From positions 1 to 64,000 of the forward strand of contig JABGPL010000001.1 of assembly GCA_018644935.1 (NCBI GenBank): 64,000 nt of DNA. Direction: 5' to 3'. The notes under the pieces are model-generated. The model had not been told where the DNA came from. It did no database searches and worked only from the letters and a program-made list of their open reading frames with translations. This stretch comes from Calditrichota bacterium (GTDB lineage: Bacteria > Electryoneota > AABM5-125-24 > Hatepunaeales > Hatepunaeaceae). This document shows, in pieces, positions 1 through 64,000 of the stretch; the stretch's first letter is position 1, and each line of letters starts with the position of its first letter. The translations under genes and the position numbers were made by a program.

Positions 1-133
1 TGATATCGCTATAATGTACAAAAACTTTCATCCCGTTTTCGCCTAAAATAAATCCATATCCTTTTCGACTGAAAAAATTTATTACTTTTCCACGAATCCG
101 TCCATTTTGTACAGGTGGATCAAAGCTGGTCAT
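1..133 (-). CDS. Cold-shock domain protein (3' end runs off the window)
   Basis: Not in the ORF track. Reverse complement from ATG at 133 reads MTSFDPPVQNGRIRGKVINFFSRKGYGFILGENGMKVFVHYSDI..., with RNP1 (KGYGFI) and RNP2 (VFVHYS) motifs. Confidence 0.85.
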   Translation of the reverse strand, partial: MTSFDPPVQNGRIRGKVINFFSRKGYGFILGENGMKVFVHYSDI

Positions 134-349
134 ATTAATACCTTTTTTTGCTTCATTGAGAAAGGAGATTGGCGGTTTCCCTTATGTGGAAATCCAATTG
201 TGTAACTATCGCTCTGTTAAAAATTTAACGGTTAAATTGAATTGATGGTTCCATAAAGTGAGGATAATTCCCATCGATATGGAGGAATTACCAGTTTGTT
301 TGTTGGGAGATCGATTGGATTTACTATTCATTAGGCACTATTTAAAGCA

Positions 350-387
350 AAACCGCCGAAAATCAATTTGACTGAATTCGGCGGTTT
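350..387 (-). terminator. Intrinsic terminator-like hairpin downstream of the AmrS-like gene
   Basis: AAACCGCCGAA (350-360) pairs with TTCGGCGGTTT (377-387); 11-bp stem, T-rich on the minus strand after the stem. Confidence 0.65.
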
Positions 388-417
388 GAAAAAATAAAAG
401 TTCAGAACCAGCACAAC

Positions 418-1440
418 TTATTTCATATCAACGACAAAATTGAGTTCAGCACCGCATGCTTTGCAGATGTTAGCATCCATACCCTTGATGTCGATATCAT
501 ACCCTGTTCGCTCCACTAACAGGTTACCGCACTTGCAAACGCTGTTATCTCCAGTTCCGTTCCAAATATTGCTGATGTACACCCAATCTAATTTTGATTT
601 TGCCAACTCAAATGCATCAGAAATAAATTGCATATCGGTTGCAGGTTTATCAAACCGGTTTGCTGGAAAATATTTGGACAAATGCAATGGGATTGATGGA
701 TCAATATTCGCAATCCAATTTATCAGTTCTTCAGTTTTCCTTAGGTCGGTGGATACATCAGAGACGAGGAGATGAGTTAATTCAAGGTGTTTTCCGGCAT
801 CGTGTACAATCTTTATCGTTCTTTGTACATCCTCTAATTTACCACCGCAGAAATTTGTGTAGCAACAATCATCGACTGATTTCAGGTCAATATTGAATGC
901 ATCGGTAATTGGCAATAGTTTCTTAAGAGGTGCTTCGTTTATATAGCCGTTTGAGAGCAAAATATTTACAAGACCTCGCTCGTGCAAAATTTTTCCGACA
1001 TCCTGAACAAATTCAAACCATATTAGAGGTTCACCATAGGTATATGCAACACCAATACCATCAAGTGCTTCAACCATCCCAACAAGGTCGTCCGGAAGTA
1101 TCATTCTCGTAGGTAATTGCTTTGCTTGGGATATCTTCCAATTTAAACACCAAGCACAAGATAAGCTGCAACCATTGGGACCAACTGATAATATTTCACT
1201 GCCGGGAAAAAAGTTATACAGCGGTTTTTTCTCGATTGGATCAAGTTGTAATGAACTGATTTGTCCATAGTTAGTGGCAATTAATTCACCACTAATTACC
1301 TCTCGCCCACCACAGTTTCCAATCTCCTTCTCCTGAAGGGTGCAAAGGTGAGGGCAAATTTCACACTTTATCTTTGATCCGATTTTCTTCTGAAATTCTG
1401 ACCTTATCAGTGTCTGTGGTTCTGAAGATTCCTGGGACAT
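418..1440 (-). CDS. amrS: AmmeMemoRadiSam-system radical SAM enzyme (AmrS-like)
   Basis: CxxxCxxC motif (CSLSCAWC) in the AmrS context GPNGCSLSCAWCLNW; N-terminal CEICPHLC and C-terminal CKCG...CKACG cysteine pairs. Confidence 0.85.
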   Translation of the reverse strand: MSQESSEPQTLIRSEFQKKIGSKIKCEICPHLCTLQEKEIGNCGGREVISGELIATNYGQISSLQLDPIEKKPLYNFFPGSEILSVGPNGCSLSCAWCLNWKISQAKQLPTRMILPDDLVGMVEALDGIGVAYTYGEPLIWFEFVQDVGKILHERGLVNILLSNGYINEAPLKKLLPITDAFNIDLKSVDDCCYTNFCGGKLEDVQRTIKIVHDAGKHLELTHLLVSDVSTDLRKTEELINWIANIDPSIPLHLSKYFPANRFDKPATDMQFISDAFELAKSKLDWVYISNIWNGTGDNSVCKCGNLLVERTGYDIDIKGMDANICKACGAELNFVVDMK

Positions 1441-1574
1441 CTATGACCTGATTAAAAATTAAATTATCTCAAATAAAATACGCAAAAGTTTGGGAAAAAA
1501 TTTGCAATCTCACGCATTTTGGGATGATCGAATAAAAAAAAATCTAAAAAAAAGGAAAATGCTTGAATAGCATC

Positions 1575-3119
1575 CTATAAGGGGATGTTTCCATGTCGTT
1601 TTTTAGGGTTGCTGTCTACTTTGCTGTCCAACATCGCAAATGCATCAATCAGTCTTGATCGCGTATATTTTGGCTCGATAACATCATCGACATAGCCACG
1701 CTCGGCTGCAATGTATGGATTGGCAAATTTGTCTGAATACTCAGCCTCAAGTCTCTTTGCTGTCTCCTCTGGATTATCAGATTCAGCGATTTGCCTGGAG
1801 AATATTATTTCAACCGCTCCCTTCGGTCCCATTACCGCTATTTCAGCCGTTGGCCAGGCAAGGTTAATGTCGCCACGTATGTGCTTAGAATTCATAACAT
1901 CATAGGCCCCACCATAAGCTTTTCGAGTAATTACAGTGATCTTGGGAACTGTAGCCTCACAATAGGCATAAAGAAGCTTGGCTCCATTAAGAATAATACC
2001 TCTCCATTCCTGATCGGTGCCTGGAAGAAAACCTGGAACATCTTCGAATGTGAGTATTGGGATGCCGAATGCATCGCAAAACCTGATAAATCTCCCAGCT
2101 TTTCGTGAAGCATCAATATCGAGGACACCGGCAAGAACAGCAGGTTGGTTCGCGATTATTCCAATTGATCTGCCAGCGAGGCGCGCAAAGCCAACAATAA
2201 TATTCTGGGCGAAATCCTCATGGATCTCATAAAAATCCCCATCATCTACAACCCTCGTTATGACATCTTTAATATCATAGGGTTTATTGGGATTTTCTGG
2301 TACAATCGAGTTAAGTTCCTCATCACTCCTGTCGCTTGGGTCATCAGTTGGCTTGAAAGGTGGATCTTCGAGATTATTCGATGGAATGAAAGAGACGAGC
2401 TTTTTTATTCCCTCCATCATTTCCGCTTCGCTGTCAACAGCAAAATGGGCTACACCGCTTTTCGAGGCGTGAGTGTCAGCTCCTCCCAGCTCTTCTGAAG
2501 AAATTTCTTCATGCGTGACGGTCTTTACAACCTTTGGACCAGTCACAAACATGTAACTGCTGCCTCGAACCATATATGTAAAATCCGTTATTGCAGGAGA
2601 GTAAACCGCTCCACCAGCACATGGACCTAATATTGCCGATATTTGAGGAACAACCCCGGATGCAAGAGTATTTCTCAGGAAAATATCTGCGTACGCACCC
2701 AACGAGACCACCCCTTCCTGAACTCTGGCTCCTCCGGAGTCGTTTAGCCCAATAACAGGTGCTCCCATTTTCATCGCCATATCCATTATCTTGCATATCT
2801 TACGCCCGTGAGCTTCCGCTAACGAGCCACCCATAACAGTGAAGTCCTGTGAAAACACAAACACTTTGCGTCCATCAATGTGACCATATCCGGTCACAAC
2901 TCCATCCCCAAGAAATCTATTCTTTTCCAGTCCAAAATCAGTAGAATTGTGCCTCACTAACATATCTATTTCGGAAAAGCTACCCTTGTCCAGCAGAAGA
3001 TCTATCCTTTCCCTGGCTGTCAATTTTCCTTTGGCATGTTGGGCATCAATTCGTTTTTTTCCACCGCCTAAAAGAGCCTCTTCTTTAAGCTCTGCTAGTT
3101 TTGTTACTTTATCATTCAT
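1575..3119 (-). CDS. Acyl-CoA carboxylase carboxyltransferase subunit (propionyl-/methylmalonyl-CoA type)
   Basis: [72 protein letters not shown]. The 3248 start would overlap the upstream gene; MNDKVTK at 3119 is a better start. Confidence 0.9.
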
Positions 3120-3141
3120 AATTTTCCCGTATAAAACCTGC

Positions 3142-4467
3142 TTATTGTTTTCGTATTTGCTGGACAGCATCCCAACCAGATCTTGCTGCCGATTCAATGG
3201 TTGCCGGTAAACCAGTACCGCACCAGTCTCCAGCAATAAAGAGTCCATCGGTTGGGGTAACTGCCTCGGGGCGTATCAGATCGCTTCCCGGCTTCAGGAT
3301 AACTGTAGCTCGTTTAGAGCGCACCAAACGGGCTTCCGTTATAATTTCCGGTTTAGCTTTTGGTAACCGTTCTGCTAAGTCTAATATCACTCTATCCAGA
3401 AACTCATCCCGAGATATCTCACTCATCCCAGGAGAAGCACTTGTAACCGTGTTTACTCGGGACCAACCTCCATGTTCCTGCTCCCCCCTGCCGAAAACCC
3501 ACTCTGCCAACCCTCCAGGCAAACATGCAAAGGGATGCTCTAAAACAGGACAACTGTAGTTTAAATGCACCGACGCAATTGGTGAATAGTCAAATGTAGA
3601 AAATGTCCTAAAAAACTTTTTATTGCGGACACTCCCGGGAAGAAGTCGTGAAGCATCTAAAGGAGAAACTGCCAGTAGAACGTTGTTACTTTCACATTCC
3701 CCATCCTTCAATTTCACTCCTTTTACCTTTCCCGATTCCGAAAGTTTGACAGATGTAACCGAACTCCTCTTGAAAATACCACATCCATTTGATTTCAAAT
3801 ATTTCTCTGCATAATCGCAAAAGAATTTCTGGAAGTTCTGTCTAGTAACACCAATTCTCGCTACTGATCCACCTGAAGTCAAACCCTCGCGCAATGCCCG
3901 TACTAATGGCCAGGCACCAACTGTTTCCGGTGCTCCATTCATCACCGCTACTGCAAGGTTATACCAGAACACATTCTTTCTGACATCAATTCCGTATTTC
4001 CTCAAGAAACCCTTTACAGTTGGCTCAGTATGCGGATCAAGGTTTCTCAGATCAGGAACCACTCGTAGAATATTTGCAGTGCGAAGACGATCCGGTAATG
4101 AAATTGAGTTAAAAGATAACAGATTTAAGAATGCACTAAGTTTAGACCGATCATCCCCTGTTTTCAGCCACTCGGTCCGGTTGTTGGGATATATCCATGG
4201 AATATTCCCACCATCTCCAAAATCAATCCCATCTTTAGATCCCCATGTGTCCAGCAAACTAAAAGTTCTTTTATATGCACCAATAAAGACATGAGGTCCG
4301 ATGTCGAGCCATTCATCGAAATTATTATCTCGAAATGCTCCGGACCTGCCACCTAACTCAGCCGAAAGTTCAAACAACTTCACACTAAGTCCCCTCTGAA
4401 GCGCGGCAGTTGCAGCAGCCAATCCTGCCCAGCCTCCACCTACTATGATTAAATCCGTATGCGGCAT
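3142..4467 (-). CDS. FAD-dependent amine oxidase/desaturase family, hydroxysqualene dehydroxylase (HpnE)-like
   Basis: N-terminal dinucleotide-binding motif [40 protein letters not shown]-terminal [27 protein letters not shown]. Confidence 0.7.
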
Positions 4468-4519
4468 TTATTAGTTACTCGAAAATTTCAAAATTCAAAT
4501 GAAAATCTGCTGATACCCT

Positions 4520-6682
4520 TTACAACATTCCTGTTCTGATTCTGATGAACCACTCAATTGTCAGCAAACCAACGATTATTGCAAGAATCCAACCTCTACC
4601 CCACAATTGCCAGCGTGTGATTTCTTCCCGTTCAGTCAAAGGCAGGTCCAAAGAATCAAATAATGAATCCACCTGACTTGATTGGAAGTACGCTCCACCT
4701 GAAAACTCGGCAACAGATTTTAATAACTGCTCGTTCAGTTTTGCATCAAGCAGCTCGATATTAAATGGCTCAACCGTTATCCTGCCAATGTCTTCACCAA
4801 GGTTTAGGCCATCCAGCGATGCAGAGGCTTTGATTTGATATTCACCTTCACCATAAGGCTGAAATACACCCCTGTACCGACCTGCTCCAATACCGGTAAG
4901 TAGAGTTTCTCCACCAACAGTGTCCGATTTAGAAATTACAGCGGAAACCAGCGCATCTTCAAGCGGAAAATAGTTTTCGTTAAACACTGAAACTGAAAAA
5001 GCGACTGATTCCTGATTGGAAAACAGCTCCTTGTCGAAGGTTAGCTCAACCCGTTTTCCCGCTTTTCTGACTGCAAGCCAGCGAACCAATCTGCTCAGTA
5101 ATGGTCCTATTACTCCCTCGTCCACGGTTGAGACAAGCCCCCATCTCCAGAGATCATTGCCCAAAATTGCTACTGATTTTACACCACCGGTCTCTGAAAC
5201 GACAATCGCTGGAAACCTATCCAGAAGCTCCAGAGTGTGAAACTCCGCAAGAACGTTGACATGCTTCCCAAAATCAAATCTGTCTGGATTATACTTGAGT
5301 GGAGGAAGACCCAACCATTCAGCTGAAAAGTTAATCTCCTCAGGATCGGCAATTATGGCGTGTCGTTGATTTGGAATTACCTGTCCTTCCACGCGAGGTT
5401 TTGGATACTTTCGCACCGTAACAGGGAGAATTGATTCAAACAATTTTAGTTTGTTATAGTCAATCGTTCCCCCATCAAAAAAACCGAGCGGTAGTTCAGA
5501 TTCTTTTACTGCCTCTGCAAATTCTTTAAGTTTATTCGAATTTGTGGATTTAATCGGAAAATGATGTAAAATGACGACATCCACTTTTCCAAGCATATCA
5601 GTGTCAGGCCAATCACCTTCATAAAATGATCCCGATCGCGAGGTTCTCTGTATCAATTCAATGTGATCATCATTCGATAATTTTCTCACAATATCACCTA
5701 ACCCATTATCGGGAGGTCCCGACATCAACAGCACCCGCATTTTACTAGCGAGAACGTTCATATAGAAACTTCGATGATTATTGTCTGTGGTCAACTCGTT
5801 CTCAATTGTTGATATTTCAACTTGAAAACGTCTCTTCCCCGGCTGATTTATGACAATATCAAAAAATTCCGTCCCCTCATAATAGTCGCTCGTGACTGTC
5901 AATTGTTTCCGGACAATCAATTTTCCATTTGAATTTTTTATCGCGATTGTCAGGGATTTCCCAGCAGCCCCGATGCATCTGAACCCAATCTCAACCGGAT
6001 TTGTACTGCCTTGATATACAACCGGATTAGCTGACACATTGAGCAGCATGATATCTCTATATTTCTCGGATGAACCAACACCGATTGTATAAATTGCTGT
6101 ACGAGCGGTTCTTGCAAGTCGGATTGGATCTGGTCCGCTGTTATGCACACCATCAGAAATCATTATCAAAGCAGCAGGAGGCGAAAGTGCGAGCTTATCG
6201 TATGCTTCCATCCATGCACGGCTGATATTTGTACCGATTCCGTTTGCTGAAACATCTTCAGGAATTTCAACATTATTGTACCTTTCGCTCAGGCTATCTG
6301 AAAATGTGAAGAGGTTTAATCTCTGCCTTTTGTTGAGATCCGAAAATGATTGAGAATTGAGAATATCCCGCACAATTTGCTGCCTGTCAACTTCCCCTTG
6401 AGTAATGGACATACTCGCAGATTGATCGATCAGAACTCCGATTGAGGCAGGTTCGAGGAGGTTTTCTTTAAGCTCTAATTCCGGATGTGAAATGATTAAG
6501 ATCCCACCAATGAGAGCCCCCCACCTCAACATGATTAGTGTCCACCTGATCGTAAGACCTGTCGGTGGCCAGGTCCTTTTATACGCCCAAATTGAAAAAA
6601 CTAATGCAGCCAGAATTGAAAATAATAAAATCCAGACCGGGATATTAGCAACAATGTGCATGGTGGATGTTTCTGCGTTCAT
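4520..6682 (-). CDS. Membrane-anchored von Willebrand factor A domain protein
   Basis: Two N-terminal TM segments, VWA MIDAS-type IGVLIDQSASMSI and MISDGVHNSG, C-terminal TM segment. Confidence 0.75.
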   Translation of the reverse strand: MNAETSTMHIVANIPVWILLFSILAALVFSIWAYKRTWPPTGLTIRWTLIMLRWGALIGGILIISHPELELKENLLEPASIGVLIDQSASMSITQGEVDRQQIVRDILNSQSFSDLNKRQRLNLFTFSDSLSERYNNVEIPEDVSANGIGTNISRAWMEAYDKLALSPPAALIMISDGVHNSGPDPIRLARTARTAIYTIGVGSSEKYRDIMLLNVSANPVVYQGSTNPVEIGFRCIGAAGKSLTIAIKNSNGKLIVRKQLTVTSDYYEGTEFFDIVINQPGKRRFQVEISTIENELTTDNNHRSFYMNVLASKMRVLLMSGPPDNGLGDIVRKLSNDDHIELIQRTSRSGSFYEGDWPDTDMLGKVDVVILHHFPIKSTNSNKLKEFAEAVKESELPLGFFDGGTIDYNKLKLFESILPVTVRKYPKPRVEGQVIPNQRHAIIADPEEINFSAEWLGLPPLKYNPDRFDFGKHVNVLAEFHTLELLDRFPAIVVSETGGVKSVAILGNDLWRWGLVSTVDEGVIGPLLSRLVRWLAVRKAGKRVELTFDKELFSNQESVAFSVSVFNENYFPLEDALVSAVISKSDTVGGETLLTGIGAGRYRGVFQPYGEGEYQIKASASLDGLNLGEDIGRITVEPFNIELLDAKLNEQLLKSVAEFSGGAYFQSSQVDSLFDSLDLPLTEREEITRWQLWGRGWILAIIVGLLTIEWFIRIRTGML

Positions 6683-6696
6683 TCGGTAAATCCCAA

Positions 6697-7755
6697 TCAG
6701 TTTACTGGAGCAACAGGTGAAGTAAATAACGATAAACCGGGATTTATCGGTAATTCGAGTGAATCGAATTTCTGTCTTTTGAAATGTTCATACCCAACAT
6801 TGGCAATCATAGCACCATTATCAGTGCAGTGATGAACTGGTGGAACAAGCATTGGAATTTGATGTTTTTTTGCAATCGAAGAAATCCTTTGACGAATGAA
6901 CCGGCTTGCTGAAACACCCCCTGACACAACCACTGCATGGTAAGTATTAGATTTCACAGCATATGCAATTCTGTCTGCCAACATGTCAGATACAGATTCC
7001 ATAAGTCCTTTACAAATAGCAGATCTTTCTTGATCAGGTATGATAAATCCCGCCTCATTTCTCTGATAGTTCTTTTGCAAATGGTAAAGCACCGCCGTTT
7101 TTAGACCACTGAAACTGAATCCGTACGGATCGTCTTTTAGTTTTACTCGAGGGAACACTACGGGTTCCCCTTCAAAGCTGCATGCAGCAGAATCCATTGC
7201 TGCGCCTGCAGGAAAGCCAAATCCTAACATCCGTCCGACCTTGTCAAATAATTCACCGGCTGCATCATCACGCGTTCCTCCAAGGCGAACATAGTCTCCA
7301 AACCCATTGACCTTGACCAACAGGGTATGACCTCCCGAAACAATCAGTGACAGAAAGGGCAATGGCGAGTCAGTCTCTGTTAATTTGAACGACCACAAAT
7401 GACCCTCAAGATGGTTAACACCTATTAATGGTATAGATAACGAACTTGCCATCCCTTTTGCAAATGCGACACCAACCAACAGTGCACCTGCGAGACCCGG
7501 ACCATATGTCACAGCCACACCATCGATATCTGTTGATTTAATACCTGTCTCGCGCAATACGGACTCTACTGCTGGCGCAAGGAGCCTTTCATGGGCTCTC
7601 GACGCGAGTTCAGGTACAATACCACCATATTGTCCATGCATCATTTGAGTCGTGGTTGAATCGGCAGCCAATTTTCCATCAATAATTATTGCAGCAGCCG
7701 TTTCATCACAAGAAGTCTCAATTCCGAGTATGATGGTTTTTTCTGGTTGTTTGAT
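6697..7755 (-). CDS. tsaD: tRNA N6-adenosine threonylcarbamoyltransferase TsaD; start codon uncertain
   Basis: Conserved ILGIETSCDETAAAI lies upstream of the TTG called at 7671; HLEGH and SLIVSGGHT motifs. The in-frame upstream stop is at 7780-7782 and there is no ATG/GTG/TTG between; an ATC at 7753-7755 follows an AAGGA. Confidence 0.9.
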   Translation of the reverse strand: MKQPEKTIILGIETSCDETAAAIIIDGKLAADSTTTQMMHGQYGGIVPELASRAHERLLAPAVESVLRETGIKSTDIDGVAVTYGPGLAGALLVGVAFAKGMASSLSIPLIGVNHLEGHLWSFKLTETDSPLPFLSLIVSGGHTLLVKVNGFGDYVRLGGTRDDAAGELFDKVGRMLGFGFPAGAAMDSAACSFEGEPVVFPRVKLKDDPYGFSFSGLKTAVLYHLQKNYQRNEAGFIIPDQERSAICKGLMESVSDMLADRIAYAVKSNTYHAVVVSGGVSASRFIRQRISSIAKKHQIPMLVPPVHHCTDNGAMIANVGYEHFKRQKFDSLELPINPGLSLFTSPVAPVN

Positions 7756-7806
7756 GTCTGTTTTTCCTTTTTCCGGTTCCTAGATGAAAATCTAAGAGGT
7801 AACTCG

Positions 7807-8790
7807 TTATTGCCTTCGGACGATTAGTCTCACATTCTCAGGCAAAAGAGATCCAACTTCAACTTCCGGTTCAATAAAGAGCCTGATAGGTACTTGATTT
7901 GAACGACGTGGATTGTAATCGCGATAGTCAATCCACGCATCGAGATCATCTTTTTCAAGCTTTGAAATTATGCTGATCGCGCCACTAATGTTTACATCAA
8001 CAGATGCCGGTTCAACGAGTACGATTCTGTCCCGGGGTTTATTTCGAACCTCGATTGCAACGCCAATAATTTCCTTTTCACCTATTCTTTCAATCCTCAA
8101 CAGGGCTTTGACTTTAGAAGGTTCAATTGTTGCCCCATAAGCACTTGGTAATACTAACTCAAGTTCAATTTCAGTATTGCGTTTGCCCTCTGAAATCTCT
8201 GCTTTTATCGTTTGGATTTTCTTTATTGATTCAATCTTTCTGCGCGGACCTCTCAATAGCACACTGTCCGGCTCAACTAATATTTCACCAACTTGTGTGT
8301 ATCCTGATAATGCCTCAACAGTGATATTCGGCTGAACTGGAAGTTTGAGTTCGAGTTTATCGTCGAGAAGAAACAACACAGAATCCGGGGCAACAACATC
8401 CAGAACAACAGCATTTACACCACCGGGAAGGACAACCATGTCAGGAGTAAATGGAAAAACATACTCGGAGTTTATTGTCGAGAGATCAACACGCAGTACC
8501 GGTTTATTCAAGTATTGCATCCTTAACAACTCTTTTCCGGATGTTTGGAATTTGACAAGTGCCCATTCCGGAACATCCTTTATCAACATCTTCCCAGCTT
8601 TTACCTCAGATATTATAATAGGGATCTCAAATGAGTATTCGTAGATCCTCTCAGTGACAACTAATAGCCAGAGTATTATTGCTAACAGAAAGAGGCTGAG
8701 CTTAATACGATAATGGGTACGAAGCCAGTCAATTGGAAGTCGTATGTTAAATCGGGAGAGAATTTTCATTGCATTTCCTGATCTATCCAA
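7807..8790 (-). CDS. YbbR-like domain protein
   Basis: N-terminal TM (KLSLFLLAIILWLLVV) followed by YbbR-type repeats such as PVQPNITVEALSGYTQVGEILVEPDSVLLRGP. Confidence 0.75.
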   Translation of the reverse strand: MDRSGNAMKILSRFNIRLPIDWLRTHYRIKLSLFLLAIILWLLVVTERIYEYSFEIPIIISEVKAGKMLIKDVPEWALVKFQTSGKELLRMQYLNKPVLRVDLSTINSEYVFPFTPDMVVLPGGVNAVVLDVVAPDSVLFLLDDKLELKLPVQPNITVEALSGYTQVGEILVEPDSVLLRGPRRKIESIKKIQTIKAEISEGKRNTEIELELVLPSAYGATIEPSKVKALLRIERIGEKEIIGVAIEVRNKPRDRIVLVEPASVDVNISGAISIISKLEKDDLDAWIDYRDYNPRRSNQVPIRLFIEPEVEVGSLLPENVRLIVRRQ

Positions 8791-9751
8791 ACAAAATACA
8801 TGCTACTTTATGCCCGGATGCCTGGGATATAAGTTTAAAATCCCAGCTTGAACATTCCGGTTTTGCACGTGAACACCGCGGGTGAAAATGACAGCCAGAT
8901 GGCGGATTAGCCGGGCTTGGCACATCACCTGTCAGCAACTCTCTCTCGACCTTTTTATCCGGATCCGGCAGAGGTACAGCCTCGAGAAGCGCTTGCGTGT
9001 ATGGATGTTGGGGTGAATTAACAATATTGTCTGCACTTCCAATCTCAACGACACGTCCCAGATACATCACAGCGATCTCATCCGAAATATGCTCAACAAC
9101 TGACAGGTCGTGAGCAATAAAAAGGAAAGTCAAATTCATGCGACTCTGTAAATCCATAAGTAGATTTAATATCTGAGCCTGTATTGAAACATCCAGAGCC
9201 GAAACCGGTTCATCCAGAACAATGAAATCAGGATCAACTGAAAGAGCACGGGCTATGCCGATTCGCTGACGTTGTCCTCCAGAGAACTCGTGTGGATATC
9301 TACCGGTATAATCCACAGATAATCCAACATTCTCAAGGATTTCCGCCACCTTTTCCTTAATTTGATTTCGAGGTACAATTTTATGAAACCTGAGAATTTC
9401 AGATAACATTCCACCGACTGTTATTCTTGGATTCAATGAACTATATGGATCCTGAAAAACTATCTGAACCTGTTTCCTGACTTCACGCATGTCAGTTCGA
9501 TTCAATTTCAGTAGATCCCTTCCGTTGAAGTTAACTTCACCGGCTGAAGGTTCGAGTAACCGTATGATGGAACGACCAGTAGTTGTTTTTCCGCATCCCG
9601 ACTCCCCAACCAACCCTAAGGTTTTGCCTCGTCTGACCGAGAGAGCTACTCCATCAACGGCTTTTACATGACCTCTGGTCTGTCCGAAAAAGCCCTTTTT
9701 AATCGGAAAATATTTTTTTAACCCTTTAACATCCAGCAATACTTCGTTCAT
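8783..9751 (-). CDS. Oligopeptide/dipeptide ABC transporter ATP-binding protein (OppF/DppF-like)
   Basis: Walker A GESGCGKTT, signature FSGGQRQRIGIARAL, Walker B FIVLDEP, C-terminal oligo_HPY CHFHPRCSRAKPEC. Confidence 0.92.
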   Translation of the reverse strand: MNEVLLDVKGLKKYFPIKKGFFGQTRGHVKAVDGVALSVRRGKTLGLVGESGCGKTTTGRSIIRLLEPSAGEVNFNGRDLLKLNRTDMREVRKQVQIVFQDPYSSLNPRITVGGMLSEILRFHKIVPRNQIKEKVAEILENVGLSVDYTGRYPHEFSGGQRQRIGIARALSVDPDFIVLDEPVSALDVSIQAQILNLLMDLQSRMNLTFLFIAHDLSVVEHISDEIAVMYLGRVVEIGSADNIVNSPQHPYTQALLEAVPLPDPDKKVERELLTGDVPSPANPPSGCHFHPRCSRAKPECSSWDFKLISQASGHKVACILFG

Positions 9752-9835
9752 TACAGTTTTCCAAAATTGTGTAAGCAGACATATTACATCTCTGCCCGGT
9801 TGAGTAAACTATCTGATCAAGAAATCTCACAAAAT

Positions 9836-11293
9836 CTATTTACGCCAAAAATGTCGGCTGAATAAAACCATCACAGTAAAGACTTCCAGTCGACCAAGCA
9901 TCATGAGCATCACAAGAATCCACTTCACAGTCGATGGGAAATGACCAAAATCATCTGTTGGTCCAACATCCCCAAGTCCTGGACCGATATTGGAGAGACA
10001 GGCAATTGAAGCTCCAAAAGAAGTAACAATATCAATATCAAAGGCTGAAATTATAGCCGTAGAAATCAGTAGAATCAACATAAATGCTAGAATAAAAGAT
10101 AGCACATTCCTGACAATCCCCTCATCGACTAACACATGCCCTATTCTTAAAGGTAAGACCGCCTGAGGATGAATTAATCTCTTTAACTCTACTATAATCT
10201 GACGAAAAACGATCATAATCCTGACAACCTTCGGACCACCACCTGTTGAACCCGCCATTCCACCGACCAACATCAAGCTCACCAATAAAACCTGAGCAAA
10301 ACCACCCCACAGCTCCCAATCGGCTGCACCATATCCAGTTGTAGTAATAATCGCAATAACATGAAAGAGAGACTGACGGAAGCTTTCCTCTACGCTATTA
10401 AATTGTTGATGTATTAGATTATTTGCAAAAAGAACTAACGAGAAAATCCCAATTAAGACCACATAAACTCTAAATTCTCGGCTTTTCCAGTAGAATCCTG
10501 GTTTGCCCTTGAGTAATCTGAAATGTAATGCAAAGTTTGTTCCGGCGATAAACATAAAGATGATAATCACATAGTGAATAAATCTGCTGTCAAAAGCTGC
10601 GATACTCGCTGTATGAGTTGAAAATCCACCGGTTGCCATAGTACCAAAAGTATGGCATGCAGCATCAAACCATGTCATCCCTCCGATCCAGAGCAATATA
10701 AATTCTATCGCGCTGATCAGCACATACACACCCCATAAAATTGAGGCGGTCGTCTTAATTCGTGGGGTTAATTTATCCTTAACCGGACCGGGAAATTCCG
10801 CACGGTACAACTGCATTCCACCAACACCGAGCAATGGAAGAATTGCAAGCGAAAGCAGAATAATGCCCATTCCACCGATCCAATGAGTCAGACTTCTCCA
10901 GAAAAGCAGCCCTTTCGGGAGTGATTCAATTAATAAATGTGGTCCAAGTATCGACGAACCAGTTGTCGAGAAACCTGACATTGATTCAAAAACACAATCT
11001 GTAAAATTTGGAATAGCACCTGATAGATAGAAAGGCAGTGCACCTGCAAATGCCATGGCGAGCCAGCCAAACGTTACAACTGCAAAACCGCTTCTGAGGT
11101 TGATATCTCTTTTCTTACGTCCCTGCAGGAACATCATACCACCAACAACAACCACAATCAGAATTGATTGAACAAAGGCAATAGTGTCCCCTTCCTGGTA
11201 AACCAAACTAACCAGCAAAGGAAATATTAACATTGCTGCGACAAACAACATTATCGCGCCGACAAGTGATATTATTTTTTGCGGATTTAGCAT
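9836..11293 (-). CDS. trkH: Potassium uptake protein TrkH family
   Basis: Multi-TM; FESMSGFSTTGSS selectivity-loop motifs, MATGGFSTH, TTTGYGAADWE; directly after trkA. Confidence 0.92.
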   Translation of the reverse strand: MLNPQKIISLVGAIMLFVAAMLIFPLLVSLVYQEGDTIAFVQSILIVVVVGGMMFLQGRKKRDINLRSGFAVVTFGWLAMAFAGALPFYLSGAIPNFTDCVFESMSGFSTTGSSILGPHLLIESLPKGLLFWRSLTHWIGGMGIILLSLAILPLLGVGGMQLYRAEFPGPVKDKLTPRIKTTASILWGVYVLISAIEFILLWIGGMTWFDAACHTFGTMATGGFSTHTASIAAFDSRFIHYVIIIFMFIAGTNFALHFRLLKGKPGFYWKSREFRVYVVLIGIFSLVLFANNLIHQQFNSVEESFRQSLFHVIAIITTTGYGAADWELWGGFAQVLLVSLMLVGGMAGSTGGGPKVVRIMIVFRQIIVELKRLIHPQAVLPLRIGHVLVDEGIVRNVLSFILAFMLILLISTAIISAFDIDIVTSFGASIACLSNIGPGLGDVGPTDDFGHFPSTVKWILVMLMMLGRLEVFTVMVLFSRHFWRK

Positions 11294-11294
11294 T

Positions 11295-12644
11295 CTATCG
11301 GAACAACTTCTCCAATTCAGGTATTGTATCCGGGATACAGAAAGCTACGAGGGTGTCTCCAGCATAGATCACTGAGTCGCCTTCAGCCACAACAACCTCA
11401 CCGAGATGTTCAATTGCGCCGATAATTGCTCCCTTTGGGAAGGAAGTTTCTTTTAGCTTCAGTCCTGCAGCTTTTGATCCAGCAGCAACCAGGAATTCAA
11501 CAATATCAGCCTCTATTCCTCTCAATGTCGCTACCGCAAGTATTCTGGCTCCGAGCAAGTGTTTGAGAATTGCATCTGAAGTTAGTATCAACTCGTTTAC
11601 TGCCGCATCTAAACCAATAGCCCGGGCGATAGGCGAATATTCAGGTTTTGTACTCAAGGTTATCGTCCGCGGAACACGCATATGCCTTGCAAAAAGACTC
11701 GTTACTATATTATTCTCATCATCGTCGCTGAGAGCGGCAAACACACCCATTTCCTCAATACCCTCCATCACCATCAGATCGATATCCATCTCTTCATCAC
11801 CACGAACTACAATTGTATTTTCCAACGTTTCTGCAGCAATTTGTGACCTGTCTTTGTCACTTTCAATCAATTTGATGTTAAATCTCTTGTCCTGCTCAAG
11901 CCTTCCTGCGACAAGTCTTCCAACCAAGCCACCACCGAGTAGCATTACATCAAATGAAACATTCCCAGATTTCCCAGCCATTTGGAAAACCCGGTCCAGA
12001 TTGCGTTGATGTGTCATTATGTATATTGTATCATCCGGAAGAATCACATCCGTACCGGAGGGAATAATTGTCTCTGCTCCTCTGCCAATAGCGACAATCC
12101 GTAGAGAAATATCTGGATATTGAGGAGTCAATGCCATTAGTGGCTTTTTAATAATATCCGAGTTTGAGGTGATCTTGAAACCAACCAGCATCATTTTGCC
12201 ACCAGCGCATTCAACAATATCTACAGCTTGATGGTAGCGAATCATTCTCTCTACTTCTCGTGCTGCTTCGAGCTCAGGGTGAATTATCTGATCAATACCA
12301 AGCTCGGCGAGATTGATCGGGACATCGGGACTAGAGTATTCCTGGTTGCGAACTCGAGCAATACGTGTTTTTGCTCCGAGTTGTTTTGCTAATACACAAG
12401 CAACGATATTCACTTCGTCAATTGAGGTGACTGCTATCAATAGGTCTGCATCATCTACACCAGCTTCAAGGAGTGTCTTAATTGATGTTCCACTTCCACG
12501 AATCGCCATAACATCAAGACTGCCAGCAGCCCTGTCCACCAGACTCTGTTTGCGGTCAATAATCGAAACATCATATTCCTGCCAGGAAAGAGTTTTGGCA
12601 AGATGCAGCCCAACAACTCCGGCACCAACAATTACGATTTTCAA
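11295..12644 (-). CDS. trkA: Trk system potassium uptake protein TrkA
   Basis: Two RCK_N Rossmann domains (MKIVIVGAGVVGLHLAKTLS; VMLLGGGLVGRLVAGRLE) with TrkA_C domains. Confidence 0.92.
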   Translation of the reverse strand: MKIVIVGAGVVGLHLAKTLSWQEYDVSIIDRKQSLVDRAAGSLDVMAIRGSGTSIKTLLEAGVDDADLLIAVTSIDEVNIVACVLAKQLGAKTRIARVRNQEYSSPDVPINLAELGIDQIIHPELEAAREVERMIRYHQAVDIVECAGGKMMLVGFKITSNSDIIKKPLMALTPQYPDISLRIVAIGRGAETIIPSGTDVILPDDTIYIMTHQRNLDRVFQMAGKSGNVSFDVMLLGGGLVGRLVAGRLEQDKRFNIKLIESDKDRSQIAAETLENTIVVRGDEEMDIDLMVMEGIEEMGVFAALSDDDENNIVTSLFARHMRVPRTITLSTKPEYSPIARAIGLDAAVNELILTSDAILKHLLGARILAVATLRGIEADIVEFLVAAGSKAAGLKLKETSFPKGAIIGAIEHLGEVVVAEGDSVIYAGDTLVAFCIPDTIPELEKLFR

Positions 12645-12683
12645 CTTTTTGTTCTCCCGTAAATCACAGTGTGACAGTTCCCT

Positions 12684-13967
12684 TTAATTTGTTGCTGTGA
12701 CAACTGTTTGTCCATGCATATATGGTCTTAATACCGGAGGAATTGCAAGCGAGCCCTCTTCGGTCTGGTATGTTTCCAACAGAGCTACTAAAAGGCGTGA
12801 GGTTGCTAATCCCGAACCGTTTAAAATGTGTGGAAAACGTGCTTTCCCTCCCCCTTTCGGGCGATACTTTATTCCAGCTCGTCGCGATTGAAATTCACCA
12901 CAATTGCTTATTGAAGATGCTTCGACCCATTTTCCTCCATCCGCTGGTGCCCATATTTCTATGTCGCAGCAAACCTTTGAATTAAAAGTAAGATCACCGC
13001 TGCATAACTGCAGAATTCTATAAGGTAATTCAAGTCTTCTCAAAATCTCTTCAGCGTGCCCAATCATCTCTTCCCACACTTCGTCTGCTTCCTCAGGTCT
13101 CTCAAAACGGACTAACTCTACCTTGTTAAATTGATGTGTTCTTAGAAATCCTCTTGTGGTGCTGCCGTACGCCCCTCCTTCTCGTCTGAAACATGGAGAA
13201 TAAGCTGCAAATTTCAGAGGCAAATCCTCTTCATTGAGAATTTCACCACGATACTGATTAACTAGTGTCACCTCAGCCGTTGGAATGAGGAACAGATCTT
13301 CCTTTTCACACAAATACATATCATCTTCGAGTTTTGGTATTTGACCAGAACCCAACATACTGTCTCTGTTTGCCATAAGTGGTGTTAACATTTCAGTATA
13401 TCCATGCTCTACCGTCTGAACATCAAGCATGAAATTGATTAAAGCTCTTTCAAGCAGAGCTCCTGCATTCCGCCAGAGCGGAAAACCTGAACCAGCTATC
13501 TTCCCACCACGGGTAAAGTCAAGCATTCCAAGTCGATTTGCGACATCAAGATGATCATTGAGCTCAAAGTCAAAGGTTGGAATTTCCCCCCAGTTCCTTT
13601 TGACAACGTTATCCGCTTCAGATTTTCCGATGGGGGTTAAATCTGATGGTATATTTGGCCAACTTAACAGCAACTGTCGAAGATTTTGATCCAACTCCCT
13701 TTCTTCCTCTTCGCCAGCTTTCATGTCTTTACCCAATTGCCTCATCTCCGTCTCAAGATCAGACGATTCTTCCTTTGCCTTTCGTTTCTGACCAATTTGT
13801 TTAGAAACTGAGTTCCGCATTTGGCGCATTTCATCAAGTTTTTGCGTAATCTCTCTCTTCTTTTGATCCATCTCAAGCAATTCATCGAGATTAAAATCCG
13901 GTTCACGTCGCGACATCCCTTCCAGAAATTGTTCGGGATTGTTGCGAATTTCCCTTAAATCATGCAT
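12684..13967 (-). CDS. serS: Seryl-tRNA synthetase
   Basis: MHDLREIRNNPEQFLEGMSRR, coiled-coil arm, class II motifs including FRREGGAYGSTTRGFLRTHQF and NGSGLATSRLLVALLE. Confidence 0.97.
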   Translation of the reverse strand: MHDLREIRNNPEQFLEGMSRREPDFNLDELLEMDQKKREITQKLDEMRQMRNSVSKQIGQKRKAKEESSDLETEMRQLGKDMKAGEEEERELDQNLRQLLLSWPNIPSDLTPIGKSEADNVVKRNWGEIPTFDFELNDHLDVANRLGMLDFTRGGKIAGSGFPLWRNAGALLERALINFMLDVQTVEHGYTEMLTPLMANRDSMLGSGQIPKLEDDMYLCEKEDLFLIPTAEVTLVNQYRGEILNEEDLPLKFAAYSPCFRREGGAYGSTTRGFLRTHQFNKVELVRFERPEEADEVWEEMIGHAEEILRRLELPYRILQLCSGDLTFNSKVCCDIEIWAPADGGKWVEASSISNCGEFQSRRAGIKYRPKGGGKARFPHILNGSGLATSRLLVALLETYQTEEGSLAIPPVLRPYMHGQTVVTATN

Positions 13968-14015
13968 TTTTATTATGCCTTAATAAGTTGTTTACTTTAA
14001 CGATGACAAATTAAA

Positions 14016-15455
14016 TCAAGCTCTTTCCCCAAGGAAGACCTTTTTCACAGTCAGAATGATTATTCTCAAATCAAGTGCCAGGGACATATGGTTCATGTAA
14101 AACAAATCATATCTGGTTTTGTCCTTTACATCTTCAAAAGTCTCGTCATATTTATGTCTGACCTGCGCCCAACCGGTTATACCAGGTCGGATTCTTAACC
14201 GACGTTCATACAGAGGGATTTTTGTCTTAAAATCTTCTACAAATTTCTTTCGTTCTGGTCGAGGTCCAACAATTGACATATCCCCTTTCAGAACATTAAA
14301 GAATTGCGGGATCTCGTCGATATGAGTGTTACGCATAAATCGACCAAATTTCGTAATTCGAGGATCATTTTTAACAGCCCATACCGCCCCAGATTTCTTC
14401 TCCGCATCCTGAACCATTGATCGGAATTTATATAAATAAAATTCCTCCCCTTCCCGACCTACTCGTTTCTGTTTGTAAAAAACACTTCCGGGTGAACTAA
14501 GTTTAATAGCTAATGCCATGAAAGGCAAGGTTAAGCCAACTATAATAACCCAGAAAAACGCTGTTATCAAATCGCTGATTCTTTTAACGATCCTGACATG
14601 CAAAGGGGCAAATTGTGTAATCACCTCAACAAGAGGCAGCCCGTGAATCTCGACTGTATCGACAAGTCCAATTACCATCTGGTAATAATTTGCCACGATC
14701 ATCATTCTAACACGATGCTTGACACATCGATCGAATACAGCGAGGATGGCGTCATTTGATTGTCGTTCGGGTGCAACGAACACCCATTCAATACTTTGCT
14801 CTTCTATGATTTGGGATAGGTCGTCAATCCCTCCCAAAATTTTCGATTTAGCTTTTCTTGCTTTTGTCTGTTGAATACCTGATGGATTTATACCCTCTTC
14901 AGTTTCTATACTGGCATTATGTTCAGGAAACTCGTGATCGACAAATCCTTTAATCTTGAATCCCCATACCGGGAAATCTTCAAGCTGCTGAAATAACCTC
15001 TTACCGACATCAGTATATCCCACAATTAACGCATTTCCAAGACCTGCACCCTTAATTCTCAGATACCGTTGCCATGTACGAATCAATGTTCTGCTTAATG
15101 ATCCAAAAATATATATGACAATACCGTAAATTAACAACTTAATCTTCGTAAAACCAATAAAATCCTCAGTGTCAAAGGTAATCAGAAAGATAAATAGCAC
15201 ACCCCAGAAAACTGTTTTTGAAACTTTAATCATTTCATCAAACCGGGAAAGTGCAACCGGAGTTTTATACATACCACGTATCAGAAACACAATCCACCAG
15301 AAAACAGTCAATACCAACATCGGCCAAAAGATGGTAACGGGTAAAGATGTGCGGGATAAATCCGCTTCTATAGGAACTGTGTAAATTGCCATGAATCCAA
15401 GTGATGCACTAATCGCATCCACTATTAACAAGGAAATTATGATTAAGGTATTCAT
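14016..15455 (-). CDS. Polyprenyl-phosphate sugar-1-phosphate transferase (WcaJ/WbaP-like)
   Basis: N-terminal TM helices, CoA-binding-like domain, C-terminal FYKQKRVGREGEEFYLYKFRSM...DEIPQFFNVLKGDMSIVGPRP. Confidence 0.93.
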   Translation of the reverse strand: MNTLIIISLLIVDAISASLGFMAIYTVPIEADLSRTSLPVTIFWPMLVLTVFWWIVFLIRGMYKTPVALSRFDEMIKVSKTVFWGVLFIFLITFDTEDFIGFTKIKLLIYGIVIYIFGSLSRTLIRTWQRYLRIKGAGLGNALIVGYTDVGKRLFQQLEDFPVWGFKIKGFVDHEFPEHNASIETEEGINPSGIQQTKARKAKSKILGGIDDLSQIIEEQSIEWVFVAPERQSNDAILAVFDRCVKHRVRMMIVANYYQMVIGLVDTVEIHGLPLVEVITQFAPLHVRIVKRISDLITAFFWVIIVGLTLPFMALAIKLSSPGSVFYKQKRVGREGEEFYLYKFRSMVQDAEKKSGAVWAVKNDPRITKFGRFMRNTHIDEIPQFFNVLKGDMSIVGPRPERKKFVEDFKTKIPLYERRLRIRPGITGWAQVRHKYDETFEDVKDKTRYDLFYMNHMSLALDLRIIILTVKKVFLGERA

Positions 15456-15460
15456 CAGAT

Positions 15461-16639
15461 TTACTTCACCAAATCTTGTTCGGTAACTATTTCTGCTGAA
15501 GACTTCAGTGCTTTTCCAATCACCTTCATCACATCCTTTACCTCTAACTGATCCATACAGCGAATATTGTCAAAAATGCAATTTTTGAAACTGCTAAAAT
15601 AACATGGACTGCAGGGAAGATTTGTATTTGCCGAAAAGCAATTTTTTCCGGGTGGAAGCTTTAGTCGATAACCCGTTGGTCCAAAAATCCCTATCGTCGG
15701 CACACCGAGAGCGCCAGCAATGTGCAAAGGTCCAGTATCATTGGTGATTACAAACTTGGCTTCATTCATAATCGCAGCAGCAATGCGCAAATCATGTTCT
15801 CCTGACCAGTCTAGTGGAAAACTCCTTCTGTTGGTGTGGCCATTCCCCCACCCATCTTTATTTAAGAGCCCATCAACTCTCTTTTTCACATCCTGACAAA
15901 CAACAATATCTGATTTCCCGCCCATAATAACCACTGGTGTTTCATGCTCATTTTGTATTTTAAAAATAAGATTAGCAAACTTCTCTGAATCCCACCTTCT
16001 AACCATTTCCTTAGAATTCGGATTAACTCCCCCTCCCGGCATTACAACCGCAAAATTGTGGGATTTCAGCTCAGAAAGCTCCAGAATCCGCATGGCTTCC
16101 GCACTCTCAGACTCCTGGATATACCATTCATAGTGCAAATTATCAAGCCCATGAGTTTTGATGGACTTCCCGCTCAATTTGTTTGCAGCTAGATCTGCGA
16201 GCTCCCAGGCAGTCAATGCAGAATGTCTCTCCTCATCGAGAGGTATTGAATTCTCAGAACCATTAATGAAGTTTCCAGCATTGGCTGCTGACCGAAACTT
16301 GAAAGTTTTGGTAATCCCGAATGCTCTCACGAATGTGTGGATCTTTAGATTGGAGTGAAATACAACGGCAGCATCATAGTTTTTACCACGCAGCTTTTTT
16401 ACAAGCCTTACAAGCGGCACCACAGATTTTATCCCAGGATCAAAAAAAAACCTGTTCGATTCAACATATATCTGATCAAATCTTGGATTTGAAACAACAG
16501 CTGGAGCAGCCCAATCGGTAGTTAGAAGATCAATCATCGCATCGGGAAATCCATCACGAAGCCTTTTAATTGCAGGAGTGATGATCACCAAATCTCCGAG
16601 AGCATGGAGCTTTACTACCAGCAACTTCATATTGCGCAT
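15461..16639 (-). CDS. Glycosyltransferase family 9 (ADP-heptosyltransferase-like)
   Basis: KLLVVKLHALGDLVIITPAIKRLRDGFP; FVITNDTGPLHIAGALGVPTIGIFGPT. Confidence 0.88.
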   Translation of the reverse strand: MRNMKLLVVKLHALGDLVIITPAIKRLRDGFPDAMIDLLTTDWAAPAVVSNPRFDQIYVESNRFFFDPGIKSVVPLVRLVKKLRGKNYDAAVVFHSNLKIHTFVRAFGITKTFKFRSAANAGNFINGSENSIPLDEERHSALTAWELADLAANKLSGKSIKTHGLDNLHYEWYIQESESAEAMRILELSELKSHNFAVVMPGGGVNPNSKEMVRRWDSEKFANLIFKIQNEHETPVVIMGGKSDIVVCQDVKKRVDGLLNKDGWGNGHTNRRSFPLDWSGEHDLRIAAAIMNEAKFVITNDTGPLHIAGALGVPTIGIFGPTGYRLKLPPGKNCFSANTNLPCSPCYFSSFKNCIFDNIRCMDQLEVKDVMKVIGKALKSSAEIVTEQDLVK

Positions 16640-16685
16640 ATCTGCTTTAAACCATTATCTAACAGAAAAAATGACACGATCAACT

Positions 16686-17681
16686 TCACCTTTTTGGCCG
16701 TAACCTTCGATCAAAATACCCCGGCTGTACCAAGGATCTAATCGAATAAACATAACCGGATATTTTCTGATTCATCTGATCATCTCTTTTTCGGAAAAAA
16801 GTAACAATAAATCTCAGAAACAACATCTTTATCCAGATCCATCTCGATAACTCGGCAGAAAACCATCTGAGATGCTTCTTCATAAATAAATACCGGCTCC
16901 AATTGGCCGCTGCCATTGAAACTGACTTTATTGAATCTGTGCTGCATCCGCCTATGTGTTTGACCCTTGCGTCAGGTTGATAAACCACTTTCCAGCCAGA
17001 CTTGAATAGTCTGTAGCAAAGGTCCTCTTCCTCAGAGTATAAGAAATAATCCTCATCAAAACCACCAATATCAGAAATCAAATTGCACCTAATCATCATA
17101 GCAGCACCTAGCACCCGATCAACTTCTATTGGTACTTTCACAAGTTTTGAGTTTATTACGACCTTTCCAGATATCCTATTCACGGGAACAAATCTCATCA
17201 AACCCAATGCGGATAAGGAGGAAGTCAATAGTGTCGTAAAATGGAAATAGGAGAGCTCAGTCTTTCCGTTATCACCAATAATTGCAGGGGCAACACAACC
17301 AACTTCAGGGTGTGTTCTTAAATAGTCGCATAATATTGCAATACAATCGGGTGCGACTTCAGAATCCGGATTGAGGAAAAAAATCCATTCCCCCGCAGAA
17401 GCTGCAATACCCAAATTATTACCGGCACCAAACCCACTATTTACATCATTCTTAACAAGCAAAACCGATGGAAATTGTTCTGAAATCAACTCGCATGTAT
17501 TGTCTGTGGAACAGTTATCAACAACAATTATTTTGATATTATCAATAGAGCCAATGCTTAGAAGTGAATTCAGACATTGCTCTGTCTCGTTTGCTGAGTT
17601 ATATGAAACAATCACAATCGAACCCAGATAATTTGATTTTATGGCTGTATTCGATTCTGTTTTTTGCTCAATCATCAGCAA
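16686..17681 (-). CDS. Glycosyltransferase family 2
   Basis: IVSYNSANETEQCLNSL...VVDNCSTDNT...FFLNPDSEV...GGFDEDYFLYSEEEDLCYR. Confidence 0.9.
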   Translation of the reverse strand: MLMIEQKTESNTAIKSNYLGSIVIVSYNSANETEQCLNSLLSIGSIDNIKIIVVDNCSTDNTCELISEQFPSVLLVKNDVNSGFGAGNNLGIAASAGEWIFFLNPDSEVAPDCIAILCDYLRTHPEVGCVAPAIIGDNGKTELSYFHFTTLLTSSLSALGLMRFVPVNRISGKVVINSKLVKVPIEVDRVLGAAMMIRCNLISDIGGFDEDYFLYSEEEDLCYRLFKSGWKVVYQPDARVKHIGGCSTDSIKSVSMAAANWSRYLFMKKHLRWFSAELSRWIWIKMLFLRFIVTFFRKRDDQMNQKISGYVYSIRSLVQPGYFDRRLRPKR

Positions 17682-18975
17682 GAACCTGTTTATATAGTCT
17701 GAAATATTGCTTCGCTGTTTTATTTAAATCCATTCTCTTTCGAGCGTACTTAATACAGTTTGATGCATAAACTCCTTGATTGGTTATGATATTAATCGCG
17801 TTTTCATAGGATGCCGGTGAATTCCGATCTACGACACAACCTATCCCCCATTTATCAATCTCACGAGTCAAATCAGTGCCAACCTCCTGTTCTGCAATCA
17901 ATGGTATTCCGGACCCGAGGTATTCAGCAAATTTTACCGGCCAGACCGACCAGTCAGCAGCGGGCGTAAGTCCAAGCAATAACGCCAGATCTGCCCTGGC
18001 GATACGAGCTGCCATCTCAGAAGGTTTTGAAGCGTCAATTGAAAAGTCTTCTTTTGCAATCCCGGATTGCACAAGCCGGTGTCTAATAAATTCGTGGTTC
18101 TGATTGGTTAACAGCTGAAGCCTCAAATTGGGAATAATACATTTCAGATGTTTGAAGTGTTGCGCAACCCTCTCCGGTGGATACCAGGTTGAATCCATTT
18201 TTTCACCTGTAAATAACAGCACAGGTGATGTGGAGTCAGCCTTTTTCTGAATCTTCCGTGCTAAAATCGCCTCGTGGTTAAACTCCTCGATATTTCCTCT
18301 GTTCGGAACAAAAACCACCTTTTTTGCCCCTGCTGAAAAAAACTGCTCTCTAAAATACGGAACAACAGTAATTACCGCATCACAGTTTCTAAATAAATAC
18401 CCCTCAACCTTCTTCCAGAATTTATAAGTTCCCGACCCCTTCTTTATCACATTATTCAATACAAATTCCTCCGGCAATGGTCCTCGAGGATCGAAAATGT
18501 GTTTGGAATGAGTAATTTTTGCTGATAGGTTTGCCAGAATACTCGCGAAATAACTACGAGAATGCAATATGTTGATTCTTGCAGATAAAATTTCATATAA
18601 AATTATTGGTAAGCAAAAAAGTAATCCGAATACTTCAAGAAACCAGGGCCATACCGGTTTTGCTATAAGGGGACGTAATCTAAGTTCAACGCCAGCTCTG
18701 AGCAAGTCGCTCTTTAACAATTTCCATTCTTTTCCTCGCCTGATCAGGGAAACTGGATTTACAAAACTAAGAAGTCTGATTATCTCTAAATTTGCAGAAG
18801 AATACGGCGCTGAGTTATCCTCTACAGTGTAAATTTGGTGCATATTCGAGAGCATCTTTTGTACTTGACTGCGAAGTATCCCGCTCTGCAAGAGATTCTC
18901 GCTGTAAATTACGTATAGGAGCCGGATCGATTTCCCAGATTGCCTAATCATTGATTGTGAAGAGGGCACAAGCAT
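17668..18975 (-). CDS. Glycosyltransferase (GT4-like)
   Basis: GT-B-type layout: HSRSYFASILANLSAK..., FDPRGPLPEE, VPNRGNIEEF; C-terminal KFAEYLGSGIPLIAEQEVG. Confidence 0.75.
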   Translation of the reverse strand: MLVPSSQSMIRQSGKSIRLLYVIYSENLLQSGILRSQVQKMLSNMHQIYTVEDNSAPYSSANLEIIRLLSFVNPVSLIRRGKEWKLLKSDLLRAGVELRLRPLIAKPVWPWFLEVFGLLFCLPIILYEILSARINILHSRSYFASILANLSAKITHSKHIFDPRGPLPEEFVLNNVIKKGSGTYKFWKKVEGYLFRNCDAVITVVPYFREQFFSAGAKKVVFVPNRGNIEEFNHEAILARKIQKKADSTSPVLLFTGEKMDSTWYPPERVAQHFKHLKCIIPNLRLQLLTNQNHEFIRHRLVQSGIAKEDFSIDASKPSEMAARIARADLALLLGLTPAADWSVWPVKFAEYLGSGIPLIAEQEVGTDLTREIDKWGIGCVVDRNSPASYENAINIITNQGVYASNCIKYARKRMDLNKTAKQYFRLYKQVLADD

Positions 18976-19038
18976 TCCCGAATATTCAGCACACTTCCTG
19001 CTTTAAACACTCTAAAAATCCAATATTTTGCACAAAGA

Positions 19039-20274
19039 TCATCTGGCAGCGTACAAATCCCCCTTTCTAATCAACAGCATTTCGGAGAATTTCATATTGA
19101 TCTTCCGTGTGTACAAGTACAATAAAACAATCCATGAAAATCCTTGCGATAAACTGAATGCAACCGCAGCCCCTTTTATTCCAAAGGTAGGAATTAAAGT
19201 CAGATTCAACCCGAAAAAAAGCAAAAAAGCAGAGATTGCTATGCTAATAAGATAGAAGAATTCACTTTTTAGTAAATGATATCTCATCACCAGTCTTGAC
19301 TGTGAAAGGAAGACAAAACCTGGTATCAAAATCAGTAATACAACGTAGCTGTTCAGAAACTCATACCCTATTACGTTACGTATCAGGAACCAACTCCCAA
19401 ATACAATCACAATTCCAGATAATATCGCAAAGTTTAATGTTAGTCTCAAAAACAAAGCAGATGGAGTATTTGGAGACGTTGGTATCTTACGCGTCCAAAA
19501 GATCATCCCGGATAGAGCCCATGCCAATCTGTGTGTGACTCCCCCGAGCACAATAGCAACAGAGTATTTCCCCACATCTTGAATTGTCAGGAAATATGCA
19601 ATAAAAATCAAATCCAGATGGATCGTTAAGGTTATAAACAATCTTACAACATAGGGCTTAAAGCCAGAAATGACAGATTTCAGCATCATGGGAATATTGA
19701 TCGTCATCTCATGACCGACAATAGACCAGGTTATAATAAGGAATATGAAACCCATTGCTGATAACACAAGAACCCAGGAACCTATTGCTGTCTCAGCTGA
19801 AAGTTCATTTCGACTTATAAAGAAAAGAACGAGGATCACGATGCCCAAAGATTTCAAAAGATAGGTCAGATAGGAGTAGAGTTTATGACCAAATGAATTG
19901 ACTATGCATTCATTTAAATCGAATATCATCAAGGGTATAACTGCAATAAATGCCATACCCCACAGGTTTGTACCAATTTCTGACAAGTTTTGATTTAGAC
20001 GATTTGTTAACAACAGGTGAGCTCCTGCTGATATCAATCCACCCCAAACAAACGCTACCAATAGATTATTCCCAATTATCATAAACTTATTGGCGGGATT
20101 GATGCGAACTATCGATGCATTTCCTGATGATATCCCTAATAAAGGAACAACACTAACAATAGTAGCTATTGAAACGATCAGCATAAAACTGCCAGTACCA
20201 ATTGAACCAACTGATTTGGCTATTAATACTATTGTAGCTGTCCAAAGTAGATAGATTGAGAGATGATCTCGCAT
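19039..20274 (-). CDS. Wzx-type polysaccharide flippase / oligosaccharide translocase
   Basis: About 10-12 hydrophobic helices; located within the polysaccharide cluster. Confidence 0.65.
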   Translation of the reverse strand: MRDHLSIYLLWTATIVLIAKSVGSIGTGSFMLIVSIATIVSVVPLLGISSGNASIVRINPANKFMIIGNNLLVAFVWGGLISAGAHLLLTNRLNQNLSEIGTNLWGMAFIAVIPLMIFDLNECIVNSFGHKLYSYLTYLLKSLGIVILVLFFISRNELSAETAIGSWVLVLSAMGFIFLIITWSIVGHEMTINIPMMLKSVISGFKPYVVRLFITLTIHLDLIFIAYFLTIQDVGKYSVAIVLGGVTHRLAWALSGMIFWTRKIPTSPNTPSALFLRLTLNFAILSGIVIVFGSWFLIRNVIGYEFLNSYVVLLILIPGFVFLSQSRLVMRYHLLKSEFFYLISIAISAFLLFFGLNLTLIPTFGIKGAAVAFSLSQGFSWIVLLYLYTRKINMKFSEMLLIRKGDLYAAR

Positions 20275-20309
20275 CTAATTAACAACCAGATTAAATTTGC
20301 GAACTAAAA

Positions 20310-21482
20310 TCATCGTTTTGGTTTGGTTTTCTTTTGAGTCTCAGGTACTGAGAACTTTTCGATACTCGCTCTTTCAACAATCTGTTTATAGAGATAGAGC
20401 ATTCTTTCAGCATGTAACTCAAAATTGTACAGCTTTGTAGCCAGATCCTTTCCGTTTTTACCAAGCCTCTGCCTGTACCCTTCATCGGGTGCCATTCTAT
20501 TCATTGCCGCGGCAAAAGCAATTTCATCATTCCTCGGTACAGTAATCCCTGTCACATTTTCAATAACAAGATCAGACACACCTTCTTCCTGAGATGTGAT
20601 TATTGGGAGTCCAGCAGCCATAGCACCAAGAAGCTTTAATCCAAATCCGTTTTTTCTGAACGGGAACAGGAAGACATCACTTCTTTTAAGGACCGCGTCA
20701 AATTCAGCATCTGTAACTCTACCCGTAAAATGAACCCTCTGGTACAATCCAACCTGCCGAACAAGTTTTTTCAAATAATTGGTATAATCTTCATCCCCGG
20801 TTCCAACTATTGTCATCAATGTGTTGGGTCTTGCATCTGCTATTCTGTCGAAGGCCTTAATTGCAATATCAGGACCATTGTTTTCAACGAGCCCCCCCAC
20901 ATAACAGAACCTGACAAACCCCTTTTCAGCACCGATCCTGGGCAAATTTCCATATCTCTCTATGTCTGTGCCCGTTGGGATTATTTCTGAACTCTGATAT
21001 TGTTTGAGTTCTGGTAAGACTTTGGGTTCGAGTCCCCGGTGAGCAAGAGTTATCAGGGAAACATTACTCAAAAAGTTATTCAACCAGCCCGACAAACTCT
21101 TTTCTTCCTGATTTGGGTCAGGAGAAAGATTAATATCCTCCCAAATTGATGCTATGCAGGCTGGGTGTTTTGCGGCATGCCAGCAAAGAGTGCGGTTAAA
21201 TGGACTGTGAACATGAACGATATCAAATTTGTGTTTGTTAACGACATCCCAACCTGTCCAGAATTTTTTTACACTCCCAAAAATCCCATTTGAGCTTTCT
21301 TGCTCCGACTCTGTACTATTATAATAGTGAGTGCTAATATTAGAAATTTCTCCGGGAGTTGTTGAAAGAAATTCCAACTTATGTCCAAGACTCACCAGAT
21401 ATTTCGCCCAGAGACGAATCTTCTCACTCTGGATGTTCCCTATAAATAGGATACTATATTTATCACTCATTAGCTTTCCCAC
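20310..21482 (-). CDS. Glycosyltransferase family 4
   Basis: IPTGTDIERYGNLPRIG...FCYVGGLVENNGPDIAIKAF...VFLFPFRKNGFGLKLLGAMAAGLPIITSQEEG. Confidence 0.88.
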   Translation of the reverse strand: MGKLMSDKYSILFIGNIQSEKIRLWAKYLVSLGHKLEFLSTTPGEISNISTHYYNSTESEQESSNGIFGSVKKFWTGWDVVNKHKFDIVHVHSPFNRTLCWHAAKHPACIASIWEDINLSPDPNQEEKSLSGWLNNFLSNVSLITLAHRGLEPKVLPELKQYQSSEIIPTGTDIERYGNLPRIGAEKGFVRFCYVGGLVENNGPDIAIKAFDRIADARPNTLMTIVGTGDEDYTNYLKKLVRQVGLYQRVHFTGRVTDAEFDAVLKRSDVFLFPFRKNGFGLKLLGAMAAGLPIITSQEEGVSDLVIENVTGITVPRNDEIAFAAAMNRMAPDEGYRQRLGKNGKDLATKLYNFELHAERMLYLYKQIVERASIEKFSVPETQKKTKPKR

Positions 21483-22806
21483 TCCTTCGAACCAGTAAAA
21501 TTTGGTATGCTAAAAACATCCAAAACAGGATAATTACCTGAGGATGATGAAAGGGTGAATCTACCATTGATGCTGCGAGAGAGGCAATAAAGCCAATATT
21601 AAGACTAAGCAATAGCCGATCATCGGCATTCCAGTTCTCCTTCCGCATCTCCACTACACGCTTAAATGCTCTGATGAATACGGCAATGATGATGTAGAAA
21701 TACGCTGAAATCCCAATCAAACCGTATTCAAACCACCATCTTAGATATACATTGTGGGCATGTTCCGCTCTTACAATACTGCCAGGGAAATTAATGGGAT
21801 AAATATACCTATAGCTGTCTATACCCATTCCAAAAAGCCAATATCGAGGTAGTAATTCAAATGAATTGAGCCAGATTTGTACTCGCCCTACAGATGACCA
21901 ATCGGGAGTAGAAGTCATTCCAAATGTCATCATCAAACGGTAGAGAATCAGAGAAGGTAAGATGAGCGCTCCGGCAATAAAAACGGGCATCATAACCTTA
22001 AATACCTGACGATCTTTCCAGGCAAATATGCCCATAGTTATAAATGATGTTAGATATGCTGCCCTTGATTGAGTTACAAATATACCTGCAAATATTCCCA
22101 GTAAAATGATCCAATTTCTTACTTTTTTGCCTACATTTTTCTCATAGAGTACACTCATAATTGCAAAAGGAAGTATCATTCCAAAAAAACAACCAGCGGG
22201 GTTGAAATTGACCCAACCAAGAATTACTCTTGTATAACCGATTATGAGATAACGAATAAGACTTGCCCACCCAATAAGTGCCGCGAAGGTACATATCACC
22301 CTCATGGTTTTTTCAATAGACCTATTTGATGGTTCCAAGTTGAAGAGGATGACAAAAACCAGAATGGGAAACAACAGATTAAATCGAAAGAGATATTGAG
22401 CTTCTGACACCTCGTATGCATTTGTTACTCCCCAGAGCCCGGATAGGACAATTAGACCAATTACTATCGGGTATACAATACTGATGCTTAGTTTACCTGC
22501 CTGCAATCTCCCAGCAAGAAATGAGATAAAGAAGAGAAGCACCAGTGCAAATATTAGACGGTGATCTGTGTTGAAAAATATCAGAGGAAAAATGTAGATT
22601 GCAAAATTTCTAACATCAAAAAAGAAAATCAATCCAACTAAAGAGATTACAACTCCAATGGTTATTAGAGCAACCGTTGGAGAATACACATACGTAGCTA
22701 ATAAAACTGGCAGAGCAACACATACAGCCAGCAATCCTATGGAAATGAAAGAATTCGGAGGTGAATATTTACCTGGTGAAAGTAGTATTTTGTACTTATT
22801 AATCAC
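21463..22806 (-). CDS. O-antigen ligase/polymerase family membrane protein (WaaL/Wzy-like)
   Basis: Multi-TM; Wzy_C-type region GILVTQSRAAYLTSFI...LLPRYWLFGMGIDSYRY...RAEHAHNVYLRWWFEYGLIG. Confidence 0.82.
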   Translation of the reverse strand: MINKYKILLSPGKYSPPNSFISIGLLAVCVALPVLLATYVYSPTVALITIGVVISLVGLIFFFDVRNFAIYIFPLIFFNTDHRLIFALVLLFFISFLAGRLQAGKLSISIVYPIVIGLIVLSGLWGVTNAYEVSEAQYLFRFNLLFPILVFVILFNLEPSNRSIEKTMRVICTFAALIGWASLIRYLIIGYTRVILGWVNFNPAGCFFGMILPFAIMSVLYEKNVGKKVRNWIILLGIFAGIFVTQSRAAYLTSFITMGIFAWKDRQVFKVMMPVFIAGALILPSLILYRLMMTFGMTSTPDWSSVGRVQIWLNSFELLPRYWLFGMGIDSYRYIYPINFPGSIVRAEHAHNVYLRWWFEYGLIGISAYFYIIIAVFIRAFKRVVEMRKENWNADDRLLLSLNIGFIASLAASMVDSPFHHPQVIILFWMFLAYQILLVRRSGKANE

Positions 22807-23993
22807 CCGTTTTTATGCCCTATTCGGAATGTATTAATTATCTTTTGCACTTTTTTCCAGTCCTCTTCATTCTTTTTCGAAAGAGAAAAGGTGTATTCCA
22901 GAATCAAAACGATCACAAGAGTAACAACTACCGAGAGTGCTCCTGAAACCATGACAATTAACTTTCGAGCAGGTCGGGTTTTATAATTTGGGACAACGGC
23001 TCGATCAAGGATCTGGACATTTGCGGTTTCGCGTTCTTCTTGAATTCTCGCACTCTCATATTGAGGATAAATGAATTCCAACAAAGAAGACTGAACACGA
23101 ACTCGACGAATTATATCGGCATATTTTCTGCCAAGTTCAGGCAATTCCTGTAGCCCAATAAAAAGACCGCCCTCCTGCCCACTAATCATTCTGTCATATT
23201 GAGATTCTAATTCTTCGCTCATCAATTGCAGCTGCTCAACCATCGGGTGATTTTGGCCGAGATTATTGCGCATGACATCCAATTTTACATCATTAGCCAT
23301 TTGTTGAGCTTTTATATCAGATGCAGCATGGATCATAGCAATTGTCTGGTCTGGAATTGATATCGCGTTTGTTGTTTTTTGAAAGGAAACAATGCTATCC
23401 TGCAACAATGAAAGCGAATCATTCACTCTTTGGAGTCGCTTCCCAATGTATGTTCTGTTTTTTCGAGCTGTTTCGCTGGTGATGTTACGGTATATTCTGT
23501 CCAGTTCATCAATACACGCATTTGCGATATCCGCAGATCTTCCAGGATCTTTATCTTCAATTTCAATGACAATCGCATTATCTTTTCTTGTTGTAAGAGA
23601 GTAATGACCATTGAAAGACTCTACTACATCCTCAAAAAAAAGTTCTTCAGGTATATTATAGACTTCGCGCAAGTTAAACCGTTTACAAATGGCTTCCTTA
23701 AGCGTGCGACTTGAAAGTACTGTTTGATAAATCTCATCTGTCGCAATATCAAGCCCAAAATTTGCAGCAACTCCTTTCAGGTCACTGGGCAGGAAAGATG
23801 GTATCCCACCGCCGCCACCTGAAGGTGGCAAGATAACAGCGTTCGATGAATACCATACAGGAAGCGTCAGAGCCACAATTACTGCAACGATTACGACTAA
23901 AAAGAAATTTACGATAAAAAGCAATCGCCATTTTACGAGTAGCAGCAACAAGTCAAACAGGTTCAGGTGTGCAACGGGCTCTTTTTCACTCAT
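22803..23993 (-). CDS. Wzz/chain-length determinant family protein
   Basis: N- and C-terminal TMs around a coiled region; NVQILDRAVVPNYKTRPARKLIVMVSG typical of Wzz; ATGA overlap with the next gene. Confidence 0.85.
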   Translation of the reverse strand: MSEKEPVAHLNLFDLLLLLVKWRLLFIVNFFLVVIVAVIVALTLPVWYSSNAVILPPSGGGGGIPSFLPSDLKGVAANFGLDIATDEIYQTVLSSRTLKEAICKRFNLREVYNIPEELFFEDVVESFNGHYSLTTRKDNAIVIEIEDKDPGRSADIANACIDELDRIYRNITSETARKNRTYIGKRLQRVNDSLSLLQDSIVSFQKTTNAISIPDQTIAMIHAASDIKAQQMANDVKLDVMRNNLGQNHPMVEQLQLMSEELESQYDRMISGQEGGLFIGLQELPELGRKYADIIRRVRVQSSLLEFIYPQYESARIQEERETANVQILDRAVVPNYKTRPARKLIVMVSGALSVVVTLVIVLILEYTFSLSKKNEEDWKKVQKIINTFRIGHKNG

Positions 23994-24011
23994 GTGTTTT
24001 ATCCAAAAAAT

Positions 24012-25667
24012 CTAAAAACGATAACTAAAACCAAGAAAATACCGGTCAGGTAATGTAGTTGAAACATTTCCATCAATTATGCCTGACTCAAAAACCAATC
24101 CAGGGTATGCTTCATATGCAACTGCTGTTTCCACTTCAACCCAGGATGTTCTTTCTCCATCTAAAAGATAAGCGGTTCCTGTCCATTTATTAGGATCACG
24201 CGGTATGGTCTCTGAAATTTCACCACCAACCGTTCCATGTCGATTGGTGTCAATTCTTACATTAATAGCCAGATTGCGCTTTGGTTTGTATTTCAATCTC
24301 CACCGAATCCTATCAGAATTAGGCTTCAGTGAACTACCCATGCTTGATGTCCAGGTAGTAAAGCGATTAACCGGGAAAAAATGCGAATATACAAACGGAT
24401 CAATTCGAGTGTAATCCAGACTTGTTTCTAAACCTGAAATACCCAGGTTATAAAACTTGAGCCCGGCAGTATATCCAAATTTATTGCCAGGACTACCCTC
24501 CCCAAGCGTAGAAGTCTTCAGATCATCAATTAACAGTGAACCATATCCCAAGCCCCAATCCCACAAACGCAATTCGATGTCACCTGAAAGCAATACATTG
24601 TCTATGTCTCCACCATCGTGCTCTGCGGAAAAGAGAAAATTCAGTGGATTCAGATATGCAATATCAAGTCCCCGATCCCCCCAAACAATAGCTTCACTAA
24701 TCCCTATTGTTAGAAAATCCTGATAGAAATACTCAAATCGGTGAGCTGCCAGCCATTTTTCCGCTGGGATGAGCCGAGTCCAGCCCTCAATGTTGGTATA
24801 CAGTGAATCACCCGGGGTTTTCCAGGGAGTGAGCTTTCCTATTACATACAATAATCTGCAGTTCTCACCAATATCAAACCTGAATCGCAGGTGATTAATT
24901 GAAGGGGCTGATCCACCAATTAGTAAATGTTCTTCACCAGGTCCCCAGGCTAAACGATCTTTTCCGAAAGCGATTTCTAACAAGCCAGTTTGAAAAGTTA
25001 GATATGCTTCCGTCAGATCATAATATGTTTCAGATCCGCCCAATAATGGACCAACATATCCCCATCGATCCTCGAGTAGATTACTCCTATGTCTGTATGG
25101 AGAATTTCCCTTCTCAACATGATCTACAAATCTGAAAGAAAAACCAATCTTATTTTGAACGTGCCCTCTGAACTGGATACCGGTTGCACGTCTAAAGACT
25201 GTCTTCTCTTCAGCAATATCCCAACGAGCGGTTATTATTGGGTCAAAGATAAAGCTAAAATACTCAGTTTGCAAGGAGCCCAAATGCCAGTGTGGGGAAT
25301 TTACTCCGGAAATGACATCCACATTCATGTCAGCATTGGACTTTCTTTCGATAATCCGTTCGATATCCAATGCAAATTCTCCTACATAATACTCAAGTTC
25401 ATCATGTAAAACTCTGTCATTCAGACTATGCTGGTTCCGGTATATATCCAGAATATACCGACTGATTTCAATTCTTGACAGCGGTTTCAGGGTAGTTGCA
25501 GAAACTGGTATCAGGCCTCGGGACGCACAATTATCGAGAAATGAATAGATGTCGTTCCCGACCGGCACAAATGAAGATGACTTTAGGTTTATCTCGTTAG
25601 AGTAACCGAATCCGATCTGTGCTAGAATAACAGCAACAATTATCTGATATTTCAGTCTTTTTTTCAA
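24012..25667 (-). CDS. Capsule assembly Wzi-like outer-membrane protein
   Basis: Signal peptide; Wzi-like FGKDRLAWGPGEEHLLIGGSAP; beta-rich with terminal aromatic (FLGFSYRF); ATGA overlap with rfbB. Confidence 0.65.
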   Translation of the reverse strand: MKKRLKYQIIVAVILAQIGFGYSNEINLKSSSFVPVGNDIYSFLDNCASRGLIPVSATTLKPLSRIEISRYILDIYRNQHSLNDRVLHDELEYYVGEFALDIERIIERKSNADMNVDVISGVNSPHWHLGSLQTEYFSFIFDPIITARWDIAEEKTVFRRATGIQFRGHVQNKIGFSFRFVDHVEKGNSPYRHRSNLLEDRWGYVGPLLGGSETYYDLTEAYLTFQTGLLEIAFGKDRLAWGPGEEHLLIGGSAPSINHLRFRFDIGENCRLLYVIGKLTPWKTPGDSLYTNIEGWTRLIPAEKWLAAHRFEYFYQDFLTIGISEAIVWGDRGLDIAYLNPLNFLFSAEHDGGDIDNVLLSGDIELRLWDWGLGYGSLLIDDLKTSTLGEGSPGNKFGYTAGLKFYNLGISGLETSLDYTRIDPFVYSHFFPVNRFTTWTSSMGSSLKPNSDRIRWRLKYKPKRNLAINVRIDTNRHGTVGGEISETIPRDPNKWTGTAYLLDGERTSWVEVETAVAYEAYPGLVFESGIIDGNVSTTLPDRYFLGFSYRF

Positions 25668-26674
25668 CGTTCGACATACTGACGTTTATAATATTCAAGA
25701 TAATCACCGGAAATCACCTGATTCACCCAATCCAAATTATTAAGATACCAATTCACAGTCATCTTGATGGCATCCTCAAATTTGAATTGTGGCTCCCATC
25801 CAAGCTCGGATGTAATTTTTGAATTGTCCATAGCATATCGGCGGTCGTGACCAAGTCTGTCTTTTACAAAGGTAATTAGAGATTCACTCTTTTTCATTTC
25901 TTTCAGTACAAGCTTAATCAGATCAAGATTATACATCTCACTATTGCCACCGAGATTATATACTTCACCGGTGCGCCCTTTTTCAAATATATCAACCAGA
26001 CCCCGGCAATGATCGGTAACATATATCCAATCACGGACTTGCATACCATCACCATATACCGGAATCGGTTTATCCTGTTTGGCGTTATTGATCAGCAGAG
26101 GTATCAACTTTTCTGGAAATTGGTACGGCCCATAATTGTTTGAACAACGGGAAATGACAACAGGAAGCCCATAGGTGGCATGATATGCCTTCGCAAGCAA
26201 ATCACCGGATGTTTTTGAAGCTGAGTAAGGGCTGTTTGGATCAAGGTGGTTATCTTCAGTAAATGGTGGATCATCTTTCGATAAACTGCCATAAACTTCA
26301 TCAGTAGACACCTGCAGGAATTTCTCAATCTTGTGACCACGTGCCGCGTCCAATAATTTCTGTGTACCGATTACATTCGTATTTAGAAATGGACCAGGAT
26401 CATCAATTGATCGGTCGACATGAGATTCAGCAGCCAGATGCATAACACCCCAGCAATCTTTCATTGCCCTATTTACGGCATCAGTATCTGTAACGTCACC
26501 TCGAACAAAGGTATAATTAGGATTTTTCTCGACACTTGCAAGGGATGCCAAATTACCCGCATATGTAAGCATATCAAAATTTATAATATGCCAATCTGGT
26601 TTCTCAGCAAGGATGTAACGTATAAGATTTACACCTATAAATCCTGCTCCACCAGTAATCATAACCTTCTTCAT
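25664..26674 (-). CDS. rfbB: dTDP-glucose 4,6-dehydratase
   Basis: MITGGAGFIGVNLIRY, AESHVDRSIDDP, VSTDEVYGSL, SPYSASKTSGDLL, SRCSNNYGPYQFPEKLIPL. Confidence 0.95.
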   Translation of the reverse strand: MKKVMITGGAGFIGVNLIRYILAEKPDWHIINFDMLTYAGNLASLASVEKNPNYTFVRGDVTDTDAVNRAMKDCWGVMHLAAESHVDRSIDDPGPFLNTNVIGTQKLLDAARGHKIEKFLQVSTDEVYGSLSKDDPPFTEDNHLDPNSPYSASKTSGDLLAKAYHATYGLPVVISRCSNNYGPYQFPEKLIPLLINNAKQDKPIPVYGDGMQVRDWIYVTDHCRGLVDIFEKGRTGEVYNLGGNSEMYNLDLIKLVLKEMKKSESLITFVKDRLGHDRRYAMDNSKITSELGWEPQFKFEDAIKMTVNWYLNNLDWVNQVISGDYLEYYKRQYVER

Positions 26675-26707
26675 TCTTCTGCCTCTTTTTTGAGATATTG
26701 TTCTTTA

Positions 26708-27163
26708 CTAAAAGAACTTTACATCCCAATTGTATCCAATCTCGGGATCATCCCAATCTTTGCGAAATTCATCAGGATTCTTGTAGTTGTATACTTCAGA
26801 AGTCATGTTAATTACAAGAGATTCTGTTTCAGAAATGCACTTCCAACCGTGATATACCATTGGTGGTATCTTCACTAACATCGGATTTTTATCTCCGATA
26901 AAAAACTCTTGAATTTCACCTTTTGTAGGGCTGTCCTCACGCGGATCGAAAAGGACGAGTTTAATCATACCCTGCACACAAGTAACATGATCGATTTGTT
27001 CCAGATGATAATGCCAGGCTTTAACTACACCTGGATAATTTGTTGTCATGTATACCTGACCAAACTTTTCAAAGACTTCATCATCGTTTCGGATTATTTC
27101 CATCAAACGACCTCTTTCATCCGGGATAACTCTGTGAATCTTTGTTTCAACTCCTTCAATCAT
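26708..27163 (-). CDS. dTDP-4-dehydrorhamnose 3,5-epimerase family (RfbC-like cupin)
   Basis: MIEGVETKIHRVIPDERGRLMEIIRNDDEVFEKFGQVYMTTNYPGVVKAWHYH...VQGMIKLVLFDPR. Start moved to MIEG. Confidence 0.8.
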   Translation of the reverse strand: MIEGVETKIHRVIPDERGRLMEIIRNDDEVFEKFGQVYMTTNYPGVVKAWHYHLEQIDHVTCVQGMIKLVLFDPREDSPTKGEIQEFFIGDKNPMLVKIPPMVYHGWKCISETESLVINMTSEVYNYKNPDEFRKDWDDPEIGYNWDVKFF

Positions 27164-27277
27164 CTTAGGTTCCTTTCGGATAAAATTATTTTGTTCGGCT
27201 GCCACAACCTAATAAGGTATCAAACAATAATGCTTGAGTCAATTTGTCAACCCAAATTTCTCAAGCAAAAAGAGAAA

Positions 27278-27305
27278 CCCCCCAATCCATGCTACGATTG
27301 GGGGG
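27278..27305 (-). terminator. Intrinsic terminator after the 1962-aa ORF
   Basis: CCCCCCAATC (27278-27287), 8-nt loop, GATTGGGGGG (27296-27305); on the minus strand followed by TTTCTCTTTTTG. Confidence 0.85.
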
Positions 27306-27328
27306 TATTCTGGTCTTTCTTTTCCTGT

Positions 27329-30300
27329 TTAGCGGACTAAAACAGCCTTCTGCATTGCTACAAAGTTACCGGATTGCATTTTAATAATGTAAATTCCGGA
27401 TGAGATGCCATTTGCATTCCAAACTGTTGAATAATGCCCGGCTGTTTTGTCACCTTGAATTAGTTCGGTGACTTTTTGACCTGACATATTCCACACTGTA
27501 ACAGAAACATTACTCTTACTCGGCACACCGAAGTTGATAGTTGTTTCAGGATTAAATGGATTCGGATAGCTCGGATTCATGTAGAATACAGATGGAATTG
27601 ATGATTCCTGACCATTGGGAACATCAAGAGCATGAAGTATAATAGTGAAAGGTGCATTTCCAGAAACCATGGAGAATTCACTATCAACAGCCCAAACTCT
27701 CCAGCTTACAGTTGCCTCAGCACTACGATCAATGCTAAGCCCTTCAGAAATGTCCATTGTTGGAATCATCGCTTCAAGCTCCGCCATTGGACCTACCGCA
27801 ACTGTATCATCCACACCTTCCATGAAAAAGACAACGGTGTAGTTTACCATATCTTGTTCAAATTCGTTCTGAACAGCTTCTGCCCATGTGAATGTTAGAT
27901 TTTCTTCATCCGAAACCTCGCTTCCAGTCGCAGGGGTCAGCTGGTCAAAAGCATCCGGAGCATCATTAACGGAGTTAACAGCAACGGTGAATGCAGCTAC
28001 AAGCGGTGCGTCTCCAGCATCATCGGTGACTGTAAGTGTAACATCAAGTGGATCACCACCGGCAGTGTTGAAATTCTCCGCAGGATTTGCATTCAGTATA
28101 TTGTCAACAACACTGAGCCCAAGTTCACCGGGATTAACCGTTAACTCAAAGTTCAACTGATCCATGTAATTCTGATCGTTGAGATCTGCGTCTGAGAAAT
28201 ATGCTAGTAAATCAAGAAGCTGAACTTCACCTGCGTCTTCATCGATAGCTTGCGCTTCGACATCCTGACGTTGTTCGGGGTCTCTATTAATGTTGTTAAC
28301 AGTAATACTGATTTGAACTGCATCAGAGACACCAGCTTCATCAGTTAGTGTAAATTCTGGAGTATAAGGATCTTCACGGGCATCATTAAATGTTGGTGTC
28401 CATGTTAAAGTTGCAGTTCCATCACCATTATCTACAAACACTGCTTCACGTGGAAGTCCACCGTTATCTGTCATTTCCCATGTTAATGCATCACCTTCAT
28501 CAGGATCAGAACCAGCAAAGGCAACAATGAGTTCAACGTTTTCATCAACATTGATTTCTGCACCATCGGCAGGTTCCTCGATTACAGGAGGCCTGTCTTC
28601 GTTTATGACCTCAATCCAGACTTGAATTGCAGCGGCTTCTCCACCCGGATCTTCGACTGAAAAGACAGGAGTATAAGGTTCGACTCTGCCTGCATTCAAG
28701 TCAGGGGTCCAGGTAAATGTTGCAGTACCATCTTCATTGTCTACAAATTCATGACCACCGGGTAAACCACCTTCATCAGCAATAACCCAAGCCAATGCAT
28801 CTTCATCAGCGTCGGATGCAGTGAACTGAATCACAAGTTCCTGTTCTTCAGCAACACGGTATGCTGGAAGTTGATTGTCTGGATCACCCTCAGGTGCTTC
28901 GATTACAGGACCATCGTTTACGGCTTCTACAATAAGATCGAAGGTGAATTCTTCATATTCATCACGACGTGGTGTGGATTGTTGAGCAATACCAATCTCA
29001 ATGGATCGAACTGAACGTTCTGCGAAATCTATTGTGAATTGTTCGGTATTGATGTTTCTCACACTTCGAGAATTTCTAACATCCCGATCACGTTGATCAT
29101 CAGCTACGATGATAATGTCATCAATCCTGCCAAAATAGTTTGCATCCGGCATGATTTGATAAACATTTTCACGCGAGATTTGATGTGAAATGTTATCGAT
29201 ATCATTGTCTCTTGGGTAAAACTCAAGATCATCACCATCAGGGTCCATAAATAAATCGTCGAGATCAACAACGTCAACCCAGCCAGCATCTTCTTGAATT
29301 GTGAACTCGTTGTCGTCTCCAAAGACATTTTGTCTAACTTGATCTACAATTTCAGGTGGATCATTAACAGGGGTAATTTCCACGAAAACAGAAGTTCTGT
29401 CTTCAACATTACCATTTGTTGCATGGAAATTAAGTTCATAACGCCCAGCATCGCCACCACCTGTCTGCCAGATGAAATGACCAACATTGTCAGCAAAGTT
29501 AAACTCTGCATTATCGAGATTCTCAAATTCATCCTGATTTGTCCAGGTGAAATTGAATTCCCCTTCAGCATTTGCCAACTCTAAATCGAACTGAATTACT
29601 TCCCCTTCTTGTTCCATCTGCCTGTCAACTGGGACAATCGAAAAAATGTTCTCAATTCCCAAAGTAATGACGGTAAAACCATTCACTACCCAGTTCAAAC
29701 CACCATTAAGAACGTTTACTTCCTCAAATGCATGGTCAACCCCAGCGCCGAAATCGTAGAAACGGAAGGACATCTCTTCATCATTTTCAAATCCTTCAAT
29801 AAGCAGAAGTGTCTCTGCATCATCACCCCATGCAGACAAGCCTAAGGGCCTTCGAGGATCAACAACCTGAGATGCTCCCGCACACATACCAGCAGGAGTA
29901 AAGACGGCCACTTCGTCGTCGACACCTGGAGGTGCGCCACCTATATCTATTTCATTAACGAGAATAGAGTGGTTATTTCCAGATCTTCCATGAACAAAAA
30001 ATCCTTCATATTCTGAACCGATACCTGCTAAATTCAGCGTAGCTCCCGGGAAATGACCATCATTCGAATTGACGGCAACCAATCCCTCGTAACCAATTGC
30101 GGAAGCAGGTGTGAAAGTAATTGTAAATTCAGCTTCTTCACCTGGTGCAAGTACTACTTCATCCTGTTCAAATGCAACGTCGTAGACCTGCATATCAGTG
30201 TCTATGGACCCAATGATCAGGTCGGCTCCACCGATATTCCGAACAGTCATGACTGCTTCAACAGCGTCACCAATTCCAACCGGCCCAAATTCGATTAATT

Positions 30301-33130
30301 CAGGTTCCACAACAATGTAAGGCTCTTCACTCATCGCGTTAGCAGTTAACTCGACTGTTGTGTTTGCATTAACTTCAAAGACTTCAGGTCCCTCAACGAT
30401 GTTCGCACCGCACTCAAGCTCTTCACCGGTTGAATTATCCCAGTACATGAAGCTAAAGGCTTCACCGTTTATAAAACCATCGCGGAATTCACTATTCGGA
30501 TCATCACCGAACATCGCAAATCCGAGATCTTCTTCAACATCAACAACAATTTGACCTGCACATACGCCCTGAGATGTGAATGCCGCAATTTCATCACCAT
30601 CAAAGAGTGGCATTTCCATATCCTGAAGTGTCACTATAATCGCTTCCGCAACAATAATATTGTGGGCGATACCAGTGTTCAGCGTGAGGAAATGACTGTC
30701 TGATTCAGAACCCCATCCTTGAATTGGGAAATCAAGATTTTCACGGTCTACCACATTGGTTTCAAGCGTAACAACCGTGTTATATGCTTGTGCAGCAGCT
30801 GGCAGGAATGACAAGTTCAAAATCCTTGCTTCACCCGGTGCAATGATAATCTCATTTCCATCCCAATCGAGATCAAATGCGTCATCACCTTCGATTGTAA
30901 CATTGGTGATTACCAGATTTGCACCACCGGAACTTATTAACTCAAAATCCCAGTTATAGGCTTCACCTACAGGATGAACGCCCATGTAATAATTGTCAGC
31001 CAAATCAATGTCAGGATTGCGTGGTTCAACCACTCCATCACCATAGACATCAATGAAAATGACTCCATTACTTGGATCATTGGAATTAATTGACAACCGA
31101 CCTGTGTATTCACGCTCTTCTGTCGGATTGAAGGTTACAGTGACTTCCATTTGATCATTTTGACCAAGACTGACTTCACCTTCGAAATCGGTTGTGAATT
31201 CGTTAAGGTCAGATTCTATCGATGCGACAACAAGTTCACCAAGTCCCCGATTTCCGAGCATGAATGTCCATTCTGCAACTTCATCACCCTCAAATCTAAC
31301 TTGACCGAAATATCGTCTGGAACGATTCACGAAGATTTCCGGGGGAGGATCTTCAGATACTGCAGCAAGAGTTAAAACTGTAAAACCATTTGCCTGATAA
31401 ACTTCCGCACCCTGAATATATTCTGGAACAGCCCATGCCTCTAATCCCTGATCAGCACTCCAAACCAGATAATTGAAATTATCTTCAACCAGCAGACCAT
31501 CAACAATTTCACTTTCAGGATCGTCACCAAATGCGGTTAGTCCAACACGACCCTGATCATCGACAACGCCGCCACCAACGAGGAGACCGTCATCTTTGAA
31601 GATTCCAACTTCATCACCTTCGACTAGAGCCTCACCATCAAGAGTTGCTTCCTGAACAAGAAGACTATGATTTTCAGCAATAATATACCACTGGAAGTGT
31701 GTACCGCGATCGGCACCACTCACTCCGCCTAAAGCAACGGTAATTTCTGGATTATCTTCATCGTTACTGGAAATTGTAAGACTTCCTTCATAGAAATCAA
31801 CATCTTCTGGAGCAAATGTAACAGAAATAAACCACCTATCTCCTGCCCTAATACGTACTTCCTGATTAAAATCTGTTGAGAATACTTGATTATCGCTCTC
31901 AATTGCTGTGACAAATAAATCATCAGCACCCTCGTTCATAATCGGGAATCTCCAGGTCATCTCCTCACCAACAACCGAGTAACCGAAGAAATATTCTGCA
32001 TCTTCTTCTTCAATTGCAATTATTGGTGGATTATCCCGATTAACACCACGACCATTCAAACGTACTACAAAATCACCGTCATTAGTCGGATCATTGGAAT
32101 GAATAGTCATATTAGCGCCAAAAACTTCTTCAGCGTCCGGTGTAAAAGTAACAGTAATTTGAGAAGCTTCCCCGGAAGGAATATCTACGTCCGCTTCAAA
32201 ATCAGAAGAAAAAGCTTCATCGTCGATGACAACCTGATCAATTGTTAAAGTTTCATCTCCAACATTTGTAACAGTCAGAACCATCGCTCTATTCTCACCA
32301 AGGCGAATATTTCCGTAATTCAAGATTTCATGAGAATACTCTCCTGTTGGAGGAAGTGCAGGTTCTCCGCTACCATTCAGTGATATTTCAAGATCTCCAT
32401 CATTATCGGGGTCATTTGAACTAATGGTAAGGGTAGCAGCCTGAGCACCTTCCTCTTCAGGGGAGAAGGTTACTGTAAACTCAGCTTCTCCATTAGGTGA
32501 TAGGATGACCTCTTCATCTGGGAAATTAACAGAAAAGAATTCAGCTCCGTCCCCTGCAATCACCATTGCATCGAGGACTAAATCTGCGTTACCTTCGTTC
32601 GTTACCGAAAATGCCATTTCTGCATCTTCACCGATTCTGACATCGCCAAAATCAATAGCGTCGGTACTTGCAGCGATTCCTGGCACTTGTTCGCCGCCAC
32701 CGCGTTCTCCACTAAGTGTGAGAACTGCAAAACCATTTCCTACAAAGACTGCTTCACCGACTTGAAATTCACTAGCAACGTCTTCGATTACTTGCTCATT
32801 TTCAGAATCCCAATAACGGAATTCAATTGGGCGATTTGCAGGAAAACCGTTATTTTGGCCTTGTTCAGCCCCCCAGGCAGCAAGCCCCAATGGATCATCG
32901 GGGAAACCTTCAGGTATTATGCCAGCCCCGGCACAAACTCCATCTTCTGTGAAAAGACCAATTTCATCTCCTGGTATGAGTGATTCACCATCCAGGAGAG
33001 CGGCCGTGACAATCATACTCATATTGACATCAGTTATTTCGAACTCGAAAACCTGAGCAATAACCGCAGGCGCGAATGAGAATAGCACAATAGCTAATGC
33101 AACACTAAGCGATAGCCTTTTTACATGCAT
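27329..33130 (-). CDS. Giant secreted modular protein: IGVF modules, ASH/choice-of-anchor-D repeats, cadherin-like repeats, C-terminal T9SS type A sorting domain
   Basis: Start MHVKRLSLSVALAIVLFSFAPAVIAQ with GGGAGG-type SD at 33130; repeated FGDVRIGEDAEMAFSVTNEGNADL / FTPEEEG; VNDPP-type repeats; C-terminal PSYPNPFNPETTINFGVPSKSNVSVTVWNMSGQKV...GIYIIKMQSGNFVAMQKAVLVR. Confidence 0.85.
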   Translation of the reverse strand: MHVKRLSLSVALAIVLFSFAPAVIAQVFEFEITDVNMSMIVTAALLDGESLIPGDEIGLFTEDGVCAGAGIIPEGFPDDPLGLAAWGAEQGQNNGFPANRPIEFRYWDSENEQVIEDVASEFQVGEAVFVGNGFAVLTLSGERGGGEQVPGIAASTDAIDFGDVRIGEDAEMAFSVTNEGNADLVLDAMVIAGDGAEFFSVNFPDEEVILSPNGEAEFTVTFSPEEEGAQAATLTISSNDPDNDGDLEISLNGSGEPALPPTGEYSHEILNYGNIRLGENRAMVLTVTNVGDETLTIDQVVIDDEAFSSDFEADVDIPSGEASQITVTFTPDAEEVFGANMTIHSNDPTNDGDFVVRLNGRGVNRDNPPIIAIEEEDAEYFFGYSVVGEEMTWRFPIMNEGADDLFVTAIESDNQVFSTDFNQEVRIRAGDRWFISVTFAPEDVDFYEGSLTISSNDEDNPEITVALGGVSGADRGTHFQWYIIAENHSLLVQEATLDGEALVEGDEVGIFKDDGLLVGGGVVDDQGRVGLTAFGDDPESEIVDGLLVEDNFNYLVWSADQGLEAWAVPEYIQGAEVYQANGFTVLTLAAVSEDPPPEIFVNRSRRYFGQVRFEGDEVAEWTFMLGNRGLGELVVASIESDLNEFTTDFEGEVSLGQNDQMEVTVTFNPTEEREYTGRLSINSNDPSNGVIFIDVYGDGVVEPRNPDIDLADNYYMGVHPVGEAYNWDFELISSGGANLVITNVTIEGDDAFDLDWDGNEIIIAPGEARILNLSFLPAAAQAYNTVVTLETNVVDRENLDFPIQGWGSESDSHFLTLNTGIAHNIIVAEAIIVTLQDMEMPLFDGDEIAAFTSQGVCAGQIVVDVEEDLGFAMFGDDPNSEFRDGFINGEAFSFMYWDNSTGEELECGANIVEGPEVFEVNANTTVELTANAMSEEPYIVVEPELIEFGPVGIGDAVEAVMTVRNIGGADLIIGSIDTDMQVYDVAFEQDEVVLAPGEEAEFTITFTPASAIGYEGLVAVNSNDGHFPGATLNLAGIGSEYEGFFVHGRSGNNHSILVNEIDIGGAPPGVDDEVAVFTPAGMCAGASQVVDPRRPLGLSAWGDDAETLLLIEGFENDEEMSFRFYDFGAGVDHAFEEVNVLNGGLNWVVNGFTVITLGIENIFSIVPVDRQMEQEGEVIQFDLELANAEGEFNFTWTNQDEFENLDNAEFNFADNVGHFIWQTGGGDAGRYELNFHATNGNVEDRTSVFVEITPVNDPPEIVDQVRQNVFGDDNEFTIQEDAGWVDVVDLDDLFMDPDGDDLEFYPRDNDIDNISHQISRENVYQIMPDANYFGRIDDIIIVADDQRDRDVRNSRSVRNINTEQFTIDFAERSVRSIEIGIAQQSTPRRDEYEEFTFDLIVEAVNDGPVIEAPEGDPDNQLPAYRVAEEQELVIQFTASDADEDALAWVIADEGGLPGGHEFVDNEDGTATFTWTPDLNAGRVEPYTPVFSVEDPGGEAAAIQVWIEVINEDRPPVIEEPADGAEINVDENVELIVAFAGSDPDEGDALTWEMTDNGGLPREAVFVDNGDGTATLTWTPTFNDAREDPYTPEFTLTDEAGVSDAVQISITVNNINRDPEQRQDVEAQAIDEDAGEVQLLDLLAYFSDADLNDQNYMDQLNFELTVNPGELGLSVVDNILNANPAENFNTAGGDPLDVTLTVTDDAGDAPLVAAFTVAVNSVNDAPDAFDQLTPATGSEVSDEENLTFTWAEAVQNEFEQDMVNYTVVFFMEGVDDTVAVGPMAELEAMIPTMDISEGLSIDRSAEATVSWRVWAVDSEFSMVSGNAPFTIILHALDVPNGQESSIPSVFYMNPSYPNPFNPETTINFGVPSKSNVSVTVWNMSGQKVTELIQGDKTAGHYSTVWNANGISSGIYIIKMQSGNFVAMQKAVLVR

Positions 33131-33416
33131 TTTACCTCCCTGTAACTTCTGGTCTTGGATGGTTATGTGGAGCTTTTTATTATGGCTGTTTATCAACCAT
33201 TTAATCCACCTAACCAACTCGTAGATATGTGCGTTATTAATTTTTCTAAATTTTGTCTGAAGAAAGAGTTAAATTATTATCTTCAGAAAGAATGAAAACT
33301 AATTCCTTTTTTCTTATTTGTCAAGTGTTACACCGCTATTGCTTAGCTTGCTAAAAGTATCATCATGACTTAAAGAGATAAGAATAAAAAAAAATGTCTT
33401 TATCTTCATTGTTAAA

Positions 33417-36400
33417 TTACTGAATTAGTACCAGTTTCCTCGCATAACTCCGTCGAGGTGTCGAAACATTCATCATATAAATTCCACTCGGCCAACCCTC
33501 AGCATTGATCGTGATCTTATGCCATCCGGCAGAGTAGTCAGTTGCTTCGATTTGAGCTACTGTTTGTCCTTTCAAATTGATTATAACACCTGATAATCTC
33601 GTTTTCTCAGGTAAACCAAAATGCAGCGTAGTTCGGTTGTTAAACGGGTTTGGGTATATTCGATCGATTACAAACTCCTGTGGTGTTGTTACACTCACAA
33701 TCTCTGAACGAATCACAGAAAAGCCATCCGATGAATAATTGTCATCCCCGTAGAGTACTTTCGTCTTTAGTTGATGTTCTCTGACCTTAGATTTCAAAGA
33801 GACAGACCATTCTTCACCCTCAACGGCACCTTCAATCTCTACTGTAGCAGGGTCATCACCTCGAATAATGATCCCACAGGGATCTGAGGTATAATAACCA
33901 TGCCCAATCAATCGCCCATCATCATTTGAATTCACCAGTATTTCCAGTCCCGGCTCAGGATTAGCTCCATTAATTTCGGTGATTAATAGACTCATGTCAG
34001 AACCCGTTGGCTGCAACTTCCCGTCTAATGCTGGAGTTCCAATTCGATTCATGCCACCATCACCGGGATTATACACCAAATCAAGTGCTTCAGTTACCTT
34101 GACTTTGTATCCCTGTCCGGGTATCAATGTTCGGAGCCCAAAGAATCCAAATTCCGGGACAAGGAATAATCCTGTACCATCCTTGGCAATTTGTATCCGA
34201 TCTAAAATCTCGCTGAATGCGATCCGGCTCTCAATCTCTTCACCAAGTAGATAGCTGATAGCATTCCATCCCAGATTCAGGTGAATCGGTGTATCGGTCG
34301 GTATACGATCACCAATGGCAGTGAAACTCTCGTCCACAGTTACATTTATCTGATATCCACCAAGTGAGTTCCATTCGCCCAGACCATTGAAGTTTTGAGC
34401 AGGCCACCAGAATCTCCCAATTCCGTCTTTAGCGATAACCAGGTTTCCACGGTCATTTATATCACCAAGGACATCAGCAACCATTGGTTCAAATGGATCG
34501 ATATAAATTGACACCAGATTCCATCGTTCGATCAAATCAACCACCTGTCTCTCTGGTAATCCAATTGTCAGGATGATTGAAGTTTCACCCCCAACGCGGA
34601 AAATTCCGGGACCTTCAATTACCTCTGCCTCTCCCTCATATTCCATGTCATCATCTGGTACCCAGACGACAAATCTGAATTGCTCTCCCTGCTGAAAGCC
34701 GTCCTCCGCTTGATAAGCAAATAGCTCACCAGGAGGCATCAACCAACGGTGAACACCGCCAATTTGATCACGAGGTGTGTATACTGCGATCTCGCTGCCG
34801 ACTGGCAATTCTCCCATCCCATATTCAACATTTTCAATCGTTATCGTGTGAAAATCTTCAGTTATGGGCGGATTGTCAAAATGCTGAAATCCATCAATTA
34901 TATTTGCAGTAAATGGTATTGTTACTGCATCATCTCCATATACCCGAACGATAATTTCCCCTTCGTATTCATCCCCTTCTTCAGCATCAAAAGGAACATC
35001 AACACTTAAGGTAAGGGTTAGCTCGCCATCGGGTTCGATCATACCCGATTCCGGATCTACACTCAAGAATCCGAACCTGCGGTTCAGCTCTAATCCGGTC
35101 ATGTATTGCTCACCACTTCCAGTAACAGAGCCGAGTATCCATCGATCCTCATCCCATGCGCCAGTAATAAAGCAACCAGTGGGTGCTCCATCAAGAGTAT
35201 GCACCTGTTCAATAGTACCTTCTATCGGATTTGAACGGTATATTCCGGTTGAACCGTCTTCTTCGAGGTTAACAGCATACAAGAACATTCCATCTGGATC
35301 ATTCGGATGTATTGCAAAACCGTAAATTCCAGTAAGACCGTGTTCAGCCCATTGCACTTGAACTTCACCCTGACGGTCGACAAAATACCAGTCACTGTTC
35401 CACTCGGCTGTCCAGAATCCATCTAATTCAGCATCATAAGCCAAAGCACGGTTTAGCTCAATGGGAGCTCCCGGTTGTTCTGATCTGAATTCACCACGGG
35501 TTGTGAAGCCATATATCCGATTATTTTGTGATGCATATAGGAGCTCTCCGTCCCAAGCAAGATCCCGTAAGCCCCAGCCAATGATTTCAACCGGCTGGTT
35601 GAACGAAGATAAATAATTTCCCTCCCAATCGAGAACGGAAAGTACTGGTCCAGCGACCGGATCTGCACATGTGAGGATGAACTTGTCCTCTGCAAACTCC
35701 GCTCCCATAATACGACTATACCGACCTCTATCTGTTGCATTCCATTCAAAAACAACATCCCATGGATCATCGCGCTGTGGACCTTGACCAGATAATGTTC
35801 TCACCGATCGTCTGTTATTACCGTCATTCATGATACCCGGATTGCTCAATACTCGAACCCAGAATGGGGTTTCCCTATTTGTCTCATTGGTAAGAATTAG
35901 TTCAACATCGAGCCTGTCATTTCCACCGAGGTCAAACTCCAGAGCTTCAGGATCAACAGTAAGCCGTGCTTCGATCAGGTCAACTTCCAGGACTTGAGCC
36001 TCGTTTGCTTCAAGTTCATCCTCTATTATTGTGGGATGGAATCCGGCTTTTGATATTGTAACCGTTACATCTCCCGGAAGGGTGTAGGATAGGAAGAAAA
36101 TACCATTAAAGTTGGTTGTGACGGTTTCCCTTCCATTTGTTACTGTTGCGTTGGGAACAGGTTGTCCATCCTGATTAGAGACGATTCCTGAAATTCTCGC
36201 ATATTCGGGAATTGTGCATCCCCAGAATACTACATCATCAAGGTACCAGCCAGGATAATTGCTGATTAAATGATCAGAGGCAAAAACCCATTTAAATCGA
36301 ACTAATGCATCCGCATATTCGGAAAGGTCAAATGATACTAATTCCCAACCATTCGTGCGTCCTGAAAATCCAGGAGTATTTATCAATCCGGCAACGTTTT

Positions 36401-39400
36401 GATCGGGGTAATCATCAACTGGTACGATCAGCTCCCACTCTCCACCATTTACTGATATTTGCAACTGTCCACCATCGTGTCCGGTTTCAGTTTCCAGAAA
36501 ATGATAAAACTCGAGCCTACCAGATTCAGAATCAACAAAGAATTCCGGGATGGTTGTGATCGACCATGTGACATCATTTTCATACTCACCTTCGTTAGGT
36601 CTCGTCGCGTAGGCAAAATCTCCTGAATGAGCATCATCAGGTCCATTACGGAGGAAATCTGACCTTCTCCAGCTATTTGCTCGAGGTTCAGCATTGAACA
36701 CGGGAGTGTTATTCTCAAAATCAAATACTATCGCCTGACCAAGTGGAATGTGTATTTCTTCAGGCACAGACCTGTTTGGAACCTCATCAAATGCTACTGC
36801 CCCGACGGTGTGCCAACCATCCTGACCTTCTTCAAGTTCACCTTCCCAGAAAAGGACTTCAGGATCGTTAATTATTGCTACCTGCTCCCCATCAACGTAC
36901 AATTCGCAACCCGCATAATCGACACATCGACTGAAGTCTGCGTTTATAAACGGTGGTTCCCAGGTGATCGTATAACTCAACCCGTCAATTTCAACCTCTA
37001 AATCTTCCACAGGTCCGGGAGACATGTTAGCCACTCCAGATACTTCAATCCCGTCGAATTCTTCTGACTCCTCTACATCTTCAGGATTCGGGAAAATGGC
37101 TCCTATTGAATAGATATATTCAGTATTTTCATTATCTTCATCATCACCATTTATCTCATGAATCCATTCGAATTCACCCGGGTCAAGAGGTGCTTCCAAT
37201 GCGGGGATGCGCTCATCACCATTGTGGATGTAGACCATAAAACCAATAATGTCATCTCGTTGTGGATTCCGATAGTGGGTATACCCTCTGCTCCAATCGA
37301 ATGCAAGAGACGGAACTCTACTTCCAGGATAAGCAGGATTTAACAAGACAACAGAGTCAATGCTATCCTCAAGAACATCCTCATCACCACCTGGAATATG
37401 CCTCACCTGCCGTCTGATGAGACGTTGCTCATCTTCAAATTGGCTCCAAATTACAACCCCTACTACCTGATCTCCGGGGATTTGATCATATGCTTGCCAT
37501 TCCCCACTGAACCGAACAAAACTCGTTCCATCATTGTCATAAGATTCATCAAGTCCAACAGCCTCGGTACCCCATTCGTCCGGGTCCTGACTCCATCCAA
37601 GGTAAAACGGACCTTCCATGAAGCGAAGGGTTGGCTCATCAAAGGTATTCAGAGTATCCCATCCGTTACCATTGTTTCGCATTCGATCCACTAACTGGTT
37701 CCTGAAAATCTCTTCTCCGGGCAAGCCCGTCTCCGGATCTTCTGTGAAAATGTGAACTCTATAATCATTCAGACTACCATCAGGCCAACCATTGTTTCCC
37801 CCAACCGGACCATTTCGGCGGGTAGTATAAAGATCGAGACGACTGATATCAAATTGTCCTTCAATATCAAATCTAGTGGCAATAATGTCGTCGTCTTCCT
37901 GCAAATATATGGCATTGGAAACAACACCGCTGTGCATTTGAACATTGGAGAAATCACCTCCAAGACCCGGTGGCAGCCAATGAATGACAATTCTGTCATC
38001 GTAACCACCGTTGGTATGGACTGCACGGATACTAGCGCGGTCATCCATCTCAAAGTCGAGTGCAGTATCATTCTGGTTTTCAATAACCACATCAGCAACC
38101 GTCATTCTCGCCCAATTTTCACGATAGGCTGTGACATCATAGGTACCGACAGGCAGTTCCATGAAAAATTCACCATTCTCATCGGTAACTTCAGTAAAGA
38201 CTTCGCGATTGTCGCCCAAAAGTACTGCGATTATCTCAACGTCTTCCAAAATTTGGTTTTCGCCATCAATCACATAAACCGACGTAACAACTCCGGTTAG
38301 ACCTCCCTCTTCAGCCGGGAATAAAGTCACCTCTAAATTCTCAATCACTTCATCCGGTGCAAGTTGAATCACATCACTTACAAAAGGAATATAGCGGGGC
38401 TCATTGTCAACTTCTAGAATGTAATCACCAGGCGAAAGCCGTGGAAATGAAAACAAACCATCCTCGTCAGGAATAGCTTCTATTCCCGCTTGAGCAATAT
38501 CCTGTCTGTGTAAAAAGACTGTAGTTAAGTTGTGAAGCGGTTCATCATCGTCCAATACCACCGTACCATTTAAAGATGCTGCGCCACCCTCAACGACCAA
38601 TTCACAATGAACCTGATGGATTGTCCCGGTCATTCTGTCTATTATTTCAATTTGAGCCATCCGGACTTCATCAAACAGGTTTTCAGATTTGAAAGTAACT
38701 GTTAATTCTGTCTCAGCCCCCCCAGCAAGATCACCTGCTATTGGTGTGACACTTATCCAACTATCATGAGGGTAAAGCTCATAGAGTTTAACAATATCAC
38801 CATCCTCACCTTGAATTAGTGCCCCAACTACGTAAGAATGCGTATCATACAGGTACGTAACAAACATACCACCACCAAATCCCTCTCCTTCTGCTGCGGT
38901 TTCAATTTGACGCGCCATCTCGCGAGTTTCGGGATTATACCGATATATTGCTGCTCCACCGTTTTCTGATTCCTGATTGTGAATATACAGATAAGCTCCG
39001 TCCGGATCAGAAGGATTCCACGCCATACCTGTTACGCCAGTCAGACCGTGCTGGAGATTTCGGTCGAGAATATTGCTGTTCCTGTCAACCTTATACAAAC
39101 CATCATCCCAGTCTCCAACCCAGAATACGTCCTCATCGGGAACATACGCTATCGCTCGATTTATTTCGAGTGGTGCTCCGGTGAATTCTCCTCTTAATAA
39201 GCCAGATTCGCCGCTCATTTCGTAAATTCTCTCATCTTGCGCCCCGTACACAGATGTACCGTCGTAGGTTAAGTCACGCAAGCCCCATCCAACAATTCTA
39301 TTTCTATTTATATCTTGTGAAACATGTTCAATGAAGTTTCCATTGCGGTCATAATGATAAAAGCGACAGTCACCACTCTGAAAATCACCCGCACTGGCGA

Positions 39401-42266
39401 TAAGACGATAATGTTCAGGTCCCTGTTGTTGCCCAAAGTTGGTTCTTATGAATTCTGCCCCGATGAAAAACTGTTCTCCTGTCTCTGCTGTTAGGTCGAA
39501 TGTTTGTATCAATTCCCAGGGATCGTCTCGCCTCGGTTTACCTTCGACAATCAATCCGGACTGAGGAATGTCATCCTGAATTGCGTTGAAATTCTGACCG
39601 ATAAAATGGTCAATATACACATCGTAGTTTGTCGGCGATTCCCCTGTGTTTATCAAGGTTAAAGGACGCTGCACTTCTTCGCCAAAGTTCATGTTTACAA
39701 CGAATTCTTCTGGATTTGTATTAAGGTCGCTATCCCATCGAAACATAAAAAAGTCTTGAACAACGAGTTCTTCGGCACGCAGATTAGCTTCTGCATCAAT
39801 CTGTATGTATCCCTGATTTCGGACATGAAATTGCCATGGATTGCCTGCTATAGGAACTTCATTGAATCTCGCATGACCATTATTATCAGTGAACTCTATT
39901 CCAAATCCTTCCAGCTCAACCTCTGCACCAACAATAGGTTCCTCGTTAAGATCATCGGAAACAATAACAAGCAGTGACCCTAATACAGGCTCCTCAATTG
40001 TTAAATCATCAATAAACCAGCCAGTATAAGGTCTGAAATTGCTATCATCTGATTGAAAATTAAACCTGATTTGAACGACCTCACCAACATATTCACCGAG
40101 GTCGAACAGAGCTTCTTCCCAGTCATCAAAGGTACCGGTATATCCAGAGCCTGCATTAAGAGCAAAGATGTCATCTGCGGTATAACCACCCACAGGTGAA
40201 AGTAGTGACCACCTATCCCCGCCATCTGAAGAAATTTGTACCTGGCATCCGTCCCAACCTTCTTCAACATCTAGATAATGGAAAAAACTGAACCAGATTT
40301 GATCTCCTACTTCTTCCAGATTCATTTGAGGTAAATATAGCTGAAAATCCGCTAAATTAGGATAGGGACTGTCGATAACGGTTCCCCAGACATTATCTCC
40401 ACTATGGGCATCCAACTCCTCCGGGTTCCCCCATTGCCATGCATCTTGCGCTGGTATTGGATTTAGAGCTCCGTTAAATTGTTCAAAATCCTGAGTCCAG
40501 CCCGGTCCTACAATCGCAGTCGGAACGGCAAACACAGGTCCGGCAATTTCCGAAACACCATTTGGATTTGAATAAACTGCTCTGACTGCAAACAAATAAA
40601 GCTGATTGTTTTCGAGCTCAATCACAGTCAGTTCGTGTGCATTTGTAAAGGCGTATTCCTCACCGTTCATGAAGATCTGGAAGGACTCTAGTTCATCCCG
40701 CTGTGGGGCTTGTTCGCTAGCCAGTAACGCGGTTTCAAGTTGCTCTCTCAGTTCGACTATTCTGTCTCTATCGGCATCTGATGGTTTTAGACTGTTTCTT
40801 GGTTGGGACAGTCTGGCGATCTCGCGTTGCAGGTCTAACACATTGCGACCAATAATCTGTTGGGCCCTTCTTGGGTGATCCCAACTCAGTGTTACTTCTC
40901 CATCGCCTACCTGCGCAACAAGATTCAAAGGTGGAGGAAATTCGGGAGGTGGGGACCGGAAAAACTCAATCATCAAATCCATGAGCTGTTCTTTGGTACC
41001 ACGATCTCCATCTACCAAACCACCAAACTCAAACGAGCATCCTATAGTGCGGTACGCCTCGCCCATAAATGCGACCATGCCGACGAATTCTTCTTCGTTG
41101 TCAATAAAGGAAAATATCCCTTCAGCTCCTTCCTGAGCCTGTAAATGATCTACAAAAGCATTGTGCTGTGCCTGATAATCATTAAACCGGAATCCCTCTG
41201 TAAATGTGCCATCATGACCCATTACGGGAGGGTCAAGTCTTTCTCCGTCAGCAATTCCATTAATGTGGAAATATGGGTGTGCATTCGTCGCGTCATCATT
41301 ATTCCATGTATCAGATCCTTCAAGATAGACCGCTCCACCCGCCTCAATATAATCAGCGACTACCTGACCTTCAGCCTCTGTCAACGGGTGATAGTGCTCA
41401 CCATTGATTCCATAATTTCCGAGATTAATGAAGACGGCTTCAAATTCCCGTAAATCCTCTGGCAACTGGTCACCTTCACCATCTAAAAATCTTAAATGTG
41501 CAACTGTATGGTCAAGTGCACGCAGAGCTGCTTCTTGCGCGTTACCAGATTCAGTTTCAGCGGTTGCATCCCAGATCAGGAAACTACCCGGACCATGGGT
41601 GGAAACTAACAGGGCAGTCTCATTTTGTATATCAATACCTTCACCATTATTCCGGAGAGTAAGTCCCTGAGTACCTGTTAGGTTTTCTATCCCTATTGTC
41701 CCAACATCAAGGTCGAACTCTTCTCCAATCTCCCTGTACTGGAAAATTATATCACCATTTGGCTCAAGGATAATTTGCATGGTTATCACATTCTCAGGCG
41801 AGCGTCCGTCCTCATTGCGCTCACCAACATTGTGATATTGAATTACTCGTTTCCCATTGCGCAAACCTTGTAACACAACTCCATCTGCCCAGAAAGCAGA
41901 GGGATCGAGATCTTTCCAATAGGGTGCAATGATATTGTTAGGAACGTTTTCGGTGGGGAATTGTTCATTTTCAAAATTGTTATACCCCTCAATAGGTCCA
42001 AATCCAATAAACCCATTTGAACTTACCCAAAATTGCTCATAGATTTGGCCGTAAAACTGAAAAGGGTATCCAATATTGTATGGACCAAAAAAATCGTTAT
42101 TCCGAATATCAACCAGAGGCTCACCGGTGTCTTCAATTTCTAACCAGTTATATTCTATTTCGAAGAGATCGTAATTATCTCTTCGAGGTTGAGCGAAAAC
42201 CGGACATGTTAAGGTTGATAATAAAATCAACACCAGAAGAGTAGCAACAAACGAGATTCTCAACAT
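33417..42266 (-). CDS. Giant secreted modular protein (about 2949 aa) with duplicated MAM-like/carboxypeptidase-regulatory-like/ASH/propeller-like block and C-terminal sorting domain
   Basis: Start MLRISFVATLLVLILLSTLTCPVFAQ at 42266; two WDGCQVQISSDGG / HDGGQLQISVNGG units; C-terminal IYPNPFNNRTTLHFGLPEKTRLSGVIINLKGQTV...RSYARKLVLIQ. Confidence 0.85.
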   Translation of the reverse strand: MLRISFVATLLVLILLSTLTCPVFAQPRRDNYDLFEIEYNWLEIEDTGEPLVDIRNNDFFGPYNIGYPFQFYGQIYEQFWVSSNGFIGFGPIEGYNNFENEQFPTENVPNNIIAPYWKDLDPSAFWADGVVLQGLRNGKRVIQYHNVGERNEDGRSPENVITMQIILEPNGDIIFQYREIGEEFDLDVGTIGIENLTGTQGLTLRNNGEGIDIQNETALLVSTHGPGSFLIWDATAETESGNAQEAALRALDHTVAHLRFLDGEGDQLPEDLREFEAVFINLGNYGINGEHYHPLTEAEGQVVADYIEAGGAVYLEGSDTWNNDDATNAHPYFHINGIADGERLDPPVMGHDGTFTEGFRFNDYQAQHNAFVDHLQAQEGAEGIFSFIDNEEEFVGMVAFMGEAYRTIGCSFEFGGLVDGDRGTKEQLMDLMIEFFRSPPPEFPPPLNLVAQVGDGEVTLSWDHPRRAQQIIGRNVLDLQREIARLSQPRNSLKPSDADRDRIVELREQLETALLASEQAPQRDELESFQIFMNGEEYAFTNAHELTVIELENNQLYLFAVRAVYSNPNGVSEIAGPVFAVPTAIVGPGWTQDFEQFNGALNPIPAQDAWQWGNPEELDAHSGDNVWGTVIDSPYPNLADFQLYLPQMNLEEVGDQIWFSFFHYLDVEEGWDGCQVQISSDGGDRWSLLSPVGGYTADDIFALNAGSGYTGTFDDWEEALFDLGEYVGEVVQIRFNFQSDDSNFRPYTGWFIDDLTIEEPVLGSLLVIVSDDLNEEPIVGAEVELEGFGIEFTDNNGHARFNEVPIAGNPWQFHVRNQGYIQIDAEANLRAEELVVQDFFMFRWDSDLNTNPEEFVVNMNFGEEVQRPLTLINTGESPTNYDVYIDHFIGQNFNAIQDDIPQSGLIVEGKPRRDDPWELIQTFDLTAETGEQFFIGAEFIRTNFGQQQGPEHYRLIASAGDFQSGDCRFYHYDRNGNFIEHVSQDINRNRIVGWGLRDLTYDGTSVYGAQDERIYEMSGESGLLRGEFTGAPLEINRAIAYVPDEDVFWVGDWDDGLYKVDRNSNILDRNLQHGLTGVTGMAWNPSDPDGAYLYIHNQESENGGAAIYRYNPETREMARQIETAAEGEGFGGGMFVTYLYDTHSYVVGALIQGEDGDIVKLYELYPHDSWISVTPIAGDLAGGAETELTVTFKSENLFDEVRMAQIEIIDRMTGTIHQVHCELVVEGGAASLNGTVVLDDDEPLHNLTTVFLHRQDIAQAGIEAIPDEDGLFSFPRLSPGDYILEVDNEPRYIPFVSDVIQLAPDEVIENLEVTLFPAEEGGLTGVVTSVYVIDGENQILEDVEIIAVLLGDNREVFTEVTDENGEFFMELPVGTYDVTAYRENWARMTVADVVIENQNDTALDFEMDDRASIRAVHTNGGYDDRIVIHWLPPGLGGDFSNVQMHSGVVSNAIYLQEDDDIIATRFDIEGQFDISRLDLYTTRRNGPVGGNNGWPDGSLNDYRVHIFTEDPETGLPGEEIFRNQLVDRMRNNGNGWDTLNTFDEPTLRFMEGPFYLGWSQDPDEWGTEAVGLDESYDNDGTSFVRFSGEWQAYDQIPGDQVVGVVIWSQFEDEQRLIRRQVRHIPGGDEDVLEDSIDSVVLLNPAYPGSRVPSLAFDWSRGYTHYRNPQRDDIIGFMVYIHNGDERIPALEAPLDPGEFEWIHEINGDDEDNENTEYIYSIGAIFPNPEDVEESEEFDGIEVSGVANMSPGPVEDLEVEIDGLSYTITWEPPFINADFSRCVDYAGCELYVDGEQVAIINDPEVLFWEGELEEGQDGWHTVGAVAFDEVPNRSVPEEIHIPLGQAIVFDFENNTPVFNAEPRANSWRRSDFLRNGPDDAHSGDFAYATRPNEGEYENDVTWSITTIPEFFVDSESGRLEFYHFLETETGHDGGQLQISVNGGEWELIVPVDDYPDQNVAGLINTPGFSGRTNGWELVSFDLSEYADALVRFKWVFASDHLISNYPGWYLDDVVFWGCTIPEYARISGIVSNQDGQPVPNATVTNGRETVTTNFNGIFFLSYTLPGDVTVTISKAGFHPTIIEDELEANEAQVLEVDLIEARLTVDPEALEFDLGGNDRLDVELILTNETNRETPFWVRVLSNPGIMNDGNNRRSVRTLSGQGPQRDDPWDVVFEWNATDRGRYSRIMGAEFAEDKFILTCADPVAGPVLSVLDWEGNYLSSFNQPVEIIGWGLRDLAWDGELLYASQNNRIYGFTTRGEFRSEQPGAPIELNRALAYDAELDGFWTAEWNSDWYFVDRQGEVQVQWAEHGLTGIYGFAIHPNDPDGMFLYAVNLEEDGSTGIYRSNPIEGTIEQVHTLDGAPTGCFITGAWDEDRWILGSVTGSGEQYMTGLELNRRFGFLSVDPESGMIEPDGELTLTLSVDVPFDAEEGDEYEGEIIVRVYGDDAVTIPFTANIIDGFQHFDNPPITEDFHTITIENVEYGMGELPVGSEIAVYTPRDQIGGVHRWLMPPGELFAYQAEDGFQQGEQFRFVVWVPDDDMEYEGEAEVIEGPGIFRVGGETSIILTIGLPERQVVDLIERWNLVSIYIDPFEPMVADVLGDINDRGNLVIAKDGIGRFWWPAQNFNGLGEWNSLGGYQINVTVDESFTAIGDRIPTDTPIHLNLGWNAISYLLGEEIESRIAFSEILDRIQIAKDGTGLFLVPEFGFFGLRTLIPGQGYKVKVTEALDLVYNPGDGGMNRIGTPALDGKLQPTGSDMSLLITEINGANPEPGLEILVNSNDDGRLIGHGYYTSDPCGIIIRGDDPATVEIEGAVEGEEWSVSLKSKVREHQLKTKVLYGDDNYSSDGFSVIRSEIVSVTTPQEFVIDRIYPNPFNNRTTLHFGLPEKTRLSGVIINLKGQTVAQIEATDYSAGWHKITINAEGWPSGIYMMNVSTPRRSYARKLVLIQ

Positions 42267-42315
42267 TACGCGCTCCGTTTTGGGCTGAGAGTACAAATGA
42301 GTGAGTTAATTATTT

Positions 42316-42336
42316 TCAGGTTGAAAGCCAACCTGA
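42316..42336 (-). terminator. Possible terminator hairpin between two giant-protein genes
   Basis: TCAGGTTG-AAAGC-CAACCTGA, perfect 8-bp stem; only a weak T tract. Confidence 0.35.
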
Positions 42337-42447
42337 ATCTGCATAAACCAGAAGCTAAATTGCCGTTTTCACAACTATAAAAATCTACTTTGCAAGTGAA
42401 GAAAATGGCAAGATAGCCTCAGTTAATGCAATAATCACAGTTAAATT

Positions 42448-45400
42448 TTATCTTAACAGCATCAACTTTGCTGATGCTGAAGTTTCCCCAGCTTTGAAGC
42501 TGAGTATATATATACCACTGGACAATCCGTCAGCTTTCAATGACAGAGAGTGATGACCTGCTTCAAAACTACCTTGAACAAGCGATATCACTTCCCGTCC
42601 TGCTAAATCATGCACCATTAAATCTACATTCTCGGATTCAGGCAAGGAGAACTTGATTGTAGTCGAACTGTTAAACGGATTAGGGTAAGGAGCCTCAAAA
42701 ACAAATTCAACAGGCAGCAGTGCATCAACAGGAACGCTGGCAACTGCATATGTATCTGTATTGAAAGTACTGTTTCCCACAATCCACGACGGCTCGATAT
42801 CTGTGTTATGTCCATGCTGCCGCATTACAAAATTCAATTCATCACCTTCGATGGCTCCCTCGATATCAGAAGTACCGGGATCATCTCCCCAGATTGCCAT
42901 TCCCCAGGGTCCTTCACCTGAAAGAACGGTGGACCCAACGCAAATATTGTCTTCACTGAAAGCAGCAATTTCAACATCATCATCCAAATTAGGAGACTCC
43001 GTGATTAGGAAACTCATGTTCCTGCCAGTTGGCTCAGGAGCAATGAAATATTTTGCTTTGTCGGTTGGCAATAGATTCGCAGCTTGCACTTGTTCACCAA
43101 CGTTCCAGATGAGTTCTGTTTCTTCAGTTAATTGAATCTGATAACCCTGACCTCGAACCAGATTACCCATATTATCAAATCCGAAAGCTGGCAAATAGAA
43201 TCTTCCCATACCATCTTTGGCTATTTCAAGAAGATCAACGATGTTTTCAAATGACACAGCCGCCCTCTGAGGATCCTCCGGGAGATAGGCAACAATTTTC
43301 CAGCCTACTTGCAGTGGAATTTGCGTTTGAACAGGTGCAAATTCTCCTTCAAACATAAGTTCAGCACCAGCTGACATCTTTGCCTGATACCCGTATCTGA
43401 AATCCCAGCCTGGTATATTGTTAAACCCAAAAAGAGGTGAATAAAATTGACCGACTGAGTTTTTGAGTAGTTGAAGAAGATCTGCTTCACCTAATCCACC
43501 CCATAATCCAATTATATCATCATCTTCAGGGATTATTGGAGTGGAAACCATATTCCAGGACTCAACGAGCTCGAGATTAAATTCATCACCTTGTGGTTCA
43601 CCGCCGGATGAAAGAGTTAACACTGATACCCCACCATCATGGAAAACGTTATTACCCTGTATAAAACGAGCTTCCGTTGCATATTCGCTGCCGCTCGCAA
43701 TATCCCATATTTGGAAACTCATCTCTTCATCCTCAACCAATCCATCAATCTCTTCGGTGAGGTCATTGTCTCCCCATACCGCCATGCCGACTCTTTCACC
43801 TGTCCAAAACTGAGCACCGCAGCACATTCCATCGGGTGAAAAAACCCCAATTTCAGAACCTACTGCCAATGGTTCATCATTTAAAGTCGCTTCAACGACC
43901 AGAATTGAATGATTCTGACCTGTGTTATCCACGAATTCGTAATGCATCTCAGGTAAAATCCCAGTACCGGTAACTCGGATTTCAATTACTTCTTCATCAG
44001 GAGAAGAATTTTCAATCATGATATCAGCACTAAATTCTGAAATATCTTTCGGTTCAAAATAGACTGTGACATCAACTGATCCGTTCTGTTCAATGTCAAA
44101 CTCACCATCCACATCAATTGAGAATTGCTCTGCATCTTCACCGATTATTCCTATCGATGAGACATTGAGAACTTCAGCTCCGACATTGCTTATAGTAAGA
44201 ACTCTTTCTGAGATTGTGCGCAGGGGAACTTCTCCGAAGATAAAGAAATTCGGTTCAATCTCAATGTCTGGTTGAGGAGGTAACCCAATACCAATCATCC
44301 CAATCTCGACCTCATTGAGGTTTGGATCATTGTTGAGAATCATCAACACTGCTTCATAATCGCCTTCATTTTCAGGGGCGAATTGAATAACTATGTCGAT
44401 TCGTTCACCGTCTTCAAGTTCAACAGGCTCTCCACCTTCAATAATTTCAAAGGGAACATCGTCGGGAAGTAGTATGATTTCATCAATTACAAGAGTAACA
44501 ACACTGCGACTTGAGACACGCACGGTTTGCTGGATACTTTGACCAACATTAACTGCACCAAAGTCGAGTTCTCGTTGGTCAACAAAGATACTTGGAGACT
44601 GGGCAAAAATTAATGCACCCATATCTGCCCGAGTGTCATCAATATCACGCGGTGACTCAGGATCGCCAGAATCGACACAAGGACTGCCTTCAGTAAGATT
44701 AAACTCACCTTCGTCAGGATCCATTAGCTCAGGATCTCTATCAATGTTGCCTTGACCTTCATATCCGTCTTGAATATCTGAGTATGTAATATTGTGATCA
44801 GGTGCTACAATAGAAATTTCATTGTCTTCACCATGTGTGTTGTTCCAGTGGACGCAATTTATAAGGGTTGGATCTCCGTTTCGATAAATGTGGATACCAC
44901 CTCGACCGCCCTCACCATGATTTCCATAAATTGTGCAGTTTACAAGTAGTGGCTCTGCAACCTCATCCTCATTACCAGCCCGTGTTGTTATGTAAAAACC
45001 ACCTCCATAACCACCTGAATCTTCAGGTCGAATTGCAGTATTTCCAAAAATAACCATATTTGAAAACGTTGGGCTTGTACCAAGACAATAAACACCTGCT
45101 CCGTATGTTCTCGAACCACCAGTTATAGTGAAACCAACCCATTTGGTTTCTCGACCTTCTCCATTCTGAAACGTTAAAACTCTACCATCACCATTTGCAT
45201 CGATTATTGTTTCATTTATAAAATGATCCTCACGAGTTGTTAAGTAAAGACTTCCGACAACGATTTCGCGCCCAGTTACATCATTGATGGTCTCATTGTA
45301 AACACCGGGTTGTACGAGTACAGTATCTATTGCATCTCGACTGGCAGCATCTATTGCATCCTGAATCGTCTCACGATCATCAGGAACGTGGATTATCCTT

Positions 45401-45465
45401 GCATCTGTAACCTTTGGGGTCAGTGCAATCAAGAAAATAAGTATGGAAATTTGCAGATAGCGCAT
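42448..45465 (-). CDS. Secreted parallel beta-helix plus ASH-repeat protein with IGVF modules and C-terminal T9SS type A sorting domain
   Basis: Signal peptide; IIHVPDDRETIQDAIDAASRDAIDTVLVQPGVYNETI (pectate-lyase-like beta helix start); ASH repeats; APYPNPFNSSTTIKFSLPESENVDLMVHDLAGREV...SAKLMLLR. Confidence 0.85.
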   Translation of the reverse strand: MRYLQISILIFLIALTPKVTDARIIHVPDDRETIQDAIDAASRDAIDTVLVQPGVYNETINDVTGREIVVGSLYLTTREDHFINETIIDANGDGRVLTFQNGEGRETKWVGFTITGGSRTYGAGVYCLGTSPTFSNMVIFGNTAIRPEDSGGYGGGFYITTRAGNEDEVAEPLLVNCTIYGNHGEGGRGGIHIYRNGDPTLINCVHWNNTHGEDNEISIVAPDHNITYSDIQDGYEGQGNIDRDPELMDPDEGEFNLTEGSPCVDSGDPESPRDIDDTRADMGALIFAQSPSIFVDQRELDFGAVNVGQSIQQTVRVSSRSVVTLVIDEIILLPDDVPFEIIEGGEPVELEDGERIDIVIQFAPENEGDYEAVLMILNNDPNLNEVEIGMIGIGLPPQPDIEIEPNFFIFGEVPLRTISERVLTISNVGAEVLNVSSIGIIGEDAEQFSIDVDGEFDIEQNGSVDVTVYFEPKDISEFSADIMIENSSPDEEVIEIRVTGTGILPEMHYEFVDNTGQNHSILVVEATLNDEPLAVGSEIGVFSPDGMCCGAQFWTGERVGMAVWGDNDLTEEIDGLVEDEEMSFQIWDIASGSEYATEARFIQGNNVFHDGGVSVLTLSSGGEPQGDEFNLELVESWNMVSTPIIPEDDDIIGLWGGLGEADLLQLLKNSVGQFYSPLFGFNNIPGWDFRYGYQAKMSAGAELMFEGEFAPVQTQIPLQVGWKIVAYLPEDPQRAAVSFENIVDLLEIAKDGMGRFYLPAFGFDNMGNLVRGQGYQIQLTEETELIWNVGEQVQAANLLPTDKAKYFIAPEPTGRNMSFLITESPNLDDDVEIAAFSEDNICVGSTVLSGEGPWGMAIWGDDPGTSDIEGAIEGDELNFVMRQHGHNTDIEPSWIVGNSTFNTDTYAVASVPVDALLPVEFVFEAPYPNPFNSSTTIKFSLPESENVDLMVHDLAGREVISLVQGSFEAGHHSLSLKADGLSSGIYILSFKAGETSASAKLMLLR

Positions 45466-45733
45466 TTTTCGGTTACCTCACTGAAATGTTGCTTTTAATC
45501 CTAATAATGTAAGTTAGTATCTTGAAGGGAGAAAGTCAAGCTGAAAAGCGGTTTGTAAATAATATACGACTATCGCCTGTGGACTTTCGAGGGCGTCTTT
45601 ATGGGTCAAATATACATAACTTATGATTTCTGATTAATTCTTTGGTTTTGAGGGAATAACCTGGATCATTTGCGATTAGTAATTAAACATTTTTTTTCAG
45701 AGTTCTGAGCATTAAGAGTTAAACGCTGAGCTA

Positions 45734-46975
45734 TCAGAGCATGATAATCTTCAATATCTCAAATGCAATGATTGTTCCTATGGCAGCTAGAGGTATTGTG
45801 ACAATCCAACTCATAAAAATCTGTCTGACGACTCGAAAATCGAGTGCTCCAATCCCACGAGCCAGCCCAACACCAATAACCGACCCAACTAACGTATGAG
45901 TAGTTGAGACCGGCATCCCAAGTTTAGAAAACAGCAAGACAACTGAAGCTGCTGAAAACTCAGCGGCAAAGCCACGCGAGGGAGTCATCGCGGTGATTTT
46001 TGTTCCGATGGTTTCGATGACCTTATATCCCAGAACCGCAAGCCCAAGAATTATTCCGGTACCTCCAAGCAGCAATATCCAATAAGGGACTTCAGATTGC
46101 AGCCCAACTATTCCGTTTTTATAAATAGACCAGATTCCAGCTAAAGGTCCTATACTATTTGCAACATCATTGGCTCCGTGAGCAAAAGCAACATAACCGG
46201 CTGTGAAAATCTGTAGAAATTTAAAGCTGCCCTCAACTTTAACAATTTGATCTGCCCGATCTCCCCCGGAAACGCCTCTCATTGCAATTCTGACGACGAA
46301 AAAGATTAATAATCCAAGTAGACCAGAGTACATGAGTGCGACTGGTAGCGGCATATCTAAATGAAGATTCTTCATTCCCTTGTACACAATCGATAAGCCT
46401 ACGACCATTATGGTCAGTCCTACGAACACTGGCACAACTTTTGTTGCAGCTAAGAGTGGAAATCGATTTTCAAGTACTTTCCTCTGAATAATTCTAAAGG
46501 TCGAAAATGCAACTATACCTCCCCCAATTGGTGAAATAACCCAGCTCATTGCAATGCTTCCAACCGTCGCCCAATTCACCCCTCCAAAACCTGTTGAAAC
46601 AATTCCAAACCCGACCATTGCCCCAACGATAGCATGTGTAGTAGAGACAGGCAAACCAAAATGCGTGGCAAGTTGCAAAAAGAGACCAGACCCGATTAAT
46701 GCAGCCAATAGACCATAAACCAAAACCATGGGATCAGCCTGGAAATTTATCGGATCTACAATCCCTTTTCTTACGGTGTCAGTTACATGTCCCCCAACAA
46801 ACACTGCTCCAATTAACTCAGCAATAATTGCAATGATTACCGCTTGCCGAATAGTTATTGCTTTTGAGCCAACTGAAGTTCCAAATGCATTGGCAAAGTC
46901 ATTTGCGCCACCCATAAAGGAGGTGTAAAAACTCACAGCAATGGTGACGTACAAGAGAAATATTGGAAATTCCAT
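45734..46975 (-). CDS. pit: Inorganic phosphate transporter, PiT family
   Basis: Signature GGANDFANAFGTSVGSKAIT and AHGANDVANSIGPLAGI; VSTTHAIVGAMVG and VSTTHTLVGSVIG. Confidence 0.95.
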   Translation of the reverse strand: MEFPIFLLYVTIAVSFYTSFMGGANDFANAFGTSVGSKAITIRQAVIIAIIAELIGAVFVGGHVTDTVRKGIVDPINFQADPMVLVYGLLAALIGSGLFLQLATHFGLPVSTTHAIVGAMVGFGIVSTGFGGVNWATVGSIAMSWVISPIGGGIVAFSTFRIIQRKVLENRFPLLAATKVVPVFVGLTIMVVGLSIVYKGMKNLHLDMPLPVALMYSGLLGLLIFFVVRIAMRGVSGGDRADQIVKVEGSFKFLQIFTAGYVAFAHGANDVANSIGPLAGIWSIYKNGIVGLQSEVPYWILLLGGTGIILGLAVLGYKVIETIGTKITAMTPSRGFAAEFSAASVVLLFSKLGMPVSTTHTLVGSVIGVGLARGIGALDFRVVRQIFMSWIVTIPLAAIGTIIAFEILKIIML

Positions 46976-46993
46976 TACTTTTATCGGATCTCT

Positions 46994-47665
46994 CTATTTT
47001 GTAAGCATATTACGTAAACGTTCACCAGTATTATCTGAATAGTCCGCAAGGTTCCCAATCAGATCAAGAATCCTGAACCATAACATTAGATCCGATGGTT
47101 TCATCTCATCTTCATACGTGAAAAGTTTTTTTGCGATATCATGACCGACCTTATCAGCCCTCCTTTCGGCGGCTCCTAACTCATCAACGCTTTCAAGAAC
47201 AGCCTTGACTTCTTCACCCTTGAATCCTGAAGCCACTAATGTTCGAAGGTGCTCAGTGGTACTAGTCCCTAAATCACAGACTGCAAGTACAACTTCAATG
47301 AAGTCAAGAATCTCACAGGATAATCCATCTGGTGCGTACAGATCTTTTAATCCAATCAGAACAGTCAAATCTTCTGCTGTGTCGGCAAGATTATCTTGCA
47401 GTTTCAAATACCCGAGCAGATCTTCTCGATTTACCGGGAGAAAAACACCTTTGGGAATAGCTTGCCGTATTTGAATTTTAAAGTCATCTGCCTCAGACTC
47501 CAATTTCACAATAAGGTCTGAGATTCGCTTTAGTTCCGCCTTTTCACCTTTGAATAGTGCTACAAACAAAGGCTTTATCAGTTCAAGACACTCCTGAACT
47601 TTAAGACGATGTTCATATAACGGTTCAAAGGGAGATTTGCTGAAGAGACTTAAGATGTTTGGCAT
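46994..47665 (-). CDS. DUF47 / PhoU-like phosphate transport accessory protein
   Basis: MPNILSLFSKSPFEPLYEHRLKVQECLELIKPL helical protein adjacent to PiT. Confidence 0.85.
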   Translation of the reverse strand: MPNILSLFSKSPFEPLYEHRLKVQECLELIKPLFVALFKGEKAELKRISDLIVKLESEADDFKIQIRQAIPKGVFLPVNREDLLGYLKLQDNLADTAEDLTVLIGLKDLYAPDGLSCEILDFIEVVLAVCDLGTSTTEHLRTLVASGFKGEEVKAVLESVDELGAAERRADKVGHDIAKKLFTYEDEMKPSDLMLWFRILDLIGNLADYSDNTGERLRNMLTK

Positions 47666-47694
47666 GTTTATCCTTACAGTTTACTTTTCTCTGA

Positions 47695-48060
47695 TCAGTC
47701 ATCTTTCAGAGGCAAATGTTTTCTTCTTTTAGTGTTAATCGAAACGAGTTTTGAGGAGATCTTCCTGGTCTTATATAACGCTTTTACGACTTTGTGGGCT
47801 GATGATTCCCGTTTCTTTTTGCGATTTGCTTTTATCTTGCCATGTTGAGATTCAAAGTCTGCAACCAACCTTTCAAGGTCTTGAGTAAGTTTCTTTATGG
47901 AAGCAGGGGGCATTATTACAACTTTCTCACCAAATCGAATATACATCTCTGCAAAGTTATGTCCGACCTGAACATTATCCACTTTAAGGTCATTTTCACC
48001 AGATCCAGTGGGTTCTGATGATTTCAAGTTTGTATCAGAGTTTTGCCATTTTATCTTCAT
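47695..48060 (-). CDS. Small protein with DUF3467-like N-terminal region and basic C-terminus
   Basis: VDNVQVGHNFAEMYIRFGEKVVIMPPASIKKLTQDLERLVADFESQHGKI resembles DUF3467 from memory; tail rich in K/R. Confidence 0.4.
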   Translation of the reverse strand: MKIKWQNSDTNLKSSEPTGSGENDLKVDNVQVGHNFAEMYIRFGEKVVIMPPASIKKLTQDLERLVADFESQHGKIKANRKKKRESSAHKVVKALYKTRKISSKLVSINTKRRKHLPLKDD

Positions 48061-48063
48061 GAT

Positions 48064-48867
48064 CTAAATGTTGTTTAAACAATAAAACAGGATTTTTTCA
48101 ATCAACTCCCACTCCGAATCAGGATCTCCCGGTTCAATTGAATAGCCAGTTCCATCCCGCTCATTGTTTTCTTCGATCTCAAGCTGACAGCCAGAAAGCA
48201 CAACTCGTCCTGCTCCAAATGGGAAAGCAATAATTGCTGGATTCCCAGTTATAACATATCTGTAAACTACAGATATTCCTCCGGAGTGAAAGATGTTGAA
48301 CTCAGGTCCCCAACGATACAGGCTTACGTATTGATTCGCTGAATTCCTGCTGATTTCATGACCTCGATCCGACAATATAATATCGGTTAAAACTTCATCT
48401 GGATAGGGTCTAATGCGATCAACCGGCCAAACAGCGTCGCCTCTAAACAATCCTGCTCCTGCCCAATGTCCCGAGTCTGAATCAGCAATTGCCGCCCCAC
48501 CACCTACTCCGAAGAAACCATGCCCAAACTCCACATAATTTCGAATTCTGGTCAAACCGATTGACCCTAGATTCACGGAATACTCTCTGGGATCTCCACC
48601 AGGCCAGATTATCATTCGATATTTATTCAAGTTGCCAGTAAAGAACACAACATCATCAAACACTTCGACGTCAAAACCTGCATTTTCTACTGCATGAGTG
48701 AGAGCTGTCACCGATTCTGCCCAAGTCCCGGAACCATTGAATATCCCTACATCAATGATATCTGCAGGATCTATCGGATTCGATCCCTCACATCCGAATA
48801 AGAGCAGAATAGCTAAAGCAAATAAGAACAAACTCTTTGTTCGAGTATCTGTCTTCCTGAAAAGCAA
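48064..48867 (-). CDS. Lipoprotein with BPL_N (biotin-protein-ligase N-terminal/GATase-like) domain
   Basis: Probable TTG start at 48867 preceded by GAGG; signal LFLFALAILLLFGC lipobox; DVGIFNGSGTWAESVTALTHAVENAGFDVEVFDD...MIIWPGGD...FVEFGHGFFGVGGGAAIA-type motifs. Confidence 0.65.
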   Translation of the reverse strand: MLFRKTDTRTKSLFLFALAILLLFGCEGSNPIDPADIIDVGIFNGSGTWAESVTALTHAVENAGFDVEVFDDVVFFTGNLNKYRMIIWPGGDPREYSVNLGSIGLTRIRNYVEFGHGFFGVGGGAAIADSDSGHWAGAGLFRGDAVWPVDRIRPYPDEVLTDIILSDRGHEISRNSANQYVSLYRWGPEFNIFHSGGISVVYRYVITGNPAIIAFPFGAGRVVLSGCQLEIEENNERDGTGYSIEPGDPDSEWELIEKILFYCLNNI

Positions 48868-48974
48868 GTAATCCTCATAACATTCAAATTTGTACGTAAT
48901 ATCGGGAAAAAATATCGGAATTGATATCTTTATCAACCATTATTCTACGTTATTCTCTTTTTGTAGCACCACAA

Positions 48975-49112
48975 AATACTGAATACATATGATGTTATTT
49001 ATTTAGTACTTATACTCGATTGTACAAAAGCAATGCCAACCATTTTTTAATCAGTTGTTATCAAAAGCAATAATCAAATAAACATAATATCACTTGACAT
49101 ATGTTCAGTATT
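48975..49112. promoter_or_regulatory. Inverted pair of near-identical 15-17 bp motifs in the divergent intergenic region
   Basis: AATACTGAATACATATG (48975-48991) versus CATATGTTCAGTATT (49098-49112): reverse complements apart from one extra base. Confidence 0.5.
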
Positions 49113-49122
49113 GTAATATATT
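49094..49122 (+). promoter_or_regulatory. Candidate sigma70-type promoter for the imuB-like/dnaE2-like pair
   Basis: TTGACA (49094-49099), 17-nt spacer, TATATT (49117-49122), about 30 nt upstream of GTG at 49153. Confidence 0.45.
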
Positions 49123-49152
49123 TTACCTGTGAATAATTAAACCATTTGTTAA

Positions 49153-50403
49153 GTGCTGAAAAAAAGATCAATAGTCTTCATGGGAATACCCGCTTTCCCA
49201 ATTGCAGTTGAAAGAGCCCTGTCTTCGAGATTGCGGGAACGTCCGGTAATCCTCGTTAAAACGGACAATCCACGATCACGCTGCCTAAGTGTTTCGCAGG
49301 AAGCAAGGCAATACGGTGTCGTGTCAGGAATGTCATTGCATGATGCTAAACGACATTGTCGGGACATATCAGTTCTGCTTCCAAATCCATCAGTCTACAA
49401 ACGGGCAATGGATGCGATTCAAAAAGTAATCTGCGAGTTCACCCCGCTGTGTGAACCAGTACGTCCCGGGCAGAGCTATCTTGATCTAACTGGATGTAAT
49501 CGTCTTTTTGGGAGCACTTCTTCTGCCACCCAGCAGATTCAACAAGAGATAACCAAAAAACTGAAACTCCCGGCAGAAGCCGGAATTGCTGCGAATAAAC
49601 TGGTTAGCCGAGTGGCTGCAATTGATGCTCAGATTTCAGGAATGGTTGAAGTTGAATTTGGAGGTGAAGAGCCTTATCTCGCACCTCATAGAGTAAATGT
49701 CCTGCCGTCAGTTGACCGAATCATGCGGAACCTTCTGAACGAACTCAACCTAAGATTTGTCCAGGAAGTCAAAGCAATTGAGCTTGAAATACTACTGGCG
49801 GCACTTGGGCCGACAGCTTTTTCGCTTTCTCGGCAATCGAAGGGAATAGATCCATCCCCGGTTCTTCCTCCATATGCGCCACCTAAACTTATAGTCAATG
49901 AAGAACTAAAAGAGGATACAAACGACCGAGATATTCTCGAATCCGTCGTCCGAAAACTCGTCCTCGAGGGAGTTTTTCAACTTCAGCAATCGAGACGTTA
50001 CTCCAGTATGGTCGAACTAAAACTAACTTATAGTGATGGGCGACAGAGTATTGAGATTAGACAGTTCCGAAAACCGCAATGCGAGAGCCTGCAATTGCTT
50101 AAAGATACGGGAGAACTCTTAAAAAGAGCTTTCAACAGAAGAGTTCGGGTCAGACACATTGAGCTGATTTTTCACCGCCTGAGTCAAATGGCAATTCAAC
50201 TCGATTTATGGCAGAGGAAATCCAATCTACTGATTGAGAAGAGTATAACTCCGAAAATCGAATATGATCTCGTTCAGGTTCAGAAATCACATTCCGAGGA
50301 GTTTGAGCTCATGAAAATCAAAAAGAAACGTGCCTTAGAAGCACTTTCAATAATTCAAGCTCGGTTTGGTAAGGATTCTTTGAAACTTGGGACGGTTCAT
50401 TGA
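49153..50403 (+). CDS. imuB: ImuB-like inactive Y-family DNA polymerase homologue
   Basis: Y-family fold (SVSQEARQYGVVSGMSLHDAKRHC, KLPAEAGIAANKLVSRVAA). Catalytic positions substituted: DMD to GIP, SxDE to RPGQ. C-terminal clamp-binding-like QLDLW at 50197-50211. Confidence 0.75.
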   Translation: MLKKRSIVFMGIPAFPIAVERALSSRLRERPVILVKTDNPRSRCLSVSQEARQYGVVSGMSLHDAKRHCRDISVLLPNPSVYKRAMDAIQKVICEFTPLCEPVRPGQSYLDLTGCNRLFGSTSSATQQIQQEITKKLKLPAEAGIAANKLVSRVAAIDAQISGMVEVEFGGEEPYLAPHRVNVLPSVDRIMRNLLNELNLRFVQEVKAIELEILLAALGPTAFSLSRQSKGIDPSPVLPPYAPPKLIVNEELKEDTNDRDILESVVRKLVLEGVFQLQQSRRYSSMVELKLTYSDGRQSIEIRQFRKPQCESLQLLKDTGELLKRAFNRRVRVRHIELIFHRLSQMAIQLDLWQRKSNLLIEKSITPKIEYDLVQVQKSHSEEFELMKIKKKRALEALSIIQARFGKDSLKLGTVH

Positions 50404-50431
50404 ATGATGTGATTTTCTGTTCGTGATTTAA

Positions 50432-50451
50432 GGGCGAATAGTTACTCGCCC
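50432..50451. repeat. Short palindrome between imuB-like and dnaE2-like genes
   Basis: GGGCGAATAGTTACTCGCCC followed by CTAC. Confidence 0.5.
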
Positions 50452-50497
50452 CTACCATCCGTGCCAGACAAATCTAAAATTGAGATTAAGGATAAGC

Positions 50498-53400
50498 TTG
50501 TACGCCGCATTAAACATACATTCCTATTATTCAATAGGATGGGGAACGACATCTCCAGAAATCATCTGCCAGAGAGCTCGCGACTATGGATGCAGTGCTC
50601 TGGCAATCACTGACACCGATAGTATTTACGGGCTGATTTTCGGGCTTGATTATGCTAAAACCTTTGGCGTCAGAGCAATTGTCGGGGCAGAATTATCTTC
50701 ACAAGGAAGACGAGTTACACTTCTCGTCCGCAATCGAGCCGGATACTCTAATCTCTGTCATCTGATAACCAAGCGCAAACAGGATTGCAACTTCATGCTT
50801 GAGAAGGCTCTGCTCGAACACTCGGATGGATTGGTGATAATGACGGACAATGTGATCTTGTTAAAGAACCTGTTTGGAAAAGTTCAGCATCTTTATGCCG
50901 AGTTGATACGAGCTGCTCCTGTCGTTGAATTGCTACGAACAGCACGTACGCTGGGTGTCAAACCAGTTGCGACCTGTCGCGCGTTCTGGGTAGATCCGAA
51001 GGATTATCAGCTTCATCGTCTGAACCGAGCAATTTCACTGAATACCACCTTTCACGATCTTCCTGCTTCAGAATGTGTATCACCAAGATCCAGATTTTTG
51101 AGCGAACCGGAAATGCGAGGTGCGTTTGATTTTTGCCCGGAAGCTGTCGACAACACATTGGAAGTTGCCGGATTGTGCAACTGGGAGCCTGATTTCGGTA
51201 TAGTTTACCCTGAGGTCAATCCAAACGTGAACGGGCAGGCGATTGGACAGCTCAGGAAGATGGCTTATACCGGGGCTCGGAATCGCTATGGACAGATTTC
51301 AGACGAGGTAACCAATCGACTTGAACATGAGTTAAAACTCATTGAGGAGAAAGGATTCGCTCCGGTTTTTCTCGTTGTTGAGGACATCGTTAACAAGTCC
51401 CCTCGCACCTGCGGACGGGGATCGGCTGCCGCCAGTATTGTATCCTACTGTCTCGGAATAACCCATGTGGAACCACTGACCAACAAACTTTTTTTTGAGC
51501 GATTCATCAACTCGGCTCGAGTAGATCCACCCGACATCGACATTGACTTTGCATGGGATGAGCGGGATGATGTTCTGGATTATGTTTTTAACAAATATGG
51601 TGTCGACAATGCCGCGATGGTCTCAAACCACGTCACATTTCAGAAGCGATCTGCAATTCGGGAAACTGCAAAGGTATATGGACTTCCCGATGCCGAGATT
51701 GGGGCAGTCACGAAAAAGATATCCTATAGTTTTAGATTTAATGAAATGGAGTTACAGGAGCAACCAGCTCTCCGTGAACAGAGCTTCGCCCCGCCCTGGG
51801 ATGAGATTCTAGTGCTTGCGGAGCGATTGGACGGCATTCCCCGTCATCTTTCAGTCCATTGCGGCGGGGTGGTTGTTACTCCGGGTCCGACTGCAAACTG
51901 GGTTCCGACTGAGGTCGCTCCGAAGGGCGTTAGGATTATCCAATGGGAAAAAGATCAGACTGAGGACTCAGGACTCGTTAAAATTGACCTGCTTGGGAAT
52001 CGCTCGCTGGCGGTCATTCGCGATGCATTAATCGCGGTAAAGGAGAATCACAACGTCGAAATCGACTATTCGAGCTGGACACCGCAGACAGATCCTGCCA
52101 CTCAGGATTTAATCGCCCGTGGCGACACGATGGGTGTCTTCTATGTTGAATCCCCTGCCACCCGACTGCTCCAGAAAAAAGCCGGAGTTGGGGATTACGA
52201 CCATCTCGTCCTCCACTCTTCTATGATCCGACCAGCAGCCAACAAGTTCATCAATGAGTACCTCAGACGGCTAAAAGGTGAACCCTACGAACCGCTTCAT
52301 CCATTGATCGGTGACTTGCTCGACGACAACTACGGAGTAATGGTCTATCAGGAGGATGTGACTCGTGTTGCAATGAAACTCGCAAATTTCCCACTGCCTG
52401 AAGCTGAAGAACTGCGAAAGATATTATCGAAGAAACATAAACACCGCCGATTACTCGACCTCCGCCAGAAATTCTATGATGGAGCTCGACAGAACGGAGC
52501 CGAGCTTGAGACCATTGATAAAATTTGGGAAATGATCATGAGTTTTGCCGGATACTCATTCTGTAAACCGCATTCTGCGTCTTATGCCTTAGTAAGTTTC
52601 AAGAGTGCCTACCTCCGTGCTCATTTTCCGGCTGAGTTCATGGCAGCAGTCATCTCAAACATGGGTGGTTTTTATGCGACATTCGCCTATGTTTCCGAAG
52701 CCAAACGGATGGAGATAATTGCGTTGCCACCTGACATTAACAAGAGCCGGATTAAGTACTTTGGGATGACTAATTGTGAGCCGATAGCCCGTCATTCCCG
52801 CGCAGGCTGGAACCCAGAAAACACAGTTTCCAATGCAACTCCACCTTCCAGTCAAGTAGAAACACCTAATGGAACTCATCCTACCCCACGCGGATGGCTC
52901 CGAGTCGGACTAATGCAAATCAAAGGACTATCGGAAGACACTCTCGAGCATATCATCGAAGCTCGGGAGGAGTCACTGTTTGTCAACTTCGAGGACTGCA
53001 TCAAACGCGCAAAACTAACTCCATCAGAAGCACGTCTCCTCGTTCTTGCCGGATGCTTCGACCGTCTCGAAAAAGACAAATCACGCCCTGAACTGCTCTG
53101 GACACTAGCACTTTCAGATGATAAGAAACACAAAGAAACTCAAGGCAGCCTCTTCGCGACCCCAAAACGAAAAGCACCCAAGCCACCACAATACAGCCCC
53201 GACACATTCCTGAAGCAGGAGGTCGAAACACTCGGATTTCTGATTAGTCAGCATCCACTCGAACTATACAAAAAAGCCCTCGAATACCGCCCGGTAGTTC
53301 AAGGCAAGCACCTCCACCGCTACATTGGTCAAAAAGTAGAATTCGCAGGCTGGTTAGTGACCGGAAAAATCGTCCCCACCAAAGACCGAGAGCAAATGGA

Positions 53401-53572
53401 ATTCGTAACCTTTGAAGACACGACAGCTCTGATAGAAACCGTCCTATTCCCCGATGCATTCAAACGCTTCAGCCACATAATCAACTACACCCGTCCCTAT
53501 CGATTATTCGGCAAGGTTGAGGAGGATTTTGGGGCGGTGACGGTTAGTGTGGAAAGGGTGGGGTATTTGTAG
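50498..53572 (+). CDS. dnaE2: DNA polymerase III alpha subunit, DnaE2-like
   Basis: PDIDIDF catalytic motif, GRGSAAASIVSYCLGIT, YQEDV, FCKPHSASYALVSF, C-terminal OB fold. TTG at 50498 follows AAGGA; the track start is TTG at 50480. Confidence 0.85.
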   Translation: MYAALNIHSYYSIGWGTTSPEIICQRARDYGCSALAITDTDSIYGLIFGLDYAKTFGVRAIVGAELSSQGRRVTLLVRNRAGYSNLCHLITKRKQDCNFMLEKALLEHSDGLVIMTDNVILLKNLFGKVQHLYAELIRAAPVVELLRTARTLGVKPVATCRAFWVDPKDYQLHRLNRAISLNTTFHDLPASECVSPRSRFLSEPEMRGAFDFCPEAVDNTLEVAGLCNWEPDFGIVYPEVNPNVNGQAIGQLRKMAYTGARNRYGQISDEVTNRLEHELKLIEEKGFAPVFLVVEDIVNKSPRTCGRGSAAASIVSYCLGITHVEPLTNKLFFERFINSARVDPPDIDIDFAWDERDDVLDYVFNKYGVDNAAMVSNHVTFQKRSAIRETAKVYGLPDAEIGAVTKKISYSFRFNEMELQEQPALREQSFAPPWDEILVLAERLDGIPRHLSVHCGGVVVTPGPTANWVPTEVAPKGVRIIQWEKDQTEDSGLVKIDLLGNRSLAVIRDALIAVKENHNVEIDYSSWTPQTDPATQDLIARGDTMGVFYVESPATRLLQKKAGVGDYDHLVLHSSMIRPAANKFINEYLRRLKGEPYEPLHPLIGDLLDDNYGVMVYQEDVTRVAMKLANFPLPEAEELRKILSKKHKHRRLLDLRQKFYDGARQNGAELETIDKIWEMIMSFAGYSFCKPHSASYALVSFKSAYLRAHFPAEFMAAVISNMGGFYATFAYVSEAKRMEIIALPPDINKSRIKYFGMTNCEPIARHSRAGWNPENTVSNATPPSSQVETPNGTHPTPRGWLRVGLMQIKGLSEDTLEHIIEAREESLFVNFEDCIKRAKLTPSEARLLVLAGCFDRLEKDKSRPELLWTLALSDDKKHKETQGSLFATPKRKAPKPPQYSPDTFLKQEVETLGFLISQHPLELYKKALEYRPVVQGKHLHRYIGQKVEFAGWLVTGKIVPTKDREQMEFVTFEDTTALIETVLFPDAFKRFSHIINYTRPYRLFGKVEEDFGAVTVSVERVGYL
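52785..52830. repeat. REP-like palindromic repeat inside the dnaE2 coding region
   Basis: TAGCCCGTCATTCCCGCGCAGGCTGGAACCCAG; translates as RHSRAGWNPE on plus and WVPACAGMTG on minus. Shares TAGCCCGTCATTCCYGCG with 53570-53587. Confidence 0.7.
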
Positions 53573-53700
53573 CCCGTCATTCCTGCGAACGCAGGCTAAC
53601 TGCTTCGCTTGCGAAGTGCATCCAGAGGAGTTCCCGATGAGAAGAACTATCGTTTTTAAATATTAGCTCCGCTGGACACCTGCGTTCGCAGGTGAGACGG
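53570..53700. repeat. Palindrome-rich intergenic repeat cluster
   Basis: TAGCCCGTCATTCCTGCGAACGCAGG; GCTTCGCTTGCGAAG hairpin; CACCTGCGTTCGCAGGTG perfect palindrome. Confidence 0.65.
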
Positions 53701-53717
53701 TTGCTGCTCATCAGTTG

Positions 53718-53833
53718 TTCGGGAAAGTTGAGGAGGATTTTGGGCTAAGACATTTGGTGCGGAAAAGATTGAGTGTTTTAAAGATGGACTCCTATTCAAA
53801 TCGGGAATAACGAGTATGAGTTCAGTTATCTGA
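53718..53833 (+). pseudogene. Frameshifted 3' remnant of a DnaE2-like paralogue
   Basis: TTCGGGAAAGTTGAGGAGGATTTTGGG matches 53507-53533 at 25/27. Restoring one G gives LFGKVEEDFGAKTFGAEKIECFKD...stop at 53831-53833, compared with LFGKVEEDFGAVTVSVERVGYL. Confidence 0.6.
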
Positions 53834-53940
53834 TTTAGCATCTAGTTCAATTTATCTTCTCCACCACAAAGGCTTTACAAAATATTTTCCTTATATTGTA
53901 AGATTGCACCAAAACGATTTTAACCTGAAATGGACAAACA

Positions 53941-56900
53941 ATGACATTTACGAAATACATTCTCACGATTGCGATCTTAACTTGCGTCTTTACTCTGCAA
54001 GTGATTGCTATGCCGCCGCTTACAGGAGTGGAACCTCAAGCTCCGGCTGGTGTTAACGCTCCGGGCAGGGCTGAGATTCCGCGGGATGATCCACAGCTTG
54101 AGGGGGATTGGAATAGCCTTGTTATTCTGATTGACTTTGATGATTACCCATGGGATTATCAGGATGATCCGAACTTTGATAATGAGGGTCTGCCCTACGA
54201 CTTTGATCATTTTAATGAGATGCTGTTCTCTGAGGATAGTTATCAACATCCCGGTTCTGAGAGCGAATTTACGGGCTCGATGCGGGATTATTATCATGAG
54301 ATATCTAACGACGAATTCAATATCACCGGGACGATAACCCAGTGGTGGCGTGCTCCTGAGAATTATAACTTTTACTGCAACGCCGACGGTGAATCCGGGA
54401 CTGAGGACGACAATGGTTACAGACCTTACCCAGAAAATGTACAGGGATTGGTTGAGGCAGCGCTTGAAGCACTTGACGGGACTATCGACTACTCGGAATT
54501 TGATAATGATGACGATGGCTTCCTCGATGCTCTGTTTATCGTTCACTCCGGTCCGGGAGCTGAAGCTGTAGTAAATGATGAAGAGAGAGCCGGGTATTTC
54601 TGGTCGCATAAATGGCAGATTAATGAGGTTGAATATGATGGGACGGTCATCAGCACATACTCTATTGAACCACAGGATGGCTCAATTGGCGTTTTCTGTC
54701 ATGAATTCGGGCATGTCGTCGGTCTTCCTGATCTGTATGATACCGATGGCTCCTCTGAAGGCATAGGAGAGTGGGGTTTGATGAGTGGGGGTGGGTGGGC
54801 ACATAAGGCGGGTGATCCCGCCGGTACATCACCAGTTCACATGTGCGGCTGGGCGAAGAATAGACTCGGCTGGGTTGATGTAATAAATATAGAAGGTACT
54901 GTTGAGAATTTAGTAATTACACCCGTCGCCAATAACCACACCATATACCGTCTTTGGACCAATGGTGAAAATGATGATGAATCTGTCGAGTATTTCCTGC
55001 TCGAAAATCGCAGACGGATTGGATTTGATGCAGGTTTAGTAAGACGGCAGGTCGATTGGGACCTACCTGCCCCGGAAGGATTGCTGATCACTCACATTTG
55101 GGATTGGGCTGGAAGTAATCGTGAAGACAATGCAAGATGGGTAGATGTTGAGGAAGCTTCACCAGTATTTATCGGTGATGAAGCAGTAGAACATTTGAAT
55201 GGGGACAGGATTTCTGGAGATGATCAAAATCTCTATTTTCCAAACCGCGGTGACAACGGCGACCTCTGGCCCGGTTTCTCTGCTCTAATGGAAGACTCCA
55301 CAGACTGGACGGGTGAACGTGACAGAATGCATTTCGGGAATCAAACTATTCCCAATAGTAATACACTTGCCGGATTCCCATCATTGGTTGATGTCTCTGA
55401 AATAAGATTTGATGGTGAAAACATTATTTGCAATATCTCAGTTGAACCACCCCGTGTACCGCTAATTTTTGTGCAGGAATGGACGCTCACGGATGAAAAC
55501 GACGGCAACGGAAACAATATACCCGGTGCGGGTGAAAGAGTTGAGCTCCATTTGAATCTCCACAACATCGGAGGGGTTGAGGCTACTAACGTCACAGCAA
55601 CCTTCACAACACAGAGTGAATTGATTGAAATCGTAGAACCTGAAGTCAGCTTTAACGATCTTGAGACAGACTCAAGTGGACAAAACCTTACACCAGTAAT
55701 CATTGACATCTCACCAGATACTCCGGTTCCATCTGATATTGAGCTGATTGTTACTGTGACTGCGGATAACGGATACGAGATGTCAGACGTTTTCATCCTC
55801 GAGGTCAGAAAACAGCACGAATGGTTCAAATATCACGAAAATCCGGTGTTGTTCTCAAACTGGCAGATAACATCGCATGATGTTTTCGTCGAAGATGGGC
55901 TGGTAAAATGTTGGTTTGTGATTGGCGACTTAAATCGTGACATGCCTGGTCGTGTCGCATTTTCGACCAGCATTGATGGAGGTTACACCTGGGATTTGGA
56001 AGAACGTGTTATTTTGGAAGCACATCCCGACCTTGCCTGGATGGAACGCGGGATCAGCTCGCTCGGAATTTTCAGGACGATGCAGCGGTACTTGATGGTG
56101 TTCACCACACCAACCGGAGAAACCGGTGCGGCAATTGGATTTGCAACCTCCGAAGACGGAATTGACTGGACAATTCAACCTGAACCAATCGTTCAGGAAG
56201 GTAATGCCTGGGTTGGCGAAATTTCAAAATACGGTCAACTTGGTATTGTTGAGACGAACCCCGGAATCTACGTCCTCGCATTTGCCGGAAAGAACGGCAG
56301 AGGTCAGAGTATTATCGGCTGCGCTAATAATGCTGAGCCCAACAATTTCAGTCAGTGGAATTTATGGCGCTCCGCTCTTTTCACCGCATCAAATGAGGAG
56401 ACCAAGTTTGACAGTGGTATAATCTCTGCGCCAGAACTTCTCTCAGCCGGAAGGACCAAATCATTGATCTATTCTGCCTCCATGCAAGGTGAAGAAAGTG
56501 TAAACCGTGTCGGTCAGGCGGCATTCGGACAACACCCAAGCCGGCATGAGGGTCTTGATTCTGGTGGTTCCATCTTAGTTCCTGATGGTATCGGTGGTTG
56601 GGGTGAATCACTCTCACTTGCAGGAGCTCGGTATTTCTACTGGCAGGGCGAAAAACGGATGTCGTTCAACGGTTGGGCAGACACAGATGGTGACAGTCCT
56701 CTTTACGCCATTGGGATAGCATTACAAGAACCGACTTTATCAGTACCATCCGAAAACAACTCAAATCCGTCGTCTGTTTCAACACTGACCCTAAATTCTG
56801 CCTTCCCGAATCCTTTTAACAACGTTACCTCAATAAGTTATTCAACATCTGTTCCTGGAATAGTTCAGGCAGGAATTTACGACCTGTCAGGCAGAGAAGT

Positions 56901-57057
56901 TTTCACAATTCACAACGGTCAGCAAACTGCCGGCGTACATTCTTATGTCTGGAGTGGTGTAAATAACAACTCACAGGCAGTTTCGAGCGGATTGTATTTC
57001 GTCAGAGTTAATGCTGGAAATAATATCCGCAGCTCAAAGATCATTTTGTTGAAGTAA
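53941..57057 (+). CDS. Secreted M6-family metalloprotease with C-terminal sorting domain
   Basis: Signal peptide; HEFGHVVGLPDLYDTDGSSEGIGEWGLMSGG zinc motif; C-terminal AFPNPFNNVTSISYSTSVPGIVQAGIYDLSGREVF...SSKIILLK. Confidence 0.88.
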   Translation: MTFTKYILTIAILTCVFTLQVIAMPPLTGVEPQAPAGVNAPGRAEIPRDDPQLEGDWNSLVILIDFDDYPWDYQDDPNFDNEGLPYDFDHFNEMLFSEDSYQHPGSESEFTGSMRDYYHEISNDEFNITGTITQWWRAPENYNFYCNADGESGTEDDNGYRPYPENVQGLVEAALEALDGTIDYSEFDNDDDGFLDALFIVHSGPGAEAVVNDEERAGYFWSHKWQINEVEYDGTVISTYSIEPQDGSIGVFCHEFGHVVGLPDLYDTDGSSEGIGEWGLMSGGGWAHKAGDPAGTSPVHMCGWAKNRLGWVDVINIEGTVENLVITPVANNHTIYRLWTNGENDDESVEYFLLENRRRIGFDAGLVRRQVDWDLPAPEGLLITHIWDWAGSNREDNARWVDVEEASPVFIGDEAVEHLNGDRISGDDQNLYFPNRGDNGDLWPGFSALMEDSTDWTGERDRMHFGNQTIPNSNTLAGFPSLVDVSEIRFDGENIICNISVEPPRVPLIFVQEWTLTDENDGNGNNIPGAGERVELHLNLHNIGGVEATNVTATFTTQSELIEIVEPEVSFNDLETDSSGQNLTPVIIDISPDTPVPSDIELIVTVTADNGYEMSDVFILEVRKQHEWFKYHENPVLFSNWQITSHDVFVEDGLVKCWFVIGDLNRDMPGRVAFSTSIDGGYTWDLEERVILEAHPDLAWMERGISSLGIFRTMQRYLMVFTTPTGETGAAIGFATSEDGIDWTIQPEPIVQEGNAWVGEISKYGQLGIVETNPGIYVLAFAGKNGRGQSIIGCANNAEPNNFSQWNLWRSALFTASNEETKFDSGIISAPELLSAGRTKSLIYSASMQGEESVNRVGQAAFGQHPSRHEGLDSGGSILVPDGIGGWGESLSLAGARYFYWQGEKRMSFNGWADTDGDSPLYAIGIALQEPTLSVPSENNSNPSSVSTLTLNSAFPNPFNNVTSISYSTSVPGIVQAGIYDLSGREVFTIHNGQQTAGVHSYVWSGVNNNSQAVSSGLYFVRVNAGNNIRSSKIILLK

Positions 57058-57067
57058 AGAGGTAAAA

Positions 57068-57835
57068 ATGCGAATTATATCTTGGAATGTAAACGGTTAC
57101 CGAGCCGCCTGGAAAAAGGGAATCGCTGACTGGTTGGGTACAGCAAAACCTGATATACTCTGTGTGCAGGAAACAAAGGCATGGCGTGAGCAATTAACAG
57201 AAGAGCAGATTAATCCAGTCGGGTACACCGGAAACTTCTCTCAACCCGAGCGCAAAGGTTACTCAGGGGTTGCAACTTTTTCGAAAAAAGCACCTGAATC
57301 AGTAACACTTGGTCTCGGAATTGAAGAATTTGATCACGAAGGTCGAGTTATTGTCACTGATCATGGCGAATTCCTGCTCGCGAATATATATTTTCCCAAT
57401 GGCAAACAGAACAAGACCCGGTTGGACTATAAAATGGGGTTTTATGCTGCTACGGCAAAAGTGTTTGGCGATCTCGTGAGGAGCGGCAGAAAAGTCATTG
57501 TAGTCGGTGATTACAATACTGCCCACAAAGAAATCGATCTGGAGCATCCGAAACCCAATGAGAAAACATCCGGTTTCCTGCCAATAGAAAGGGAATGGAT
57601 TGATTCGTTCATTGAACTCGGCTTTGTGGACATCTTCAGGCGATTCAACGACAAACCGAAACAATACTCATGGTGGGACATGCGCACCAGAGCTCGAGAC
57701 AGGAACATCGGCTGGCGTATAGATTATTTCTTCGTCAGTGAAAATATGGTTGATATGGTAGCAGATGCCTGGATATTGGCTGACGTTATGGGATCGGATC
57801 ATTGTCCGTTGGGATTGGATTTGAATTTGAGTTAG
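57068..57835 (+). CDS. xthA: Exodeoxyribonuclease III (AP endonuclease)
   Basis: MRIISWNVNGYRAAWKKG, ILCVQETKA, GDYNTAHKEIDL, RIDYFFVSE, GSDHCPLGLDL. Confidence 0.93.
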   Translation: MRIISWNVNGYRAAWKKGIADWLGTAKPDILCVQETKAWREQLTEEQINPVGYTGNFSQPERKGYSGVATFSKKAPESVTLGLGIEEFDHEGRVIVTDHGEFLLANIYFPNGKQNKTRLDYKMGFYAATAKVFGDLVRSGRKVIVVGDYNTAHKEIDLEHPKPNEKTSGFLPIEREWIDSFIELGFVDIFRRFNDKPKQYSWWDMRTRARDRNIGWRIDYFFVSENMVDMVADAWILADVMGSDHCPLGLDLNLS

Positions 57836-57896
57836 CAGGTTTGCAGGTGAACAAGTGATAGTGCTGATGTTCCCAGCTTGCCAGAGAATACAAATT

Positions 57897-58010
57897 CAGT
57901 AGGATAGGCATTCCTGCCCGTCCATCGCGCAAAGCGCGATTCTGAAAAGAATAACCATCAGAAGAATCCGCTGGACAGCGGATGGTCGGACAGGAATGTC
58001 CAACCTACTG
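57897..58010. repeat. MITE/BIME-like repeat, copy A
   Basis: CAGTAGGATAGGCATTCCTGCCCGTCCA ... TGGTCGGACAGGAATGTCCAACCTACTG, imperfect 28-bp terminal inverted repeat (23/28), internal GCGCAAAGCGC. Confidence 0.7.
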
Positions 58011-58044
58011 AAACTTTAAATACATAGAAAGGGGAGAGAGAGTT

Positions 58045-59220
58045 TTGTCAGACAAGGAACTATTTCTAAAATACGGATGTAATCCTCACCAGACTTCTGC
58101 ACGTGTGTGCAGCAAAGGTGGAAGTTTTCCTATTGAAGTTGTCAACGGTGCCCCCGGTTATATAAATCTGCTTGATGCAGTGAACTCCTGGCAACTGGTC
58201 AGGGAGCTGAACAAAGCACTCGGGAGCCCGGCAGCAACATCGTTTAAGCACGTCAGCCCAGCTGGTGCAGCAATAGCAGAACCACTGAGCGACGAATTAA
58301 AGAAAGCATACTTCGTTGACAAAACGGAGCTTTCTCCGCTCGCGACTGCTTATGCTCGTGCTCGCGGTGCGGACAGAATGTCTTCATTTGGTGACTGGAT
58401 TGCACTCAGCGATACTGTGGATGTCTCAACTGCCAAGTTGATCAATCGCGAAGTTTCAGATGGTGTAATTGCACCTGAATTTGAGCCGAAGGCTCTTGAA
58501 ATTCTCCGCAAAAAGAAAGGCGGAAAATATGCAGTGTTGCGGATAGATGCAGCCTACGAGCCACCGATCATGGAAACTCGCGAAGTTTTCGGAATAGTGT
58601 TCGAGCAAACTCGCAACAACGGTGTCGTCTCACGTGAAAAACTCGGTGAGATTGTCACCGAAAATAAAGACCTTCCAGATTCTGCTATCCGAGATATGAT
58701 AATAGCTCAAATCACACTGAAGTATACACAATCAAACTCGGTGTGTTTCGCATTCGGCGGTCAGGTGGTTGGAATAGGAGCCGGGCAGCAATCCCGCATT
58801 CACTGTACTCGTCTTGCAGCCCAGAAAACAGCAACATGGTGGTTGCGTCAGCATCCAGCAACACTGAATTTGAACTTCGGAAATGGCGTTAAACGTCCGG
58901 ATATGAACAATGCTGTAGATCAGTTCCTTCGTGATGATTTAACCCCAGCCGAGGAGAAGGTTTGGCGGACTTTATTTAATCAAGTCCCAACCCGCCTGAG
59001 CAAGAACGATAAAGATGAATGGACTCGAGAACTTAAGGACATTGTACTCGCATCCGACGGCTTCTTCCCTTTCCGCGATAACATTGATTTCGCCTCCCAG
59101 TTCGGCGTAAAACATGTCATTCAACCCGGTGGGTCAATAGCAGACAAGGGAATTATTGAGGTCTGCAACGAATATGATATGGTGATGTTGCTTTCTGGAT
59201 TGAGGCTGTTTCACCACTAG
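58045..59220 (+). CDS. Stand-alone AICAR formyltransferase (PurH C-terminal domain-like)
   Basis: LKYGCNPHQTSARV; GAPGYINLLDAVNSWQLVREL; SFKHVSPAGAA; YTQSNSVCFAFGGQVVGIGAGQQSRIHCTRLA; FFPFRDNID; VIQPGGSIAD. No IMP cyclohydrolase (MGS) domain. Starts at TTG 58045. Confidence 0.88.
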   Translation: MSDKELFLKYGCNPHQTSARVCSKGGSFPIEVVNGAPGYINLLDAVNSWQLVRELNKALGSPAATSFKHVSPAGAAIAEPLSDELKKAYFVDKTELSPLATAYARARGADRMSSFGDWIALSDTVDVSTAKLINREVSDGVIAPEFEPKALEILRKKKGGKYAVLRIDAAYEPPIMETREVFGIVFEQTRNNGVVSREKLGEIVTENKDLPDSAIRDMIIAQITLKYTQSNSVCFAFGGQVVGIGAGQQSRIHCTRLAAQKTATWWLRQHPATLNLNFGNGVKRPDMNNAVDQFLRDDLTPAEEKVWRTLFNQVPTRLSKNDKDEWTRELKDIVLASDGFFPFRDNIDFASQFGVKHVIQPGGSIADKGIIEVCNEYDMVMLLSGLRLFHH

Positions 59221-59230
59221 GGTATGAGAT

Positions 59231-59262
59231 CGTGCCGGCAAAACCCATCGTATGCCGGCACG
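59231..59262 (+). terminator. Hairpin downstream of the AICAR formyltransferase gene
   Basis: CGTGCCGGCA (59231-59240), 12-nt loop, TGCCGGCACG (59253-59262), perfect 10-bp stem, followed by GTTTG. Confidence 0.65.
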
Positions 59263-59274
59263 GTTTGTAAACTC

Positions 59275-59387
59275 AAGTAGGACAGGCAAGAATGCCCATC
59301 CATCGTGCAAAGCGCGATTCAAAGACGACCCACAATTTGCGAATCCCGCATTCGCGGGATCGTCGAACTGGAATGTTCGACCTACTG
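59275..59387. repeat. MITE/BIME-like repeat, copy B
   Basis: AAGTAGGACAGGCAAGAATGCCCATCCATCGTGCAAAGCGCGATTC ... GGAATGTTCGACCTACTG; shares ends and the CATCGYGCAAAGCGCGATTC core with copy A; internal GATCCCGCGAATGCGGGATTC hairpin. Confidence 0.7.
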
Positions 59388-59403
59388 AAAATGCGAGATT
59401 GAA

Positions 59404-59931
59404 ATGAAAAAACAACTTCCCCCCTCAGTCCACTCCTTCCCCGCTCCAGCAATCTTGATCAGCTGCGGGACAATTGATAAACCGAACATCATAACCTGCG
59501 CATGGTTCGGCACAGTTAATTCTGAGCCACCGATGATCAGTGTATCAATCCGCAAAGAACGATTCAGCTACCCACTTGTCCATAACATCGGCGAATTCAC
59601 AGCCAACATCCCGCGAATTTCCGAGCTTGAGCTTGTAAAAGTCTGTGGAACAAAATCTGGACGTGATGTAAATAAGTTCTCCGATTTGGGAATTACACCA
59701 GTCGCTTGTCCCCCACTCGAGTCGGCTCCGATGATCGATGAGTGCTCGCTGGTACTCGGCTGCAAAGTCAAACATGAACTGGAACTCGGGACACATTGTG
59801 TCTTTATCGCTGAAGTGGTCAGCATTCACTGTGATCCTGACCGCGCTCGACCTTCCGGTCGGCCCTCACCGAATCCGGAAGATCAGGTTGTGTATTTGGA
59901 TGGGAATTATTGGAATTTATCGAGGATATAA
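59404..59931 (+). CDS. Flavin reductase-like domain protein
   Basis: FPAPAILISCGTIDKPNIITCAWFGTVNSEPPMISVSIRKERFSYPLV, FTANIPRISEL, CGTKSGRDVNKF, C-terminal VVYLDGNYWNLSRI. Confidence 0.85.
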   Translation: MKKQLPPSVHSFPAPAILISCGTIDKPNIITCAWFGTVNSEPPMISVSIRKERFSYPLVHNIGEFTANIPRISELELVKVCGTKSGRDVNKFSDLGITPVACPPLESAPMIDECSLVLGCKVKHELELGTHCVFIAEVVSIHCDPDRARPSGRPSPNPEDQVVYLDGNYWNLSRI

Positions 59932-59977
59932 TTACTGGGTTGAAGATATTCAACCCCTACGAAAATAAGGGGAGATC

Positions 59978-60475
59978 ATGAAAAAACTAAGATGCATGAT
60001 TTTTATCATTTTTATCCTATCCAGCCAAAACTCCTTCGCTATTGACCGATGGGGATTCTTTGCTGGATACTCAGATGTAACCTACAAGGAAAACATTACA
60101 AAAGAAGGTTTTACCATTGGAGCAGGTGGTTTAAATAAAAAGCCCGTTTCAGAACTTGAGAAACTGGATATATTGTATCTCGCCAGCTATACTTCATCAG
60201 ATAACGCCAGCAGTATTTCTTTTGACATTGAAGGCGATTACTATCCAATAAATAATTTCCCGTTGATTGGCGGACTGTCCATCAACCGGGTGACCTTCAA
60301 CAGTAGATTCGGCGATGTAACCGAATACAGGTTTGGATTCACTTTTGGAGCGGGATATAGACACAACGATAAATTCGGGTTTGAGATTAAAAAAACATGG
60401 GCTGGGGACAGTGAAATGCTGAAATTTCAGCTCGTTTATTTTGTTGAGCAGAAGTCCTATGAGGATAAGGATTGA
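59978..60475 (+). CDS. Small secreted protein, probable outer-membrane beta-barrel
   Basis: Signal peptide MKKLRCMIFIIFILSSQNSFA; alternating beta pattern (YRFGFTFGAGYRHNDKFGFEI). Confidence 0.5.
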   Translation: MKKLRCMIFIIFILSSQNSFAIDRWGFFAGYSDVTYKENITKEGFTIGAGGLNKKPVSELEKLDILYLASYTSSDNASSISFDIEGDYYPINNFPLIGGLSINRVTFNSRFGDVTEYRFGFTFGAGYRHNDKFGFEIKKTWAGDSEMLKFQLVYFVEQKSYEDKD

Positions 60476-60480
60476 ATCTG

Positions 60481-60519
60481 GTGTTTGGAGGGAATTATTG
60501 GAATTTGTCGCGGATTTGA
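60481..60519 (+). pseudogene. 3' remnant of a second flavin reductase gene
   Basis: GTG TTT GGA GGG AAT TAT TGG AAT TTG TCG CGG ATT TGA = VFGGNYWNLSRI*, compared with VYLDGNYWNLSRI* at 59890-59931; all four differences after GGG are synonymous. Confidence 0.6.
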
Positions 60520-60631
60520 GTATTATCAAAAACAATACTTCAGACAGATTTTTAGAGATATTGAATTAGGTAAGCTTGTGTTTAATATAAATATAATTTA
60601 CTTTATGAGTCAGGTTAAACGAGAGGTTAAG

Positions 60632-61318
60632 ATGGAAAACAATCACTTTCAATACATTGGTAAAGGTATCTACTCAATCAATGATGTATTTACTTTCACA
60701 AGTGTGAATAAGAGAAAAATTCGAAGTTGGATGAAGAATAGTGGAAATGGTTCCCCCAAACTCATCCAGGGTGATTACGGTCTTATCGACGACACTTACA
60801 GTCTAAGCTTTTTAGATATGATTGATGTATTAACCATCTCAAGGCTTCGCGATAAAGGCGTAAGTCTTCAAGCAATACGAAAAGTTTATACAAAACTGTG
60901 TGAGATGTTTAATACTCTCCATCCATTTTCCATGAATAAATCCTGGACAGATGGAAGGGGAATCTGGATTGATATCGGTCACAAAGAGCAAGACAAAAAG
61001 CTATTGAACCTTCTAAAAGATAGATATGAATTTCACCAGATAGTCACTGATTTCCTTGACGAAGTAGATATTGGAAAAGATGATTTTGCAAAACGCTGGT
61101 GGCCTATGTCGAAAAAGGAAGAAGTTGTTATTGATCCGATGAGGAAATTTGGTCAACCCATTGTTAATATTGAGGGTATCCCAACAATAGTCATCGCAAA
61201 TACAGCAAAAGCTGAAGGATCTATTTCAAAATCAGCAAATTGGTATGGAGTTTCAATAGAATCAGCAAGAAGTGCATGTAAATTTGAAGAGCAACTAACT
61301 AAAAGAATCGCTGCATGA
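60632..61318 (+). CDS. VapB45-like antitoxin: MerR-like N-terminal region plus DUF433
   Basis: ATG at 60632 with GAGAGG SD; FLDMIDVLTISRLRDKGVSLQAIRKVYTKL (MerR-like); VIDPMRKFGQPIVNIEGIPTIVIANTAKAEGSISKSANWYGVSIESARSACKFEEQL (DUF433). Confidence 0.75.
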   Translation: MENNHFQYIGKGIYSINDVFTFTSVNKRKIRSWMKNSGNGSPKLIQGDYGLIDDTYSLSFLDMIDVLTISRLRDKGVSLQAIRKVYTKLCEMFNTLHPFSMNKSWTDGRGIWIDIGHKEQDKKLLNLLKDRYEFHQIVTDFLDEVDIGKDDFAKRWWPMSKKEEVVIDPMRKFGQPIVNIEGIPTIVIANTAKAEGSISKSANWYGVSIESARSACKFEEQLTKRIAA

Positions 61319-61725
61319 AGTTTTTCTTCGATAATTGTATATCACCAAAGATTGTCGAATTTATTAAGGATTTATTTCAGGAAGATTACGAACTTGTTCA
61401 TCTTACTGAAAAATTCTCTGCATCAACCAAAGATCCGGTTTGGATAAATCAACTTGGCATGGAAGGCGATTGGATTTTGATAACAGGCGATGTCCGAATT
61501 AAAAGAGCAAAACCTAACAAACGAGCTCTTAGAGAATCAAAATTAACCGCATTCGTCTTTCCTAATGAGTTTTCAAACCTTAAGATATTTCAGCAGATTG
61601 GGTGCATAGCACTTCTATGGCCAAAGATTATAGAAAAAGCAGTAGAGTTCCCCTCCAAAAAGATATTTGATCTTCCAAAAATTTTCAAAATAATCGATAA
61701 ACTTCAGATCAAGATGGTAGATTAG
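61315..61725 (+). CDS. VapC45-like PIN-like toxin
   Basis: MKFFFDNCISPKIVEFI, ASTKDPVWINQL, WILITGDVRI acidic motifs; ATGA overlap with the antitoxin gene. Confidence 0.75.
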   Translation: MKFFFDNCISPKIVEFIKDLFQEDYELVHLTEKFSASTKDPVWINQLGMEGDWILITGDVRIKRAKPNKRALRESKLTAFVFPNEFSNLKIFQQIGCIALLWPKIIEKAVEFPSKKIFDLPKIFKIIDKLQIKMVD

Positions 61726-61765
61726 GATTAATCGGATACGATGCCGCCTTTCAGAATGACCCCTC

Positions 61766-61900
61766 GTAGCCTGTGACCTTTGTGGTCCAGGAGCCCACGA
61801 GAATTGCGATTAAGGAAAGATAGAAATCAGAACTTGACAGATCAAAACCCCGGACCACCTGCACGCGAGCGAAGCATGGCACGCAATGGCTCCGGGCTAC
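61766..61900. repeat. Inverted-repeat-bounded intergenic element
   Basis: Begins GTAGCC and ends GGCTAC; internal inverted GTGGTCCAGG / CCCCGGACCAC; GCACGCGAGCGAAGC. Confidence 0.55.
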
Positions 61901-61904
61901 AAAA

Positions 61905-63986
61905 CTACCGAATCAGATTAATTTTTTGAACTGAGTGAGAATCTCCGGCTTCTAACCCAATGAAATATACTCCTGCCGGGTTGTGCTCAGCGTTCCAGAT
62001 AACCGAGTGATTACCCCGTGCAAATTCAGCGTTTAACAGGTTTTGTAATCTTCTGCCAGATAGATCATAAATCATAATACTAACATGCGAGGCAATTGGC
62101 AGTCCAAACGAAACTGTTGTTTGTGAGTTGAATGGATTGGGATATGGTGCATTTAACCGTATTTCACCTGGCAGTACTACATTTACGATCGGTATATCAA
62201 GTGCTATTCGGCAGTCATATACTGAGAAATTACTATTATCCGCAACATAAGCAAAACCATCTCGGAATTGAACCGCCCAGGCATCATCGGTCTCATAAAA
62301 ACCTGTTTCCTGAGGCCATCCGGGATTAGATGCAAGTTCGAATACTCTTATACCTCCAATTCCGTTGGCAACAAAACCGAATGAACCGTCATCGCTGAAA
62401 CTGAGGTTATGCATTTCGGCGTCAAATGGTCTTGACACAATTCGTCCAAGTAGTTGAGGTTGAGTAGGATCTGAAATATCAAACAATCGATACCAACTAT
62501 TCCATATGCGGATATACAACATTTCATGGTCAATGTCGATTTCCCTTATCCCATCAATCGTATCGCATTCGTAGAACAAGTCGGGATTTTCAGGATCTGA
62601 AACATCAATAAGCTGGAATCCATGGTTTGTGCGAAAACCGGCAACCCTATTATCAACATCGAGGTGACTTTGATAATTCGCTGATTGGAAAAAGCCCATT
62701 TGTGCCGGATTAGTTCTGTCACTGATATCAACAATATGCAGACCATTGCAGCTGGTAAAATAGGCAATTCCATCAGCACAAACACTCTCTGTGGTATGGG
62801 TGCCTTCCGGAATATCCATTCTGCCGATAAGCTCAAGGCTCATTGAATCATTGATTCCACAGATGTTGTATCCGGACACGCGATTTGAAAACGCTATTGT
62901 ATCCTGATTGATAAGGCTTAGCGACAAGGAGGCATCTCTAAACTGTCGGGGAGATAGTCGATGGTCTAACGAGTATTCCTGAATTTGGTCTAAATTACCA
63001 ATATCCAAAATGCTTAGACCATTCTGATAATCAACAATTGCCCGATCCTCAGAAAGGATTAAATTGCTTGCTCTTCCTGGAAAGTTGGCGAATCCATGGA
63101 TAAAGGGATTTTCCGGGTTGGATATGTCCTGAGCACTAAACAGGTTACCTACGCCGTAATATAATTTATCGTTCTGAATTTTATATTCCCATGACATAGC
63201 CATAAGGAAAGGATCACAATTCACTTGCACCGCCTCAGGATTTTCCAGATCGGAAAAGTCAACTTTGATTAGATTCCCTTCACCAGAAACGGATATTCCC
63301 TGGATATATGCCACACGCCCAACGTGAAATAAACCACGCAACCCACTAATTCGAGCGGGATTCCAGTTATAACGCTGGTCAATATCTTCGGTTTCGAAAT
63401 AAACGATCTCACTCTCACATCGACAGAAGCATAGCTCTTCGTCAACTGAAATCCTCCGGATTCTCTCTTGGAAATCAATTCTTTCTATATGCTCTATGTT
63501 ATCTAAATCACTGATATCAAAGATATCCAACCAGTATCCGTTATGGTCCTCCTCACAACCTATATAGAGCCGATCCTCACTGGCATCAGAAGCCCAGACA
63601 TTCCTAAAACCATCCACATGTAATTCTGCTGCCAGGACAGGATTACGAATGTCAGAAACATCAATGAACTCTACATTATTCCCCCTTTCAGAAATCAACA
63701 AATTATTGACCAGACAAATGCCGAATATAGATATATCAGTTTCAGAGATGAGTTCGATATTGTTAATATCAGATATGTCAAAGATATAAAGTGCTCGAAC
63801 TGAGCAAATAAAGACAATTGATTCCTCATTTATAAAAATATATTTACCCTCAGGAGGAAAATTTTCTAAATCAAAAGAACCAATTAGTGGAAATCTACCA
63901 GGCGACCTGATGTCTATTATCTTAAGTAAAAATTCTTCACCCGTAAGGCATGCAATGGAGTCTTTTACAACAAAATCCTCAACCAT
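61905..63986 (-). CDS. LVIVD-repeat secreted protein with C-terminal sorting domain (5' end truncated by window edge)
   Basis: Repeats such as FQLIDVSDPENPDLF and YRLFDISDPTQPQLLGRI; C-terminal APYPNPFNSQTTVSFGLPIASHVSIMIYDLSGRRL...SVQKINLIR. No signal peptide and the frame is open to the window end. Confidence 0.8.
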   Translation of the reverse strand: MVEDFVVKDSIACLTGEEFLLKIIDIRSPGRFPLIGSFDLENFPPEGKYIFINEESIVFICSVRALYIFDISDINNIELISETDISIFGICLVNNLLISERGNNVEFIDVSDIRNPVLAAELHVDGFRNVWASDASEDRLYIGCEEDHNGYWLDIFDISDLDNIEHIERIDFQERIRRISVDEELCFCRCESEIVYFETEDIDQRYNWNPARISGLRGLFHVGRVAYIQGISVSGEGNLIKVDFSDLENPEAVQVNCDPFLMAMSWEYKIQNDKLYYGVGNLFSAQDISNPENPFIHGFANFPGRASNLILSEDRAIVDYQNGLSILDIGNLDQIQEYSLDHRLSPRQFRDASLSLSLINQDTIAFSNRVSGYNICGINDSMSLELIGRMDIPEGTHTTESVCADGIAYFTSCNGLHIVDISDRTNPAQMGFFQSANYQSHLDVDNRVAGFRTNHGFQLIDVSDPENPDLFYECDTIDGIREIDIDHEMLYIRIWNSWYRLFDISDPTQPQLLGRIVSRPFDAEMHNLSFSDDGSFGFVANGIGGIRVFELASNPGWPQETGFYETDDAWAVQFRDGFAYVADNSNFSVYDCRIALDIPIVNVVLPGEIRLNAPYPNPFNSQTTVSFGLPIASHVSIMIYDLSGRRLQNLLNAEFARGNHSVIWNAEHNPAGVYFIGLEAGDSHSVQKINLIR

Positions 63987-64000
63987 TCCCCACCTTTGGT

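Follow-up and report, generated by a model that had tools for sequence, protein, structure and literature searches.

The infC gene has an unusual start codon in a wide range of bacteria, where it serves the autoregulation of IF3. The E. coli gene begins with ATT and the Streptomyces gene with ATC (PMC5472188), while S. aureus uses AUA (PMC13009471). Near-cognate starts have also been described for the S. aureus genes ccpN (AUA), cvfC1 (AUU) and citZ (AUA), where reporters gave about 10% (up to 30%) of the AUG output (PMC13009471). In Streptomyces, the sigR gene begins with GTC and is repressed by IF3 (PMC5472188).

Here, we describe a tsaD gene in which the conserved N-terminus lies upstream of any canonical start codon. 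The gene is located in a 64,000-nucleotide stretch of DNA from the draft metagenome assembly of an uncultured bacterium, hereafter referred to as the window. TsaD is a subunit of the tRNA t6A transferase, and tsaD is an essential tRNA-modification gene. The t6A modification is likewise described as essential (PMC4330362). In our literature searches, whose coverage was incomplete, a non-canonical tsaD start was not found reported.

Results

The Conserved Part of tsaD Extends Beyond Its First Canonical Codon

The preliminary description of this DNA stated that no ATG, GTG or TTG lies in frame between the TAG at 7780-7782 and the ILGIETSCDET motif. Reading of the frame bears this out: it translates as *EPEKGKTDIKQPEKTIILGIETSCDET..., with this TAG as the 5′ limit, and the TTG at 7671 is the first canonical codon. 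Moreover, the sequence as read contains none of these three codons in any frame of the minus strand between the ybbR stop (TAA 7809-7807) and GIETSCDET, so that a single indel cannot restore the tsaD start. The features discussed here are collected in Table 1.

Table 1. Features of the ybbR-tsaD region (window positions) and of other genes of the same genome (positions within the loci indicated).
Feature	Position	Strand	Remarks
ybbR-family gene	7807..8790	(-)	upstream of tsaD, same frame
Three in-frame stops between ybbR and tsaD	7780..7809	(-)	TAA 7809-7807, TAG 7794-7792, TAG 7782-7780
Predicted 8-bp hairpin	7778..7797	(-)	spans two of the three stops, just 5′ of the Shine-Dalgarno
tsaD open frame	6697..7779	(-)	ends with TGA 6699-6697; 6697-7755 most likely coding
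AAAGGA, Shine-Dalgarno for ATC 7755	7765..7770	(-)	9 nt gap
ATC, proposed tsaD start	7753..7755	(-)	no other in-frame ATH 5′ of the motif has a Shine-Dalgarno; predicted product fMet-KQPEKTIILGIETSCDET...
ATC, alternative tsaD start without Shine-Dalgarno	7732..7734	(-)	-0.7 kcal/mol
ATA, alternative tsaD start without Shine-Dalgarno	7729..7731	(-)	-0.3 kcal/mol
GIETSCDET, conserved TsaD motif	7699..7725	(-)	located 5′ of TTG 7671
TTG, first in-frame canonical codon of tsaD	7669..7671	(-)	inside the conserved N-terminus
ribE (riboflavin synthase), ATT start	L133 4046-4048, G000:C113:24046	(+)	directly before FTGLIEE, AGGGAGGA upstream
lgt (prolipoprotein transferase), odd start	L078 about 9496-9504	(-)	ACG, or ATC one codon upstream
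murI (glutamate racemase), ATA at the relatives' start column	L085 9658-9660	(+)	TTG, TTG and ATG in three relatives
DHH-type phosphoesterase, probably no canonical start before the N-terminus	L152 13674	(+)	start position less certain
relA/spoT, probably no canonical start 5′ of the conserved N-terminus	L114 6624	(+)	start position less certain
Arginase-family gene, probably no canonical start before the N-terminus	L096 10085	(+)	start position less certain

The product clearly belongs to the TsaD family: it matches TIGR03723 with 365.3 bits (cut-off 296.1) over positions 1-313 of the 314 in the profile, and the Pfam TsaD match has 266 bits. The gene is single-copy in the assembly, the other TIGR03723 match (only 37.6 bits) being a TsaB-type paralogue. 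When the 78-nt leader was shuffled, an in-frame canonical codon appeared within the last 16 codons in only 28% of cases, so the lack of such a codon in noncoding sequence is not improbable by itself. The unusual feature of tsaD is that conserved coding sequence extends 5′ past the first canonical codon, its N-terminus being unreachable from any ATG, GTG or TTG. When coding potential was scanned over 389 kb of the same genome, tsaD ranked first among such cases.

A Candidate AUC Start Is Preceded by a Shine-Dalgarno Sequence

Among the in-frame candidates, ATC 7755 is most likely the best tsaD start, judging from the signals around it. The spacing given in the preliminary description, with this ATC about 9 nt after AAGGA, proved correct (AAGGA is at 7769-7765), so that an AUH codon stands at start spacing from a moderate Shine-Dalgarno, whose AAAGGAA duplex has an energy of -5.6 kcal/mol. 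In the predicted RNA fold, ATC 7755 is unpaired. A Shine-Dalgarno as strong as this one precedes 11% of random genomic sites, and an in-frame ATH with a Shine-Dalgarno of such strength arose in 4.6% of the shuffled tsaD leaders, so that this sequence counts as support for the ATC start and not as proof. The stretch forming the predicted hairpin upstream does not fold significantly better than its shuffles (z -1.5).

The peptide read from this codon, (ATC)KQPEKTIILGIETS, resembles (GTG)KQPVVLGIETS of the relative G002. Positional homology between ATC 7755 and the relatives' GTG was considered and not adopted: the KQP is suggestive, but the MAFFT alignment places CCA opposite the relatives' tsaD start, which makes the positional homology of this ATC ambiguous.

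The tsaD Start Is Canonical in Relatives with a Different ybbR-tsaD Junction

The nearest genomes available for comparison belong to eight further genera of the family, the index genus being represented by one genome. In most of these relatives, tsaD is 56-60% identical to that of the index genome. In all seven family members where the start was read, it is GTG, ATG or TTG, located 6-8 codons upstream of the first residue of GIETS. The same holds more broadly, since all other tsaD genes with a readable motif (about 40 sequences read, these seven included) have a canonical codon near it. The odd tsaD start is thus found in one genome only.

The junction with the upstream gene also differs. In relatives, the end of ybbR either overlaps the beginning of tsaD, mostly as in CAAGTGAA, or lies directly next to it. 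In the window, ybbR ends with CAATAA, and about 70 extra bases then separate it from tsaD. A repeat or an inserted element as the origin of the extra leader segment was rejected, as the genome contains no second copy of it, and no Rfam elements were found in the window. A comparison with orthologues in close relatives, proposed earlier as a check on sequence error, thus returned canonical starts, but the relatives belong to other genera, share about 60% identity in tsaD and have another junction, which points to a derived state here and not to an error.

Other Genes of the Same Genome Lack a Canonical Start

Coding potential was scanned over 1.16 Mb of the index genome (G000), in combination with a comparison with the relative G004; many of the open reading frames flagged were antisense or repeat ones and were discarded by eye. 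In four further genes, infC, ribE, lgt and murI, the conserved N-terminus is not preceded by a canonical start, and the same is probably true of genes for a DHH phosphoesterase, RelA/SpoT and an arginase. The gene families of the candidates from the scan were checked; only the DHH protein gave no family match, and its name comes from its motifs and from the homologue in G004. The infC gene served as a positive control within the genome: in GGAGG-CCTCTA-ATA, it has no canonical start and has ATA/ATT after GGAGG, and infC of several relatives likewise lacks a canonical start. At many of the odd-start sites the Shine-Dalgarno is strong, reaching -11.7 kcal/mol.

The riboflavin synthase encoded by ribE begins with Met-FTGLIEE almost universally, so the start column can be read directly. 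Within the family, the codon before FTGLIEE is ATT in G000, ATC in G001 and G004, and ATG in five other members. Outside the family, 386 diverse genomes were searched with a pattern whose first letter was A; ATG was found in 66 of the 66 readable ribE genes and ATH in none, after removal of two ATH matches (in G115 and G039:C55) that are not riboflavin synthase. The difference between 3/8 in the family and 0/66 outside it is significant (Fisher p = 8.6e-4). As ribE was picked because the index genome had an odd start there, the value was recalculated by hand without this genome, giving 2/7 vs. 0/66 and p of about 0.008.

For lgt, whose product begins with Met-HPV, the codon before HPV is ACG in G000 (with an ATC one codon upstream), ATC in G004 and CTG in G007. 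For murI, G000 has ATA where three relatives have TTG, TTG and ATG, and G005 is without a canonical codon. Unlike that of tsaD, the odd starts of ribE and lgt recur in other genera.

Two further observations concern the genome itself. ARAGORN reported a selenocysteine tRNA (L079 10976-11070, minus strand), and the minus strand of the window at 27300-45500 carries open frames of 1979, 2962 and 1009 codons (5′ ends at 33268, 42305 and 45477, respectively), all with a strong coding signal.

Discussion

The absence of canonical starts, the intact conserved protein, the near-cognate codons recurring at start columns and the Shine-Dalgarno sequence at 7755 together lead us to favour, with a probability of about 0.65, a functional tsaD translated from the near-cognate AUC 7755-7753 as one of several housekeeping genes with drifted starts. 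The Shine-Dalgarno AAAGGA would direct ribosomes to this AUC, which the ordinary fMet initiator tRNA would decode despite a mismatch at the third position. The ancestral tsaD start, presumably a GTG overlapping the ybbR stop, may have been lost as the junction was remodelled by the approximately 70 extra bases, while the starts of several housekeeping genes in the family may have drifted to AUU, AUC, AUA, ACG or CUG. By analogy with the S. aureus AUA/AUU starts and Streptomyces sigR, TsaD expression would probably be low and IF3-sensitive. An altered initiator tRNA was considered and rejected: the tRNA-Met at L099 14420-14494 has a CAU anticodon, C at position 1 and the GGG/CCC anticodon stem, and looks normal.

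Initiation could instead occur nearer to the motif, at ATC 7734 or ATA 7731, giving M-(I)-LGIETSCDET with the usual TsaD leader length. Most relatives from the phylum start about four codons before GIETS and in many solved TsaD structures the chain starts 2-3 residues ahead of the matched motif, but neither codon has a Shine-Dalgarno, and the starts of the family relatives, 6-8 codons upstream, are nearer to 7755; we regard this choice of start as unlikely. The preliminary description had left rare AUC/AUA initiation and sequence error side by side, and of these two near-cognate initiation is now clearly favoured. An error in the assembly, or a minority variant, hiding a canonical tsaD start would fit a draft of 212 contigs, the single substitution that separates ATC or ATA from ATG, and the canonical starts in relatives. 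Such an error is nonetheless quite improbable, as few genes are disrupted when G000 is compared with G004 (the splits listed are mostly repeats or neighbouring paralogues), no single indel could rescue the start, and ribE, lgt and murI show the same phenomenon exactly at the start column, including in independently assembled relatives. As tsaD is not the sole gene with an odd start, sequence error is unlikely as a general cause. Furthermore, a 330-codon gene offers about 128 single changes to a stop vs. seven that lose the start, i.e., about 18 times more nonsense targets, so that, if errors or decay were at work, broken frames should greatly outnumber lost starts.

The position of ybbR directly upstream and in the same frame, together with the overlapping ybbR-tsaD genes of relatives, might suggest translational coupling, in which ribosomes terminating on ybbR reinitiate downstream or the stops are read through. 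The three in-frame stops make readthrough implausible, and reinitiation about 50 nt downstream requires a start codon anyway, so that coupling would modify the AUC model and not replace it; as an explanation of its own, we consider it very unlikely. Least credible of all is a tsaD gene that is decaying or translated as a shortened protein solely from TTG 7671. This codon is the choice of a standard gene caller, but its use would delete GIETSCDET together with positions 1-20 of TIGR03723; the remainder of the gene is intact, the assembly holds no other tsaD, and the modification that it serves is described as essential.

The tsaD gene, with its proposed start at AUC 7755, probably exemplifies near-cognate initiation that recurs across this bacterial family, and the recurrence of such starts in conserved genes is of more interest than tsaD itself. 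A broader reading, to which we give somewhat less than an even chance, is that the family has relaxed start-codon selection, tolerating AUU, AUC, AUA, ACG and CUG in perhaps tens of genes per genome, essential ones included, with differences between genera of the sort seen for ordinary start codons. In the C-domain of IF3, the sampled family members have Arg and Ala vs. His and Gly in two of the three outgroups (GRMMTRKELAEEVL vs. GRMVTHKELGREVM; infC loci L066-L074), and this change might contribute to the relaxed stringency. As a speculation, tsaD, whose product supports decoding fidelity, could be tuned by its own weak AUC start. In yeast, the loss of t6A is reported to double the observed non-AUG starts (PMC4717488); in the literature searched, we found no bacterial evidence for self-regulation of TsaD via its start codon.

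If the family-wide pattern is true, the starts of essential genes can drift to near-cognate codons, which challenges the view of such starts as rare regulatory devices of infC and a few other genes. It would also provide natural lineages for studying how IF3, the initiator tRNA and Shine-Dalgarno strength govern start-codon stringency. Common gene finders accept only ATG, GTG and TTG, so that genes with near-cognate starts appear truncated or look broken.

Among the described systems, sigR resembles tsaD in having a non-canonical start that was overlooked by annotation (PMC5472188). It differs in using GTC instead of AUC, and its regulatory importance has been demonstrated. The infC gene, with an odd start in the same genome too, is likewise a housekeeping gene with an isoleucine codon as a start and a Shine-Dalgarno before it. 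Its odd start, however, is widespread and tied to IF3 autoregulation, unlike the single-genome case of tsaD. The S. aureus genes share with tsaD the near-cognate AUH start and the Shine-Dalgarno, which is weaker in tsaD, but they comprise a regulator (ccpN), a small protein (cvfC1) and an allele of citZ from a single strain lineage, whereas in the family studied here several housekeeping genes vary in their start codons between genera.
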